Source of the DNA: Candidatus Saccharimonadota bacterium
Lineage (GTDB): Bacteria; Patescibacteriota; Saccharimonadia; CAILAD01; BJGX01
DNA: 39,234 bases
Assembly: GCA_014191035.1 (NCBI GenBank)
Contig: BJGX01000007.1
Location: 1-39,234, forward strand
Direction: 5' to 3'
Notes under the pieces: generated by a model
The model's input: the letters and a program-made list of their open reading frames with translations, nothing else
Databases searched by the model: none
Told to the model about the DNA's origin: nothing
Program-made: the position numbers and the translations under genes
Shown: positions 1-39,234 of the stretch, in pieces
Position numbering within the stretch: position 1 is the stretch's first letter
Layout of the letters: the number at the start of each line of letters is the position of its first letter

Positions 1-1
1 C

Positions 2-196
2 GGCGGTGGTGTTGCCTGTAATTCTTATTTGCGAGAAAAAATGCACGCAATTATTCCAAGTGCGATTTTTGTTCCGCCAGTTTTGTGCACAGATAATGCA
101 GCAATGATTGGAGCATTGGCTCATAAAATGTATCAGCAAAAAAAATTCATAGATCCATATGAGCTAAAAGCCGATTCAAGTTTAGAGGAAATTTAA
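2..196 (+). CDS. tsaD: tRNA N6-adenosine threonylcarbamoyltransferase TsaD, C-terminal end (partial)
   Basis: This is the last 64 codons of a gene that begins outside the window. The visible residues start [14 protein letters not shown] and continue to a segment reading [17 protein letters not shown]. Both match the C-terminal lobe of the TsaD/Kae1 ASKHA-fold family: the glycine-rich nucleotide-binding turn followed by N and LR, then the conserved D-N-A-A-M-I block. TsaD transfers the threonylcarbamoyl group to A37 of ANN-decoding tRNAs in the cytoplasm, together with TsaB and TsaE. The metal-binding histidines lie upstream of the window and cannot be checked. The gene ends in TAA a few bases before a strong hairpin terminator. 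The identification rests on the C-terminal motifs only, but they are characteristic. Confidence 0.85.
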
Positions 197-199
197 AAA

Positions 200-220
200 C
201 GCCCCGTAGGGCGCTTTTTT
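200..220. terminator. Rho-independent terminator after tsaD, probably shared with the convergent gene
   Basis: A perfect 5-bp stem CGCCC/GGGCG closes a CGTA loop and is followed by six T (215-220). It lies 3 bases after the tsaD stop and overlaps the end of the convergent leftward gene. A-rich sequence on its left side gives a shorter T tract for the other strand. Confidence 0.85.
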
Positions 221-1238
221 AAAGAGAGCTTTCTATTCTAGATTTTTCATCCATCAGCTTGTCCAAATCGCCCTGTACCATATCTCTTTTTGAGCCTATT
301 TTGTCCAGCTGGCCATTAAGGTCATTAAGCTTATTTTGTACAGAATCAATTTCATGGTTAATTCCTTCGAGAGCCCTGCCTTTAGCTTCTTCAAGCATTT
401 TAATAAACTTGTTATCTTGCATGTCAGATTCTTTTTCGAAGCTATCCATGGCTTCATTGACTTCTGACATATCAAACTTCATTTCATTCTTTGAGCTTGA
501 ACCGAATTTAGATACCTTTTTATCGGCAGGAGTCACAGGCAATTCAGCTGCGGCTGGTTCTTCATTTGAAGCTTTAGGCTTTTCTTCTTTTGGAGCTTCC
601 TCTGTTTCTTCAGTTTCCATACCTTCAAACCTGTCTTCGGCTGGCTTTTCTTCTGGAGTAAAGCTTTCGCCCACCTTAACAGCTGAATCTTTAGTGTTAG
701 TCATTTCGGTTGAAGCTTCATTCATATCAATTACTGGAACTGCAGTGGCTACTTTATTTTCTTCTTTTGCAGGACTCATTGTTTCAGGCGTTTGTTCTGG
801 GATTGCTGGTTTCATATCTTGATTCATGTTTTCATTGGCTTGCATATCTAAGCCAGCTTGTGGTGTTTCAGTATTCATAGTAGGGTTAATATCGCCAATA
901 TTTAGCTTGTCATCATTGTTCATAGCAGCACCCATGTCAGCATTTGCAACTTCGAAGGCTGCATCCTGAGAAGCAGTGTCTTCCTTTAAACCTTCGTTTA
1001 CTAAAGGAGGCGTAGCAGGCATTGTGTCTGTGTTCATTGCATTAGATTCTGCTACTGGCGGCAAAGTAGAAGTTGCTTCTTCTTTAGCAGGCATCATGGC
1101 GTTCATGTCTGTGCCTTCATCTGGCTTTACAGCCACTGCTGTGGCGCCTTCGGCACCACCCATTACTGGAGCATCTACCATAGGGGCCATATTGTCCCAT
1201 TCTTCATCTATATCTAGCGGGCTGTATATGTCTTTCAC
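219..1238 (-). CDS. Hypothetical Met/Glu/Pro-rich protein with C-terminal coiled coil
   Basis: I do not recognise a family. The 339-residue product starts at GTG (1236-1238), supported by an upstream GGAGAGG Shine-Dalgarno sequence at suitable spacing. Residues 1 to about 265 are low in complexity, acidic and rich in Met, Ala, Glu, Pro and Thr, with many short MN, MP and EE runs, so they are probably disordered. Residues from about 270 to 339 have heptad-like spacing of Leu, Ile and Met with charged residues and should form a coiled coil. There is no signal peptide, membrane segment or cysteine cluster. The gene stands alone between two rightward genes and shares a terminator with tsaD. A structural or scaffold role is possible, but nothing in the sequence demonstrates one. 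Confidence 0.7.
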   Translation of the reverse strand: MKDIYSPLDIDEEWDNMAPMVDAPVMGGAEGATAVAVKPDEGTDMNAMMPAKEEATSTLPPVAESNAMNTDTMPATPPLVNEGLKEDTASQDAAFEVANADMGAAMNNDDKLNIGDINPTMNTETPQAGLDMQANENMNQDMKPAIPEQTPETMSPAKEENKVATAVPVIDMNEASTEMTNTKDSAVKVGESFTPEEKPAEDRFEGMETEETEEAPKEEKPKASNEEPAAAELPVTPADKKVSKFGSSSKNEMKFDMSEVNEAMDSFEKESDMQDNKFIKMLEEAKGRALEGINHEIDSVQNKLNDLNGQLDKIGSKRDMVQGDLDKLMDEKSRIESSL

Positions 1239-1335
1239 TCACCTCTCCTTTTTATTAATACAATAATTAAAGCTATTTTACTCTAAAGCGCTTGTGCATG
1301 TCAAACCTCTTATTCTCGCCGAATCTATCTGTTGG

Positions 1336-1344
1336 TGGTATAAT
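1336..1344 (+). promoter_or_regulatory. Extended -10 promoter of valS, predicted leaderless
   Basis: TGGTATAAT is a consensus extended -10 (TGn plus TATAAT at 1339-1344). The valS ATG follows only 7 bases after the hexamer, which is where transcription should begin, so the mRNA would have essentially no leader. No Shine-Dalgarno sequence and no good -35 are visible. Confidence 0.6.
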
Positions 1345-1351
1345 ATTTTTA

Positions 1352-3742
1352 ATGAATTCGGAGTTTAATAGCCAACTAGATAAGGCTTATTTGCCATCTC
1401 AGCATGAGCCTGAGGTGAGTGAATTATGGGAAAAGGCAGGTGCCTACAAGCCTGCAGGAGATCCGGCCAAGGAACCATTCTGCATTATAATGCCGCCACC
1501 TAATGCAAACGGAGTTTTGCATGCCGGACATTTGATGTACACGGTTGAAGACATTGCCACTCGCTTTGCAAGAATGCAAGGCCGGCCAACTCTGTGGCTA
1601 CCAGGAACTGATCATGCCGGTATTGAAACCCAGTATGTATACGAAAAGGAGCTAGCCAAAAAAGGCCTGTCCCGATTCGATCTCGGCCCTGAAAAGTTTT
1701 ACGACGAGGTTATGGAATTTACCAAGAGACATCAAGAAGGAGCCTTAGCAGGGTTCAAATCAATGGGCTTCTCGGCAGATTGGTCAAAGCTCAAATTCAC
1801 CCTAGATGAGGACATTATCGACGTCGTATACGATGTTTTTATTCGCTTGCATAAAGACGGTCATATTTATCGTGGCAACCGAATTGTAAATTGGTGTCCT
1901 CGTTGTCAGGCGGCTTTTCCAGATATCGAAACCGAGCACATCGACCGTGATGACGCGATGTATACGGTTGATTACGGAACCATAAAGATTGCCACCACCC
2001 GCCCCGAAACTATATTTGCCGATGTGGCAGTTGCGGTAAACCCAAAAGATCGTAATTATGAAACACTAATCGGTAAGACCGCTACTATTCCCCTAGTAGA
2101 CAGGCAAATTCCAATAATAGCCGATGCGCATGTTGACCCCGAAGCTGGCACAGGGGCGCTTAAAGTTACTCCTGCGCACGATAAAAATGACTACGAGATT
2201 GGCCAACGTCATAACTTGCCAGAAATCAGTGTTATAGATGAAGAAGGCAAGCTCATAAACGTGCCCGAAGAATTTGCAGGCATGGAAGTGCTTGAAGCTC
2301 GCAAAGCTGTGGTTGAAGCATTAGGCCGAGCAGGCAAGCTCGTAAAGACTGACCCCCTAACCCACTCTGTGGCCGTACATGATCGCTGTAAAACTCCGAT
2401 AGAGCTTCTGATATCCGAACAGTGGTTCTTGCGCGTGAAAGAGCTTAACAAGCCAGTTATTGAGGCCCTAGAAAATAACGAAATCAACATATACCCCGCT
2501 CGTTACAAGCGAGTTGCCCTGAATTGGTTAAATCAAGAGCACGACTGGTGCATTTCTCGACCCGGCTGGTGGGGAATTCGAATCCCGGTATATTACAAAA
2601 CTAACAATGATCCAGAAAAAGAAAATTATATAATTGCCAAAGACGAAAAAGAGGCCATTAAATACTATGGTGAAGGAAATTATCGCGCCGAAACCGACAC
2701 CTTTGATACCTGGTTTTCATCAAGCCAATGGCCTTATGCAACTCTAATGACATCAGGCAAAGACGACTTTAAGACCTTCTACCCCACTTCATTGATGGGC
2801 ACAGCCGCAGAAATTCTACACAAATGGGTTACGCGCATGGTTATGTTCGGCCTATATGCTACCAAGCAAGTTCCATTCAAAAATGTCTACTTATGGGGAA
2901 CGGTGACCGACGAAAAAGGTCAAAAGCTCTCTAAATCAAAGGGCAATTACGAGGACCCTATGGAAATCACTGCTAAATACGGAACAGATGCCTTAAGAAT
3001 GGCGCTATCTATCGGCATAACTGCTGGCAACAATGGTGCGCTTTACGACGAGAAGGTTCAAGGATACCGAAACTTCTGCAACAAGCTATGGAATGTGGCG
3101 AGGTTTATACTTGCCAAAGTCCCAGAGGGTACCAACCCGGAAAATGCCAAGGTGCTCTCCCCTGCTGATAATTGGGTTGTTGGAAAGGTCAACGAAACAA
3201 TCGAATTGGTAACCAAAAACATCGAAAGCTATCGATATTCCGAGGCTGGTCAAGAAGTTTACACCCTGCTCTGGGAAGATATTGCTGATAAATACATAGA
3301 ATATTCTAAACAATCCCCCAACAATGAATTGCTTGCTTACTGCCTAGACACAGTTCTAAGACTCGCTCACCCCTACGCCCCGTTCGTAACTGAAGCTATT
3401 TGGCAAAGACTCATGTGGACAAATTCTAATCTTATAACCGAACAATGGCCGAACGTTATCCACAGTGCATCCACAGCTGAGGCCAAAAAATTTGAGATAG
3501 AGATTATCAAAATAATCAGCGCTAAACAAAAAGATGCCAAAGCAGTAGAAGTCAAAAAACTGCAAAAGGAACTTGAAGCTAAGAAGAATATGATTAGAAT
3601 AAGCGAATCGAAATTAGATAATAAGAATTTTGTAAATAATGCACCAAAAAATGTCGTAGAAGACGAAAAACAAAGACTCGATCAAGCAATAAGTGACGCA
3701 ACTAAACTAGAGGGTCAAATTGAAAAACTTAAATCGAATTAA
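1352..3742 (+). CDS. valS: Valyl-tRNA synthetase
   Basis: Class I aminoacyl-tRNA synthetase that charges tRNA-Val in the cytoplasm. About 796 residues from the chosen ATG. The signature PPPNANGVLHAGH (HIGH motif as HAGH) lies near residue 50, the KMSKS loop appears as KLSKSKGN in the second half, and the editing (CP1) insert is seen as TTRPETIFADVAVAV. The last 75 or so residues form the charged coiled-coil arm typical of ValRS. It is shorter than the 951 residues of the E. coli enzyme, as is common in reduced genomes. The reading frame extends 20 codons upstream to a TTG at 1292, but those codons span the -10 promoter element, so ATG 1352 is preferred. The 3' end overlaps the following TPR gene by 23 bases. 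Confidence 0.95.
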   Translation: MNSEFNSQLDKAYLPSQHEPEVSELWEKAGAYKPAGDPAKEPFCIIMPPPNANGVLHAGHLMYTVEDIATRFARMQGRPTLWLPGTDHAGIETQYVYEKELAKKGLSRFDLGPEKFYDEVMEFTKRHQEGALAGFKSMGFSADWSKLKFTLDEDIIDVVYDVFIRLHKDGHIYRGNRIVNWCPRCQAAFPDIETEHIDRDDAMYTVDYGTIKIATTRPETIFADVAVAVNPKDRNYETLIGKTATIPLVDRQIPIIADAHVDPEAGTGALKVTPAHDKNDYEIGQRHNLPEISVIDEEGKLINVPEEFAGMEVLEARKAVVEALGRAGKLVKTDPLTHSVAVHDRCKTPIELLISEQWFLRVKELNKPVIEALENNEINIYPARYKRVALNWLNQEHDWCISRPGWWGIRIPVYYKTNNDPEKENYIIAKDEKEAIKYYGEGNYRAETDTFDTWFSSSQWPYATLMTSGKDDFKTFYPTSLMGTAAEILHKWVTRMVMFGLYATKQVPFKNVYLWGTVTDEKGQKLSKSKGNYEDPMEITAKYGTDALRMALSIGITAGNNGALYDEKVQGYRNFCNKLWNVARFILAKVPEGTNPENAKVLSPADNWVVGKVNETIELVTKNIESYRYSEAGQEVYTLLWEDIADKYIEYSKQSPNNELLAYCLDTVLRLAHPYAPFVTEAIWQRLMWTNSNLITEQWPNVIHSASTAEAKKFEIEIIKIISAKQKDAKAVEVKKLQKELEAKKNMIRISESKLDNKNFVNNAPKNVVEDEKQRLDQAISDATKLEGQIEKLKSN

Positions 3743-4577
3743 CAACTTTTCTTTTGCGGCTATAGCAACTGCATTAATAGTGACTGCCGGTTTGGCAATT
3801 GGGGTAAGCATGCCTACAATCATTTCTTGGCAACAAACAAACATCGATAAGCTATTGAGCCAAGCTAATCTTAGCGATAATCCATCTACCAAACTAACTC
3901 TTTTGTCGCAGGCTGCCACTTTGGGCAAAAATGATCCTTTGGCAACTTACACTTATGCAAATTATTTGTGGCAAGAAGGGGACTATCAAGCTTCGATAGA
4001 TGCCTATAACAATAGCTGGCTTGAGCTAGACTATAACTATTTGGGCACTCTTGCGCTCAAAGCCGGCAGATACTCTGAGGCTAAATCATTTTATGAAAAA
4101 GCCAATTCAGAAGGGGAGAATGCCGAATCTCTATCGGGTCTAGCAATAGTAGAATTTAATAATGGCAGTGTCGAAAAGGGATGTAAATATTCAGCTAGGG
4201 CCATAAAGCTAAACCTGAGTAGCCCTAAGGCAGAAGACTCTGTAGCTATATGCCAAATTTATAAAGGGGAGTCCAGACTGGGAGCACGCCAGCAGGCGTA
4301 TACACTTCTAAACTCTTATCTTTACTCAGATTCCTTAGACAGGCTTCAGAAACTAGAGATAAAAAATACCAAAGATTGGCTAGCAATTGCATTAATCTAC
4401 TCCAACAACGGAAAGGCCGAGGACTCAATAGCGGCCCTAAAGTCAGCACTAGAACAGAGCCCAGCTGATAAAGACATTCTTCAGAAGCTTGCAATGCAAA
4501 CGAAAGAACTTGGCAGGGAAGAAGAAGCTAAGCTTTATACGAACAGGCTTGAAGAACTTAAGTTTAATAACTACTAG
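3720..4577 (+). CDS. Membrane-anchored TPR-repeat protein
   Basis: A 285-residue protein with one N-terminal membrane helix (about residues 11-33, short positively charged segment before it) and no cleavage-type AXA motif, so it is probably anchored with its bulk outside the cytoplasm. The rest is helical, with repeated pairs fitting tetratricopeptide repeats, for example GDYQASIDAYNNSWLELD and GRYSEAKSFYEKANSEGE, and another near the C-terminus. TPR proteins serve as protein-binding scaffolds; the partner is unknown. Translation starts at TTG 3720 inside the end of valS, supported by GAGGG about 7 bases upstream in the valS coding sequence, so it is probably co-transcribed and coupled with valS. 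There is no functional link to tRNA charging in the sequence. Confidence 0.8.
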   Translation: MKNLNRINNFSFAAIATALIVTAGLAIGVSMPTIISWQQTNIDKLLSQANLSDNPSTKLTLLSQAATLGKNDPLATYTYANYLWQEGDYQASIDAYNNSWLELDYNYLGTLALKAGRYSEAKSFYEKANSEGENAESLSGLAIVEFNNGSVEKGCKYSARAIKLNLSSPKAEDSVAICQIYKGESRLGARQQAYTLLNSYLYSDSLDRLQKLEIKNTKDWLAIALIYSNNGKAEDSIAALKSALEQSPADKDILQKLAMQTKELGREEEAKLYTNRLEELKFNNY

Positions 4578-4795
4578 ACTGCTAGCTTTCACACGAAAAA
4601 GAATTCTTTCACGGAAGCATAACTAGTTTGCTTTTTGTTCGCTTTTATTACTTAACTACAATTAGCATGCTAGCAAGAATTGTTGACTAACTTATAAAAA
4701 TGTCCTTTGATAAGTTTTACGACCTCAGCTCTAGAAATTTTTTACTTTTTAACCTATAATTACACGGTATCGCACGTATACATTCAAGCAATTAT
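4578..4795 (+). promoter_or_regulatory. AT-rich spacer with tRNA-Ser promoter
   Basis: No gene is seen in this 218-base stretch. A perfect TATAAT lies at 4755-4760, about 35 bases before the first tRNA-Ser, and is the likely -10 for the two tRNA genes; no convincing -35 is found at the usual distance. The spacer also holds two perfect palindromes, AAAGAATTCTTT (4598-4609) and TAGCATGCTA (4663-4672). Neither is followed by a T tract, so neither looks like a terminator; they could be protein-binding sites or chance. Confidence 0.5.
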
Positions 4796-4890
<95 letters not shown>

Positions 4891-4906
4891 GCTTAAAAAT
4901 ATTTAT

Positions 4907-4996
4907 GGAGAGGTGCCCGAGTGGTTGAAGGGAACGGTCTTGAAAACCGTCAGGCTCGCAAGGGTCTCGTGGGTTCGAATCCCACCCTCTCCGCCA
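4907..4996 (+). tRNA. tRNA-Ser(TGA)
   Basis: Class II tRNA with long variable arm, 18 bases after the previous tRNA-Ser and probably on the same transcript. It has the same perfect acceptor GGAGAGG/CCTCTCC, discriminator G and encoded CCA. The anticodon loop CTTGAAA gives TGA, reading UCN serine codons. Confidence 0.95.
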
Positions 4997-5028
4997 TTAA
5001 AAAGTATTTGATAATCGAATATTTTTTT

Positions 5029-5514
5029 ATGGACAACCCAAAAATCATCATCAAGAGACCGCAAGACTGCAGCAAAGCTGATATACGGGAGTTTGAAAAG
5101 CTTGTAGTTGAAGGTGGGCAAGTAAACACGGACGGATTAGATAAAAAAATTCTTGACTGCAAACTTCTGGGCTTTTGCTATGCCAATAAGGAGCTTGCAA
5201 GTATTGCAGCGATAAAGATAAAGCCAGTTGATCAAATCCGAGATATTTTCAAAAAAACGCAATCGACAAAAATAAATAAATTGCCCAAACTAGAGCTTGG
5301 TTATTGCTCTACAAACCACCACCACAGGGGTAAAAAATTTAACAGCACATTGAATGATAGAATTCTTGAGACAGTAAAAGGGGAGTCTGTTTTTGCCACC
5401 ACAGGAAACCCAATAATGATTCATTACTTTGAAAGCAGGGGTTTCGATTTGATAGGAAAGCCCTATAAAGGTAATTTTAGCCCGCTCATTTATCTTTTCG
5501 TTAAATACAGCTAG
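5029..5514 (+). CDS. GNAT-like N-acetyltransferase domain protein
   Basis: A 161-residue cytoplasmic protein. The pattern of an N-terminal beta-alpha region, a central strand LPKLELGYCSTNHHHRGKKF followed by a helix, and a C-terminal strand-helix-strand (VFATTGNPIMIHYFESRGF) fits the GNAT acetyltransferase fold. The RGKKF segment sits where the R/QxxGxG/A acetyl-CoA pyrophosphate loop is expected, but it is degenerate. Substrate unknown. The reading frame continues upstream through tRNA-Ser(TGA); ATG 5029, the first Met after the tRNA, is taken as start. No clear Shine-Dalgarno sequence is present. Fold assignment is by motif pattern only and is tentative. Confidence 0.6.
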   Translation: MDNPKIIIKRPQDCSKADIREFEKLVVEGGQVNTDGLDKKILDCKLLGFCYANKELASIAAIKIKPVDQIRDIFKKTQSTKINKLPKLELGYCSTNHHHRGKKFNSTLNDRILETVKGESVFATTGNPIMIHYFESRGFDLIGKPYKGNFSPLIYLFVKYS

Positions 5515-5562
5515 CAAATATAGACACAACAGATTATTTAGACCATAATAAACTCAAGTATT

Positions 5563-6204
5563 ATGAACGAACAAGACTCAAAAGAGACACAACAAGCCCA
5601 GTTCAAGCCAGCCAGTAACCCATTTCTGGCTGGGCAGGTTTCTTCGTCGAGTAAGAATGAATCTGCCGGGGAGCAATCTGGTTTGGTTGGAAGCCGAGCA
5701 GAAGAAAAAGAAGCGCATCAAGAGCAAGAAGAGCCAAAAGTGCCCGAGCAAATTATCTTTCAGTGGCAAGCCCCAGAGTTTGCCTATACTCAAAAACCTT
5801 TTGGGTGGTTCTTGGGCATAATCGCTTTTTTTGCAGGTCTGATTGCCTTAGCTGTCTGGTTCCAACAATGGATAACAATAGTACTGCTTGTAATTATGGC
5901 AATAGCCATATCGGTTTGGGCATCTAGAAAGCCTAAGGTGCTGATATATCGAATTACTAATTATGGTGTTGAAGTTGAAAACAGAAAATACCTCTTCGAC
6001 GATTTTAGGGCCTACTATAAATACATGGATTACAATCAACCAACGCTAGATTTAGTTCCATCCAAGAGGTTCGGTACTTTAGTAAGTCTTCCTTTAGCAA
6101 CACAAGATGCAAATGAAATTGAAGCGACACTTTCGCAAATGGTGCCAGTAATTGAGCACAAAGAAGACATAGCAGACAAAATTTTTCGTCGCCTTCGATT
6201 TTAG
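5563..6204 (+). CDS. Hypothetical two-helix membrane protein
   Basis: A 213-residue protein that I cannot place in a named family with certainty. Residues 1-75 are Gln/Glu/Ser-rich and probably disordered. Two adjacent hydrophobic segments (about residues 84-101 and 104-122) form a membrane hairpin. The C-terminal 90 residues are soluble and contain alternating strands (VLIYRITNYGVEVENRKYLF, then FGTLVSLPLA) ending in a helix, which resembles small PH-like domains of bacterial membrane proteins. A CATAAT hexamer at 5544-5549 precedes the ATG by 13 bases and there is no Shine-Dalgarno sequence, so the leader would be very short. Stands alone between a GNAT-like gene and tRNA-Arg. Confidence 0.65.
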   Translation: MNEQDSKETQQAQFKPASNPFLAGQVSSSSKNESAGEQSGLVGSRAEEKEAHQEQEEPKVPEQIIFQWQAPEFAYTQKPFGWFLGIIAFFAGLIALAVWFQQWITIVLLVIMAIAISVWASRKPKVLIYRITNYGVEVENRKYLFDDFRAYYKYMDYNQPTLDLVPSKRFGTLVSLPLATQDANEIEATLSQMVPVIEHKEDIADKIFRRLRF

Positions 6205-6229
6205 GGTTTAAAAATAACCATTTTTCAGG

Positions 6230-6235
6230 TATAAT
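6230..6235 (+). promoter_or_regulatory. -10 element of tRNA-Arg
   Basis: Perfect TATAAT located 12 bases before the tRNA 5' end, consistent with a short precursor leader. The -35 region (about 6207-6212, TTTAAA) is weak. Confidence 0.6.
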
Positions 6236-6247
6236 ACCTTCGTTCAA

Positions 6248-6324
6248 GCGCCCGTAGCTCAGCTGGATAGAGCGTCAGTTTGCGGTACTGGAGGTCGCAG
6301 GTTCGACTCCTGCCGGGCGCACCA
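6248..6324 (+). tRNA. tRNA-Arg(GCG)
   Basis: Class I tRNA of 77 bases. The acceptor GCGCCCG/CGGGCGC is perfect, discriminator A, encoded CCA. The anticodon stem TCAGT/ACTGG closes the loop TTGCGGT, so the anticodon (6282-6284) is GCG, reading CGC and CGU. The D-loop AGCTGGATA has the A20 expected of arginine tRNAs. Bacteria usually read these codons with an ACG anticodon converted to ICG; a G34 anticodon does not need that editing. Confidence 0.9.
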
Positions 6325-6368
6325 TAGGTTGTAATTCAGTAATTACTGGATTAAAGCCTATTTTGTTT
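6324..6368. terminator. Bidirectional hairpin terminator between tRNA-Arg and the M28 gene
   Basis: A long hairpin: outer stem ATAGG (6324-6328) with CCTAT (6357-6361) and inner near-perfect palindrome 6332-6353 (one T-G wobble), followed by TTTTGTTTTTT. The outer stem uses the last A of the tRNA CCA and the stop codon of the convergent gene. It probably ends the tRNA transcript; the T tract is weaker in the other direction. Confidence 0.65.
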
Positions 6369-7269
6369 TTTGAATATACTTTCTAACAACTTCATAAGTT
6401 GTGGTCATGCTTTTTTCGCTACACTTATCCAGCGTATCCTTAGTTGTATTGTGGTAAGGATAGTCCAGGTCTATCAGCAATATGCTTGGTACCCCAGCTT
6501 TTATTAATGGCGTATGATCATCTTTGATTTCGGATGTTACTATATCTTTAAAAACCTCTTTGTCTGTCGATTTTCCAATATTCCATAAAAAGTCAACATC
6601 AGCTGAATTAGATTGTATAGAAGCTTTTTCTTTTTTAAAGTTCAAGTTTTTATCACATACCATATCCACTACTAGAGCTTTTTTGGGTGGCTTTGAATAT
6701 AAATCATTCAAGTTATTTGAAAAGAAGCTTGATCCTTTAGGGGTCCACTCGGCAAAACCGCCTGGCTGATAGTTTTCTGCGTCAAAAAAAACTATGTCCA
6801 CTCCTAGACCCGGTTCGATACCTAACTTTTCAAAATCTTTAGCTAATTTTAAAAGCACGGCCGTACCAGAGGCTCCATCAGAAGCGCCAGCTACTGGCTT
6901 AGTTTTATCCGCACTGTCCTTGGTGGCAGTGGGGTCGGTGTCGTAATGTGTAGCGATAATTATTCTATCGCTTGCAGATTCATTAAATCTAGCCACAAAA
7001 TTAATTAAGGTCTCACCGGTTTTTTCATCAACCCATTCCTGTCTGGTTATTTTTGCATTCGACTGTCCTAGCTCTGTGGAGATGTATTCTTTTACTTTTT
7101 GATGGCCTTTTGATCCAACAAATCTTGGCCCAAAGCTCAGTTGCGTTTTTACTGAGTCTAGAAAAGGGCCGGCTGTTTTTATATAGCCAAAAATGGCGAA
7201 AGCAACAATTGCAACTAATACTAAAGCTATAAAAAAAGTTAGACTTTTATGGTTATTTGGTTTTTTCAT
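6358..7269 (-). CDS. Membrane-anchored M28-family metallopeptidase, glutaminyl-cyclase-like
   Basis: A 303-residue protein with an N-terminal membrane helix (about residues 9-32) and an extracytoplasmic zinc-hydrolase domain. M28/QC landmarks in order: HYDTD (108-112), GASDGASG with the metal Asp131, FFDAEN with probable general base Glu165, the DMVCD strand (about 202-206), DDHTP (250-254), and His273 in PYHNTTKDTLD. The order and the DDHTP segment resemble the glutaminyl-peptide cyclotransferase branch more than aminopeptidases. After Glu165 the family usually has Glu or Asp as a zinc ligand; here it is Asn166. Function could be N-terminal pyroglutamate formation on exported proteins or peptide hydrolysis. 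It is divergent from the methyltransferase gene and ends convergently with tRNA-Arg. Confidence 0.8.
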   Translation of the reverse strand: MKKPNNHKSLTFFIALVLVAIVAFAIFGYIKTAGPFLDSVKTQLSFGPRFVGSKGHQKVKEYISTELGQSNAKITRQEWVDEKTGETLINFVARFNESASDRIIIATHYDTDPTATKDSADKTKPVAGASDGASGTAVLLKLAKDFEKLGIEPGLGVDIVFFDAENYQPGGFAEWTPKGSSFFSNNLNDLYSKPPKKALVVDMVCDKNLNFKKEKASIQSNSADVDFLWNIGKSTDKEVFKDIVTSEIKDDHTPLIKAGVPSILLIDLDYPYHNTTKDTLDKCSEKSMTTTYEVVRKYIQKTK

Positions 7270-7319
7270 AAGTTCATTAATTTAATTTTGTAGCTTATAA
7301 TTCATATAGGTTAAGCTTT

Positions 7320-7853
7320 ATGATTTTATTTTTTAACTCACTTCTTATTATTATACTCGCCTGTGTATTTATTGGCTTGGTTTTGAAAATTTATGATATT
7401 ATTTATTCTAATGAAGCTCCTTTTGTGTCTAGCCCAAGCAAGCTGTATCCGCAAATATACAAGCTTCTAGAGATAAAGCCAAATCAAACGATTTATGATC
7501 TGGGCTGTGGTAATGGAAAATTTTTAATATATTGCGCAAAACATAGCCCAAAATCTAATTTTATTGGAATCGAAAAAGGATTAATTCCTTTTTTTATTTC
7601 TACATTCAATACTAGGCGCTATGCAAATATTAAAATTTACTACCGAGATATCAATAAATTTAACATAAAGCCCAACTCAAAAATTTTTGTTTACCTTTTT
7701 CCAAAGAGTGTTACAAAATTAATTCATAGATTGCCTAAAAATGTTTCGCTTTACAGTCTTAATTTTCCAGCAAAAGGCTTGAGGCCAAATAAAAAAGTAG
7801 GGCTCATAAACCCTACTTCTATTGCTAAAAACCTATACTTTTACAAAACATAG
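7320..7853 (+). CDS. Small membrane-anchored class I SAM-dependent methyltransferase
   Basis: A 177-residue protein with one N-terminal hydrophobic helix (about residues 3-24) and a short Rossmann methyltransferase domain. SAM motif I is YDLGCGNGKF (about residues 59-68), followed by the acidic strand end FIGIEKG (motif II) and a YYRDINKF motif where motif III is expected. The domain is compact and lacks extra substrate-binding regions, so the target is unknown. A TATAAT at 7296-7301 gives a leader of about 12-15 bases without a Shine-Dalgarno sequence. The divergent M28 gene starts 50 bases away. Confidence 0.8.
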   Translation: MILFFNSLLIIILACVFIGLVLKIYDIIYSNEAPFVSSPSKLYPQIYKLLEIKPNQTIYDLGCGNGKFLIYCAKHSPKSNFIGIEKGLIPFFISTFNTRRYANIKIYYRDINKFNIKPNSKIFVYLFPKSVTKLIHRLPKNVSLYSLNFPAKGLRPNKKVGLINPTSIAKNLYFYKT

Positions 7854-7857
7854 CAAT

Positions 7858-7974
7858 TGGCGGAGAGGGTCGGATGACGCACGGCTAAATCGCTACACTC
7901 ACGAACCCGGGTTTCGAATCATTCTCATCAAGAAGAGAAATGGCCATGCCTATTCGACATGACCATCACTCTCC
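7858..7974 (-). pseudogene. tRNA-Ser-like 117-nt element abutting tRNA-Ser(CGA)
   Basis: Read on the minus strand, this element begins with GGAGAG at the base next to the CCA of tRNA-Ser(CGA) and ends with CTCTCCGCCA, so both ends look like a serine tRNA with discriminator G and encoded CCA. Inside, a 7-bp hairpin (GGTCATG/CATGGCC with a 9-base loop) takes the D-arm position and a second hairpin (CATTTCTC/GAGAATG, one bulged base) the anticodon-arm position. The 3' part lacks a normal T-arm with TTCGAAT, and pair 7 would be T-C. It is therefore not a standard functional tRNA. It could be a decayed tandem tRNA-Ser copy, a small insertion at a tRNA 3' end, or an unusual structured RNA. Confidence 0.45.
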
Positions 7975-7992
7975 TGGCGGAGGGGGTGGGAT
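7858..7992. repeat. Imperfect 18-bp direct repeat of a tRNA-Ser 3' end
   Basis: The segments 7858-7875 and 7975-7992 match at 16 of 18 positions (TGGCGGAG, then GGGT and GGAT around two mismatches). Each is the complement of a tRNA-Ser 3' end including CCA. Such duplication of a tRNA 3' end arises from tandem copying or from site-specific integration; only 99 bases lie between the copies. Confidence 0.7.
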
Positions 7993-8064
7993 TCGAACCC
8001 ACGGTACCCGAAAGGGCACAACGCTTTTCGAGAGCGTCCAGTTCAACCACTCCTGCACCTCTCC
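7975..8064 (-). tRNA. tRNA-Ser(CGA)
   Basis: Class II tRNA with a long variable arm (GCCCTTTCGGGT). The anticodon loop CTCGAAA gives CGA, reading UCG. The T-arm GTGGG TTCGAAT CCCAC is perfect, discriminator G, CCA encoded. The acceptor GGAGAGG pairs with CCCCTCC, leaving an A-C mismatch at the fifth pair; the copy of the 3' end 117 bases downstream (CCTCTCC) would pair perfectly. Confidence 0.9.
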
Positions 8065-8098
8065 GAGTTTTTATATTCTATATCAGAATCTATATGTT

Positions 8099-8107
8099 TG
8101 CTATGAT
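8099..8107 (+). promoter_or_regulatory. Extended -10 promoter before the 466-residue membrane protein
   Basis: TGCTATGAT is an extended -10 (TGn plus TATGAT at 8102-8107). A start of transcription near 8114 gives a leader of about 20 bases that contains AATCAGGTTA (8113-8122), a 10-mer also found near other promoters in this window. Confidence 0.5.
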
Positions 8108-8133
8108 ACATTAATCAGGTTATCTCAAAAAAT

Positions 8134-9534
8134 ATGCAATTAATTAACAAAGCAATTAGCCTATTAAAAATTCAAAGACTGTACATACTTACGGCGGTTC
8201 TTTGTTTTATTTTGATATTTATAAAATCCTTCTACAGTATTGACCCAGACTTTGGCTGGCACCTGCAGGCTGGTAAATATATATTGAATAATGGCATACC
8301 GACTTATGACGTATTTGCATTTACGGCCACAAACTTCAAGTGGATTAACCATGAATGGCTAAACGATGTTCTTATATATACTCTTTTTAGTGGTGGTGGA
8401 TACGTCCTGACGGCAGTGTTTTTTACATCGATTTGGATATTTGGCCTTCTGATAGCAAAAAGAACTAACATAAAATTCGCTCTACTTTTGGCAACTGTAT
8501 CAGTTTTGCCTTTTGCAGGAATCAGGCCGGTGGCCTGGACTATATTTTTTATAGCTATACTCGAGCGAATAATCACCACCAAAAAGAAAGGGCTCCATTT
8601 TTTTCTGCCCGCTCTTATTCTGTTGTGGGCAAACCTACACGGCAGTTTCGTTCTGGGTTTGTTAATACTGCTTCTATATCAGATATTTAGCACATATAAG
8701 CTGCGCTGGTACATATTACTCTTTTCTTTTTTGGCTGTATTTGTAAACCCATATGGAATTTACGTATTCGAAGAAATAATAAGAACTGGTGCTGACTCGC
8801 AGTTAAGGTTTAAAGTTACCGAATGGATGCCAGTGCTGTTGCCTTATGTATCGGTATCCTATGTGGCAATAACCGTTGCATTAGTCTTGGCATTTAAAAA
8901 GAGGGCGTGGAAAGCTATATTTTCAATTCCATCACTTACTCTACTGATGACAATTTCAAGCATCAGACACCTGCCTGTCTTTGTTGCAACCAGTGTTAGA
9001 TATTTAGAATATTATCAGGGAGTTTTAATAAATAAGCTCAAAGCCATTAAGCCTACCAAGGAAATTAATAGAGTCGTTTGGACATCATTGTCTGTGCTAT
9101 GGATTTTTGTAATTATTTCAGCAGTAGTTGGTGTGCGCGGGAGTATTTATCAACCAGAAAAATACCCGACAAAAGCCGTGGCTTATTTAAAAGAAAACAG
9201 CTGTAAAGGGAATATCTTTAATTCCTATAACTACGGGGGCTATCTTATCTGGCAGCTTCCAGATGCAAAAGTATATATAGACGGCCGAATGCCAAGCTGG
9301 GTCAATAATAATCAAAACTATTTCAATGACTACCTAGACTTTATTAATAAAGAGGAACCCAGAAAAGAGCAAATAAAAAAATATAATATTCGTTGTGTTC
9401 TAGTAAGCAATGATGAAGCGTATCCAAAAAACAATAAGTCTCAGCCTTTAGGTGAATGGTTAATTAAAAACAATTGGGAAAGTATCAAACCGGCAAGTTC
9501 GAAATCATATAGCCTTTTTATACTTAAGCCTTAG
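8134..9534 (+). CDS. Polytopic membrane protein, possibly GT-C-type glycosyltransferase
   Basis: A 466-residue integral membrane protein with roughly nine hydrophobic helices in residues 14-335 and a soluble extracytoplasmic C-terminal domain (about 340-466, containing NSYNYGGYLIWQLPDAKVYIDGR). The first outside loop begins DPDFGWHLQAGKYIL; an acidic motif in the first extracytoplasmic loop is a hallmark of GT-C lipid-linked sugar transferases, and the overall layout fits that class. I cannot name a specific family. No Shine-Dalgarno sequence precedes the ATG. The 3' end overlaps the convergent comF gene by 11 bases. The nucleotide-sugar genes at the right end of the window may supply related pathways, but no direct link is visible. 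Confidence 0.7.
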   Translation: MQLINKAISLLKIQRLYILTAVLCFILIFIKSFYSIDPDFGWHLQAGKYILNNGIPTYDVFAFTATNFKWINHEWLNDVLIYTLFSGGGYVLTAVFFTSIWIFGLLIAKRTNIKFALLLATVSVLPFAGIRPVAWTIFFIAILERIITTKKKGLHFFLPALILLWANLHGSFVLGLLILLLYQIFSTYKLRWYILLFSFLAVFVNPYGIYVFEEIIRTGADSQLRFKVTEWMPVLLPYVSVSYVAITVALVLAFKKRAWKAIFSIPSLTLLMTISSIRHLPVFVATSVRYLEYYQGVLINKLKAIKPTKEINRVVWTSLSVLWIFVIISAVVGVRGSIYQPEKYPTKAVAYLKENSCKGNIFNSYNYGGYLIWQLPDAKVYIDGRMPSWVNNNQNYFNDYLDFINKEEPRKEQIKKYNIRCVLVSNDEAYPKNNKSQPLGEWLIKNNWESIKPASSKSYSLFILKP

Positions 9535-10165
9535 CAATTGCTAAGGCAGTCACGCTCTTTGCGCCAGCTGCCTTTAACACACTTGCACACTCCGATATTG
9601 TAGCCCCAGTTGTTATAACGTCGTCAACCAGCAGTAAATCCAGACCCTTCACATTTTGAGCTACAACAAAATTACCTTTTGTATTTTTTAATCTCTCGGC
9701 CCGGTTTTTTCCTACTTGCCTAGAATGGGTTTGTCTAAGTAACAGCTTCTTAAATTCCAGCTTGTGCAATTTTGCATAATTATTTGCCAATATCTCAGCC
9801 TGATCATAGCCTCTTTTTCTTCTAGCAGTGCCGTCGCTGGGAACAAAACACACAATTCCAGGCTGTGACATAAGTAGACCAGCAAAATATCGCGCATGAC
9901 TTCTTTTATTTTCATACTTCATTGCCCAGATAAGTTCTTTAAGCGCGCCTTCGTACCTAAAAGAGATCTTTGCAGTCCTTATGGGGTGCTTTTTATAGCA
10001 TCGGTTGCAAGTTTTTCCAGTATCGTTTAGTTCATTACAAAAAACACATGCGGGCTTTTTATAAATCAAAACTTTGGGCATACAATTATCACAAAGGCAT
10101 TTGCCTTGGTTTTTGCAAACCACACATATATCGGGGCTAATTATTTCGAAGAGTTTTTCTAACAT
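9524..10165 (-). CDS. comF: ComF-family amidophosphoribosyltransferase-like protein
   Basis: A 213-residue cytoplasmic protein. The N-terminal third has a four-plus-cysteine zinc-binding region (CVVC, CLCDNC, CVFC, CNRC). The rest is a type I phosphoribosyltransferase domain with the YKGALKELI-like segment (YEGALKELIWAMKYE), a CFVPSDGTARRKRGYDQAEILA block and the PRPP loop LLLVDDVITTGAT near residues 180-192. ComF proteins are needed for DNA uptake in naturally competent bacteria, where they act on incoming single-stranded DNA; some relatives serve other purposes. Length matches the family. The gene is divergent from hsp20, sharing a symmetric -10 region, and overlaps the convergent membrane-protein gene by 11 bases. 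Confidence 0.9.
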   Translation of the reverse strand: MLEKLFEIISPDICVVCKNQGKCLCDNCMPKVLIYKKPACVFCNELNDTGKTCNRCYKKHPIRTAKISFRYEGALKELIWAMKYENKRSHARYFAGLLMSQPGIVCFVPSDGTARRKRGYDQAEILANNYAKLHKLEFKKLLLRQTHSRQVGKNRAERLKNTKGNFVVAQNVKGLDLLLVDDVITTGATISECASVLKAAGAKSVTALAIAKA

Positions 10166-10191
10166 TTTGCTTGCATTAGGTTTGTAACCTG

Positions 10192-10199
10192 ATTATAAT
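10192..10199. promoter_or_regulatory. Symmetric -10 shared by comF and hsp20
   Basis: The palindrome ATTATAAT contains TATAAT on both strands (10194-10199 rightward, 10192-10197 leftward). It lies 27 bases before the comF ATG and 43 before the hsp20 ATG. TAACCTGATT (10185-10194) overlaps it. Confidence 0.55.
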
Positions 10200-10241
10200 A
10201 ATGACAAATCAGTAAACTAAGCAAGAATAAGGAGTTTAGTT

Positions 10242-10676
10242 ATGGCAAGAAAAAATGAAGTTGATGAAGAAATATTAGAAGACGAATTTTTAGACGATGA
10301 GCAGCCTCAGGCAGAGGAGTGGATGAACGAAGAAGAGTTTGAAGGACAGTTGGCTGTTGATGTTTATCAGACACAAGACAAGATTGTAGTAAAAGCTCCT
10401 ATCGCTGGTGTTAAGCCAGAAGATATAGATGTAGCCATATCTGAAGATGTAGTAACTATTCGTGGCGATCGCAAAGATGAATTCGCAGTAGAAAAAGACA
10501 ACTACTATGTCCAGGAATGCTTCTGGGGCTCATTTAGCCGATCGGTTATTCTACCAACCTCAACCGTAGCTGAAAAAGCCGAAGCCAGCCTTAAAGATGG
10601 CGTTCTAACAATTCAAATACCAAAAGTGGTACAAGAAGATAAGATTAAGAAAATTAAAGTTAAGCCAGCATCATAG
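10242..10676 (+). CDS. Hsp20/alpha-crystallin family small heat-shock protein
   Basis: A 144-residue ATP-independent chaperone that holds unfolding proteins in the cytoplasm. An acidic N-terminal arm (residues 1-35) precedes the alpha-crystallin domain (about 37-130), which shows the family pattern VDVYQTQDKIVVKAPIAGVKPEDIDV, the turn WGSFSRSVILP and the closing strand LKDGVLTIQIPK. A C-terminal IKKIKV tail supplies an I-x-I-type anchor. The AAGGAG Shine-Dalgarno sequence about 8 bases before the ATG is the clearest in this part of the window, suggesting strong translation. The gene is monocistronic, ending at a strong terminator. Confidence 0.93.
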   Translation: MARKNEVDEEILEDEFLDDEQPQAEEWMNEEEFEGQLAVDVYQTQDKIVVKAPIAGVKPEDIDVAISEDVVTIRGDRKDEFAVEKDNYYVQECFWGSFSRSVILPTSTVAEKAEASLKDGVLTIQIPKVVQEDKIKKIKVKPAS

Positions 10677-10689
10677 TCGATTTAAAAAG

Positions 10690-10712
10690 AAAGCCCCTTC
10701 GGGGGCTTTTTT
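10690..10712. terminator. Strong Rho-independent terminator after hsp20
   Basis: An 8-bp stem AAAGCCCC/GGGGCTTT closes a TTCG tetraloop, with a T tract of six running from the end of the stem. It lies 13 bases after the hsp20 stop and just before the end of the convergent solute-binding protein gene, and an A-rich left flank lets it serve both directions. Confidence 0.93.
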
Positions 10713-10717
10713 AGTGT

Positions 10718-12067
10718 TTATTGGTAAGGATATTGTTGAATCGATTTGGTAACGGTGTCACTTGCAGCTCGAACAGCAATTGCTGGGTCAAAGCCCGATA
10801 GCCCAGTAGTAATCATTTGTAATATAGCAGAATCAGTTAGGGCATTATTACCCTTGTAGTAACTTTTTGCAGAAGGCACTTGAGCTGCGAATGGACCCAA
10901 GACTGTATCTTGCTCTTGAGCCTTTGCAAGGTCCAAACGGCTAGCAGGTCTTAAAGTTCCGGCGGTATATTTATTCATAATTTCGTAGCTCGTCATAAAA
11001 TTATAAAAGTCCCAGGCTACATCAGGGTATTTGCTATTTTTACTCACACCCTCGGCCCAATACACCGTGTAATTAGAAGGGGAGTTAGTATCGGCCTGAG
11101 GAACTTTGGCGGTTTTAAAATTCAAGCTTTTAGCATTGCTTTTTATCTGTGAGTATCGAAACGGAAAGTCAATTATCATAGCAGTCTTTCCGCTTTCAAA
11201 TGCTTTTATATCATTACCAAAGCCATCACTCCATGAATAGCTAGATTTGTTAGGCTTAGCAAAGCTGGTATAAAAATCCAAAGCTTTGGCACTGCTTGGG
11301 TAATTGTCGGAAGCTGGCTTTTCGAAGGTAGCTTTTGTTGGTGGCGTATCGGTCATTGTGGCTCCGTTCTGAATCATCAAAAGAGGCATAATATTTGCCG
11401 CTGAAGAAATATTGGCAGTACCTAGGGCAATCCCTGAACTAATTAGCCCATTACCTTGCTTTGTTACCAACTTGGAGTTTGCATCCAATAATTCCTGCCA
11501 GGTTTTGGGTGCCTCCGTAATTCCCTGAGCCGAAAATTTATCTGCATTATAAAACAGGCCTAATGTCGGTATCCCGTATGATACAGCGTAAACTTCATTA
11601 TTATAAATTAACTCTTCCACAGCTACTGGAGCAAATGTTTTTTTATAGTCCTCAACGCTAAATATTTCTTTTGGTGATGGCTTTAAATAATTTTTATATC
11701 TTGGAATCCAATCACTTCTTAACATAAACAAGTCGGGGAGTGTATTGTTTTTTGCAGCCTCAGCAAGTTTTGCATCATACTCGGCAAAAGGAATATCCTT
11801 TATTTCGACTTTTACATTTGCATATAGCTTTTGGTATTCATCAAGTATCGGTTCAAATACCCCTAGGCCATCTACTGTCCTCCAATATGTAAGTGTAATT
11901 GGGCCATTAGGGTATTTAATTTTGGGTTTATAGGTTGCTTTACTGGTTGGCCCAGAACTTTTGGGGGCCAATATAAAGCTACCAATAAAAAACCCAGCCA
12001 GCCCTAGAACTAAAATTATTATTACTGTAACAAGTAGTGTTACAAAGTTATCTTTATAGATCTTCAC
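10718..12067 (-). CDS. Extracellular solute-binding protein (ABC sugar-type), membrane-anchored
   Basis: A 449-residue protein with a long N-terminal hydrophobic helix (about residues 8-32). No lipobox cysteine and no clear signal-peptidase site follows, so it is probably anchored by the helix. The remainder fits family 1 solute-binding proteins: PITLTYWRTVDG near the start, a first-lobe segment LPDLFMLRSDW, a central KTWQELLDANSKL and a C-terminal VAWDFYNFMTS. These proteins bind sugars or other polyols for uptake. No permease or ATPase gene is adjacent. Start taken as GTG (12065-12067); no good Shine-Dalgarno sequence is visible. It is flanked by terminators and is therefore probably monocistronic. 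Confidence 0.85.
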   Translation of the reverse strand: MKIYKDNFVTLLVTVIIILVLGLAGFFIGSFILAPKSSGPTSKATYKPKIKYPNGPITLTYWRTVDGLGVFEPILDEYQKLYANVKVEIKDIPFAEYDAKLAEAAKNNTLPDLFMLRSDWIPRYKNYLKPSPKEIFSVEDYKKTFAPVAVEELIYNNEVYAVSYGIPTLGLFYNADKFSAQGITEAPKTWQELLDANSKLVTKQGNGLISSGIALGTANISSAANIMPLLMIQNGATMTDTPPTKATFEKPASDNYPSSAKALDFYTSFAKPNKSSYSWSDGFGNDIKAFESGKTAMIIDFPFRYSQIKSNAKSLNFKTAKVPQADTNSPSNYTVYWAEGVSKNSKYPDVAWDFYNFMTSYEIMNKYTAGTLRPASRLDLAKAQEQDTVLGPFAAQVPSAKSYYKGNNALTDSAILQMITTGLSGFDPAIAVRAASDTVTKSIQQYPYQ

Positions 12068-12089
12068 TAGTCTATTTTAAATCAGAATC

Positions 12090-12117
12090 AAAAAAACCGC
12101 ACATTTATTTTAGTGCG
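12090..12117 (-). terminator. Terminator of the leftward pilin operon
   Basis: On the minus strand, CGCAC (12117-12113) pairs with GTGCG (12102-12098) around a 10-base A/T loop and is followed by one G and seven T (12096-12090). It sits 24 bases after the last pilin stop. The stem is short but the T tract is good. Confidence 0.65.
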
Positions 12118-12140
12118 CGCTTCTTAATTACAATTGTTAT

Positions 12141-12524
12141 TTAACTAGAAAGACTACCAATAACAAAATTAACTATAGCAAAAGCAACAATAGCCACTAC
12201 AAGACCGATTACAGCATAAAGCACTGTGTTTCTAGCATCTGCAACAGTCTTTTCGTTGCCTGCGCTTAATACCATTCGTAGTGCTCCAACAATTATCATA
12301 ATTACAGATGCAATCCCTACAATGGCTAATAATATATTTATAACTACAGTAATTATTCCACCACCGCCTGAAAGATTTTCAGGCAAAGTACCGCCGGCAC
12401 ATTCAATTCCCTGCCCGATAGTGTTGCCAGTTTCAGAGCACTGTGCAGCAGCTCTCTGAGGTAAGGAAAATGCAAAAAGCCCTGAGGCAATTATGATTCC
12501 ACTGGACTTTTTGAATATTTTCAT
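12141..12524 (-). CDS. TrbC/VirB2-family pilin-like protein 4
   Basis: A 127-residue secretion-pilus-type subunit. It has a cleavable signal peptide ending at AAA-Q (about residue 27), a short Gly-rich segment with two cysteines that could form a disulfide, and two hydrophobic helices separated by the polar loop SAGNEKTVADARNT, as in TrbC/VirB2 pilins. The reading frame runs 14 codons further upstream, into the end of the previous pilin gene, but the Met at 12524 begins a normal signal peptide and is preferred. It is the last gene of a four-gene leftward operon and is followed by a terminator. It is closely similar to the next gene upstream, so the two are likely duplicates. Confidence 0.85.
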   Translation of the reverse strand: MKIFKKSSGIIIASGLFAFSLPQRAAAQCSETGNTIGQGIECAGGTLPENLSGGGGIITVVINILLAIVGIASVIMIIVGALRMVLSAGNEKTVADARNTVLYAVIGLVVAIVAFAIVNFVIGSLSS

Positions 12525-12540
12525 ATTAATTTTCTTAAGT

Positions 12541-12909
12541 TTACTGACCAAGACCACCAATAACAAAGTTTACAATTGCGAATGCTAGCACAGCAACAAC
12601 AATTCCAATTATAGCGAAAAGAATTGTGTCCTTAGCACCGCTTGTAGCTTTTTCGTTACCCGCACTCAATACATATCGAAAGCCTCCGATTATCAGCATG
12701 ATTACGGCCACAACGCCAATAATACCCAAAAGGATATTAATTATTAAAGATATATACTCAGTTAGAGTCGTGCCTCCGACATTTGCACCTTTCTGAACAC
12801 TGTTAACTGAGTTTTCTAACTGACTTGTTTGTGCAAAAACTTTTGTTGCAAACATTGTAGAACCAAATGCTGCAGCACTAATTGATTTTTTAATAGTTTT
12901 AATAGACAT
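12541..12909 (-). CDS. TrbC/VirB2-family pilin-like protein 3
   Basis: A 122-residue pilin-type protein. The signal peptide ends near VFA-Q (about residue 26). It is followed by a short soluble stretch and two membrane helices separated by the loop SAGNEKATSGAKDT; the final helix ends FAIVNFVIGGLGQ, almost as in the neighbouring paralogue. A good Shine-Dalgarno sequence, AAAGGAG, lies about 6 bases before the ATG, the best in this operon, which fits a highly made subunit. A 60-base gap separates it from the upstream pilin gene. VirB2/TrbC pilins insert in the membrane and assemble into the conjugative or secretion pilus with the VirB6 and VirB4 proteins encoded divergently. Confidence 0.87.
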   Translation of the reverse strand: MSIKTIKKSISAAAFGSTMFATKVFAQTSQLENSVNSVQKGANVGGTTLTEYISLIINILLGIIGVVAVIMLIIGGFRYVLSAGNEKATSGAKDTILFAIIGIVVAVLAFAIVNFVIGGLGQ

Positions 12910-12969
12910 TGTTTTCTCCTTTAATTCTTAAGTCTGATTATATATAAAGCTTGAAGCTTATGCAATACA

Positions 12970-13314
12970 TTATTTGGTCAGTTGAGTATTGATGAAGTTA
13001 GTTATTGCAAAAGCTGCAGTGGATATAATCAAACCAACTACTGCATATAATATTGCATCACGTGCTTGCTTGGTTTGCTTTTCGTTTCCAGCCGAAACAA
13101 CAAACATTATTCCTGCAACAATTAACACAATTACAGATGCAGCACCAACTACAAAAAATAATATTCCAACCACATTAGTTACTAACTCAGCAACGCTGGG
13201 GCCTTGTACGGCGTCTGGAATTTGACTTTCATTGATAATTTGCTGAGCCTGAGCAGGCAAAGGCATCACGGCAAGCGATGCAAAGTATGGGATTAATTTA
13301 ATAATTTTTTTCAT
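12970..13314 (-). CDS. TrbC/VirB2-family pilin-like protein 2
   Basis: A 114-residue pilin-type protein with a signal peptide ending AQA-Q (about residue 24) and two membrane helices around the loop SAGNEKQTKQARDA. The second helix ends FAITNFINTQLTK, echoing the end of the preceding double-pilin gene. Its ATG overlaps the stop of that gene in ATGA (4 bases), so translation is probably coupled. Sequence between signal and first helix is short, as in other VirB2-like subunits. It is less similar to the two following pilins than those are to each other. Confidence 0.87.
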   Translation of the reverse strand: MKKIIKLIPYFASLAVMPLPAQAQQIINESQIPDAVQGPSVAELVTNVVGILFFVVGAASVIVLIVAGIMFVVSAGNEKQTKQARDAILYAVVGLIISTAAFAITNFINTQLTK

Positions 13315-14021
13315 TTAGTTAATTGGTCCTGAATAAATGTAAGTATACCATAGGCACTTATAGAAAGTACTAGTCCGCCAATTGCATATATAAGAGTTTT
13401 TTGAGCTCCTTCTCTTGCTTTGGCATTGCCGGCAGAAGTGATATATCTAATTCCTGCAACAATTATAAAAATAACGGCCACTATTCCAGAAATAAAGCTA
13501 GCTATAGAAATAATATTACCGAGAAGTTTTGGTATGCCTTCCGGGTTTAATTCATTACCAGTTGCTCCAAAGAGGCTACTTGTGTTTACCCCCTCAAAGG
13601 CAGTATTAATTAAACCAAGTATTGCCCTAAATGATATCAACAGAACCAAGCCGGTTACTATTTTAAAGATATTTTCCTTTGCAGATTTAACCACGTTTTC
13701 ATTACCAGCCGAAGCCGATATTTGTATTCCAGACACTATTAATACAAGTACTGCAAAAGCTCCAAAAAGGCTTATCATTATATTCATAATAAATTCCAAA
13801 AGGGGCTGTAAGCCTCCTAGGGGATTACTATTACTGGCTGTACCTGTAAGGACTGCATCACAAAGGGCTGGTGGCAACACACCACAAACATCTGCACCTG
13901 TCTTATTATCTCCTGAATTTGACTGAGCATGCATTGCACCTGCAAGCCCTACAAAACTAAAGGTAGCCACAACTGCAATAAGTGCTATTTTGATTGCAAG
14001 GCTGTTTTTGAGTTTTTTCAT
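13311..14021 (-). CDS. Double-length pilin-like protein with two TrbC/VirB2 modules
   Basis: A 236-residue protein, first gene of the leftward operon. A signal peptide (about residues 1-32, ending near MHA-Q) is followed by two consecutive pilin-type modules. The first (about 65-145) has two helices around SASAGNENVVKSAKEN; the second (about 160-236) has two helices around TSAGNAKAREGAQKT and ends TFIQDQLTK. A typical family member has one module, so this is an internal duplication or fusion. Two cysteines lie in the N-terminal soluble part. A TAGTAT -10 ends 6 bases before the ATG, so the operon's mRNA may be leaderless. The product may cap, initiate or anchor the pilus; that role is inferred only from its size. 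Confidence 0.83.
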   Translation of the reverse strand: MKKLKNSLAIKIALIAVVATFSFVGLAGAMHAQSNSGDNKTGADVCGVLPPALCDAVLTGTASNSNPLGGLQPLLEFIMNIMISLFGAFAVLVLIVSGIQISASAGNENVVKSAKENIFKIVTGLVLLISFRAILGLINTAFEGVNTSSLFGATGNELNPEGIPKLLGNIISIASFISGIVAVIFIIVAGIRYITSAGNAKAREGAQKTLIYAIGGLVLSISAYGILTFIQDQLTK

Positions 14022-14027
14022 ATATAA

Positions 14028-14036
14028 ATACTAACA
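14028..14036 (-). promoter_or_regulatory. Extended -10 of the pilin operon, predicted leaderless
   Basis: Read on the minus strand, TGTTAGTAT is an extended -10 (hexamer TAGTAT at 14033-14028, four of six consensus bases) followed by 6 bases and then the ATG at 14021. No Shine-Dalgarno sequence is present. Confidence 0.45.
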
Positions 14037-14097
14037 TAAAAACTATTTGGCTTCATTGCTTTAGTCCTTATAGAAGTGTAATATTTACATAAAGACT

Positions 14098-16005
14098 ATG
14101 AATGTAGCATTAAAGAGTTGGATTAAAAAATTTGTGCTTGTTCTAACAGCTTTGCTGTTAGTTTTTAGTCTTGCAGCTCCAGTAGCTTTTGCACAAGACA
14201 ATAAAGAGCTTGATCCAAACCAATTAAATAACAAAATAGATGAGGAATCAGAAACAAAAGTAAATGATACTGTAAAGGCATGCGAAGAAGGCACAGGTGG
14301 TGTAAGTATCGTTGTTTGTCCGGTAGTTAATTTGCTTGTACGTGGCATAACTAGGCTTACTTTGGGTGGTGGAGGCCAAGAGGACGGTCAACGCAAAAGC
14401 CCGCTTATCAGCTTTTTAGCAGTTGATCCTCCCAGGGCTTCAATTAATGGCGATGCGACTCCACTGGCTAACGTAGTAAATAATGTAGTAATTATTGCCA
14501 ACTCCATATACATACTAGTGTTTTTAGTACTAATATTTGGCAGCAGCCTGCCTTTCTTTACAGCTCAAAACTACACTATTAAAAAGACCTTGCCTAAGCT
14601 GATTATTGCCGTAATACTTACTCAATTTACACTTCCAATTACAGGTATAGTTATAGACTTTTTTAATCTGCTTGGTTATGCCATACCTAATATATTACTT
14701 GCCATTGGCCAAGTTCCAGATACTGTAACAGGTGCAGGAGACACAACATCCAAAGTTGGAGCTGGTATTGGGTTCAGTATTACTTCGGGCTTGGGTATTG
14801 CTGGTACTGGCAGTATCGTTTTAGCTGGTTTTGGTTGGATTTTTATAATAGGCTTTTTACTGGCAGCTTTAATATCTGTTATTGTTGCGTTTGTTTATAT
14901 GATTATAAGGTACTTTTTAATATATGTAATGATACTTATAGCGCCACTGGCATTTGTTGCGTGGGTTATCCCAGGCACCGAAAAATTCTTTAAGCAGTGG
15001 TGGACCGACTTTATTCGGCTTAACGCCATGTTTGTAACGATTATGGCGCTATTGTCTTCTTCTGTAGTTATCTCGGCAGCCTTGACGGCGCAAAATGCAA
15101 AAGACCCTAACGGGACTGGGATTGGCATATTGCCAGCAGTTATGCCGATTGTTGCTCTTTTTTTAATACCCAAAACACTCAAGGCAACAACCAAAGGCCT
15201 AAGTGCACTTTCGGGAGCTGTGCTTGGTGCAGCTGGTGCAGCGACTGGAAAGGCTACTAGCAAAGCCAAAGAAGCTGGCAAAGCACAAATACAAGAACAA
15301 CGGGGAGCCGCAGCTGCCGCAGCTTTTGGTAAAAATACTAGCTTTGGTAGAACCCGAGCTGCTCTATTGCAAGGCAAGCTGCCAACAGCCAAGGGACAAT
15401 TCCAGGCAGGCCAGAAAGCATCTGCCTTTAACGCCGAGCAGCGCAAGATTGCCAATGAATCTCTGCAATTCCAAGGCTCTAATTTAGATTTTGGTAGTTA
15501 TCAGAGAGAATTACGCAATATCGCAAGTGGCAAGGGTTCAGCAGTTTTGAAGGCTAAAAAAGGCGATAGGAATGTTCAAATTGCAGCAGGCAATATATTG
15601 GCGCAGCAAGGTGATGTTGAGCATATAAGGGCTATGCTGGGAGGGGGAACTGTTGGCACTGGCGCAGATGCAGTAACTTATGCGCCAGGAACAATAGACC
15701 CTCAAACACTTTCTGAATTTGTGCAGCCTTCTTTTGGAGATTTAAAGTCTGCTGCACCAGACCTGACAAATGGGGGCAATCCTAACGCCTTCGAAGGGCT
15801 TTCTGCAGAAAAAATTGCGAGCTTGGACGCATCCTCTATTAAGGAAATGAGTAAATACCATGATCCAGGTGGTGGTGGTGCCGCTAAAAGCCTAGAACTG
15901 CAAAAACAGCTTAGTCTCCTTCGACAGGACCCAAATCTGCGTAATAAGCTAAGTCAAAAGCAAATTGATGCACTTAATGCTGATAGCCGCGGTGTAAGAT
16001 TTTAG
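14098..16005 (+). CDS. VirB6/TrbL-like polytopic membrane protein of the secretion system
   Basis: A 635-residue protein. It has an N-terminal signal-like helix ending VAFAQ (about residue 33), an outside segment with two cysteines (about 60-80), then about six hydrophobic helices between residues 80 and 360. These include the pattern FLVLIFGSSLPFF and the block MILIAPLAFVAWVIPGTEKFFKQWW, a motif common in VirB6/TrbL-type channel proteins of minimal type IV systems. Residues 375-635 are a basic, Ala/Gly/Gln-rich hydrophilic tail, probably cytoplasmic. VirB6 forms part of the inner-membrane channel. It begins the rightward operon, 76 bases from the divergent pilin operon, and is followed after 2 bases by the PrgI gene. 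Confidence 0.82.
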   Translation: MNVALKSWIKKFVLVLTALLLVFSLAAPVAFAQDNKELDPNQLNNKIDEESETKVNDTVKACEEGTGGVSIVVCPVVNLLVRGITRLTLGGGGQEDGQRKSPLISFLAVDPPRASINGDATPLANVVNNVVIIANSIYILVFLVLIFGSSLPFFTAQNYTIKKTLPKLIIAVILTQFTLPITGIVIDFFNLLGYAIPNILLAIGQVPDTVTGAGDTTSKVGAGIGFSITSGLGIAGTGSIVLAGFGWIFIIGFLLAALISVIVAFVYMIIRYFLIYVMILIAPLAFVAWVIPGTEKFFKQWWTDFIRLNAMFVTIMALLSSSVVISAALTAQNAKDPNGTGIGILPAVMPIVALFLIPKTLKATTKGLSALSGAVLGAAGAATGKATSKAKEAGKAQIQEQRGAAAAAAFGKNTSFGRTRAALLQGKLPTAKGQFQAGQKASAFNAEQRKIANESLQFQGSNLDFGSYQRELRNIASGKGSAVLKAKKGDRNVQIAAGNILAQQGDVEHIRAMLGGGTVGTGADAVTYAPGTIDPQTLSEFVQPSFGDLKSAAPDLTNGGNPNAFEGLSAEKIASLDASSIKEMSKYHDPGGGGAAKSLELQKQLSLLRQDPNLRNKLSQKQIDALNADSRGVRF

Positions 16006-16007
16006 CT

Positions 16008-16853
16008 ATGGGACAATACAAAGTACCACAAGATGTAGAGGCAGAAGACAAACTTATTGGACCGTTAAGTCTACGCCAATTTATTTATGTTGTTATTGGT
16101 GTTGTGTGGGCCGGATTGATGTTTTTTGTATTAAGACCAACCGGAAATTCTTCTAGTGCTGTAGTTAATTATATAATTATGGCTGTAGTTATTATCCCAA
16201 TTACTGGTTTCTTTTTACTGCTTGGTTTTGGAAGAAGACAAGAACAAAGTTTTGAAAAATACTTTGTTGCTTTAGTAAGATTTTATTTTGTTCCAAGGGT
16301 TAGGATATGGGACAAAGATCTTTCAACAACCGAATTAATTAAAGAGGAAGTAAAAGTTCCAGAGATAATTACCGAAAAGAATGTACCAAAAAGTAGCCTA
16401 GAGCAGTTAGCGCTTGTAATGGACACCCATGGGTTTATGAAAGATCCTACAATTCAGCTACAAGACGAGTCTAACCAAGCAGCAGTTTATGGGCAAAGAG
16501 TAATCAACCCCCAGCAAATAGCTGGCAACGTAGCAAACCAAACTAGAACCCTACAGGTAACCCAGCAAGATGATGTGCTTGATGCTTCCAGCCAAAGAAG
16601 TGAACAAGTAAATACACTTCTACAAAACGAGGAAGCAAACATACATCAGCAAGCACTCGAAAGAATTAGACAAAATATGACAATTCCGCAGACAGAAACT
16701 CAGCCAACCGTTTCTCAACCACAGACATCAAGTGCTATACTTAAAAAGGCTATGCTTCAAAGTAATAATTTAACTGTTCAACAACTGGCCAATGAGGCCA
16801 ATTCGCAAGAAATGCGAGAAGGACAGCAAATACAGATAGCGACTGGGAAATAA
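16008..16853 (+). CDS. PrgI-family (VirB3-like) membrane protein with Gln-rich tail
   Basis: A 281-residue protein. The N-terminus YKVPQDVEAEDKLIGPLSLRQ followed by two membrane helices (about residues 25-43 and 50-67) and the short cytoplasmic RRQEQSFEKYF is diagnostic of the PrgI family found in Gram-positive conjugation systems, where it takes the place of VirB3 and partners with VirB4. Residues 110-281 are unusually long, polar and Gln/Thr/Asn-rich, probably disordered; typical PrgI proteins are much shorter (about 110-130 residues). It is 2 bases after the VirB6-like gene and 5 bases before the TraC-like gene, so it is in one operon with them. Confidence 0.85.
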   Translation: MGQYKVPQDVEAEDKLIGPLSLRQFIYVVIGVVWAGLMFFVLRPTGNSSSAVVNYIIMAVVIIPITGFFLLLGFGRRQEQSFEKYFVALVRFYFVPRVRIWDKDLSTTELIKEEVKVPEIITEKNVPKSSLEQLALVMDTHGFMKDPTIQLQDESNQAAVYGQRVINPQQIAGNVANQTRTLQVTQQDDVLDASSQRSEQVNTLLQNEEANIHQQALERIRQNMTIPQTETQPTVSQPQTSSAILKKAMLQSNNLTVQQLANEANSQEMREGQQIQIATGK

Positions 16854-16858
16854 TAAAT

Positions 16859-17737
16859 ATGCCTCCACAAATGAATCCAAATCAGCAAGAATATATTAAT
16901 AGCACAACTCCGCCTAAAAAAAAGAAGGGCGACATGCAAAGCACACAGGCGCATCTTAACTTTTCAGAAGTTAGAGATGGTATTGTAATTATGCGTGATG
17001 GAAGCTTAAGGATGATTGTTATGTGCTCTCCAACCAATTATGATCTTAAAAGTTCAGCCGAAAAAGATGCTATAGAGTTTGCCTATCAAGGGTTTTTAAA
17101 TGGGCTGCATTTTCCTATTCAAATATGCGTACAGTCTCGTAAGATTGACTTAGATTCCTATCTCGACGATTTAGATCATAAGCTGGCCGACCAAACTAAC
17201 CCTTTGTTAGCAGGCCTTATGGAAGATTATATTTTCAATATTCGTGATCTTTTAACCCAAGTAAATATCATGGATAAAAGGTTCTATGTAGTTGTTCCTT
17301 ATTTCGTGGCGGAGGCTGCTAAAGGCAATGTCTTTAAAGAGCTAGCCGGTACTGTGGCCCCACAGTCAGACGTAAGTCAAACGAGCAAAGAGTTTCAAGA
17401 TAGAAAAGCAGAGCTTATCCAAAGAACAAATAGTGTAGCACAAGGACTTGCTTCAATAGGGGTTAGGGCAGCAGTGCTTAGAACTCAAGAAGTAATTGAG
17501 TTGTTTTATGGATCTTACAATATAGATGAATCGGAGCATCAGTCTCTAGGTAATGCGCAAGATTTAGTTGCACCCGTGACCGTAAGGTCTGGTTCACCAG
17601 CAAGACCATATCAGCCCCAGACTAAAGAACCTGAACCTCAAGATCTTTTTTCAGCAGCCCAAAAAAATACTACAAATAACACTCAAGCTCAGCCTCAACA
17701 GGTTCAGCCTCAATATAAACCTGGAGGAACAAAGTAA
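16859..17737 (+). CDS. TraC-like secretion-system protein preceding VirB4
   Basis: A 292-residue cytoplasmic protein. After a Pro/Gln-rich start, residues 28-125 contain DGIVIMRDGSLRMIVMCS, then a helix, then FPIQICVQSRKIDLDSY. That is the strand-helix pattern of the N-terminal domain of VirB4/TraC/CagE ATPases (query strand, then fL-x-pIqi). A longer helical segment follows, then a polar Gln/Pro-rich tail. There is no Walker motif. The gene stops in TAATG, overlapping the VirB4 start by one base, so the two are translationally coupled. Because VirB4 here has its own N-terminal region, this is probably a duplicated or split-off VirB4 N-domain partner rather than a broken gene. Confidence 0.72.
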   Translation: MPPQMNPNQQEYINSTTPPKKKKGDMQSTQAHLNFSEVRDGIVIMRDGSLRMIVMCSPTNYDLKSSAEKDAIEFAYQGFLNGLHFPIQICVQSRKIDLDSYLDDLDHKLADQTNPLLAGLMEDYIFNIRDLLTQVNIMDKRFYVVVPYFVAEAAKGNVFKELAGTVAPQSDVSQTSKEFQDRKAELIQRTNSVAQGLASIGVRAAVLRTQEVIELFYGSYNIDESEHQSLGNAQDLVAPVTVRSGSPARPYQPQTKEPEPQDLFSAAQKNTTNNTQAQPQQVQPQYKPGGTK

Positions 17738-19605
17738 TGGCTTTTGGCAAAAAAAATCAACCACAAGTAGATCCAGCACAGGTTCAGGCTGAACAATACT
17801 ATATGCAGGGAGTCACGACGCTTCGTGATTTGATTGCCCCTAGTTCTTATGAAATTCAGAGCAATTATATAAAAATCGGTCGCCGTTATGCTCGTACTTA
17901 TTTTGTATATGGCTACCCAAGAAGCATCTTCACTGGTTGGTTATCACCAATTATAAATCTAGACGAAGTTGTTGATATTAGCCTAAATATTGAGCCAGTT
18001 GAAAGCCAAATAGTACTGAATAATCTTAAAAAGAAGGTGACACAACTTGAAGCTAGCTATTCAATAAACCAAGAAAAGGGTAAAATCCGAGACCCTGGCC
18101 TGGAAGCTGCCATTGGTGATGCCGAAGAACTGCGCGATAAATTACAGGTTGGAGCGGACAGGTTCTTCAGATTCGGTTTGTACATTACAGTTTATGGTGC
18201 AGACGAAAAAGAACTCGATATTGTTGGCCGTAAGGTCGAGAGCATCTTAGGCTCTAGCCTTATTTATACTAAGCCGGCTACTGTCCAGATGGAGCAGGGC
18301 TTTAATTCGACCCTTCCAATGGGTACCGACCAATTACAAATCCGCCGAAACATGGACACCGGATCTATCTCCACAAGCTTTCCATTTACTACTGCCAATT
18401 TAAGCCGTAACGAGGGAATAATGTATGGAATTAACCGCAGTAACAATGGGCTAATTTTATTCGATAGATTCAGTCTTGAAAACGCCAATATGGTAGTTTT
18501 TGCCAAATCTGGTGCTGGTAAAAGTTTTGCGATTAAGCTCGAGTGCTTGCGCTCGCTCATGATGGGTACCGAAATAATTATTATTGACCCCGAAAACGAA
18601 TATCGCACTCTATGTGACGCAGTAGGTGGAAGCTTCTTGCACTTAAGCCTAGCTTCGGACACTCGAATCAACCCGTTTGATCTGCCAAAGACTATTGACC
18701 CAGAAGAAGCAGATAATGCCTTACGAGCAAATATAATTATGCTACACGGCCTAATTAGGCTAATGACAGGCCAAATGAACGCCGCCGAAGTTGCGGATTT
18801 AGATTTAGCATTAATAAATACTTATGCAAACAAAGGAATAACCAATGACCCCCTAACCCACAATGCCGAGCCGCCAGTAATGAAGGACTTATATGAAACT
18901 CTCAACACTATGGGAGGTAACGGTCCATCTTTGGCTGCCAGATTAAGACGCTTCACTGAAGGTACATTTGCAGGTATATTTTCTGAACAAAGCAATGTTA
19001 GCTTAGACAGTAACTTTGTTGTATTTAACATTCGTGATCTTGAAGACGAACTACGACCAATAGGAATGTATATAACCCTGAACTATATCTGGAATAGGGT
19101 TAAGACCGATAAAAGAAAACGCATATTGGTGGTAGACGAAGCCTGGCAGCTAATGCAGTATCAAGACTCGGCAATGTTTATGTTTAGTATTGCCAAGCGT
19201 GCTCGTAAGTACTATTTGGGACTAACTACTATTTCTCAAGATGTAGAAGACTTTTTAAGCACAAGGCTTGGCCGTGCTATTGTAAACAACTCTTCATTGC
19301 AACTATTATTAAAGCAAAACCCAGCTGCGGTTGATATCATTTCTCAAACCTTCAAGCTTACTCAAGAGGAAAGCAAGCGCTTAACGCAGTTCCCAGTAGG
19401 TGAAGGTTTATTCTTTGCAGGCTTAAGTCATGTTGTAATGAGAATTATGGCTTCACCTACAGAGGAACAATTGATAACCACCAATCCGCAGGCCTTACTT
19501 GAGAGACAGATGGAACAAGAAAAAATGTCGGCAAGCGAGACCATTAACTCCGGCCAAAATCAACAGCCTCAAACCAATTTTGAAGCTGCAGACACTACCG
19601 TCTAG
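17737..19605 (+). CDS. virB4: VirB4-family secretion ATPase
   Basis: A 622-residue ATPase that powers pilus assembly and substrate transfer at the inner face of the membrane. The N-terminal domain (about residues 20-220) begins TLRDLIAPSSYEI. The HerA/FtsK-type ATPase domain follows: Walker A KSGAGKSF (about 256-263), the strand IIIIDPENEY, an INPFDLP block, Walker B ILVVDEAWQLM (about 462-472), and the sensor segment ISQDVEDFL. All key residues are intact. Length is close to compact VirB4s of Gram-positive systems. Coupled to the upstream TraC-like gene by TAATG. It is the anchor for calling this a type IV secretion locus; no VirD4 coupling ATPase is seen in the window. Confidence 0.93.
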   Translation: MAFGKKNQPQVDPAQVQAEQYYMQGVTTLRDLIAPSSYEIQSNYIKIGRRYARTYFVYGYPRSIFTGWLSPIINLDEVVDISLNIEPVESQIVLNNLKKKVTQLEASYSINQEKGKIRDPGLEAAIGDAEELRDKLQVGADRFFRFGLYITVYGADEKELDIVGRKVESILGSSLIYTKPATVQMEQGFNSTLPMGTDQLQIRRNMDTGSISTSFPFTTANLSRNEGIMYGINRSNNGLILFDRFSLENANMVVFAKSGAGKSFAIKLECLRSLMMGTEIIIIDPENEYRTLCDAVGGSFLHLSLASDTRINPFDLPKTIDPEEADNALRANIIMLHGLIRLMTGQMNAAEVADLDLALINTYANKGITNDPLTHNAEPPVMKDLYETLNTMGGNGPSLAARLRRFTEGTFAGIFSEQSNVSLDSNFVVFNIRDLEDELRPIGMYITLNYIWNRVKTDKRKRILVVDEAWQLMQYQDSAMFMFSIAKRARKYYLGLTTISQDVEDFLSTRLGRAIVNNSSLQLLLKQNPAAVDIISQTFKLTQEESKRLTQFPVGEGLFFAGLSHVVMRIMASPTEEQLITTNPQALLERQMEQEKMSASETINSGQNQQPQTNFEAADTTV

Positions 19606-19616
19606 GACGTAATTTT

Positions 19617-19625
19617 TGTTATAAT
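19617..19625 (+). promoter_or_regulatory. Extended -10 inside the secretion locus
   Basis: TGTTATAAT is a perfect extended -10 located 12 bases after the VirB4 stop and 26 bases before the next ATG. It suggests that the wall-enzyme genes downstream can be transcribed separately from the VirB6-VirB4 genes. Confidence 0.6.
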
Positions 19626-19651
19626 AAACCTATAAAGTTTGTGAGTAATTT

Positions 19652-22600
19652 ATGGATGGTGAGAAAAATAATCCCAAGCCTGGTGGCTTAAAAGACAAAA
19701 TGCCTGACCAAAATGAAAAATTGGGCTCGGGTGATTTTGCTAACGAATCAAAACTTTCTGCTGATGGTGATGTATCTTCCGGTGGAGGTCCACAAAGAGC
19801 TGATAAGTTTGTCGATAAAGCCTCTGATACATCTAAAAAAGTTAAGGATGCAAAGGATGACATAAAATCTATAGCCAGGGCTACGGCAAACCAAGGCGTT
19901 GGCAAAGAAGATGTCGAGGATATTAAAAAAGCTGCCGAAGAAAAGGGCGCCAAAGGCGTAGCAGGTGAAGTAGGCAGAAAAGCAGTTGGTAAGGGTGTTC
20001 AGGCCGGATTAGATGCCACTGGCGTTGGCGCGCCGTTAGGTGCAACTGCCGGTAAGGCTGTAGAAAAAGGCTTAAAGAAAGAAAACCTAAAAAAAATCGC
20101 TATTGCTGCTTCTATACCTATAATAGTTACAATTGCTGTTGTTGGGTTTTTCATTTTTTTATTCGCCTCATTCTTAAGAAACCCTTTAAAATTTGGGTGG
20201 AAAGTATTAACAGACTCTACAATTAGAGGTTATGCAATCGACGTTGTAGGAGGGATTGCTTGTAAGTTTACTATTAAGCCTGATGCTTGCAATAAAGCAA
20301 AAGATTTTGTCAATGACATAGTTATAGATACTATGTACGGTGATTTACATAAAAAATACGGCTATGTAGATTTCATACCTGGAGCAGCATATGCTCAGTC
20401 AAGCACCGCTAGCCCTCCTGCAGGCTCTATTGATGAAAAGCTACTTAAGATTGATTATGGTAAAGCAAAATACCAATATGGCGATGAGCCAACATGCCCC
20501 GCAACTGTCATTGAAAAAACCCTAATTGGTCCTAATGGCGAAAAGAGAGTTGTAGTAGATAAAGTTCTGGATAAAGATGGTAAAGTTTATGAAAAAACCG
20601 ACCCAATAGCCGTCTACTGCATTTTAAACAAAATGCCGCTATTCAATATAATGATTCGAACACAGCAAGCAAGAGATGTTAATAAATTCAGCTCAACTAA
20701 ACTCAATTATGCAGATTCTAAAGATTCGTCAAATTTCAAGGACAAGAGCTATCAAGAGATTAAAGAATATGTATATGATAAAAGTTATGAGAGAGTCACT
20801 AGTAAACCTAGCGACACCCCAAAGGTACAGATAGTTAATCAGTACATAGATGAAGTGCGTAAAAAACTGGAAGAGGGCGAAGATCCAAATACTGTCGAAT
20901 ATGATTTTGGGGGTAGAAACCCAGATAGTCCCGAAACCAGACTAGAAACTCTTTGTACTTTCACTAAGGGCTACCTAGACGAAGAGAATCAAAAAAAGTC
21001 ACTATTTTCTAGACTCAATACTGGCCAGAGAAACTCGGCCAAATTTGGAACTATGGACTCCACTTCAGTACTAAACCTCACTTCGGGAGATGAAAATAGG
21101 GCTACTTATGACCAAGTTAGTAACCTTACTAGGAGCAAGGTGTACAACCAAAATGTTTATGGTACCCAAATTGGTGAATCAATTGACCCTGAATCCTTAT
21201 CAAATACAGCCTATGGTGGCTCTTTTGTTAGGACTCAAAATATTTTGTCGCAAATAAAAGACACTTGTGGAACAGCGCAAGCTCAAGACGTAGTGGCTGA
21301 CATTGCAAACTTTTTTACTGGTAGCAGAGATGACGCAGTTGTGACTATAGATGCATCTTATGCTAGCCTTAAGGACTTGATTGCAAATCAGTCAAGACTA
21401 ACTGAAGGCAAGTTTACAAGCCCAAACGACTTTGGTGTCAGAGAACTTATGATAGGTGTTATCAGGACTGGTGGTGGATCTTCAGTCTCAGGTGTTGAAG
21501 TTGAAGGATACCAAAATTATGGCAACCAGGCACAGGGCTTTGATTCTGTATACAATCAATACATGATTAGAAATGGTGGCAGATTCCAGACAGATGCAGA
21601 AGCAACCGAGCTCAGAGAGTTAAGCGAAAACACTAGAAGAACGATTGAAAAAAAGTCAGGTTTAGCATACAGACTTTTTAATAAAGACAATATAAGATCT
21701 CTGGCCAACATAATGAGTGCTGAGATGCCCAAAAATACCACAGAAGTAAAAAGTCGTTCAAAGGATTATATAGCCGCAATATCTAATCCTATAAAAATGA
21801 TTGCTGACTTCCAGGGCTCTATTGGTTACTTTGCTTTTGGAGAAAGAAACGTTGCAACAGCGCAGGTGGTTGCGGGAAGCACATTCACGAGGGTTGATTC
21901 CGTTGGTATAGCAGGAGAAGATTTTAACAACATAAACTTTAAAACTAACGCCAATGATATTAAAAACTTGCAAGAAAATGGCTCCGAAGAAGAAAAGAAG
22001 ATATTAGGTTATTTCGATAAATGTACTAAAAGCAATATCCCAACCAAATCTATATTTGCAAGAAAATATGAAACTATTCTTAGTGGCGGCAAAATAGAAG
22101 TTAATGAAAATGCGCCCATTAAAGAGGCGGATAAAACTCCTGTGTACCTATTTACTACCGACGGAACAAGTTTAGGTTTTGCTGACAAGAAAGAGTTTAT
22201 GGCTTGCGAAATATACTTAATGCCCAAAGATAGCGCTACTCAAAGAGATCTTATTGCAATACAAAGTGACATTTTTGGACAAAATATAACAGACTTAGCT
22301 GTAAAGTATAGGGCTAATTTATACATAAATAGCTTACTGGACAACATGGTAGAACTTAGCAGTACAGATAAAACTGAAAAAATCTATGCCAATTCAGCCT
22401 CTGGAGGAGCGTCCAGTACAGATAGCGGTATAGACGGAGTTGAGTGCCCACCAAATCTTGGAGGACCCGACCCGGGTAGAAATAATTATTTTCAGCTTCC
22501 AAAAAATCCTGACGCATATTCAAGTTATTCTCCGCCAAATGAACAGTATGGCTCAAAAGAATTAGTGTGTGTTATATATACAGTAGGAAAAGGCTTAAAG

Positions 22601-23032
22601 GCTAAATACCCAGGAGCAAGCTTACATATTGGAGACATGAATGCGGCAGGCCACAAATCTCACTTTTGGGGAATTGCAATGGATCTTGTAGCTCTTAATA
22701 ATGGCAGTATTTTTGCCGCAGATAATACTAAGTCTGGCTATAATAGACAGGCGACAGTTGATTTAGGCAAGCTTTTTGTTGATACAGGCTTAATTCAAAA
22801 CATTTGGTGGTGTGGAGGTGATGGCAGTATTCAAGAAATCGAAGCTTATGCAGTAAGCAAGGGAACACCAATAAATATAAAGTGTATTCCAGGCCACAGA
22901 GACCATTTCCATGTAGATATCCTTTGCGAATATGGCGGCCCAATAGATGTGCCTTACACCGGCGGTGGTGGAGCACAAAATGCACCCTGTAATAAAGCTG
23001 CCAGAAGATCATTAAGTACAGGGCCGCTATGA
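19652..23032 (+). CDS. Large membrane-anchored protein with C-terminal LAS-type murein peptidase domain
   Basis: A 1126-residue protein. Residues 1-145 are polar, charged and Gly/Lys-rich, probably cytoplasmic. One strong membrane segment (about 147-172, IAASIPIIVTIAVVGFFIF) follows. The large outside region (about 190-920) has no family that I recognise and contains scattered cysteines. The last part (about 930-1105) shows GDMN, then SHFWGIAMDL (about 1002-1010) and HRDHFHVD (about 1081-1088). The S-H-x-x-G-x-A-x-D and H-x-x-H-x-H-like spacing is the zinc signature of the LAS superfamily (M15 and MepA/M74 peptidases), which cut peptide crosslinks of peptidoglycan. The N-terminal cytoplasmic domain and position after VirB4 suggest a structural secretion-system part carrying a wall-cutting tip. 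The stop overlaps the next gene in ATGA. Confidence 0.78.
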   Translation: MDGEKNNPKPGGLKDKMPDQNEKLGSGDFANESKLSADGDVSSGGGPQRADKFVDKASDTSKKVKDAKDDIKSIARATANQGVGKEDVEDIKKAAEEKGAKGVAGEVGRKAVGKGVQAGLDATGVGAPLGATAGKAVEKGLKKENLKKIAIAASIPIIVTIAVVGFFIFLFASFLRNPLKFGWKVLTDSTIRGYAIDVVGGIACKFTIKPDACNKAKDFVNDIVIDTMYGDLHKKYGYVDFIPGAAYAQSSTASPPAGSIDEKLLKIDYGKAKYQYGDEPTCPATVIEKTLIGPNGEKRVVVDKVLDKDGKVYEKTDPIAVYCILNKMPLFNIMIRTQQARDVNKFSSTKLNYADSKDSSNFKDKSYQEIKEYVYDKSYERVTSKPSDTPKVQIVNQYIDEVRKKLEEGEDPNTVEYDFGGRNPDSPETRLETLCTFTKGYLDEENQKKSLFSRLNTGQRNSAKFGTMDSTSVLNLTSGDENRATYDQVSNLTRSKVYNQNVYGTQIGESIDPESLSNTAYGGSFVRTQNILSQIKDTCGTAQAQDVVADIANFFTGSRDDAVVTIDASYASLKDLIANQSRLTEGKFTSPNDFGVRELMIGVIRTGGGSSVSGVEVEGYQNYGNQAQGFDSVYNQYMIRNGGRFQTDAEATELRELSENTRRTIEKKSGLAYRLFNKDNIRSLANIMSAEMPKNTTEVKSRSKDYIAAISNPIKMIADFQGSIGYFAFGERNVATAQVVAGSTFTRVDSVGIAGEDFNNINFKTNANDIKNLQENGSEEEKKILGYFDKCTKSNIPTKSIFARKYETILSGGKIEVNENAPIKEADKTPVYLFTTDGTSLGFADKKEFMACEIYLMPKDSATQRDLIAIQSDIFGQNITDLAVKYRANLYINSLLDNMVELSSTDKTEKIYANSASGGASSTDSGIDGVECPPNLGGPDPGRNNYFQLPKNPDAYSSYSPPNEQYGSKELVCVIYTVGKGLKAKYPGASLHIGDMNAAGHKSHFWGIAMDLVALNNGSIFAADNTKSGYNRQATVDLGKLFVDTGLIQNIWWCGGDGSIQEIEAYAVSKGTPINIKCIPGHRDHFHVDILCEYGGPIDVPYTGGGGAQNAPCNKAARRSLSTGPL

Positions 23033-23637
23033 AAAAATATACTGTCTATTTAATAATTTCAATTATTATAATCTTCATGATTATTTTAATCAGTTCTATA
23101 TACTTAAACAGAAAAGTAGACGTAACCTTTACTATAAGACCAGATGGTAAATACAAACTGTTGGTTGATAAAAAAGAATACAATGTAACAATTAGCAAGA
23201 CCTTGCCCCTAAACACTGGCAAGCAAAAGGTTACTGTTAAGGCAGATGGATATGAAGATGAAAATATTGAAATAAATGTTAAAAATTCAGCCAAAAATGA
23301 GTTTGTTATAGATATGTCAGATAATAAAATTGCACCAAATGGACTTACAAATATTCAAGGAATTAGCAGCAACATTCTTAAAAACTATAAGCTAATATCA
23401 ATAACTCTTTATGATAATGACAGGTGGTTGGCTGCAACATTGGTATCTAAAAATAACCCTGATGACAATCTAGCGTTTGCAGCAAAACGGGAAAATAAAA
23501 AATGGAAAGTTGCAATTCCACCAGCAATAGAATTCGATCAAGAAAAATTAATAAATACACCTAAAGATATATCAGAATATTTAAATACTTTTAGCTTAAA
23601 CTTTATTGGTGAACCAGAGGAGGATGGTGGTGTTTAA
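23029..23637 (+). CDS. Membrane-anchored PEGA-like domain protein
   Basis: A 202-residue protein with one N-terminal membrane helix (about residues 5-26) and an outside beta-rich domain. Residues 33-95 fit the PEGA pattern: a strand with bound-value turn (FTIRPDGKYKLLVDKKEYN), then LNTGKQKVTVKADGYEDENIEINV, where the G-x-H-x-x-x-V-x-x-x-GY core is typical. The C-terminal 100 residues, with ISITLYDNDRWLAATLVSK, form a second small domain that I do not recognise. PEGA domains are extracytoplasmic adhesion or wall-associated modules. The start overlaps the upstream gene by 4 bases and the stop overlaps the next gene by 8, so it is tightly coupled in the operon. Confidence 0.75.
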   Translation: MKKYTVYLIISIIIIFMIILISSIYLNRKVDVTFTIRPDGKYKLLVDKKEYNVTISKTLPLNTGKQKVTVKADGYEDENIEINVKNSAKNEFVIDMSDNKIAPNGLTNIQGISSNILKNYKLISITLYDNDRWLAATLVSKNNPDDNLAFAAKRENKKWKVAIPPAIEFDQEKLINTPKDISEYLNTFSLNFIGEPEEDGGV

Positions 23638-26053
23638 AATTATTTCAAATAATAAAATGTCTTGGCTTTTAAATTTTATTTTAATATCTTTTATATTTAT
23701 TTCACAGATAAACCCTGTCTTAGCACTTAGCAATGAAGACGGAAGTGATCCTTCAGGGTTTAGTCAAAGATACGTTATAGAAAGAGCTCCATGGTACGAC
23801 CCGACTGATTGCGCAGGTGGTGGTGGATCCACCGGAGCAAGTGGAGCGGCTGGTGGGCAAGAACTAGAGGGTCGTAAACTACCCGCATCTGAGGGCGGTG
23901 TTGCTACAGAAGCTACAATAGATTCAGCGGGCAAATTCACTGTTAACAATGTGGGGGAGCCAGTAGCATTTACAAAGTTTGCAGCCCTTGGCCAAGAATA
24001 CCGTGACTACTATATAACCATGCGATGGCCTTATGTTGACTGGGCCTGGGATGGTTCTGGCTCGAACCTTAATCAATCAGAACTTGATTGGTACAGCAAC
24101 CGACAGGAGCCCAGAAGAGTAACAGTAACTAACCCGGAAAATGGCAAAAGCATAGTAACTGTAGTGCTAGAATCAGGTCCTGGACCAAGCACAGGTATTG
24201 CTGAATTAAACAAAAAACAACAAGAAAAACTCTGGGGAGCACCAAGAAATGATACTCCGGCAGGATACCAAGGCAGGGTCGGAGGCTTACCTCCAAAAGC
24301 TATGGAGGCTTTGGGTGCCAAAACTTGGACAGATTCAGGCCCAGATAATGGTGGAGGCGGTTCTAAATTAAAATTTGCATGGACTCAAGACCAAAATGCT
24401 AAACCAGGACCTACTACTGCAAGCGCTGGCAGTGGTGCTAAGACTGGAAAAATATATATTATTGGCGATTCAATAACTGAAGATTCTGGAATCAATAGAG
24501 GTCTAAAAGACAAGCTTAAAGCGGATGGCTACACAGATGTAAAAATTAACTCCAAGGCATCCAGAGCCTTAAGAGATGGTGGTGGTAATCTAGACGGAAT
24601 AGGAGTGCTTAAAAGAGATCAGTCACAATGGTCAGATGCCAATACAATTGTTGTTGAGCTTGGTACGAATGGCGGCATTGATGCTGCAAATATTCGAAAA
24701 ACTGTCGATACAATTAAGGCAGGGGCTCCAAATGCCAGCATCTACTGGGTAAATGTAGGTGCTAATAATTCTACTAGAACCACCGGTGGACCAATCGACA
24801 CTGACAAACTAGATAGTATATTGAAAGAAAACTCATCATTAGGTTATAAAGTAATAGACTGGAACAGCGTAGTAAAACAAAAGCCAACATTAATTGTTAG
24901 TGATGGACTTGGCGTTCACCCTTATACGGAAGAGGGTAGAAAAGCTTATGTAGATACAATATCAAAAAGTCTTGGTGGTAATGCAAACAGTGAAGTCGGA
25001 AATACCACATGTACTTGCCCAACAGGCGTAACGGACAACGGTTTTTCAGGTAATAATAATGTTGAAATAGCTTTTAACTTTTTTAATGGAAGAGAGGGCA
25101 TAGATGCAGTTCATGCCGCCGCTATTGTGGGTAATTTTATGCTAGAGTCTGGTGGCAACGTTACTGTAGATCCAAATAGTATAAATGATAAAAGTGGGGC
25201 ATTTGGAATAGCACAGTGGCTAGGAGGTAGAAAAACTGGGCTAATAAACTTTGCAAGAGAAAGGGGAAAGCAGCCCAACGACCTTCAAGTTCAGCTTGAA
25301 TACACTATATTCGAGGTCACTCAAACTGGTGAAAAGCCACGTTTTCAAAGATTCCTAAAAACAACAACCGTGAAAGATGCTGCAATATCCTGGGAAGTCG
25401 AATTTGAAAGATCGGGCGGTGCTGCAATTCGGCAGCGCGTTAATAATTCCGAAAAGGTATCCCAACTTTATGGCAAAAATGCTCCATCGAGTGTAGTTTC
25501 AAGCTCAAACAGTACTCCAACAGATTGCAATAACCAAGTCGGAGGATTAGGTCAAGGGCCGGATGGTTTTGTATTTCCTTTAAGAACAACTAAATCGCAA
25601 ATTAAAAAAGGCAATTCGCAAGGTTTGGTTTGGTGCTATACAAGCCAAACTAACTGTCATGGAGTTTATCCAGCTGCCGATATTGGAGTTCCTGAAGGCA
25701 CTGAAGTTGTGGCATCAATCGGGGGTAAGGTTGTTAATGCAAACCCGAGTTGCACCAAAAACTGTTCTGTGACAATAAAAGGTGATGATCAGTATCTTTA
25801 CTACTACACACATATGGGTGCCGGCACAACAACCGTAAAAATTGGTGATGTTGTTAAGGCAGGTCAGTTGCTTGGCAAGGTTGGAAGCTCGGCTGACGCC
25901 CAAAACACATCACCGCATCTTCATTTTGATATTTACAACAAAAGCTACGATCGGCACCCAGCTTGCTCTAGAGAAAATGGCTGCCCTACGCAGGGAGATA
26001 TGATTAACCCACAACCAGCATTAATAGCAGCCTTTAATAACTTACCGGAGTAA
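23630..26053 (+). CDS. Exported three-domain wall enzyme: SGNH hydrolase, phage-tail-type lysozyme, M23 endopeptidase
   Basis: About 807 residues from GTG 23630, chosen because AGAGGAGG (23616-23623) lies 6 bases upstream; ATG 23624 and GTG 23627 are too close to it. A signal peptide runs to about residue 32 (PVLALS). After a Gly-rich region: an SGNH/GDSL hydrolase domain (about 272-440) with GDSI, ELGTNGG and the catalytic D-x-x-x-H pattern in DGLGVHP; a phage-tail-lysozyme-like domain (about 477-600) with Glu in NFMLESGG and SGAFGIAQW; and a LytM/M23 domain (about 647-795) with H-x-x-x-x-x-D in CHGVYPAAD, then THMG and SPHLHFD. Together they could remove ester groups, cut glycan strands and cut peptide bridges of peptidoglycan. 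Its place in a VirB4 operon points to wall passage. Confidence 0.85.
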   Translation: MFKIISNNKMSWLLNFILISFIFISQINPVLALSNEDGSDPSGFSQRYVIERAPWYDPTDCAGGGGSTGASGAAGGQELEGRKLPASEGGVATEATIDSAGKFTVNNVGEPVAFTKFAALGQEYRDYYITMRWPYVDWAWDGSGSNLNQSELDWYSNRQEPRRVTVTNPENGKSIVTVVLESGPGPSTGIAELNKKQQEKLWGAPRNDTPAGYQGRVGGLPPKAMEALGAKTWTDSGPDNGGGGSKLKFAWTQDQNAKPGPTTASAGSGAKTGKIYIIGDSITEDSGINRGLKDKLKADGYTDVKINSKASRALRDGGGNLDGIGVLKRDQSQWSDANTIVVELGTNGGIDAANIRKTVDTIKAGAPNASIYWVNVGANNSTRTTGGPIDTDKLDSILKENSSLGYKVIDWNSVVKQKPTLIVSDGLGVHPYTEEGRKAYVDTISKSLGGNANSEVGNTTCTCPTGVTDNGFSGNNNVEIAFNFFNGREGIDAVHAAAIVGNFMLESGGNVTVDPNSINDKSGAFGIAQWLGGRKTGLINFARERGKQPNDLQVQLEYTIFEVTQTGEKPRFQRFLKTTTVKDAAISWEVEFERSGGAAIRQRVNNSEKVSQLYGKNAPSSVVSSSNSTPTDCNNQVGGLGQGPDGFVFPLRTTKSQIKKGNSQGLVWCYTSQTNCHGVYPAADIGVPEGTEVVASIGGKVVNANPSCTKNCSVTIKGDDQYLYYYTHMGAGTTTVKIGDVVKAGQLLGKVGSSADAQNTSPHLHFDIYNKSYDRHPACSRENGCPTQGDMINPQPALIAAFNNLPE

Positions 26054-26057
26054 TTAT

Positions 26058-27338
26058 ATGAATGATGACTACATAAAAAGAAATAAAAGAATCATAGCAA
26101 TTGGTGCCATATCTCTTATTTCATTGTTAATTTTGTTTTATATAATAACTAATTTTGTTTTTAGAGGTAGAGTAAAGATTGTTGCCCCTAAAAACTCAAG
26201 CATTTATCAGCTTGATATAAAAACAACTGGCTATAGTAAAAAGTTGCTTGGAAAATCAAGCGTATCGTTCACATCAAACGCTGGCGAGTTTACATATCAA
26301 GTAGAGGATGGCCAAAAAAATGCTATCCAGACAGTAGACATAAAAAGCGGAAAAAGCTATGAATTCATCATTAATCCATCCGAAATAAAGAGCCCTAATA
26401 CTGCATCTCGAGTAACTGCAACTAGTATAAATGTATTATCTAATAGCATAAGCTATCTAAATCCTACTTATAACTATCTTGAAAGGGTTAACATAGGCAA
26501 TAATATTCCTTCCAATTACCCAGTGTCTCCCTTTCCTGGAAATGTAAATGAAATTTTGTGGACAAACAGCAATCAAGCAATACTCAAATATGACAATAAA
26601 GTTGGTTTTTTAGATTCTGGAAAAATCAATGAAATAACTTTCAATGAAGTTAGACTAGAGAATGGCTCCGATGCTTATGAGTTTTTAGATCAAGAGCTGA
26701 ATAATTTTGTAGCTAACTCTAAAAATCAAATTTTAGCTTCTGTTGGTCCCGGTATTGTGCTGAAACAAACCCCAAAATCGCCCGGCGATATATTAGTAAA
26801 TGAAGTTCAGGGTCAATTTATTAATCTTGCACTTTCTAATAATGACTACTACGCATATTCTGCAACTGAAGATATAAGTGATGAGGGTGAGTCTGCTGAA
26901 CAAAAAGAAAATGATACAGATCGAAGCATATTCCTCAGAAAAGTCGGTGATTCTAAGTTTATAAATAAAATAGAATCTGAATCCAGTGTTACAGCAATTG
27001 TTTTTAGCCCTGATTCAAAAAAGATGGCTTATGTTAATGCTGAAGGACTACATGTTTATGATTTAATATCAAACAAAAACACTTTGCTATATACAAAGCA
27101 AATAGCAAAGCCCAATCTAACAACCTGGGTAGACGAAAATAAGCTTATATACACTGATCAAGAGGGCGTATGGGAAATGAATATTGAAAACTTGAGGGCT
27201 GATAAGATAATTGATAATGCCAATATTACATACTTACAATCATTCTTTGTAGATAGGGATGAAAAAATACTCTATTACAGTATTATTCTGCCTAATCCAA
27301 GCGGAGATAAAGGTTTAATTGAGTATATTGGAATATAA
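26058..27338 (+). CDS. Membrane-anchored protein with PEGA-like and beta-propeller-like domains
   Basis: A 426-residue protein with an N-terminal membrane helix (about residues 11-33). It is followed by a beta-rich PEGA-like segment (about 36-112, with VKIVAPKNSSIYQLDIKT and YEFIIN). The rest (about 130-426) has repeated strands typical of TolB/WD40-like propellers, for example VTAIVFSPDSKKMAYVNAEG and LTTWVDENKLIYTDQEGVW. Such outside propellers usually bind proteins or glycans. Spacing of 4 bases from the wall-enzyme gene indicates the same operon, of which it is the last member. It shares the anchor-plus-PEGA layout with the 202-residue protein two genes upstream. It ends 3 bases before the end of the convergent replication genes, with only an A/T hairpin between. 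Confidence 0.75.
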   Translation: MNDDYIKRNKRIIAIGAISLISLLILFYIITNFVFRGRVKIVAPKNSSIYQLDIKTTGYSKKLLGKSSVSFTSNAGEFTYQVEDGQKNAIQTVDIKSGKSYEFIINPSEIKSPNTASRVTATSINVLSNSISYLNPTYNYLERVNIGNNIPSNYPVSPFPGNVNEILWTNSNQAILKYDNKVGFLDSGKINEITFNEVRLENGSDAYEFLDQELNNFVANSKNQILASVGPGIVLKQTPKSPGDILVNEVQGQFINLALSNNDYYAYSATEDISDEGESAEQKENDTDRSIFLRKVGDSKFINKIESESSVTAIVFSPDSKKMAYVNAEGLHVYDLISNKNTLLYTKQIAKPNLTTWVDENKLIYTDQEGVWEMNIENLRADKIIDNANITYLQSFFVDRDEKILYYSIILPNPSGDKGLIEYIGI

Positions 27339-27341
27339 ATA

Positions 27342-27575
27342 TTAGATTATCTTAATATTCATGTTAAGGTATTTGTTTAGATGCTCTATTTTCATCCTCA
27401 GCTCGAGCGCCTCATAATTATTATTTGCTTTAATATACAAGGTTTCATTTTTAATCTTTAAGGAGACTGGACTTATCCCAGTAATTTCTATTATCTTTTT
27501 TCTAATACTATCAAGTTCTGCTGATTTAGATTTATATTCTGAATATTTATCTAGATTATTTTTTATGTGATCCAT
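27342..27575 (-). CDS. Short DUF721/DciA-like protein
   Basis: A 77-residue basic cytoplasmic protein. After an N-terminal helix, residues 35-72 (SPVSLKIKNETLYIKANNN, then a helix containing EALELRMK and LNKYLN) match the core of the DUF721/DciA family: P-x-S/V, a strand, K-x-x-x-L-x-I, a polar turn, then A-x-x-L-R and L-N. DciA helps load or stimulate the replicative helicase DnaB. The position directly after recF, overlapping it by one base (TAATG), is where DUF721 genes occur in many bacteria. It is shorter than usual DciA proteins (over 100 residues) and keeps only the KH-like core. The assignment is from motif and position. Confidence 0.6.
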   Translation of the reverse strand: MDHIKNNLDKYSEYKSKSAELDSIRKKIIEITGISPVSLKIKNETLYIKANNNYEALELRMKIEHLNKYLNMNIKII

Positions 27576-28624
27576 TATAAGTTTATTAATTTGTAGCCAC
27601 TAATACTTTTATCTATTTCGGTTGAAGTTATTATCGTCTGTTGCTTCTCTGCTTGCTCAATTAAATGTTTTTGCCTATCACTATCAAGTTCACTTAAAAC
27701 GTCGTCCAGTAGCAGCAGAGGGGGAGTAGAGGTTTTAATTTTTAAGTATTCTATCTCGGCAAGTTTAATAGCGAGTGATAGTGAACGGTTTTCGCCTCTC
27801 GATAAATTATCTCTAGAAGGAAAATCATTAAGAGAAATCAGTATTTCATCTTTATGTGGACCCTTACTTGTGTACCCAAGCCTTATATCATCGACCGTAT
27901 TGCTTTCTAGCATTTTTAAAATATCGTCCTTGTCTTTTGCCAATGTATTTAAGTAATCAACGTGAACCTTATCTTTTGAACCGCTAATTGAGGAGTACTT
28001 TTCGCTCAAATTATTGTTCAAAAAGGAGATAAATTCGTCTCGATATTTGTATATAGTACTAATAGGTTCGGCAAGCTGTAGGTTATAGACAAAAAGCTGA
28101 TCTTTGCTGCTTGTGAGATTGTTTCTAAGACTATATAAAAGCCTGTTTCGTTGATTGAGAATTTTTTGGAATTTATTAAGCGCGTTTAAATAATCTTTGG
28201 AAGTCTGAATGATTATACTGTTAATTAAATTGCGCCTAAATTGCGGGCCATCGGTTATAAGTCTTGAGTCATCTGGTACAAAAACAACTATTGGCTGTAA
28301 GCCTATAACTTCTGAGGCTCGCTTTTTAACACCATTTATTGTGATTGTGCTTGATAGGCTTCTACCATTACTTTTAAGACGTGATTCGATATCATTTTCT
28401 TTTTCTGATTCATATATAAGATTAATCTTAGTAAAATCTGAATCATAATTAATAAGCGAGGCTCGGTTAGACTTAAATGGTTTAGTAATTAGCGAGTAAT
28501 AAATAGCCTCCAATATGTTTGTCTTGCCTGTAGCATTTTTACCGACAATTGCAGTTATATTATCAAAATCAACACCCAATGAAGGGTGAGATTTAAAATT
28601 ATTAAGTTTTATAGATTTGATCAT
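27575..28624 (-). CDS. recF: DNA replication and repair ATPase RecF
   Basis: A 349-residue SMC-like ATPase that helps load RecA at gapped DNA. Walker A GKNATGKT lies near residues 28-35, preceded by the RecF N-terminal strand LNNFKSHPSL. The ABC signature is SRGENRSLSLAIKLAE (about 275-290) and Walker B PLLLLDDVLSELD (about 303-315) with the D-loop following. Length is typical of the family (about 360). Its ATG overlaps the dnaN stop in TAATG and its own stop overlaps the DciA-like gene in the same way, so dnaN, recF and the small gene form one coupled unit. Confidence 0.95.
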   Translation of the reverse strand: MIKSIKLNNFKSHPSLGVDFDNITAIVGKNATGKTNILEAIYYSLITKPFKSNRASLINYDSDFTKINLIYESEKENDIESRLKSNGRSLSSTITINGVKKRASEVIGLQPIVVFVPDDSRLITDGPQFRRNLINSIIIQTSKDYLNALNKFQKILNQRNRLLYSLRNNLTSSKDQLFVYNLQLAEPISTIYKYRDEFISFLNNNLSEKYSSISGSKDKVHVDYLNTLAKDKDDILKMLESNTVDDIRLGYTSKGPHKDEILISLNDFPSRDNLSRGENRSLSLAIKLAEIEYLKIKTSTPPLLLLDDVLSELDSDRQKHLIEQAEKQQTIITSTEIDKSISGYKLINL

Positions 28625-29721
28625 TAGCTACGAAGCGGCATAATTATGTGAATTTCGGTGCCATCCTTACTTTTTGGTTTAATGAGTAGGGGGTCGAGCT
28701 TATCATTTATTCCTATAACCACGGTCTTATCGTTTACGACCGATAATATATCAGTTATATACTTGGCATTTATATTTATAGATGCATCTTTGCCGTTCTT
28801 TTTAACGGGCAATTTGATGGTGTTCTCGCCAACATCACTAGTCTGCGCATCAATCGTTAGCTCGTCTTTTAAAACGTTTAGGGCAATGCCGTGTGAGCTC
28901 TCACGGGCAAAAACAGAGCTGACCTTTACTGCCTCAACTAACTTTTCTTTTTCACATTCGATTGTTGTTGTGGTAGTTTCAGGAATAATTTTTTGATATT
29001 CAGGGTATTTACCTTCTGTGAGCTGCGAGATAAGCTGGCTCTCTCCAACCACAAATGATATTTCAGATTCACCGATTTTAATTTCAATATCTTTCACTTC
29101 TTCTGTTGATATTAATCTTAAAACCTCCGAAATAGTCCTTACTGGAATAATACAGCTAATTTCTTCTTTTGATGCGCACTTACTTTTTATTTCTGAAAGT
29201 CTATAGCTATCTGTTCCAGCCAGTACCATCTCGCCAGACTTAATACTGAAAAACACACCAGCTAGTACTGGTCTAGATTCATCGATACTTACACTGGCAA
29301 TTACTTTTTCAAAATTGCTTTTAATTTCATCGGATGAAAAATTGATAGATTTGGTATTAGATAACTTCGGCAGGGTAGGGAACTCACTAGCCGAAACACC
29401 ATTGATTCTGCTGTGAATGCCATTTCCTTTTAGGGTTAGGTTGGAATCGTCAGCAATTAACTGCAGAGTGTCTTCAGATATCGATCCAATTAGTTCGCTA
29501 AGTAATCGAGCGGGGATTGATATCTTTCCTTCTTTTTCGACTTTTGCACCAAGCTTTGTGGTTATTGCTAGATCAAGATTAGTAGAGCTAAGTTTTAAAA
29601 TATTCTTTTCGGTTTCGATTAGTATATTTCCTAGTACCTCTAGAGAATTTCGGCTACTGACTAAGCGTGAGCAAATATTTACTGCTTTTAATAGATTCTT
29701 AACTTTTATAGCGACTTTCAT
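28624..29721 (-). CDS. dnaN: DNA polymerase III beta sliding clamp
   Basis: A 365-residue protein that forms the ring-shaped processivity clamp on DNA. It shows the three-domain clamp pattern: MKVAIKVKNLLKAV at the start, the domain-2 block RPVLAGVFFSIKSGEMVLAGTDSYRLS, and the C-terminal segment ending IHIIMPLRS, where MPLR or MPMR closes nearly all bacterial clamps. Length matches the family. A TTGGAG Shine-Dalgarno sequence lies 6 bases before the ATG and a TATAAT -10 at 29757-29752. Because dnaA ends at its own terminator, dnaN is probably transcribed mainly from this promoter together with recF and the DciA-like gene. Confidence 0.96.
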   Translation of the reverse strand: MKVAIKVKNLLKAVNICSRLVSSRNSLEVLGNILIETEKNILKLSSTNLDLAITTKLGAKVEKEGKISIPARLLSELIGSISEDTLQLIADDSNLTLKGNGIHSRINGVSASEFPTLPKLSNTKSINFSSDEIKSNFEKVIASVSIDESRPVLAGVFFSIKSGEMVLAGTDSYRLSEIKSKCASKEEISCIIPVRTISEVLRLISTEEVKDIEIKIGESEISFVVGESQLISQLTEGKYPEYQKIIPETTTTTIECEKEKLVEAVKVSSVFARESSHGIALNVLKDELTIDAQTSDVGENTIKLPVKKNGKDASININAKYITDILSVVNDKTVVIGINDKLDPLLIKPKSKDGTEIHIIMPLRS

Positions 29722-29751
29722 TTAAAACTCCAATTTAGATTTGTCTTATTT

Positions 29752-29757
29752 ATTATA
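29752..29757 (-). promoter_or_regulatory. -10 element of dnaN
   Basis: TATAAT on the minus strand, 30 bases before the dnaN ATG, giving a leader of about 23 bases containing the TTGGAG ribosome site. It lies in the A/T-rich tract next to the DnaA-trio repeats, so initiation of replication and dnaN transcription may affect each other. Confidence 0.55.
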
Positions 29758-29771
29758 TTTAATTTATTTAA

Positions 29772-29789
29772 TAGTAGTAATAGTAATAG
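29772..29789. promoter_or_regulatory. DnaA-trio repeats with adjacent DnaA box
   Basis: The plus strand reads TAG TAG TAA TAG TAA TAG, six successive trinucleotides that match the DnaA-trio (3'-GAT-5' or 3'-AAT-5'). Four bases away is TGTGGAAAG (29794-29802), the complement of CTTTCCACA, one mismatch from a DnaA box. In well-studied origins this box-spacer-trio order guides DnaA onto a single strand to open the duplex. Confidence 0.7.
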
Positions 29790-29816
29790 TTGTTGTGGAA
29801 AGCGTGCAAAAGCTAC

Positions 29817-29836
29817 AAAAAAGCCTTTATAAAGGC
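29817..29836 (-). terminator. Rho-independent terminator of dnaA
   Basis: GCCTTTATAAAGGC (29823-29836) is a perfect 14-bp palindrome folding to a 5-bp stem with TATA loop. On the minus strand it is followed by six T (29822-29817). It lies about 170 bases past the dnaA stop, inside the origin spacer. Confidence 0.8.
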
Positions 29837-29941
29837 AAAACTTGGTAGGGATAAGTCTTTGAAAACTGCGCAATAAATTATGTACAACATTGGGGATATT
29901 AACAGTTTTTATTTTTCTAAATTCGTCAAGCGTGAATTTAT

Positions 29942-30001
29942 TGTGAATAAAGTCAGTCTTTTTCACAAGATATACACTATTTTTACACATACTTATCCAC
30001 A
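29942..30001. promoter_or_regulatory. DnaA-box cluster in the dnaA-dnaN spacer
   Basis: Four sites fit TTWTNCACA: TTATTCACA on the minus strand (29942-29950), TTTTTCACA (29959-29967), TTTTACACA (29981-29989) and the perfect consensus TTATCCACA (29993-30001), which ends two bases before the complement of the dnaA stop codon. Four matches within 60 bases is far above chance even in A/T-rich DNA. Confidence 0.8.
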
Positions 30002-30003
30002 TA

Positions 30004-31401
30004 CTATTGACCCACCAAAAGCTTCTTAATCGATTGAATATCTTGGCTCATTACTGAATCCCGAGCCATTTGTGTAGATATTTTGTTCACCCCGTGCATG
30101 ATAGTTGTATGATCCTTACCACCTAAACTTTTGGCTATTCTAGGAAAACTCATGTCTAATTCTTCACGCATAATAAACATTGCTATCTGGCGAGGTACTA
30201 CTACCTCACGAGAGCGCTTGGTTCCAGTGATATCGTTGTAGCTTATTTCGTAGTAGTCGGCAGTCTTTTGGAGTACTGTTTTGGCGTTAACCTTAACTTG
30301 AGTTTTTTGAATATACATTCCAAGTACTTCTTGGGCGGTATTGATATCTATTGGTTGGCCGTGTAATCGAGAGTGGGCCACCACTTTTGTTAAAGCTCCT
30401 TCTAGTTCTCGGATGTTGTTATCGATATGGGTGGCTATAAATTCGGCCACATCCATACCTAAATCAATAGAGTTGGTGTTGGCTTTATTCATAAGTATCG
30501 CAACGCGGGTTTCGAAATCAGGGGGTTGAATATCTGCAACCATACCCCATTCAAAGCGACTTCTTAAGCGTTCCTCTAGTGTTGGTATTTCTTTAGGGGG
30601 ACGGTCGCTACACAAAACAATTTGCTTGTTGTATTGATGCAGTGCGTTAAAGGTATGAAAGAATTCTTCCTGTGTTCTTTCCTTGCCAGCAATAAACTGC
30701 ATATCATCAATGAGCAGTACGTCAGCACTACGGTATTTATTTGAGAACTTCTCACCTTTTCGTATGGCCGACAAAAATGTATTTATAAACTCTTCACTGG
30801 TAGAGTAGAGGATTTTCATCTTGGGATCTCTGGCATGTATTTCGTTACTGATTGCCCAAAGCAAATGGGTTTTGCCCACCCCGGCAGGACCATATAAAAA
30901 TAGTGGATTGTACATTTCGCCAGGCTTTTCGCTAACAAGTTGAGCTGCAGAAAAGGCTAGCTTGTTGCTTGATCCTGTAATGAAGTTGTTGAATTTGTAT
31001 TTTTCATTTGGCCTAAATTCACCATAAGATTCGATACTGGACTGTTCACTATTGGGGTTGGAGTATTTTTGCCTAGCTTTTTGAATAGGCATTCTAATTG
31101 AGTTATCATCTGGCCTAGATTTTGGCTGTTCGGACCCACCTTTAGCATCAGCCTTTTTTGTGGTGTATTCGACATTGTTTATATTTGGATCAATCTTTCT
31201 TATGGCATCTAGTATTTCGGTGTGGTATTTATCTTGAATCCATTGGCGAGTGAAGATGTTGGGAACATAAATAATCGCCTTGCCACCATCAAGCCCAGTA
31301 AGCTCGGTTCCTTTAAGCCAGGTCTGAAAATTAGCTTCAGATAGAACTATTTCTAGTTCACCCAAAACAGACCCCCAAACTGTTTGTAATTGATTATCCA
31401 T
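30004..31401 (-). CDS. dnaA: Chromosomal replication initiator DnaA
   Basis: A 465-residue AAA+ protein that binds the DnaA boxes and opens the origin. Domain I (about residues 1-70) has WGSVLGELEIVLSEANFQTWL; domain II (about 85-125) is a polar linker. The AAA+ domain shows Walker A GPAGVGKT (171-178), Walker B LLIDD (229-233) and the LRSRFEWG box with the arginine finger. Domain IV ends with the DNA-binding signature containing KDHTTIMHGVNKI. All functional motifs are intact and length is typical. A GAGAGGG ribosome site lies 3-9 bases before the ATG. It faces away from the rpmH operon and has its own terminator in the origin spacer. Confidence 0.97.
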   Translation of the reverse strand: MDNQLQTVWGSVLGELEIVLSEANFQTWLKGTELTGLDGGKAIIYVPNIFTRQWIQDKYHTEILDAIRKIDPNINNVEYTTKKADAKGGSEQPKSRPDDNSIRMPIQKARQKYSNPNSEQSSIESYGEFRPNEKYKFNNFITGSSNKLAFSAAQLVSEKPGEMYNPLFLYGPAGVGKTHLLWAISNEIHARDPKMKILYSTSEEFINTFLSAIRKGEKFSNKYRSADVLLIDDMQFIAGKERTQEEFFHTFNALHQYNKQIVLCSDRPPKEIPTLEERLRSRFEWGMVADIQPPDFETRVAILMNKANTNSIDLGMDVAEFIATHIDNNIRELEGALTKVVAHSRLHGQPIDINTAQEVLGMYIQKTQVKVNAKTVLQKTADYYEISYNDITGTKRSREVVVPRQIAMFIMREELDMSFPRIAKSLGGKDHTTIMHGVNKISTQMARDSVMSQDIQSIKKLLVGQ

Positions 31402-31418
31402 TTACCCTCTCTTTTTTT

Positions 31419-31452
31419 CCACTATACACTATTTGAATAGTGGTTTTCCACA
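31419..31452 (-). promoter_or_regulatory. dnaA promoter with DnaA box and inverted repeat
   Basis: On the minus strand TATAGT (31426-31421) is the likely -10, about 20 bases from the ATG. Just upstream lies the perfect inverted repeat CACTAT TTGA ATAGTG (31427-31442), and TTTTCCACA (31444-31452, a DnaA-box match) covers the -35 position. This layout suggests autoregulation by DnaA and perhaps a further regulator bound to the inverted repeat. Confidence 0.6.
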
Positions 31453-31488
31453 ATTTTATCACTTAAAGTTTAAAAAAACATTAGCACT

Positions 31489-31526
31489 TGTGGATAATTG
31501 TAATTTTAACTCTTTTGTTGTACAAT
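31489..31526 (+). promoter_or_regulatory. rpmH operon promoter with upstream DnaA box
   Basis: TTGTAA (31498-31503) and TACAAT (31521-31526) are spaced by 17 bases and form the probable -35/-10. A perfect DnaA box on the minus strand (TGTGGATAA, 31489-31497) abuts the -35. Transcription would start within about two bases of the rpmH ATG (31536), giving almost no leader. Confidence 0.6.
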
Positions 31527-31535
31527 AATCAGGTT

Positions 31536-31670
31536 ATGAAGCGAACTTATCAACCAAAGAAACGACATCGCCAAAGAGTACATGGGTTCATGAAGCGCAT
31601 GTCATCTAAGGCAGGCCGAGCAATCTTGAAAAGACGAAAGCTCAAAGGCCGAACAAGGCTATCTGCTTAA
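31536..31670 (+). CDS. rpmH: 50S ribosomal protein L34 (bL34)
   Basis: A 44-residue, very basic protein of the large ribosomal subunit. It begins [18 protein letters not shown], followed by [11 protein letters not shown] and a lysine/arginine-rich end, the full bL34 pattern. The open frame extends 16 codons upstream, but those codons overlap the promoter and do not belong to L34. It starts the rightward rpmH-rnpA-yidD-yidC-jag-mnmE operon, the order conserved beside dnaA in most bacteria. The stop TAA is directly followed by the rnpA ATG with no gap. Confidence 0.97.
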
Positions 31671-32006
31671 ATGCTTGCGCGGACCTACCGACTCCGCAAG
31701 AATAGTGATTTTCAGAGACTCTACAAAACAGCTAAGAGGTTTGCAACACCAAACCTCGTTTTGTATTACATGCCTTCCAATTTAGATTATTCTCAAATTG
31801 GCTTTGTGGTATCTAAAAAAGTATCTAAAAGTGCTGTTAGACGAAACAGCTTAAGGCGCAGGGCCAGTGGAATTGTCGAAGAGCTATATAAAGACATAAA
31901 AAAACCACAAAAAATAATCGTTTTAATAAGAAAAGACTTTACTGAATTAAAACCAGAAGAGCTTAAAAATGAAATTAAAAACTTATTTAAAGGAGTAGTG
32001 GGTTGA
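31671..32006 (+). CDS. rnpA: Ribonuclease P protein component
   Basis: A 111-residue basic protein that partners with RNase P RNA to mature tRNA 5' ends. The start YRLRKNSDFQRLYK, the strand IGFVVSKKVSKSAVRRNSLRRR (the family RNR motif in slightly altered form, with R-R-N-x-x-R-R) and the C-terminal helix fit RnpA. Length is normal. It follows rpmH with zero spacing and overlaps yidD by 4 bases (TTGA), so the three are co-translated. The RNase P RNA gene is not in the window. Confidence 0.93.
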   Translation: MLARTYRLRKNSDFQRLYKTAKRFATPNLVLYYMPSNLDYSQIGFVVSKKVSKSAVRRNSLRRRASGIVEELYKDIKKPQKIIVLIRKDFTELKPEELKNEIKNLFKGVVG

Positions 32007-32254
32007 AAAAAATATTAATTAAAACAATAGAACTCTACCAGAACACAATTTCGCCAGACCATAGTCCACGCAAAGCAAACTACCCATATGGATATTGCAG
32101 GCATTACCCCACGTGTAGTGAATACTCAAAGCTGGCAATAAAGAAGCACGGGGCCATAAAAGGTGTTGGTATAAGTATCTTTCGTATAGTACAATGTAAC
32201 CCGTTAGCAAAACCTAAAATTGATTTTAGGTTTATAGAAGAGGAGAGAAAATGA
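32003..32254 (+). CDS. yidD: Membrane protein insertion efficiency factor YidD
   Basis: An 83-residue protein. The pattern KTIELYQNTISP, then CRHYPTCSEYSKLAIKKHGAIKGV and RIVQCNPLAKP is the YidD signature, with the three conserved cysteines. YidD associates with the inner membrane through an amphipathic start and helps YidC insert proteins. There is a nine-residue or so insertion after ISPD, DHSPRKANYPYGY, compared with the usual LLGPSCRF. The start is TTG 32003, overlapping the rnpA stop; no other start keeps the N-terminal helix. Its stop overlaps the yidC ATG in ATGA. Confidence 0.92.
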   Translation: MKKILIKTIELYQNTISPDHSPRKANYPYGYCRHYPTCSEYSKLAIKKHGAIKGVGISIFRIVQCNPLAKPKIDFRFIEEERK

Positions 32255-33099
32255 TTGGTCAATTTTTTAACACTATACTTATCGAGCCATTGGTAAATGC
32301 TCTATTTTTTGTTTATGGAATTATTCCAGGTCACGACTTTGGTCTGGCGATTATTATATTTACCATACTTATTCGATTAATACTTTGGCCACTTGCTAGT
32401 AAGCAACTTCATAGCCAAAAGAAAATGCAATCATTACAGGGGGATATTTCTAAAATAAAGATCAAAGCAGCTGGAGATAAACAGAAAGAACAAGCAATGC
32501 TAATGGAGCTATATAAAGAGAAGGAAGTTAATCCTTTTTCGGCTTGTTTACCAGCACTTTTGCAGTTTCCAATATTGATTGCAATGTTTGTGGTGTTTCA
32601 AAAATCAACTGGAAACATTAATGATATCCAGGCTATTCTGTATGGGCCAGTTAAGAACCTTCCTTATATCCAAAGCCTAATTAACGGTAGTGTTCAGTTT
32701 GACGCCTCGCTATTTGGCTTAATTAATATGGCTAAACCTAGCTATCTTCTAGCTATTCTTGCCGGAATTACCCAGTTCTTACAGGTGAAGATGATTACTC
32801 CTCGTAAGCAGAAAACTGACACTAAAGACCCGCAGGCTCAAATGACTTCGTTTATGAACTACACCTTCCCTGCTCTTACTGTTTTTATTGCTTGGACTCT
32901 ACCAGCAGCCCTGCCTCTATATTGGATATCAACAAATATGGTGGCAATATTCCAGCAGTGGCTAATTATGCGCGGTGAAGTTGAAGAAATGGAAGAAATG
33001 GATGTAGTAAAAGTTGTTAAAAAGGGCGGTACAACCAAATCAACCAAGAAACTTCCAAAGCCAAAAGTTAAAACTAAGCTTAAAAAAGGTAAAAAATAA
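32251..33099 (+). CDS. yidC: YidC/Oxa1-family membrane protein insertase
   Basis: A 282-residue insertase with about five membrane helices. The conserved positive residue in the first helix of the groove is seen in TILIRLILWPLASKQ. A charged cytoplasmic hairpin KKMQSLQGDISKIK, the block NPFSACLPALLQFPI, and the C-terminal LPLYWISTNMVAIFQQWL with a lysine-rich tail complete the family pattern. It is the short form without the large periplasmic domain of Gram-negative YidC, as expected for a monoderm. It inserts small membrane proteins, perhaps including the pilins of this window. It joins jag by TAATG. Confidence 0.95.
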   Translation: MIGQFFNTILIEPLVNALFFVYGIIPGHDFGLAIIIFTILIRLILWPLASKQLHSQKKMQSLQGDISKIKIKAAGDKQKEQAMLMELYKEKEVNPFSACLPALLQFPILIAMFVVFQKSTGNINDIQAILYGPVKNLPYIQSLINGSVQFDASLFGLINMAKPSYLLAILAGITQFLQVKMITPRKQKTDTKDPQAQMTSFMNYTFPALTVFIAWTLPAALPLYWISTNMVAIFQQWLIMRGEVEEMEEMDVVKVVKKGGTTKSTKKLPKPKVKTKLKKGKK

Positions 33100-33539
33100 T
33101 GTCAGCAGTAGAAGCCAAAGATATAGCCCAGAAGCTGCTAGACACCATGGGGATTCCTGCAGTAGTTGAAGTAAGCTCAGACGAGCCTATTTATTTAAAT
33201 ATTAAATCTGACGATTCAGCCCTGCTAATTGGAAAGGGTGGAGATAATTTAAGATCATTTCAGTCTATGATAAACACCTTATATCGACGAACAAACAAAG
33301 AAGCGGGCTATGTTGGAGTTGATATCAACGGCTATAAAAAAGAAAGAGTCGAAAAGGTTCAGGCTATGGCTCAAGAATTGGCTGATAAAGCCAGAGAAAC
33401 TGGCGAAGACCAACACTTAAAGCCTATGAATTCATTTGAGCGCCGTTCTGTTCACACTTTATTATCAGAAGATCCGGACATTATCACCGATAGTGAAGGC
33501 GAAGGCGTCAACAGACATATTGTAATTAGAAAAAGATAA
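33099..33539 (+). CDS. jag: KH-R3H RNA-binding protein (Jag/KhpB/EloR)
   Basis: A 146-residue protein with a type II KH domain (about residues 1-75, with LIGKGGDNLRSFQ as the GxxG-type RNA-binding loop) and an R3H domain (about 85-146, with MNSFERRSVHTLL). In Firmicutes this protein (KhpB/EloR) binds RNA and controls cell elongation. The N-terminal Jag-N domain and linker found there are missing, leaving only the RNA-binding part. It overlaps yidC and mnmE by one base each (TAATG), so it is made in a fixed ratio with them. Confidence 0.92.
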   Translation: MSAVEAKDIAQKLLDTMGIPAVVEVSSDEPIYLNIKSDDSALLIGKGGDNLRSFQSMINTLYRRTNKEAGYVGVDINGYKKERVEKVQAMAQELADKARETGEDQHLKPMNSFERRSVHTLLSEDPDIITDSEGEGVNRHIVIRKR

Positions 33540-34861
33540 TGAACACAACAATTGCCGCCACAGCCACTGCGCAAGGAAGGGGCGCCATTGCAGTTATAAG
33601 AGTTTCAGGGCCTAAATCATCTGAAGCTTACTTGGCACTAACTAAAAAAACAGAATTGCCTGAGCCAAATAATATTAAGCCGGGCTGGGTATATGATGGC
33701 AATGAAAAAATTGACCATTCAATGTTAGTGTATTTTCAATCGCCACACAGCTTTACCGGCGAAGATATGTTAGAAATTCACTGCCACGGATCAAATATAG
33801 TTCAGCAGAATATTTTAGAAGTTCTGTTTAGACTTGGTATAGAGCCAGCTAAGCCGGGGGAGTTTAGCGAGCGCGCCTACTATAACGGTAAAATTGATGT
33901 TGCACAGGCTGAAGCTATTATGGAGCTTGTATCATCGGAAAATACTCAGCTTGCAAGGCTAGCTACTCGCCAGCTGGCAGGTGAATTTAGCGCAAAAATT
34001 AAATCTATTCTAGAAAAAGTAACAAAGCTCAGTTCTGCTATAGCTGCCGATTTAGATTTTTCCGAAGAGGATCTTCCCTCAATAAGCAAAGCCGATATGA
34101 AGAATAAAATTAAAGAAATAATTGAAGACATTAGTAATATAAAGCTCAATTCAGAAATACTACCTAGGCTTAAGTCGGGAATAAATGTAGCACTAATAGG
34201 ACTTCCGAATGCAGGCAAAAGCACGCTGATGAATGCACTACTTGGTTATGAACGTTCCATCGTTACGCCTACCGCTGGAACAACTCGCGATGCGATTTCC
34301 GAGACTGTCGAGCTAGGAGGTATGACCTACCAGTTTATAGATACGGCAGGATTAAATACTACACCCGGAAAGATTGAAAAAATAGGTATTGAAAAATCTA
34401 TTGAAAATATCAAGTCGGCCGATATAATTTTGCTTCTAATTGAGCCGAATAAAGACAAAGAGACTATGGACTTTATAAAAAATAATGACTTACAAGAATA
34501 TATTGAGTCCGATAAGACAATTCTCATTCATACTAAATCAGACATTCACAAAAGTACTGAAGGTATTAGTATTTCAGCAAAAAATAATAAAGGCATAAAA
34601 GATCTTATTGGCAAAATATCAAAAATAGGCAAAAGCAATGCCGCAAGCAGCCTGCAAATACTGACAGAACGACAGCTAAATATTTTAAATAATTGCGAAA
34701 TTGGGTTATTAGATATTCAGGATAAAATAGGTTCAATTACACTAGACATTATTGGTGCCGAGCTAGAGTCTGTAATTAGTAATCTAAATGAACTAACAGG
34801 CGATCACGCTAATAAACAGATAATAGATTCCATATTTAGAAACTTTTGTATCGGCAAATAA
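33539..34861 (+). CDS. mnmE: tRNA modification GTPase MnmE
   Basis: A 440-residue GTPase that, with MnmG, modifies U34 in the wobble position of several tRNAs. The N-terminal tetrahydrofolate-binding domain starts NTTIAATATAQGRGAIAVIRVSG. A helical region surrounds the G domain, which has GLPNAGKS (about residues 221-228), TAGTTRDAI, DTAGL and HTKSD (G4 in place of NKxD). The protein ends with FCIGK, whose cysteine is essential in the family. Length is slightly below the usual 450-460. It is the last gene of the rpmH operon and ends directly against the convergent VanW gene. Confidence 0.96.
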   Translation: MNTTIAATATAQGRGAIAVIRVSGPKSSEAYLALTKKTELPEPNNIKPGWVYDGNEKIDHSMLVYFQSPHSFTGEDMLEIHCHGSNIVQQNILEVLFRLGIEPAKPGEFSERAYYNGKIDVAQAEAIMELVSSENTQLARLATRQLAGEFSAKIKSILEKVTKLSSAIAADLDFSEEDLPSISKADMKNKIKEIIEDISNIKLNSEILPRLKSGINVALIGLPNAGKSTLMNALLGYERSIVTPTAGTTRDAISETVELGGMTYQFIDTAGLNTTPGKIEKIGIEKSIENIKSADIILLLIEPNKDKETMDFIKNNDLQEYIESDKTILIHTKSDIHKSTEGISISAKNNKGIKDLIGKISKIGKSNAASSLQILTERQLNILNNCEIGLLDIQDKIGSITLDIIGAELESVISNLNELTGDHANKQIIDSIFRNFCIGK

Positions 34862-36598
34862 TTAGTTCGAGCTAGGAAAATCTAAAGCCGACTTGTAATA
34901 AGTAGTAAATGTGTCAGTCTTTGTAACGGCGCCATTAACAATTACGTCACGATAAAATGTCGTTTGGCTAGGTGCGTTTGGATCAAGACTTCCAAAATTA
35001 AAGAATGGACCTCTAATTTTTCCTTCTTTTTCTTTTGTTCCATAGAGCCTAAAAGTTAGATTTGTTCCAAGCATCTCGGGCTGAATTAGTATGTGTTTGC
35101 TGGTATCATTTTTAAATTTAAAATCTACCGCAGGATAATAGATAGTTGCATCTACGCCCGGCACGCCGTAAGGCTGAGTGTAATAACTTACCTGGAATGA
35201 ATGATTGGTACGCTCTAAAATTGGTAAGCCAGCATTTAAAGCAGCTCTAAATATGGTAGAGCTAACCTGACAAAGGCCTCCACCATACTGAAATTCTTGG
35301 CGTCCATCTAATATTACTTTACTTTCCGCGTAGCCTTGAGCTGGGCCAACTTCACCTAAAATTTCACCAAAGCTAAAGACTTGGCCAGGCTTGAGCAATA
35401 TGCCGTTGTATCTAGAAGTTCCGACTCTAATGTTCTGAAGGCGCTGTGGTGTACTTCCTGGGAAAGAACTTACACCTTCGCCAATTAGCTCTTTAATACC
35501 CAGGCTGTCTATATTCTCATCACTAACAGCTGCTTTTTTAACATCTACTGCTAACACAACGGGGGACGAAGAGTTAGATTGGGCTGCAGCAATTACTGCA
35601 TCAGCACTTTTTTCTATATTTAATTTTTTGCCATCACGACTTTGCTTGAACACGCTCGCTCGGCCATCACTAATAGTTAGGGTTGCATCAACAGCTTCTT
35701 GGTTAATCTCTTTTGCAATTTCATTGAGGAATGCTACAACATTTTGTTTTTCAATTTTAAAGTCGCTTAATTGGGCAGGAGTTCTATAGTAACGATTAAG
35801 CAGGTCTTCTTTGTAGGGCTTTTCTTGATTTTCTATGTATAGCCAGTCCAAAAGCTGTTGCTGAGTAATCTCCCAGCTCTTGGTTCCATAGCTTAATGTA
35901 ATCGGCTTTTGTGTAATTGTTTTTACATAGCCTAGCTGACGCTCCAAAAGAACATTAGATCTGTTGGGCGCAACGGTGTTCATTGGCATATTTATAGAGC
36001 TTTTCAGGTCTGATAGCTGCCTTGTTAGACCGAGAATAGCTAGACCCATATCAATTTTTTCGCCTGTTTTGCCACTTATTATTTCTACTTTTCCGTCTTT
36101 TATCAGATAGGTAGCATTTTGCGAGGGCTTTGCGGATACGCTGTTGAATTGAATGATAGAGCTACTAAAGTTTTCTTTATCGACATTAATTTGCATTATG
36201 TCTTCTTTTGTAAAGGGCAGAGCGGTCTGGGTAGCGATATTGGTGATAATATCGTTTTCCCTGCCAACCATAAATGCCCGATTAACCATTTCGCTATTAT
36301 CAAAATTTATACCCAGTTGAGCTGGCTTAAGGGTAGTGGCCTGCCCATTTAAAATATAGCTAACATCCGAATTTAAGTACTGGCTAGTTTTGGCATTTAA
36401 TTTTTCAATCGCCTGTTCTTTTGTGAGTCCGCCAACATCAACTCCTCGAGCACTAACACCTGGCAATATCTTGCCATAATTAACTATTCGGACTGTAGCT
36501 ATAGCAAACATAAACAAAAAAACCACCATGCCTAATCCGAGTAGCACATGATGCCAGGTTTTCGATTGCGACCACCAGGTTTTCAGCTTATCAGCCAT
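34862..36598 (-). CDS. VanW-family membrane-anchored wall protein
   Basis: A 578-residue protein with a membrane helix near the N-terminus (about residues 16-38) and an outside remainder. Residues 45-150 and 195-320 contain two putative peptidoglycan-binding-type (PG_binding_4-like) segments, for example VDVGGLTKEQAIEKLNAK. The VanW domain (about 390-510) has LKPGQVFSFGEILGEVGPAQGY, the turn GGGLCQVSSTIFRAAL and a NHSFQVSYY block. VanW proteins occur in cell walls and in vancomycin-resistance loci, but their reaction is not settled. AAGAGG about 9 bases before the ATG and TATAAT at 36628-36623 support the start. It ends directly against mnmE. Confidence 0.9.
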   Translation of the reverse strand: MADKLKTWWSQSKTWHHVLLGLGMVVFLFMFAIATVRIVNYGKILPGVSARGVDVGGLTKEQAIEKLNAKTSQYLNSDVSYILNGQATTLKPAQLGINFDNSEMVNRAFMVGRENDIITNIATQTALPFTKEDIMQINVDKENFSSSIIQFNSVSAKPSQNATYLIKDGKVEIISGKTGEKIDMGLAILGLTRQLSDLKSSINMPMNTVAPNRSNVLLERQLGYVKTITQKPITLSYGTKSWEITQQQLLDWLYIENQEKPYKEDLLNRYYRTPAQLSDFKIEKQNVVAFLNEIAKEINQEAVDATLTISDGRASVFKQSRDGKKLNIEKSADAVIAAAQSNSSSPVVLAVDVKKAAVSDENIDSLGIKELIGEGVSSFPGSTPQRLQNIRVGTSRYNGILLKPGQVFSFGEILGEVGPAQGYAESKVILDGRQEFQYGGGLCQVSSTIFRAALNAGLPILERTNHSFQVSYYTQPYGVPGVDATIYYPAVDFKFKNDTSKHILIQPEMLGTNLTFRLYGTKEKEGKIRGPFFNFGSLDPNAPSQTTFYRDVIVNGAVTKTDTFTTYYKSALDFPSSN

Positions 36599-36653
36599 TA
36601 ATTCTTACCTCTTATCAGGTTAATTATACAATATATATGTATGTGTGTTAAGA

Positions 36654-37676
36654 CTATTTTTTAGAATTAAGTTTTTCTACACCATCTTTAACGAGCTGGC
36701 ACTTATCTTTGGGACAAACCAGAATTCCTTCAGGGGTGTCAATAACTATCAAATTATCTAAGCCAATAGTTATTATTGGTTTTTTATCAGCGATAACTAA
36801 GCTTTCTTTACTGTCTATATCGTAAACCTTGCCTTTATGAACATTACTATCGCCATTTCTTAATATTTCGTATAGGTCTTTAAAGCTTCCAACATCGGCC
36901 CAATCAAAATGTCCCGGCACAACAACTAGGTCTTTTACCTTTTCTATTAGCGCGGTATCTATAGGTTCGTTTGGAAATTTCATATACTTCTTAATAGCAT
37001 CTTTGTTGAAAAGCTGATTATATCTTTTCCATAAATCCTTATTACTCTTTTTTATTTCAGCCTCAAAGGTATTGATAGATCCAGCAAAAAGACCTAGGTT
37101 CCATAAGTATTTTTTACTTTTAAAATAAGTCCTTGCGGTTTTGGCATCTGGTTTTTCTACGAACTTCTCAACACTCAGTATTGGTAGACCGTCTTCGTTG
37201 GTAACTTCCTTGCCCGTCTTAATGTAGCCAAATCCAGTGGCAGGGTAGTCTGGCGCCACACCTATAAGTGTAATTTTATTCATTTCCTTAGAGGCCTTTA
37301 CAGTTGCTTCGACAGTTTCTTTGAAAGAATCAATATCGCCAATATGATGATCAGCATGTAGAAAGACTATGACTTCATCAGGCTTTATTTTATTTTTTAG
37401 CTCAGCCAAGGCAAAAAGAATACAATGTGCAGTACCTCTTCTGGTGGGCTCTGTAATTATATTGTTTTTATATTTTGGTAGTTGTTTTTTTACATCTTCA
37501 ACATGTGAGGCTTCAGGAACTATGTAGATACTATTAGTTAGTGATTCGACTCTAGAAATAGTATTTTGCAAAAGCGAATCTTCATTAATAAGACTCAGTA
37601 AATGTTTGGGTTGTTCTGGACGGCTTAAGGGCCACAGCCTGGTACCTTGCCCGCCAGCAATGATTACGATTGTCAT
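36654..37676 (-). CDS. manC: Mannose-1-phosphate guanylyltransferase
   Basis: A 340-residue nucleotidyltransferase making GDP-mannose from mannose-1-phosphate and GTP, a precursor of surface glycans. The signature AGGQGTRLWPLSR lies near residues 7-19, followed by P-K-H; FLHADHHIG carries the metal-binding aspartate; FVEKPD and WNLGLFAG match the sugar-binding loops. The C-terminal isomerase domain of two-domain enzymes is absent. The open frame continues 8 codons upstream, but these overlap the -10 promoter, so Met 37676 is chosen. TATACT ends 6 bases before that ATG, so the mRNA is probably leaderless. Confidence 0.93.
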   Translation of the reverse strand: MTIVIIAGGQGTRLWPLSRPEQPKHLLSLINEDSLLQNTISRVESLTNSIYIVPEASHVEDVKKQLPKYKNNIITEPTRRGTAHCILFALAELKNKIKPDEVIVFLHADHHIGDIDSFKETVEATVKASKEMNKITLIGVAPDYPATGFGYIKTGKEVTNEDGLPILSVEKFVEKPDAKTARTYFKSKKYLWNLGLFAGSINTFEAEIKKSNKDLWKRYNQLFNKDAIKKYMKFPNEPIDTALIEKVKDLVVVPGHFDWADVGSFKDLYEILRNGDSNVHKGKVYDIDSKESLVIADKKPIITIGLDNLIVIDTPEGILVCPKDKCQLVKDGVEKLNSKK

Positions 37677-37682
37677 TTGAAC

Positions 37683-38729
<1,047 letters not shown>

Positions 38730-38730
<1 letters not shown>

Positions 38731-39234
38731 TGGCGGATCTTAAGTCGTCCGAATTTACCCCTCATAAAACCAGTATCGAAGGGTTAATATTTTTTGATGT
38801 TACAAGCATTGAAGATGAACGAGGCTACTTTCAGGAAAAGTATCATAAAGAAAAGCTTGTAAAGGCTGGTGTGCCCGATACTTTTAATGTGGTGCAAAAT
38901 AGCATTTCATATAATAAGGCCAAAGGGGTAACCAGAGGTCTGCATGCAGAGCCTTGGGATAAATATATATCCGTTGTTAAAGGCAGTGTTTTTGCGGCTT
39001 ATGTCGATCTTAGAAAGGGGGACGGGTTTGGCAGAGTTGAAACCATTAAGATCACACCCAATAAGGCAGTATTCTTGCCTCGCGGGGTGGCTAATTCCTT
39101 TCAGACTTTAGAGGACGACACATATTATATATACAGTGTTAATGAACACTGGAGAGCTGATAATTACGACAGATATTGCTTTGTGAATTTGGCCGATAAA
39201 AAACTCAAAATTGATTGGCCTATTAATATTCAAA
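38730..39234 (+). CDS. rfbC: dTDP-4-dehydrorhamnose 3,5-epimerase (3' end outside window)
   Basis: The first 168 residues are visible and the gene is cut by the window edge. A cupin-fold epimerase that acts after RfbB in dTDP-rhamnose synthesis. Family motifs are DERGYFQEKYH near the start, QNSISYNKAKGVTRGLHAEPW with the catalytic His (about residue 73), KGSVFAAYVDLRKG, and LPRGVANSFQTLED. The usual protein is about 185 residues, though the gene may continue as an rfbC-rfbD fusion; the window cannot show that. Starts in TAATG with the rfbB stop. Confidence 0.92.

Follow-up and report, generated by a model that had tools for sequence, protein, structure and literature searches.

A predicted three-domain, exported wall hydrolase with exchangeable catalytic modules in a type IV secretion operon of a Saccharibacterium

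The window analyzed here, a stretch of 39,234 nucleotides from a Candidatus Saccharimonadota genome (contig BJGX01000007.1, assembly GCA_014191035.1), contains a VirB6-PrgI-TrsD-VirB4 type IV secretion system (T4SS) operon adjoining dnaA. An array of four T4SS_pilin genes lies on the reverse strand at 12141..14021 (12141-12566, 12541-12909, 12970-13314, and 13311-14021). On the forward strand, the genes for a VirB6-like membrane protein (14098..16005), the VirB3-like protein PrgI (16008..16853; Pfam, E 6e-17), a TrsD-like protein (16859..17737), and a VirB4 ATPase of the CD1110 family (17737..19605; NCBIfam equivalog above cut-off, E 1.5e-109) make up the set of an MPF-FATA-type T4SS. VirB6 and TrsD were matched weakly by library profiles (NCBIfam E 0.0015 and E 0.016, respectively), VirB6 being at a conserved position and TrsD conserved in 56 of 61 loci. 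No relaxase was recognized among the window genes searched.

Downstream of VirB4, also on the forward strand, are genes encoding a 1126-aa membrane-anchored protein (19652..23032; transmembrane region at about 145-179), a 202-aa protein with an N-terminal membrane anchor that is conserved in the operon (23029..23637), the multi-domain protein described below, and a 426-aa protein with an N-terminal anchor and weak similarity to a TolB-like propeller (26058..27338). The 1126-aa protein has a predicted M74-like metallopeptidase at its C-terminus, overlooked in the initial annotation of this DNA; its match falls below the Pfam cut-off (E 0.0019) and that of its counterpart in locus L033 above it. 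This C-terminal part is swapped for VanY or M23 in relatives, and a sequence search found no solved relatives of it.

One multi-domain, exported wall hydrolase of 807 aa is encoded at 23630..26053 (forward strand). Its frame stays open upstream to a TTG at 23606, and the GTG at 23630, which overlaps the preceding gene (end 23637), and the ATG at 23657 are equally plausible starts. A hydropathy scan located a single hydrophobic segment, an N-terminal signal peptide (aa 10-32, 23657..23725) with a putative cleavage site placed by eye between NPVLA and LSN, and predicted no membrane anchor beyond it. The signal peptide is followed by a head (aa 33-61, LSNEDGSDPSGFSQRYVIERAPWYDPTDC; 23726..23812) that is common to relatives carrying other catalytic domains and was also recovered in a held-out test. 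Next is an uncharacterized domain (aa ~85-262, 23882..24415), defined by alignments and present mainly in other Patescibacteria, which had no Pfam match in the window copy or in the family members scanned. Its AlphaFold2 confidence is low (52.3), and a double-psi beta-barrel (RlpA/expansin-like) fold is suspected from the motif pattern and from non-significant Foldseek matches to several double-psi beta-barrel proteins. Both the head and this fourth conserved domain, N-terminal of the SGNH domain, had escaped the initial annotation.

The initial annotation had described a single exported protein of a VirB4 operon that carries SGNH, lysozyme, and M23 domains, and this is borne out by Pfam, family alignments, AlphaFold, and the signal peptide. 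The SGNH domain spans aa 269-456 (24434..24997; S281, N347, D425, H430), the Phage_lysozyme2 domain aa 469-616 (25034..25477; E506), and the Peptidase_M23 domain aa 669-778 (25634..25963; possibly H677, with D684, H728, H763, and H765). Pfam matched Phage_lysozyme2 (PF18013) at aa 477-610 (E 1.5e-24, 87.2 bits against a cut-off of 28.2) and Peptidase_M23 at aa 683-772 (E 1.2e-18, 67.5 bits against 28.7), and a genome-wide profile search found these to be the only Phage_lysozyme2 and the only M23 domain of the genome. The single SGNH sequence fell short of the curated cut-off for Lipase_GDSL_2 (aa 278-431, E 1.1e-3, 19.9 against 32.9 bits), although several relatives pass it (e.g., L031, L042, and L043). 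Its assignment is established by an alignment and profile of 21 members, whose best solved relative is the C-terminal domain of OatA (E 1.7e-13), and by the AlphaFold fold (pLDDT 88.6). The open frame, the Pfam and OatA matches, and the fold together rule out chance or a frame artefact, and it is virtually certain that the three domains are real.

The catalytic motifs reported earlier are conserved in the family alignments, with two departures in the window copy. In the SGNH domain, an OatA/PatB-like fold with blocks I, III, and V bearing the Ser, Asn, and Asp/His residues, S281, N347, and H430 are each kept in 20 of 21 members and D425 in 18; one copy (L041) has lost all four, which indicates that degenerate copies exist. 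Block V of the window reads DGLGVH, with Asp five residues before His rather than the DxxH arrangement; this spacing is also found in six other relatives and a phage homologue, and a seventh relative has DGSKLH. The lysozyme catalytic glutamate, E506, is invariant (38/38). Among the 26 M23 sequences, D684 and H728 are kept in all, and H763 and H765 in 25. The first zinc histidine is displaced by one residue in the window (CHGVYPAAD, H677) compared with most relatives, in which it lies two residues ahead of an aromatic residue; judging from the sequence, this may weaken the M23 domain.

The SGNH domain had been suggested to remove acetyl groups that block lysozyme, and this predicted activity is strengthened because the closest relatives of known structure belong to the peptidoglycan O-acetyl enzymes; Foldseek matches of the model include PatB, OatA, and Ape1, together with sialate and xylan esterases. 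With Ala or Gly in place of its invariant Block II Val/Ile, OatA becomes a weaker transferase and a stronger esterase (PMC5697884, PMC6174289). The equivalent residue in the window is Ala310, whereas the OatA-type Val/Ile is retained in 7 of the 21 SGNH relatives. The prediction is further strengthened because the window's genome has no known O-acetylation enzymes of its own: a profile search of the genome, which is 93.6% complete, found neither Acyl_transf_3 nor MBOAT acetyl suppliers. In raw counts over 49 genomes, an own acyltransferase occurs in 2 of 21 SGNH carriers and in 13 of 28 others, but this apparent avoidance vanishes in an independent-pairs test on the VirB4 tree, which corrects for relatedness; it was therefore dropped as general evidence, and only the window's genome is used here. 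Finally, the wall of S. aureus is O-acetylated by OatA, and the S. aureus jumbo phage MarsHill has a tape-measure protein with M23 and OatA-like SGNH domains next to a tail lysin with Phage_lysozyme2 and NlpC, a parallel that also strengthens the prediction. On balance, we lean slightly towards peptidoglycan O-acetyl esters as the substrate.

Domain order was compared across about 100 related T4SS loci; the exact trio is uncommon, and domains are as a rule swapped rather than conserved. In these relatives, the signal peptide leads into the short conserved head, behind which the modules are exchangeable: SGNH, GH3, or others; a glycan cutter; and M23, CHAP, NlpC, Amidase_2, C39, or VanY. On the VirB4 tree, SGNH presence flips at least 16 times; the four T4SSs closest to that of the window have four different payloads, and payloads differ even among T4SSs with 82-86% identical VirB4. 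At this one locus, the head and the secretion machinery persist and the catalytic part is exchanged, and SGNH adjoins the muramidase in the 807-aa protein and in many relatives. This swapping suggests a tool fitted to the wall to be opened. Lysozyme and peptidase genes after virB4 are already known, whereas the SGNH module and the payload swapping appear to be new; a literature search for the SGNH, Phage_lysozyme2, and M23 trio found nothing relevant.

Its cultured relatives among the Saccharibacteria are epibionts of other bacteria. The 807-aa protein may be a T4SS-associated, Sec-exported, multi-enzyme peptidoglycan opener, a reading that as a whole we give about an even chance. The SGNH domain would free muramic acid of O-acetyl or related esters, opening the glycan to cleavage by the lysozyme domain, and the peptide bridges would be cut by the M23 domain. 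The head may hold the enzyme at the T4SS, although its role as a T4SS or surface docking signal is tentative. The wall opened is probably, in the main, that of the bacterium carrying the Saccharibacterium, and the anchored 1126-aa neighbor with its predicted endopeptidase may deal with the cell's own wall. The idea of a host-wall breaching device, first raised from the sequence, remains inferential because the cell builds its own peptidoglycan and VirB1-kind hydrolases normally open the producer's wall.

The main alternative is an accessory hydrolase of the VirB1/PrgK type that opens the producer's own wall locally for assembly of the T4SS channel or pilus and has no role on foreign walls. Mur ligases in the genome make such a self-wall role possible, hydrolases of monoderm T4SSs open the producer's wall (PMC12857230, PMC11323569), and the lactococcal conjugative plasmid pMRC01 has the same order of TrsD, VirB4, one gene, and a phage-type lysozyme. 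However, the 807-aa protein has no predicted anchor, a wall for which the genome has no known O-acetylation enzymes would not need an esterase, and the operon already has a second, membrane-anchored predicted endopeptidase. Moreover, the payload changes fast, yet the chemistry of a cell's own wall would be expected to change slowly. On these grounds, this alternative is fairly unlikely.

The SGNH domain may instead act on another ester (capsule, teichoic, mycolyl, or host glycans) or, working in the opposite direction, transfer acetyl groups as OatA does and so seal or protect a wall. SGNH enzymes are broad, and the sialate and xylan esterases among the structural matches and the Val/Ile retained in a third of the relatives agree with this. 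On the other hand, the window's copy has Ala at the Block II position, its genome lacks an acetyl-donor membrane protein, and SGNH lies beside the muramidase here and in many relatives; this alternative is unlikely. Some domains may also bind or regulate without catalysis. In PrgK of pCF10, two of the three wall-hydrolase domains lack activity and act as regulators, a caution that motif conservation is not activity (PMC11323569). The degenerate L041 copy and the displaced zinc ligand point the same way, but nearly every other copy of the three domains retains its active-site residues, and this alternative is quite improbable.

Returning to the peptidoglycan opener, we tentatively propose, at somewhat less than even chance, a polymorphic wall-breaching weapon, in which a constant T4SS-tied head would carry a payload put together anew from a common stock of domains that act on walls, so as to suit whichever host wall is currently faced, including an OatA-related esterase recruited to undo host lysozyme resistance. 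If so, the system would parallel polymorphic toxins, with wall chemistry as its target. The protein bears on the function of the essential T4SS of Saccharibacteria and on the way in which these epibionts open their hosts. A payload that is readable from sequence and changes between close relatives would allow testable predictions of which wall chemistry each species can open, of whether SGNH payloads go together with O-acetylated hosts, and of whether proteins are guided to the T4SS by the head. The locus also supplies a pool of multi-domain enzymes, and its combination of SGNH, lysozyme, and peptidase recurs in S. aureus phages.

Several known systems share parts of this arrangement. Domain variety also occurs among VirB1-like proteins of conjugative systems, and like PrgK and TrsG, the 807-aa protein is a wall hydrolase encoded in a T4SS operon, with several such domains on the exported side of the membrane. 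However, PrgK is membrane-anchored and combines LytM, SLT, and CHAP without an esterase, and Pfam and hydropathy place the 807-aa protein, predicted to be soluble, outside this anchored class with SLT and CHAP; a membrane anchor is present in the known VirB1 proteins of Gram-positive bacteria (PMC12857230). Plasmid pMRC01 has a lysozyme of the same Phage_lysozyme2 family, encoded two genes after its VirB4 and combined with NlpC/P60. The tail lysin gp13 of phi29 (PDB 3csq) has a lysozyme of the same family (E 4.4e-16) and presumably an M23-type C-terminal domain, but it is a phage particle protein without SGNH or a signal peptide. MarsHill has the same kinds of module split over two phage-tail proteins, in contrast to a single Sec-exported cell protein. 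The SGNH domain shares its fold, the GDS motif, Block II (G/S)R, and the GTN motif with PatB and the C-terminal domain of OatA; the latter is joined to an Acyl_transf_3 domain and attaches acetyl groups, whereas the 807-aa protein and its genome lack Acyl_transf_3, and the transferase-favoring position is occupied by Ala. In Bdellovibrio, the lysozyme DslA acts on prey wall deacetylated by the predator (PMC7511926), a similar predatory logic of chemical editing coupled to a matching lysozyme, although these enzymes are separate, unrelated to those of the window, based on N-deacetylation, and independent of a T4SS. The T4SS of the Saccharibacterium S. epibionticum ML1 shares VirB4, PrgI, VirB6, and TrsD homologues, a pilin array, and a site near dnaA (PMC10633639, PMC12102498). 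According to the available portion of its published description, which mentions no SGNH domain, peptidase and lysozyme homologues immediately downstream of virB4 are essential for epibiotic growth (PMC12102498). The window differs in that three activities are combined in one polypeptide and that the payload varies among close relatives.

The three-domain protein described in the initial annotation is encoded by a real reading frame at 23630-26053 (+), which runs for 807 aa without a stop (a TTG start would add 24 bases upstream), and no other M23 or Phage_lysozyme2 protein was detected in the genome (684,728 bp, 93.6% complete). In Pfam searches, Phage_lysozyme2 (aa 477-610, E 1.5e-24) and Peptidase_M23 (aa 683-772, E 1.2e-18) are far over their cut-offs, whereas the SGNH domain, matched by Lipase_GDSL_2 (aa 278-431, E 1.1e-3), is under its own cut-off on the single window sequence. 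Because a single sequence was insufficient, an alignment of 21 homologous SGNH domains was built from related T4SS loci. In this alignment every GDS motif keeps its Gly and Asp, Ser281, Asn347, and His430 are each conserved in 20/21 domains, and Asp425 in 18/21. An AlphaFold2 model of the domain (pLDDT 88.6, pTM 0.86) has SGNH proteins at the head of its Foldseek matches, including PatB, OatA (5ufy), and Ape1. The lysozyme domain has a solved relative in gp13, the tail lysin of phi29 (3csq, E 4.4e-16), and its Glu506 is conserved in 38/38 sequences. The M23 domain retains Asp684, His728, His763, and His765, but its first zinc His (CHGVYPAAD) is shifted by one residue compared with most relatives, so full activity of this domain is not certain. 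The original observation stands.

When the SGNH profile was searched against all solved proteins, 6wn9 (E 1.7e-13) and 6vjp (E 1.9e-13) came first; both are labelled only "acetyltransferase" in the match table, and we take them to be the catalytic domain of OatA, a peptidoglycan O-acetyltransferase. PatB (E 3.5e-6) and, weakly, Ape1 appeared further down. Block II of OatA contains an invariant Val/Ile that favors transfer over hydrolysis; variants with Ala or Gly at this position transfer less and have more esterase activity (PMC5697884; PMC6174289). The corresponding residue is Ala310 in the window protein, while Val/Ile is kept in 7/21 relatives. Moreover, neither Acyl_transf_3 nor MBOAT proteins, the two known kinds of acetyl supplier for SGNH domains of the OatA/PatB kind, were found in the genome (93.6% complete). 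The domain is therefore more probably an esterase than a transferase, and the earlier suggestion that such an esterase may make the wall accessible to the lysozyme has gained support, as the nearest solved kin are O-acetyl enzymes. One of the 21 aligned SGNH copies, at L041:9194-12193 (-) in a related locus, lacks all four catalytic residues; the same protein also has GH3 and a lysozyme domain that is intact, and that genome encodes its own Acyl_transf_3 protein. The domain preceding SGNH (23882-24415, +; alignment A3) belongs to a family without a Pfam entry, present in 29/380 sampled genomes of the phylum and often found as stand-alone proteins of ~300 aa with the motif GDAGPAxWTGK. It is possibly a double-psi beta-barrel.

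The source organism is an uncultured member of the Saccharibacteria class. Its operon encodes, in order, VirB6-like, PrgI, TrsD-like, VirB4 (CD1110 family, over the curated cut-off), a 1126-aa membrane protein, a 202-aa anchored protein, the window protein, and a 426-aa anchored protein. The 1126-aa protein (19652-23032, +) has a single TM segment, close to residue 150, and ends in an M74-like metallopeptidase domain, which is below threshold in the window and above it in the related locus L033. Upstream of the operon, the opposite strand carries four T4SS pilin genes, and an SBP_bac_1 extracellular solute-binding protein (10718-12067, -) is located at the downstream end of this array. Directly downstream of the operon, on the opposite strand, are recF-like, dnaN, and dnaA genes, and DnaA-box-like sites cluster around dnaA (29942-30001 and 31444-31497, within 27575-31497); the replication origin probably adjoins the T4SS operon. 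A VanW-like protein with a peptidoglycan-binding domain is encoded downstream of the operon region (34862-36598, -).

VirB4 is present in 277/295 genomes of the class. In a first survey of 61 loci, partly picked because they matched, SGNH was found in 21, and where the stretch examined included VirB4, the SGNH protein always followed it at a distance of one to three genes. Only 2/39 further VirB4 loci, picked regardless of SGNH, have the domain, and SGNH is therefore a minority module. Proteins in this gene place, or slot, mix and match their modules according to Pfam: SGNH, GH3, Exo_endo_phos, or an uncharacterized domain comes first, Phage_lysozyme2, SLT, or glucosaminidase occupies the middle, and M23, CHAP, NlpC/P60, Amidase_2, C39-like, or VanY comes last, with a few assignments (some NlpC, glucosaminidase, and SLT) under the cut-off. 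For example, the slot protein at L054:8098-10395 (-) has Exo_endo_phos, then lysozyme and M23. The exact SGNH-lysozyme-M23 order of the window recurs among the surveyed loci only in L031. Mapped on a tree of VirB4 from 95 loci, the presence of SGNH requires at least 16 changes, compared to a mean of 17.5 in label shuffles (16 or fewer in 16% of shuffles), and thus hardly tracks T4SS phylogeny. The peptide cutter requires at least 13 changes among 30 labelled loci. Together with the three T4SSs closest to it, the T4SS of the window forms a 99%-supported set, the VirB4 of these three being 82-86% identical to that of the window, and each of the four carries a different payload: SGNH-lysozyme-M23, glucosaminidase-CHAP, SGNH-lysozyme-CHAP, and glucosaminidase-NlpC. 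Payload exchange also extends to the 1126-aa protein, since VanY or M23 replaces the M74-like domain in its relatives.

On the other hand, the slot proteins share a constant head, in which the signal peptide is followed by a motif of approximately [FYWH][DN]P-x(0-9)-C (APWYDPTDC in the window); ~30 head residues are alignable among the closest relatives. The strict motif occurs in 22/60 slot proteins, against 0.45 expected from shuffles, and in 0/219 other secreted-looking ORFs. Because the motif was written after the first sequences were seen, a further 40 loci served to test it; there it occurs in 4/15 slot proteins recognized by domain profiles (0.09 expected) and in 5/172 other secreted-looking ORFs. 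Four of these five (L136, L157, L142, and L164) also occupy the slot, as the second gene past VirB4, and carry wall-active domains of other kinds; the fifth (L166), lysozyme-type in appearance, lies farther away. The head thus goes with the locus rather than the payload; that it may dock the protein to the T4SS or to the cell surface is a guess.

The proposed breaching of a host wall is a plausible, unproven idea; its main rival is that the enzyme opens the wall of the producing cell itself while the T4SS is being assembled. Saccharibacterial T4SSs are of the MPF-FATA type, mostly without a relaxase, with pilin arrays and often near dnaA, and in S. epibionticum the peptidase and lysozyme homologues after virB4 are essential (PMC12102498; PMC10633639). 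No earlier description of the OatA-like SGNH module, the constant head, or pervasive payload exchange was found in the open-access main texts consulted. TM7i, a related strain in culture, shares this arrangement of T4SS and dnaA but, unlike the window, has only an M23 protein between virB4 and recF.

Beyond this class, the SGNH domain has matches in the tape-measure proteins of jumbo phages that infect S. aureus (E 3e-9). The tape-measure protein of phage MarsHill (L173:4309-16172) holds M23 and an OatA-like SGNH domain, which is absent from the Pfam output and has OatA likewise as its best solved relative, and the next gene encodes Phage_lysozyme2 and NlpC/P60. The S. aureus wall is O-acetylated by OatA (PMC5697884). 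In the conjugative plasmid pMRC01, TrsD, a VirB4-like ATPase, one gene, and a Phage_lysozyme2 and NlpC protein mirror the Saccharibacterial order, which supports the view that the slot derives from a wall hydrolase of the conjugation type.
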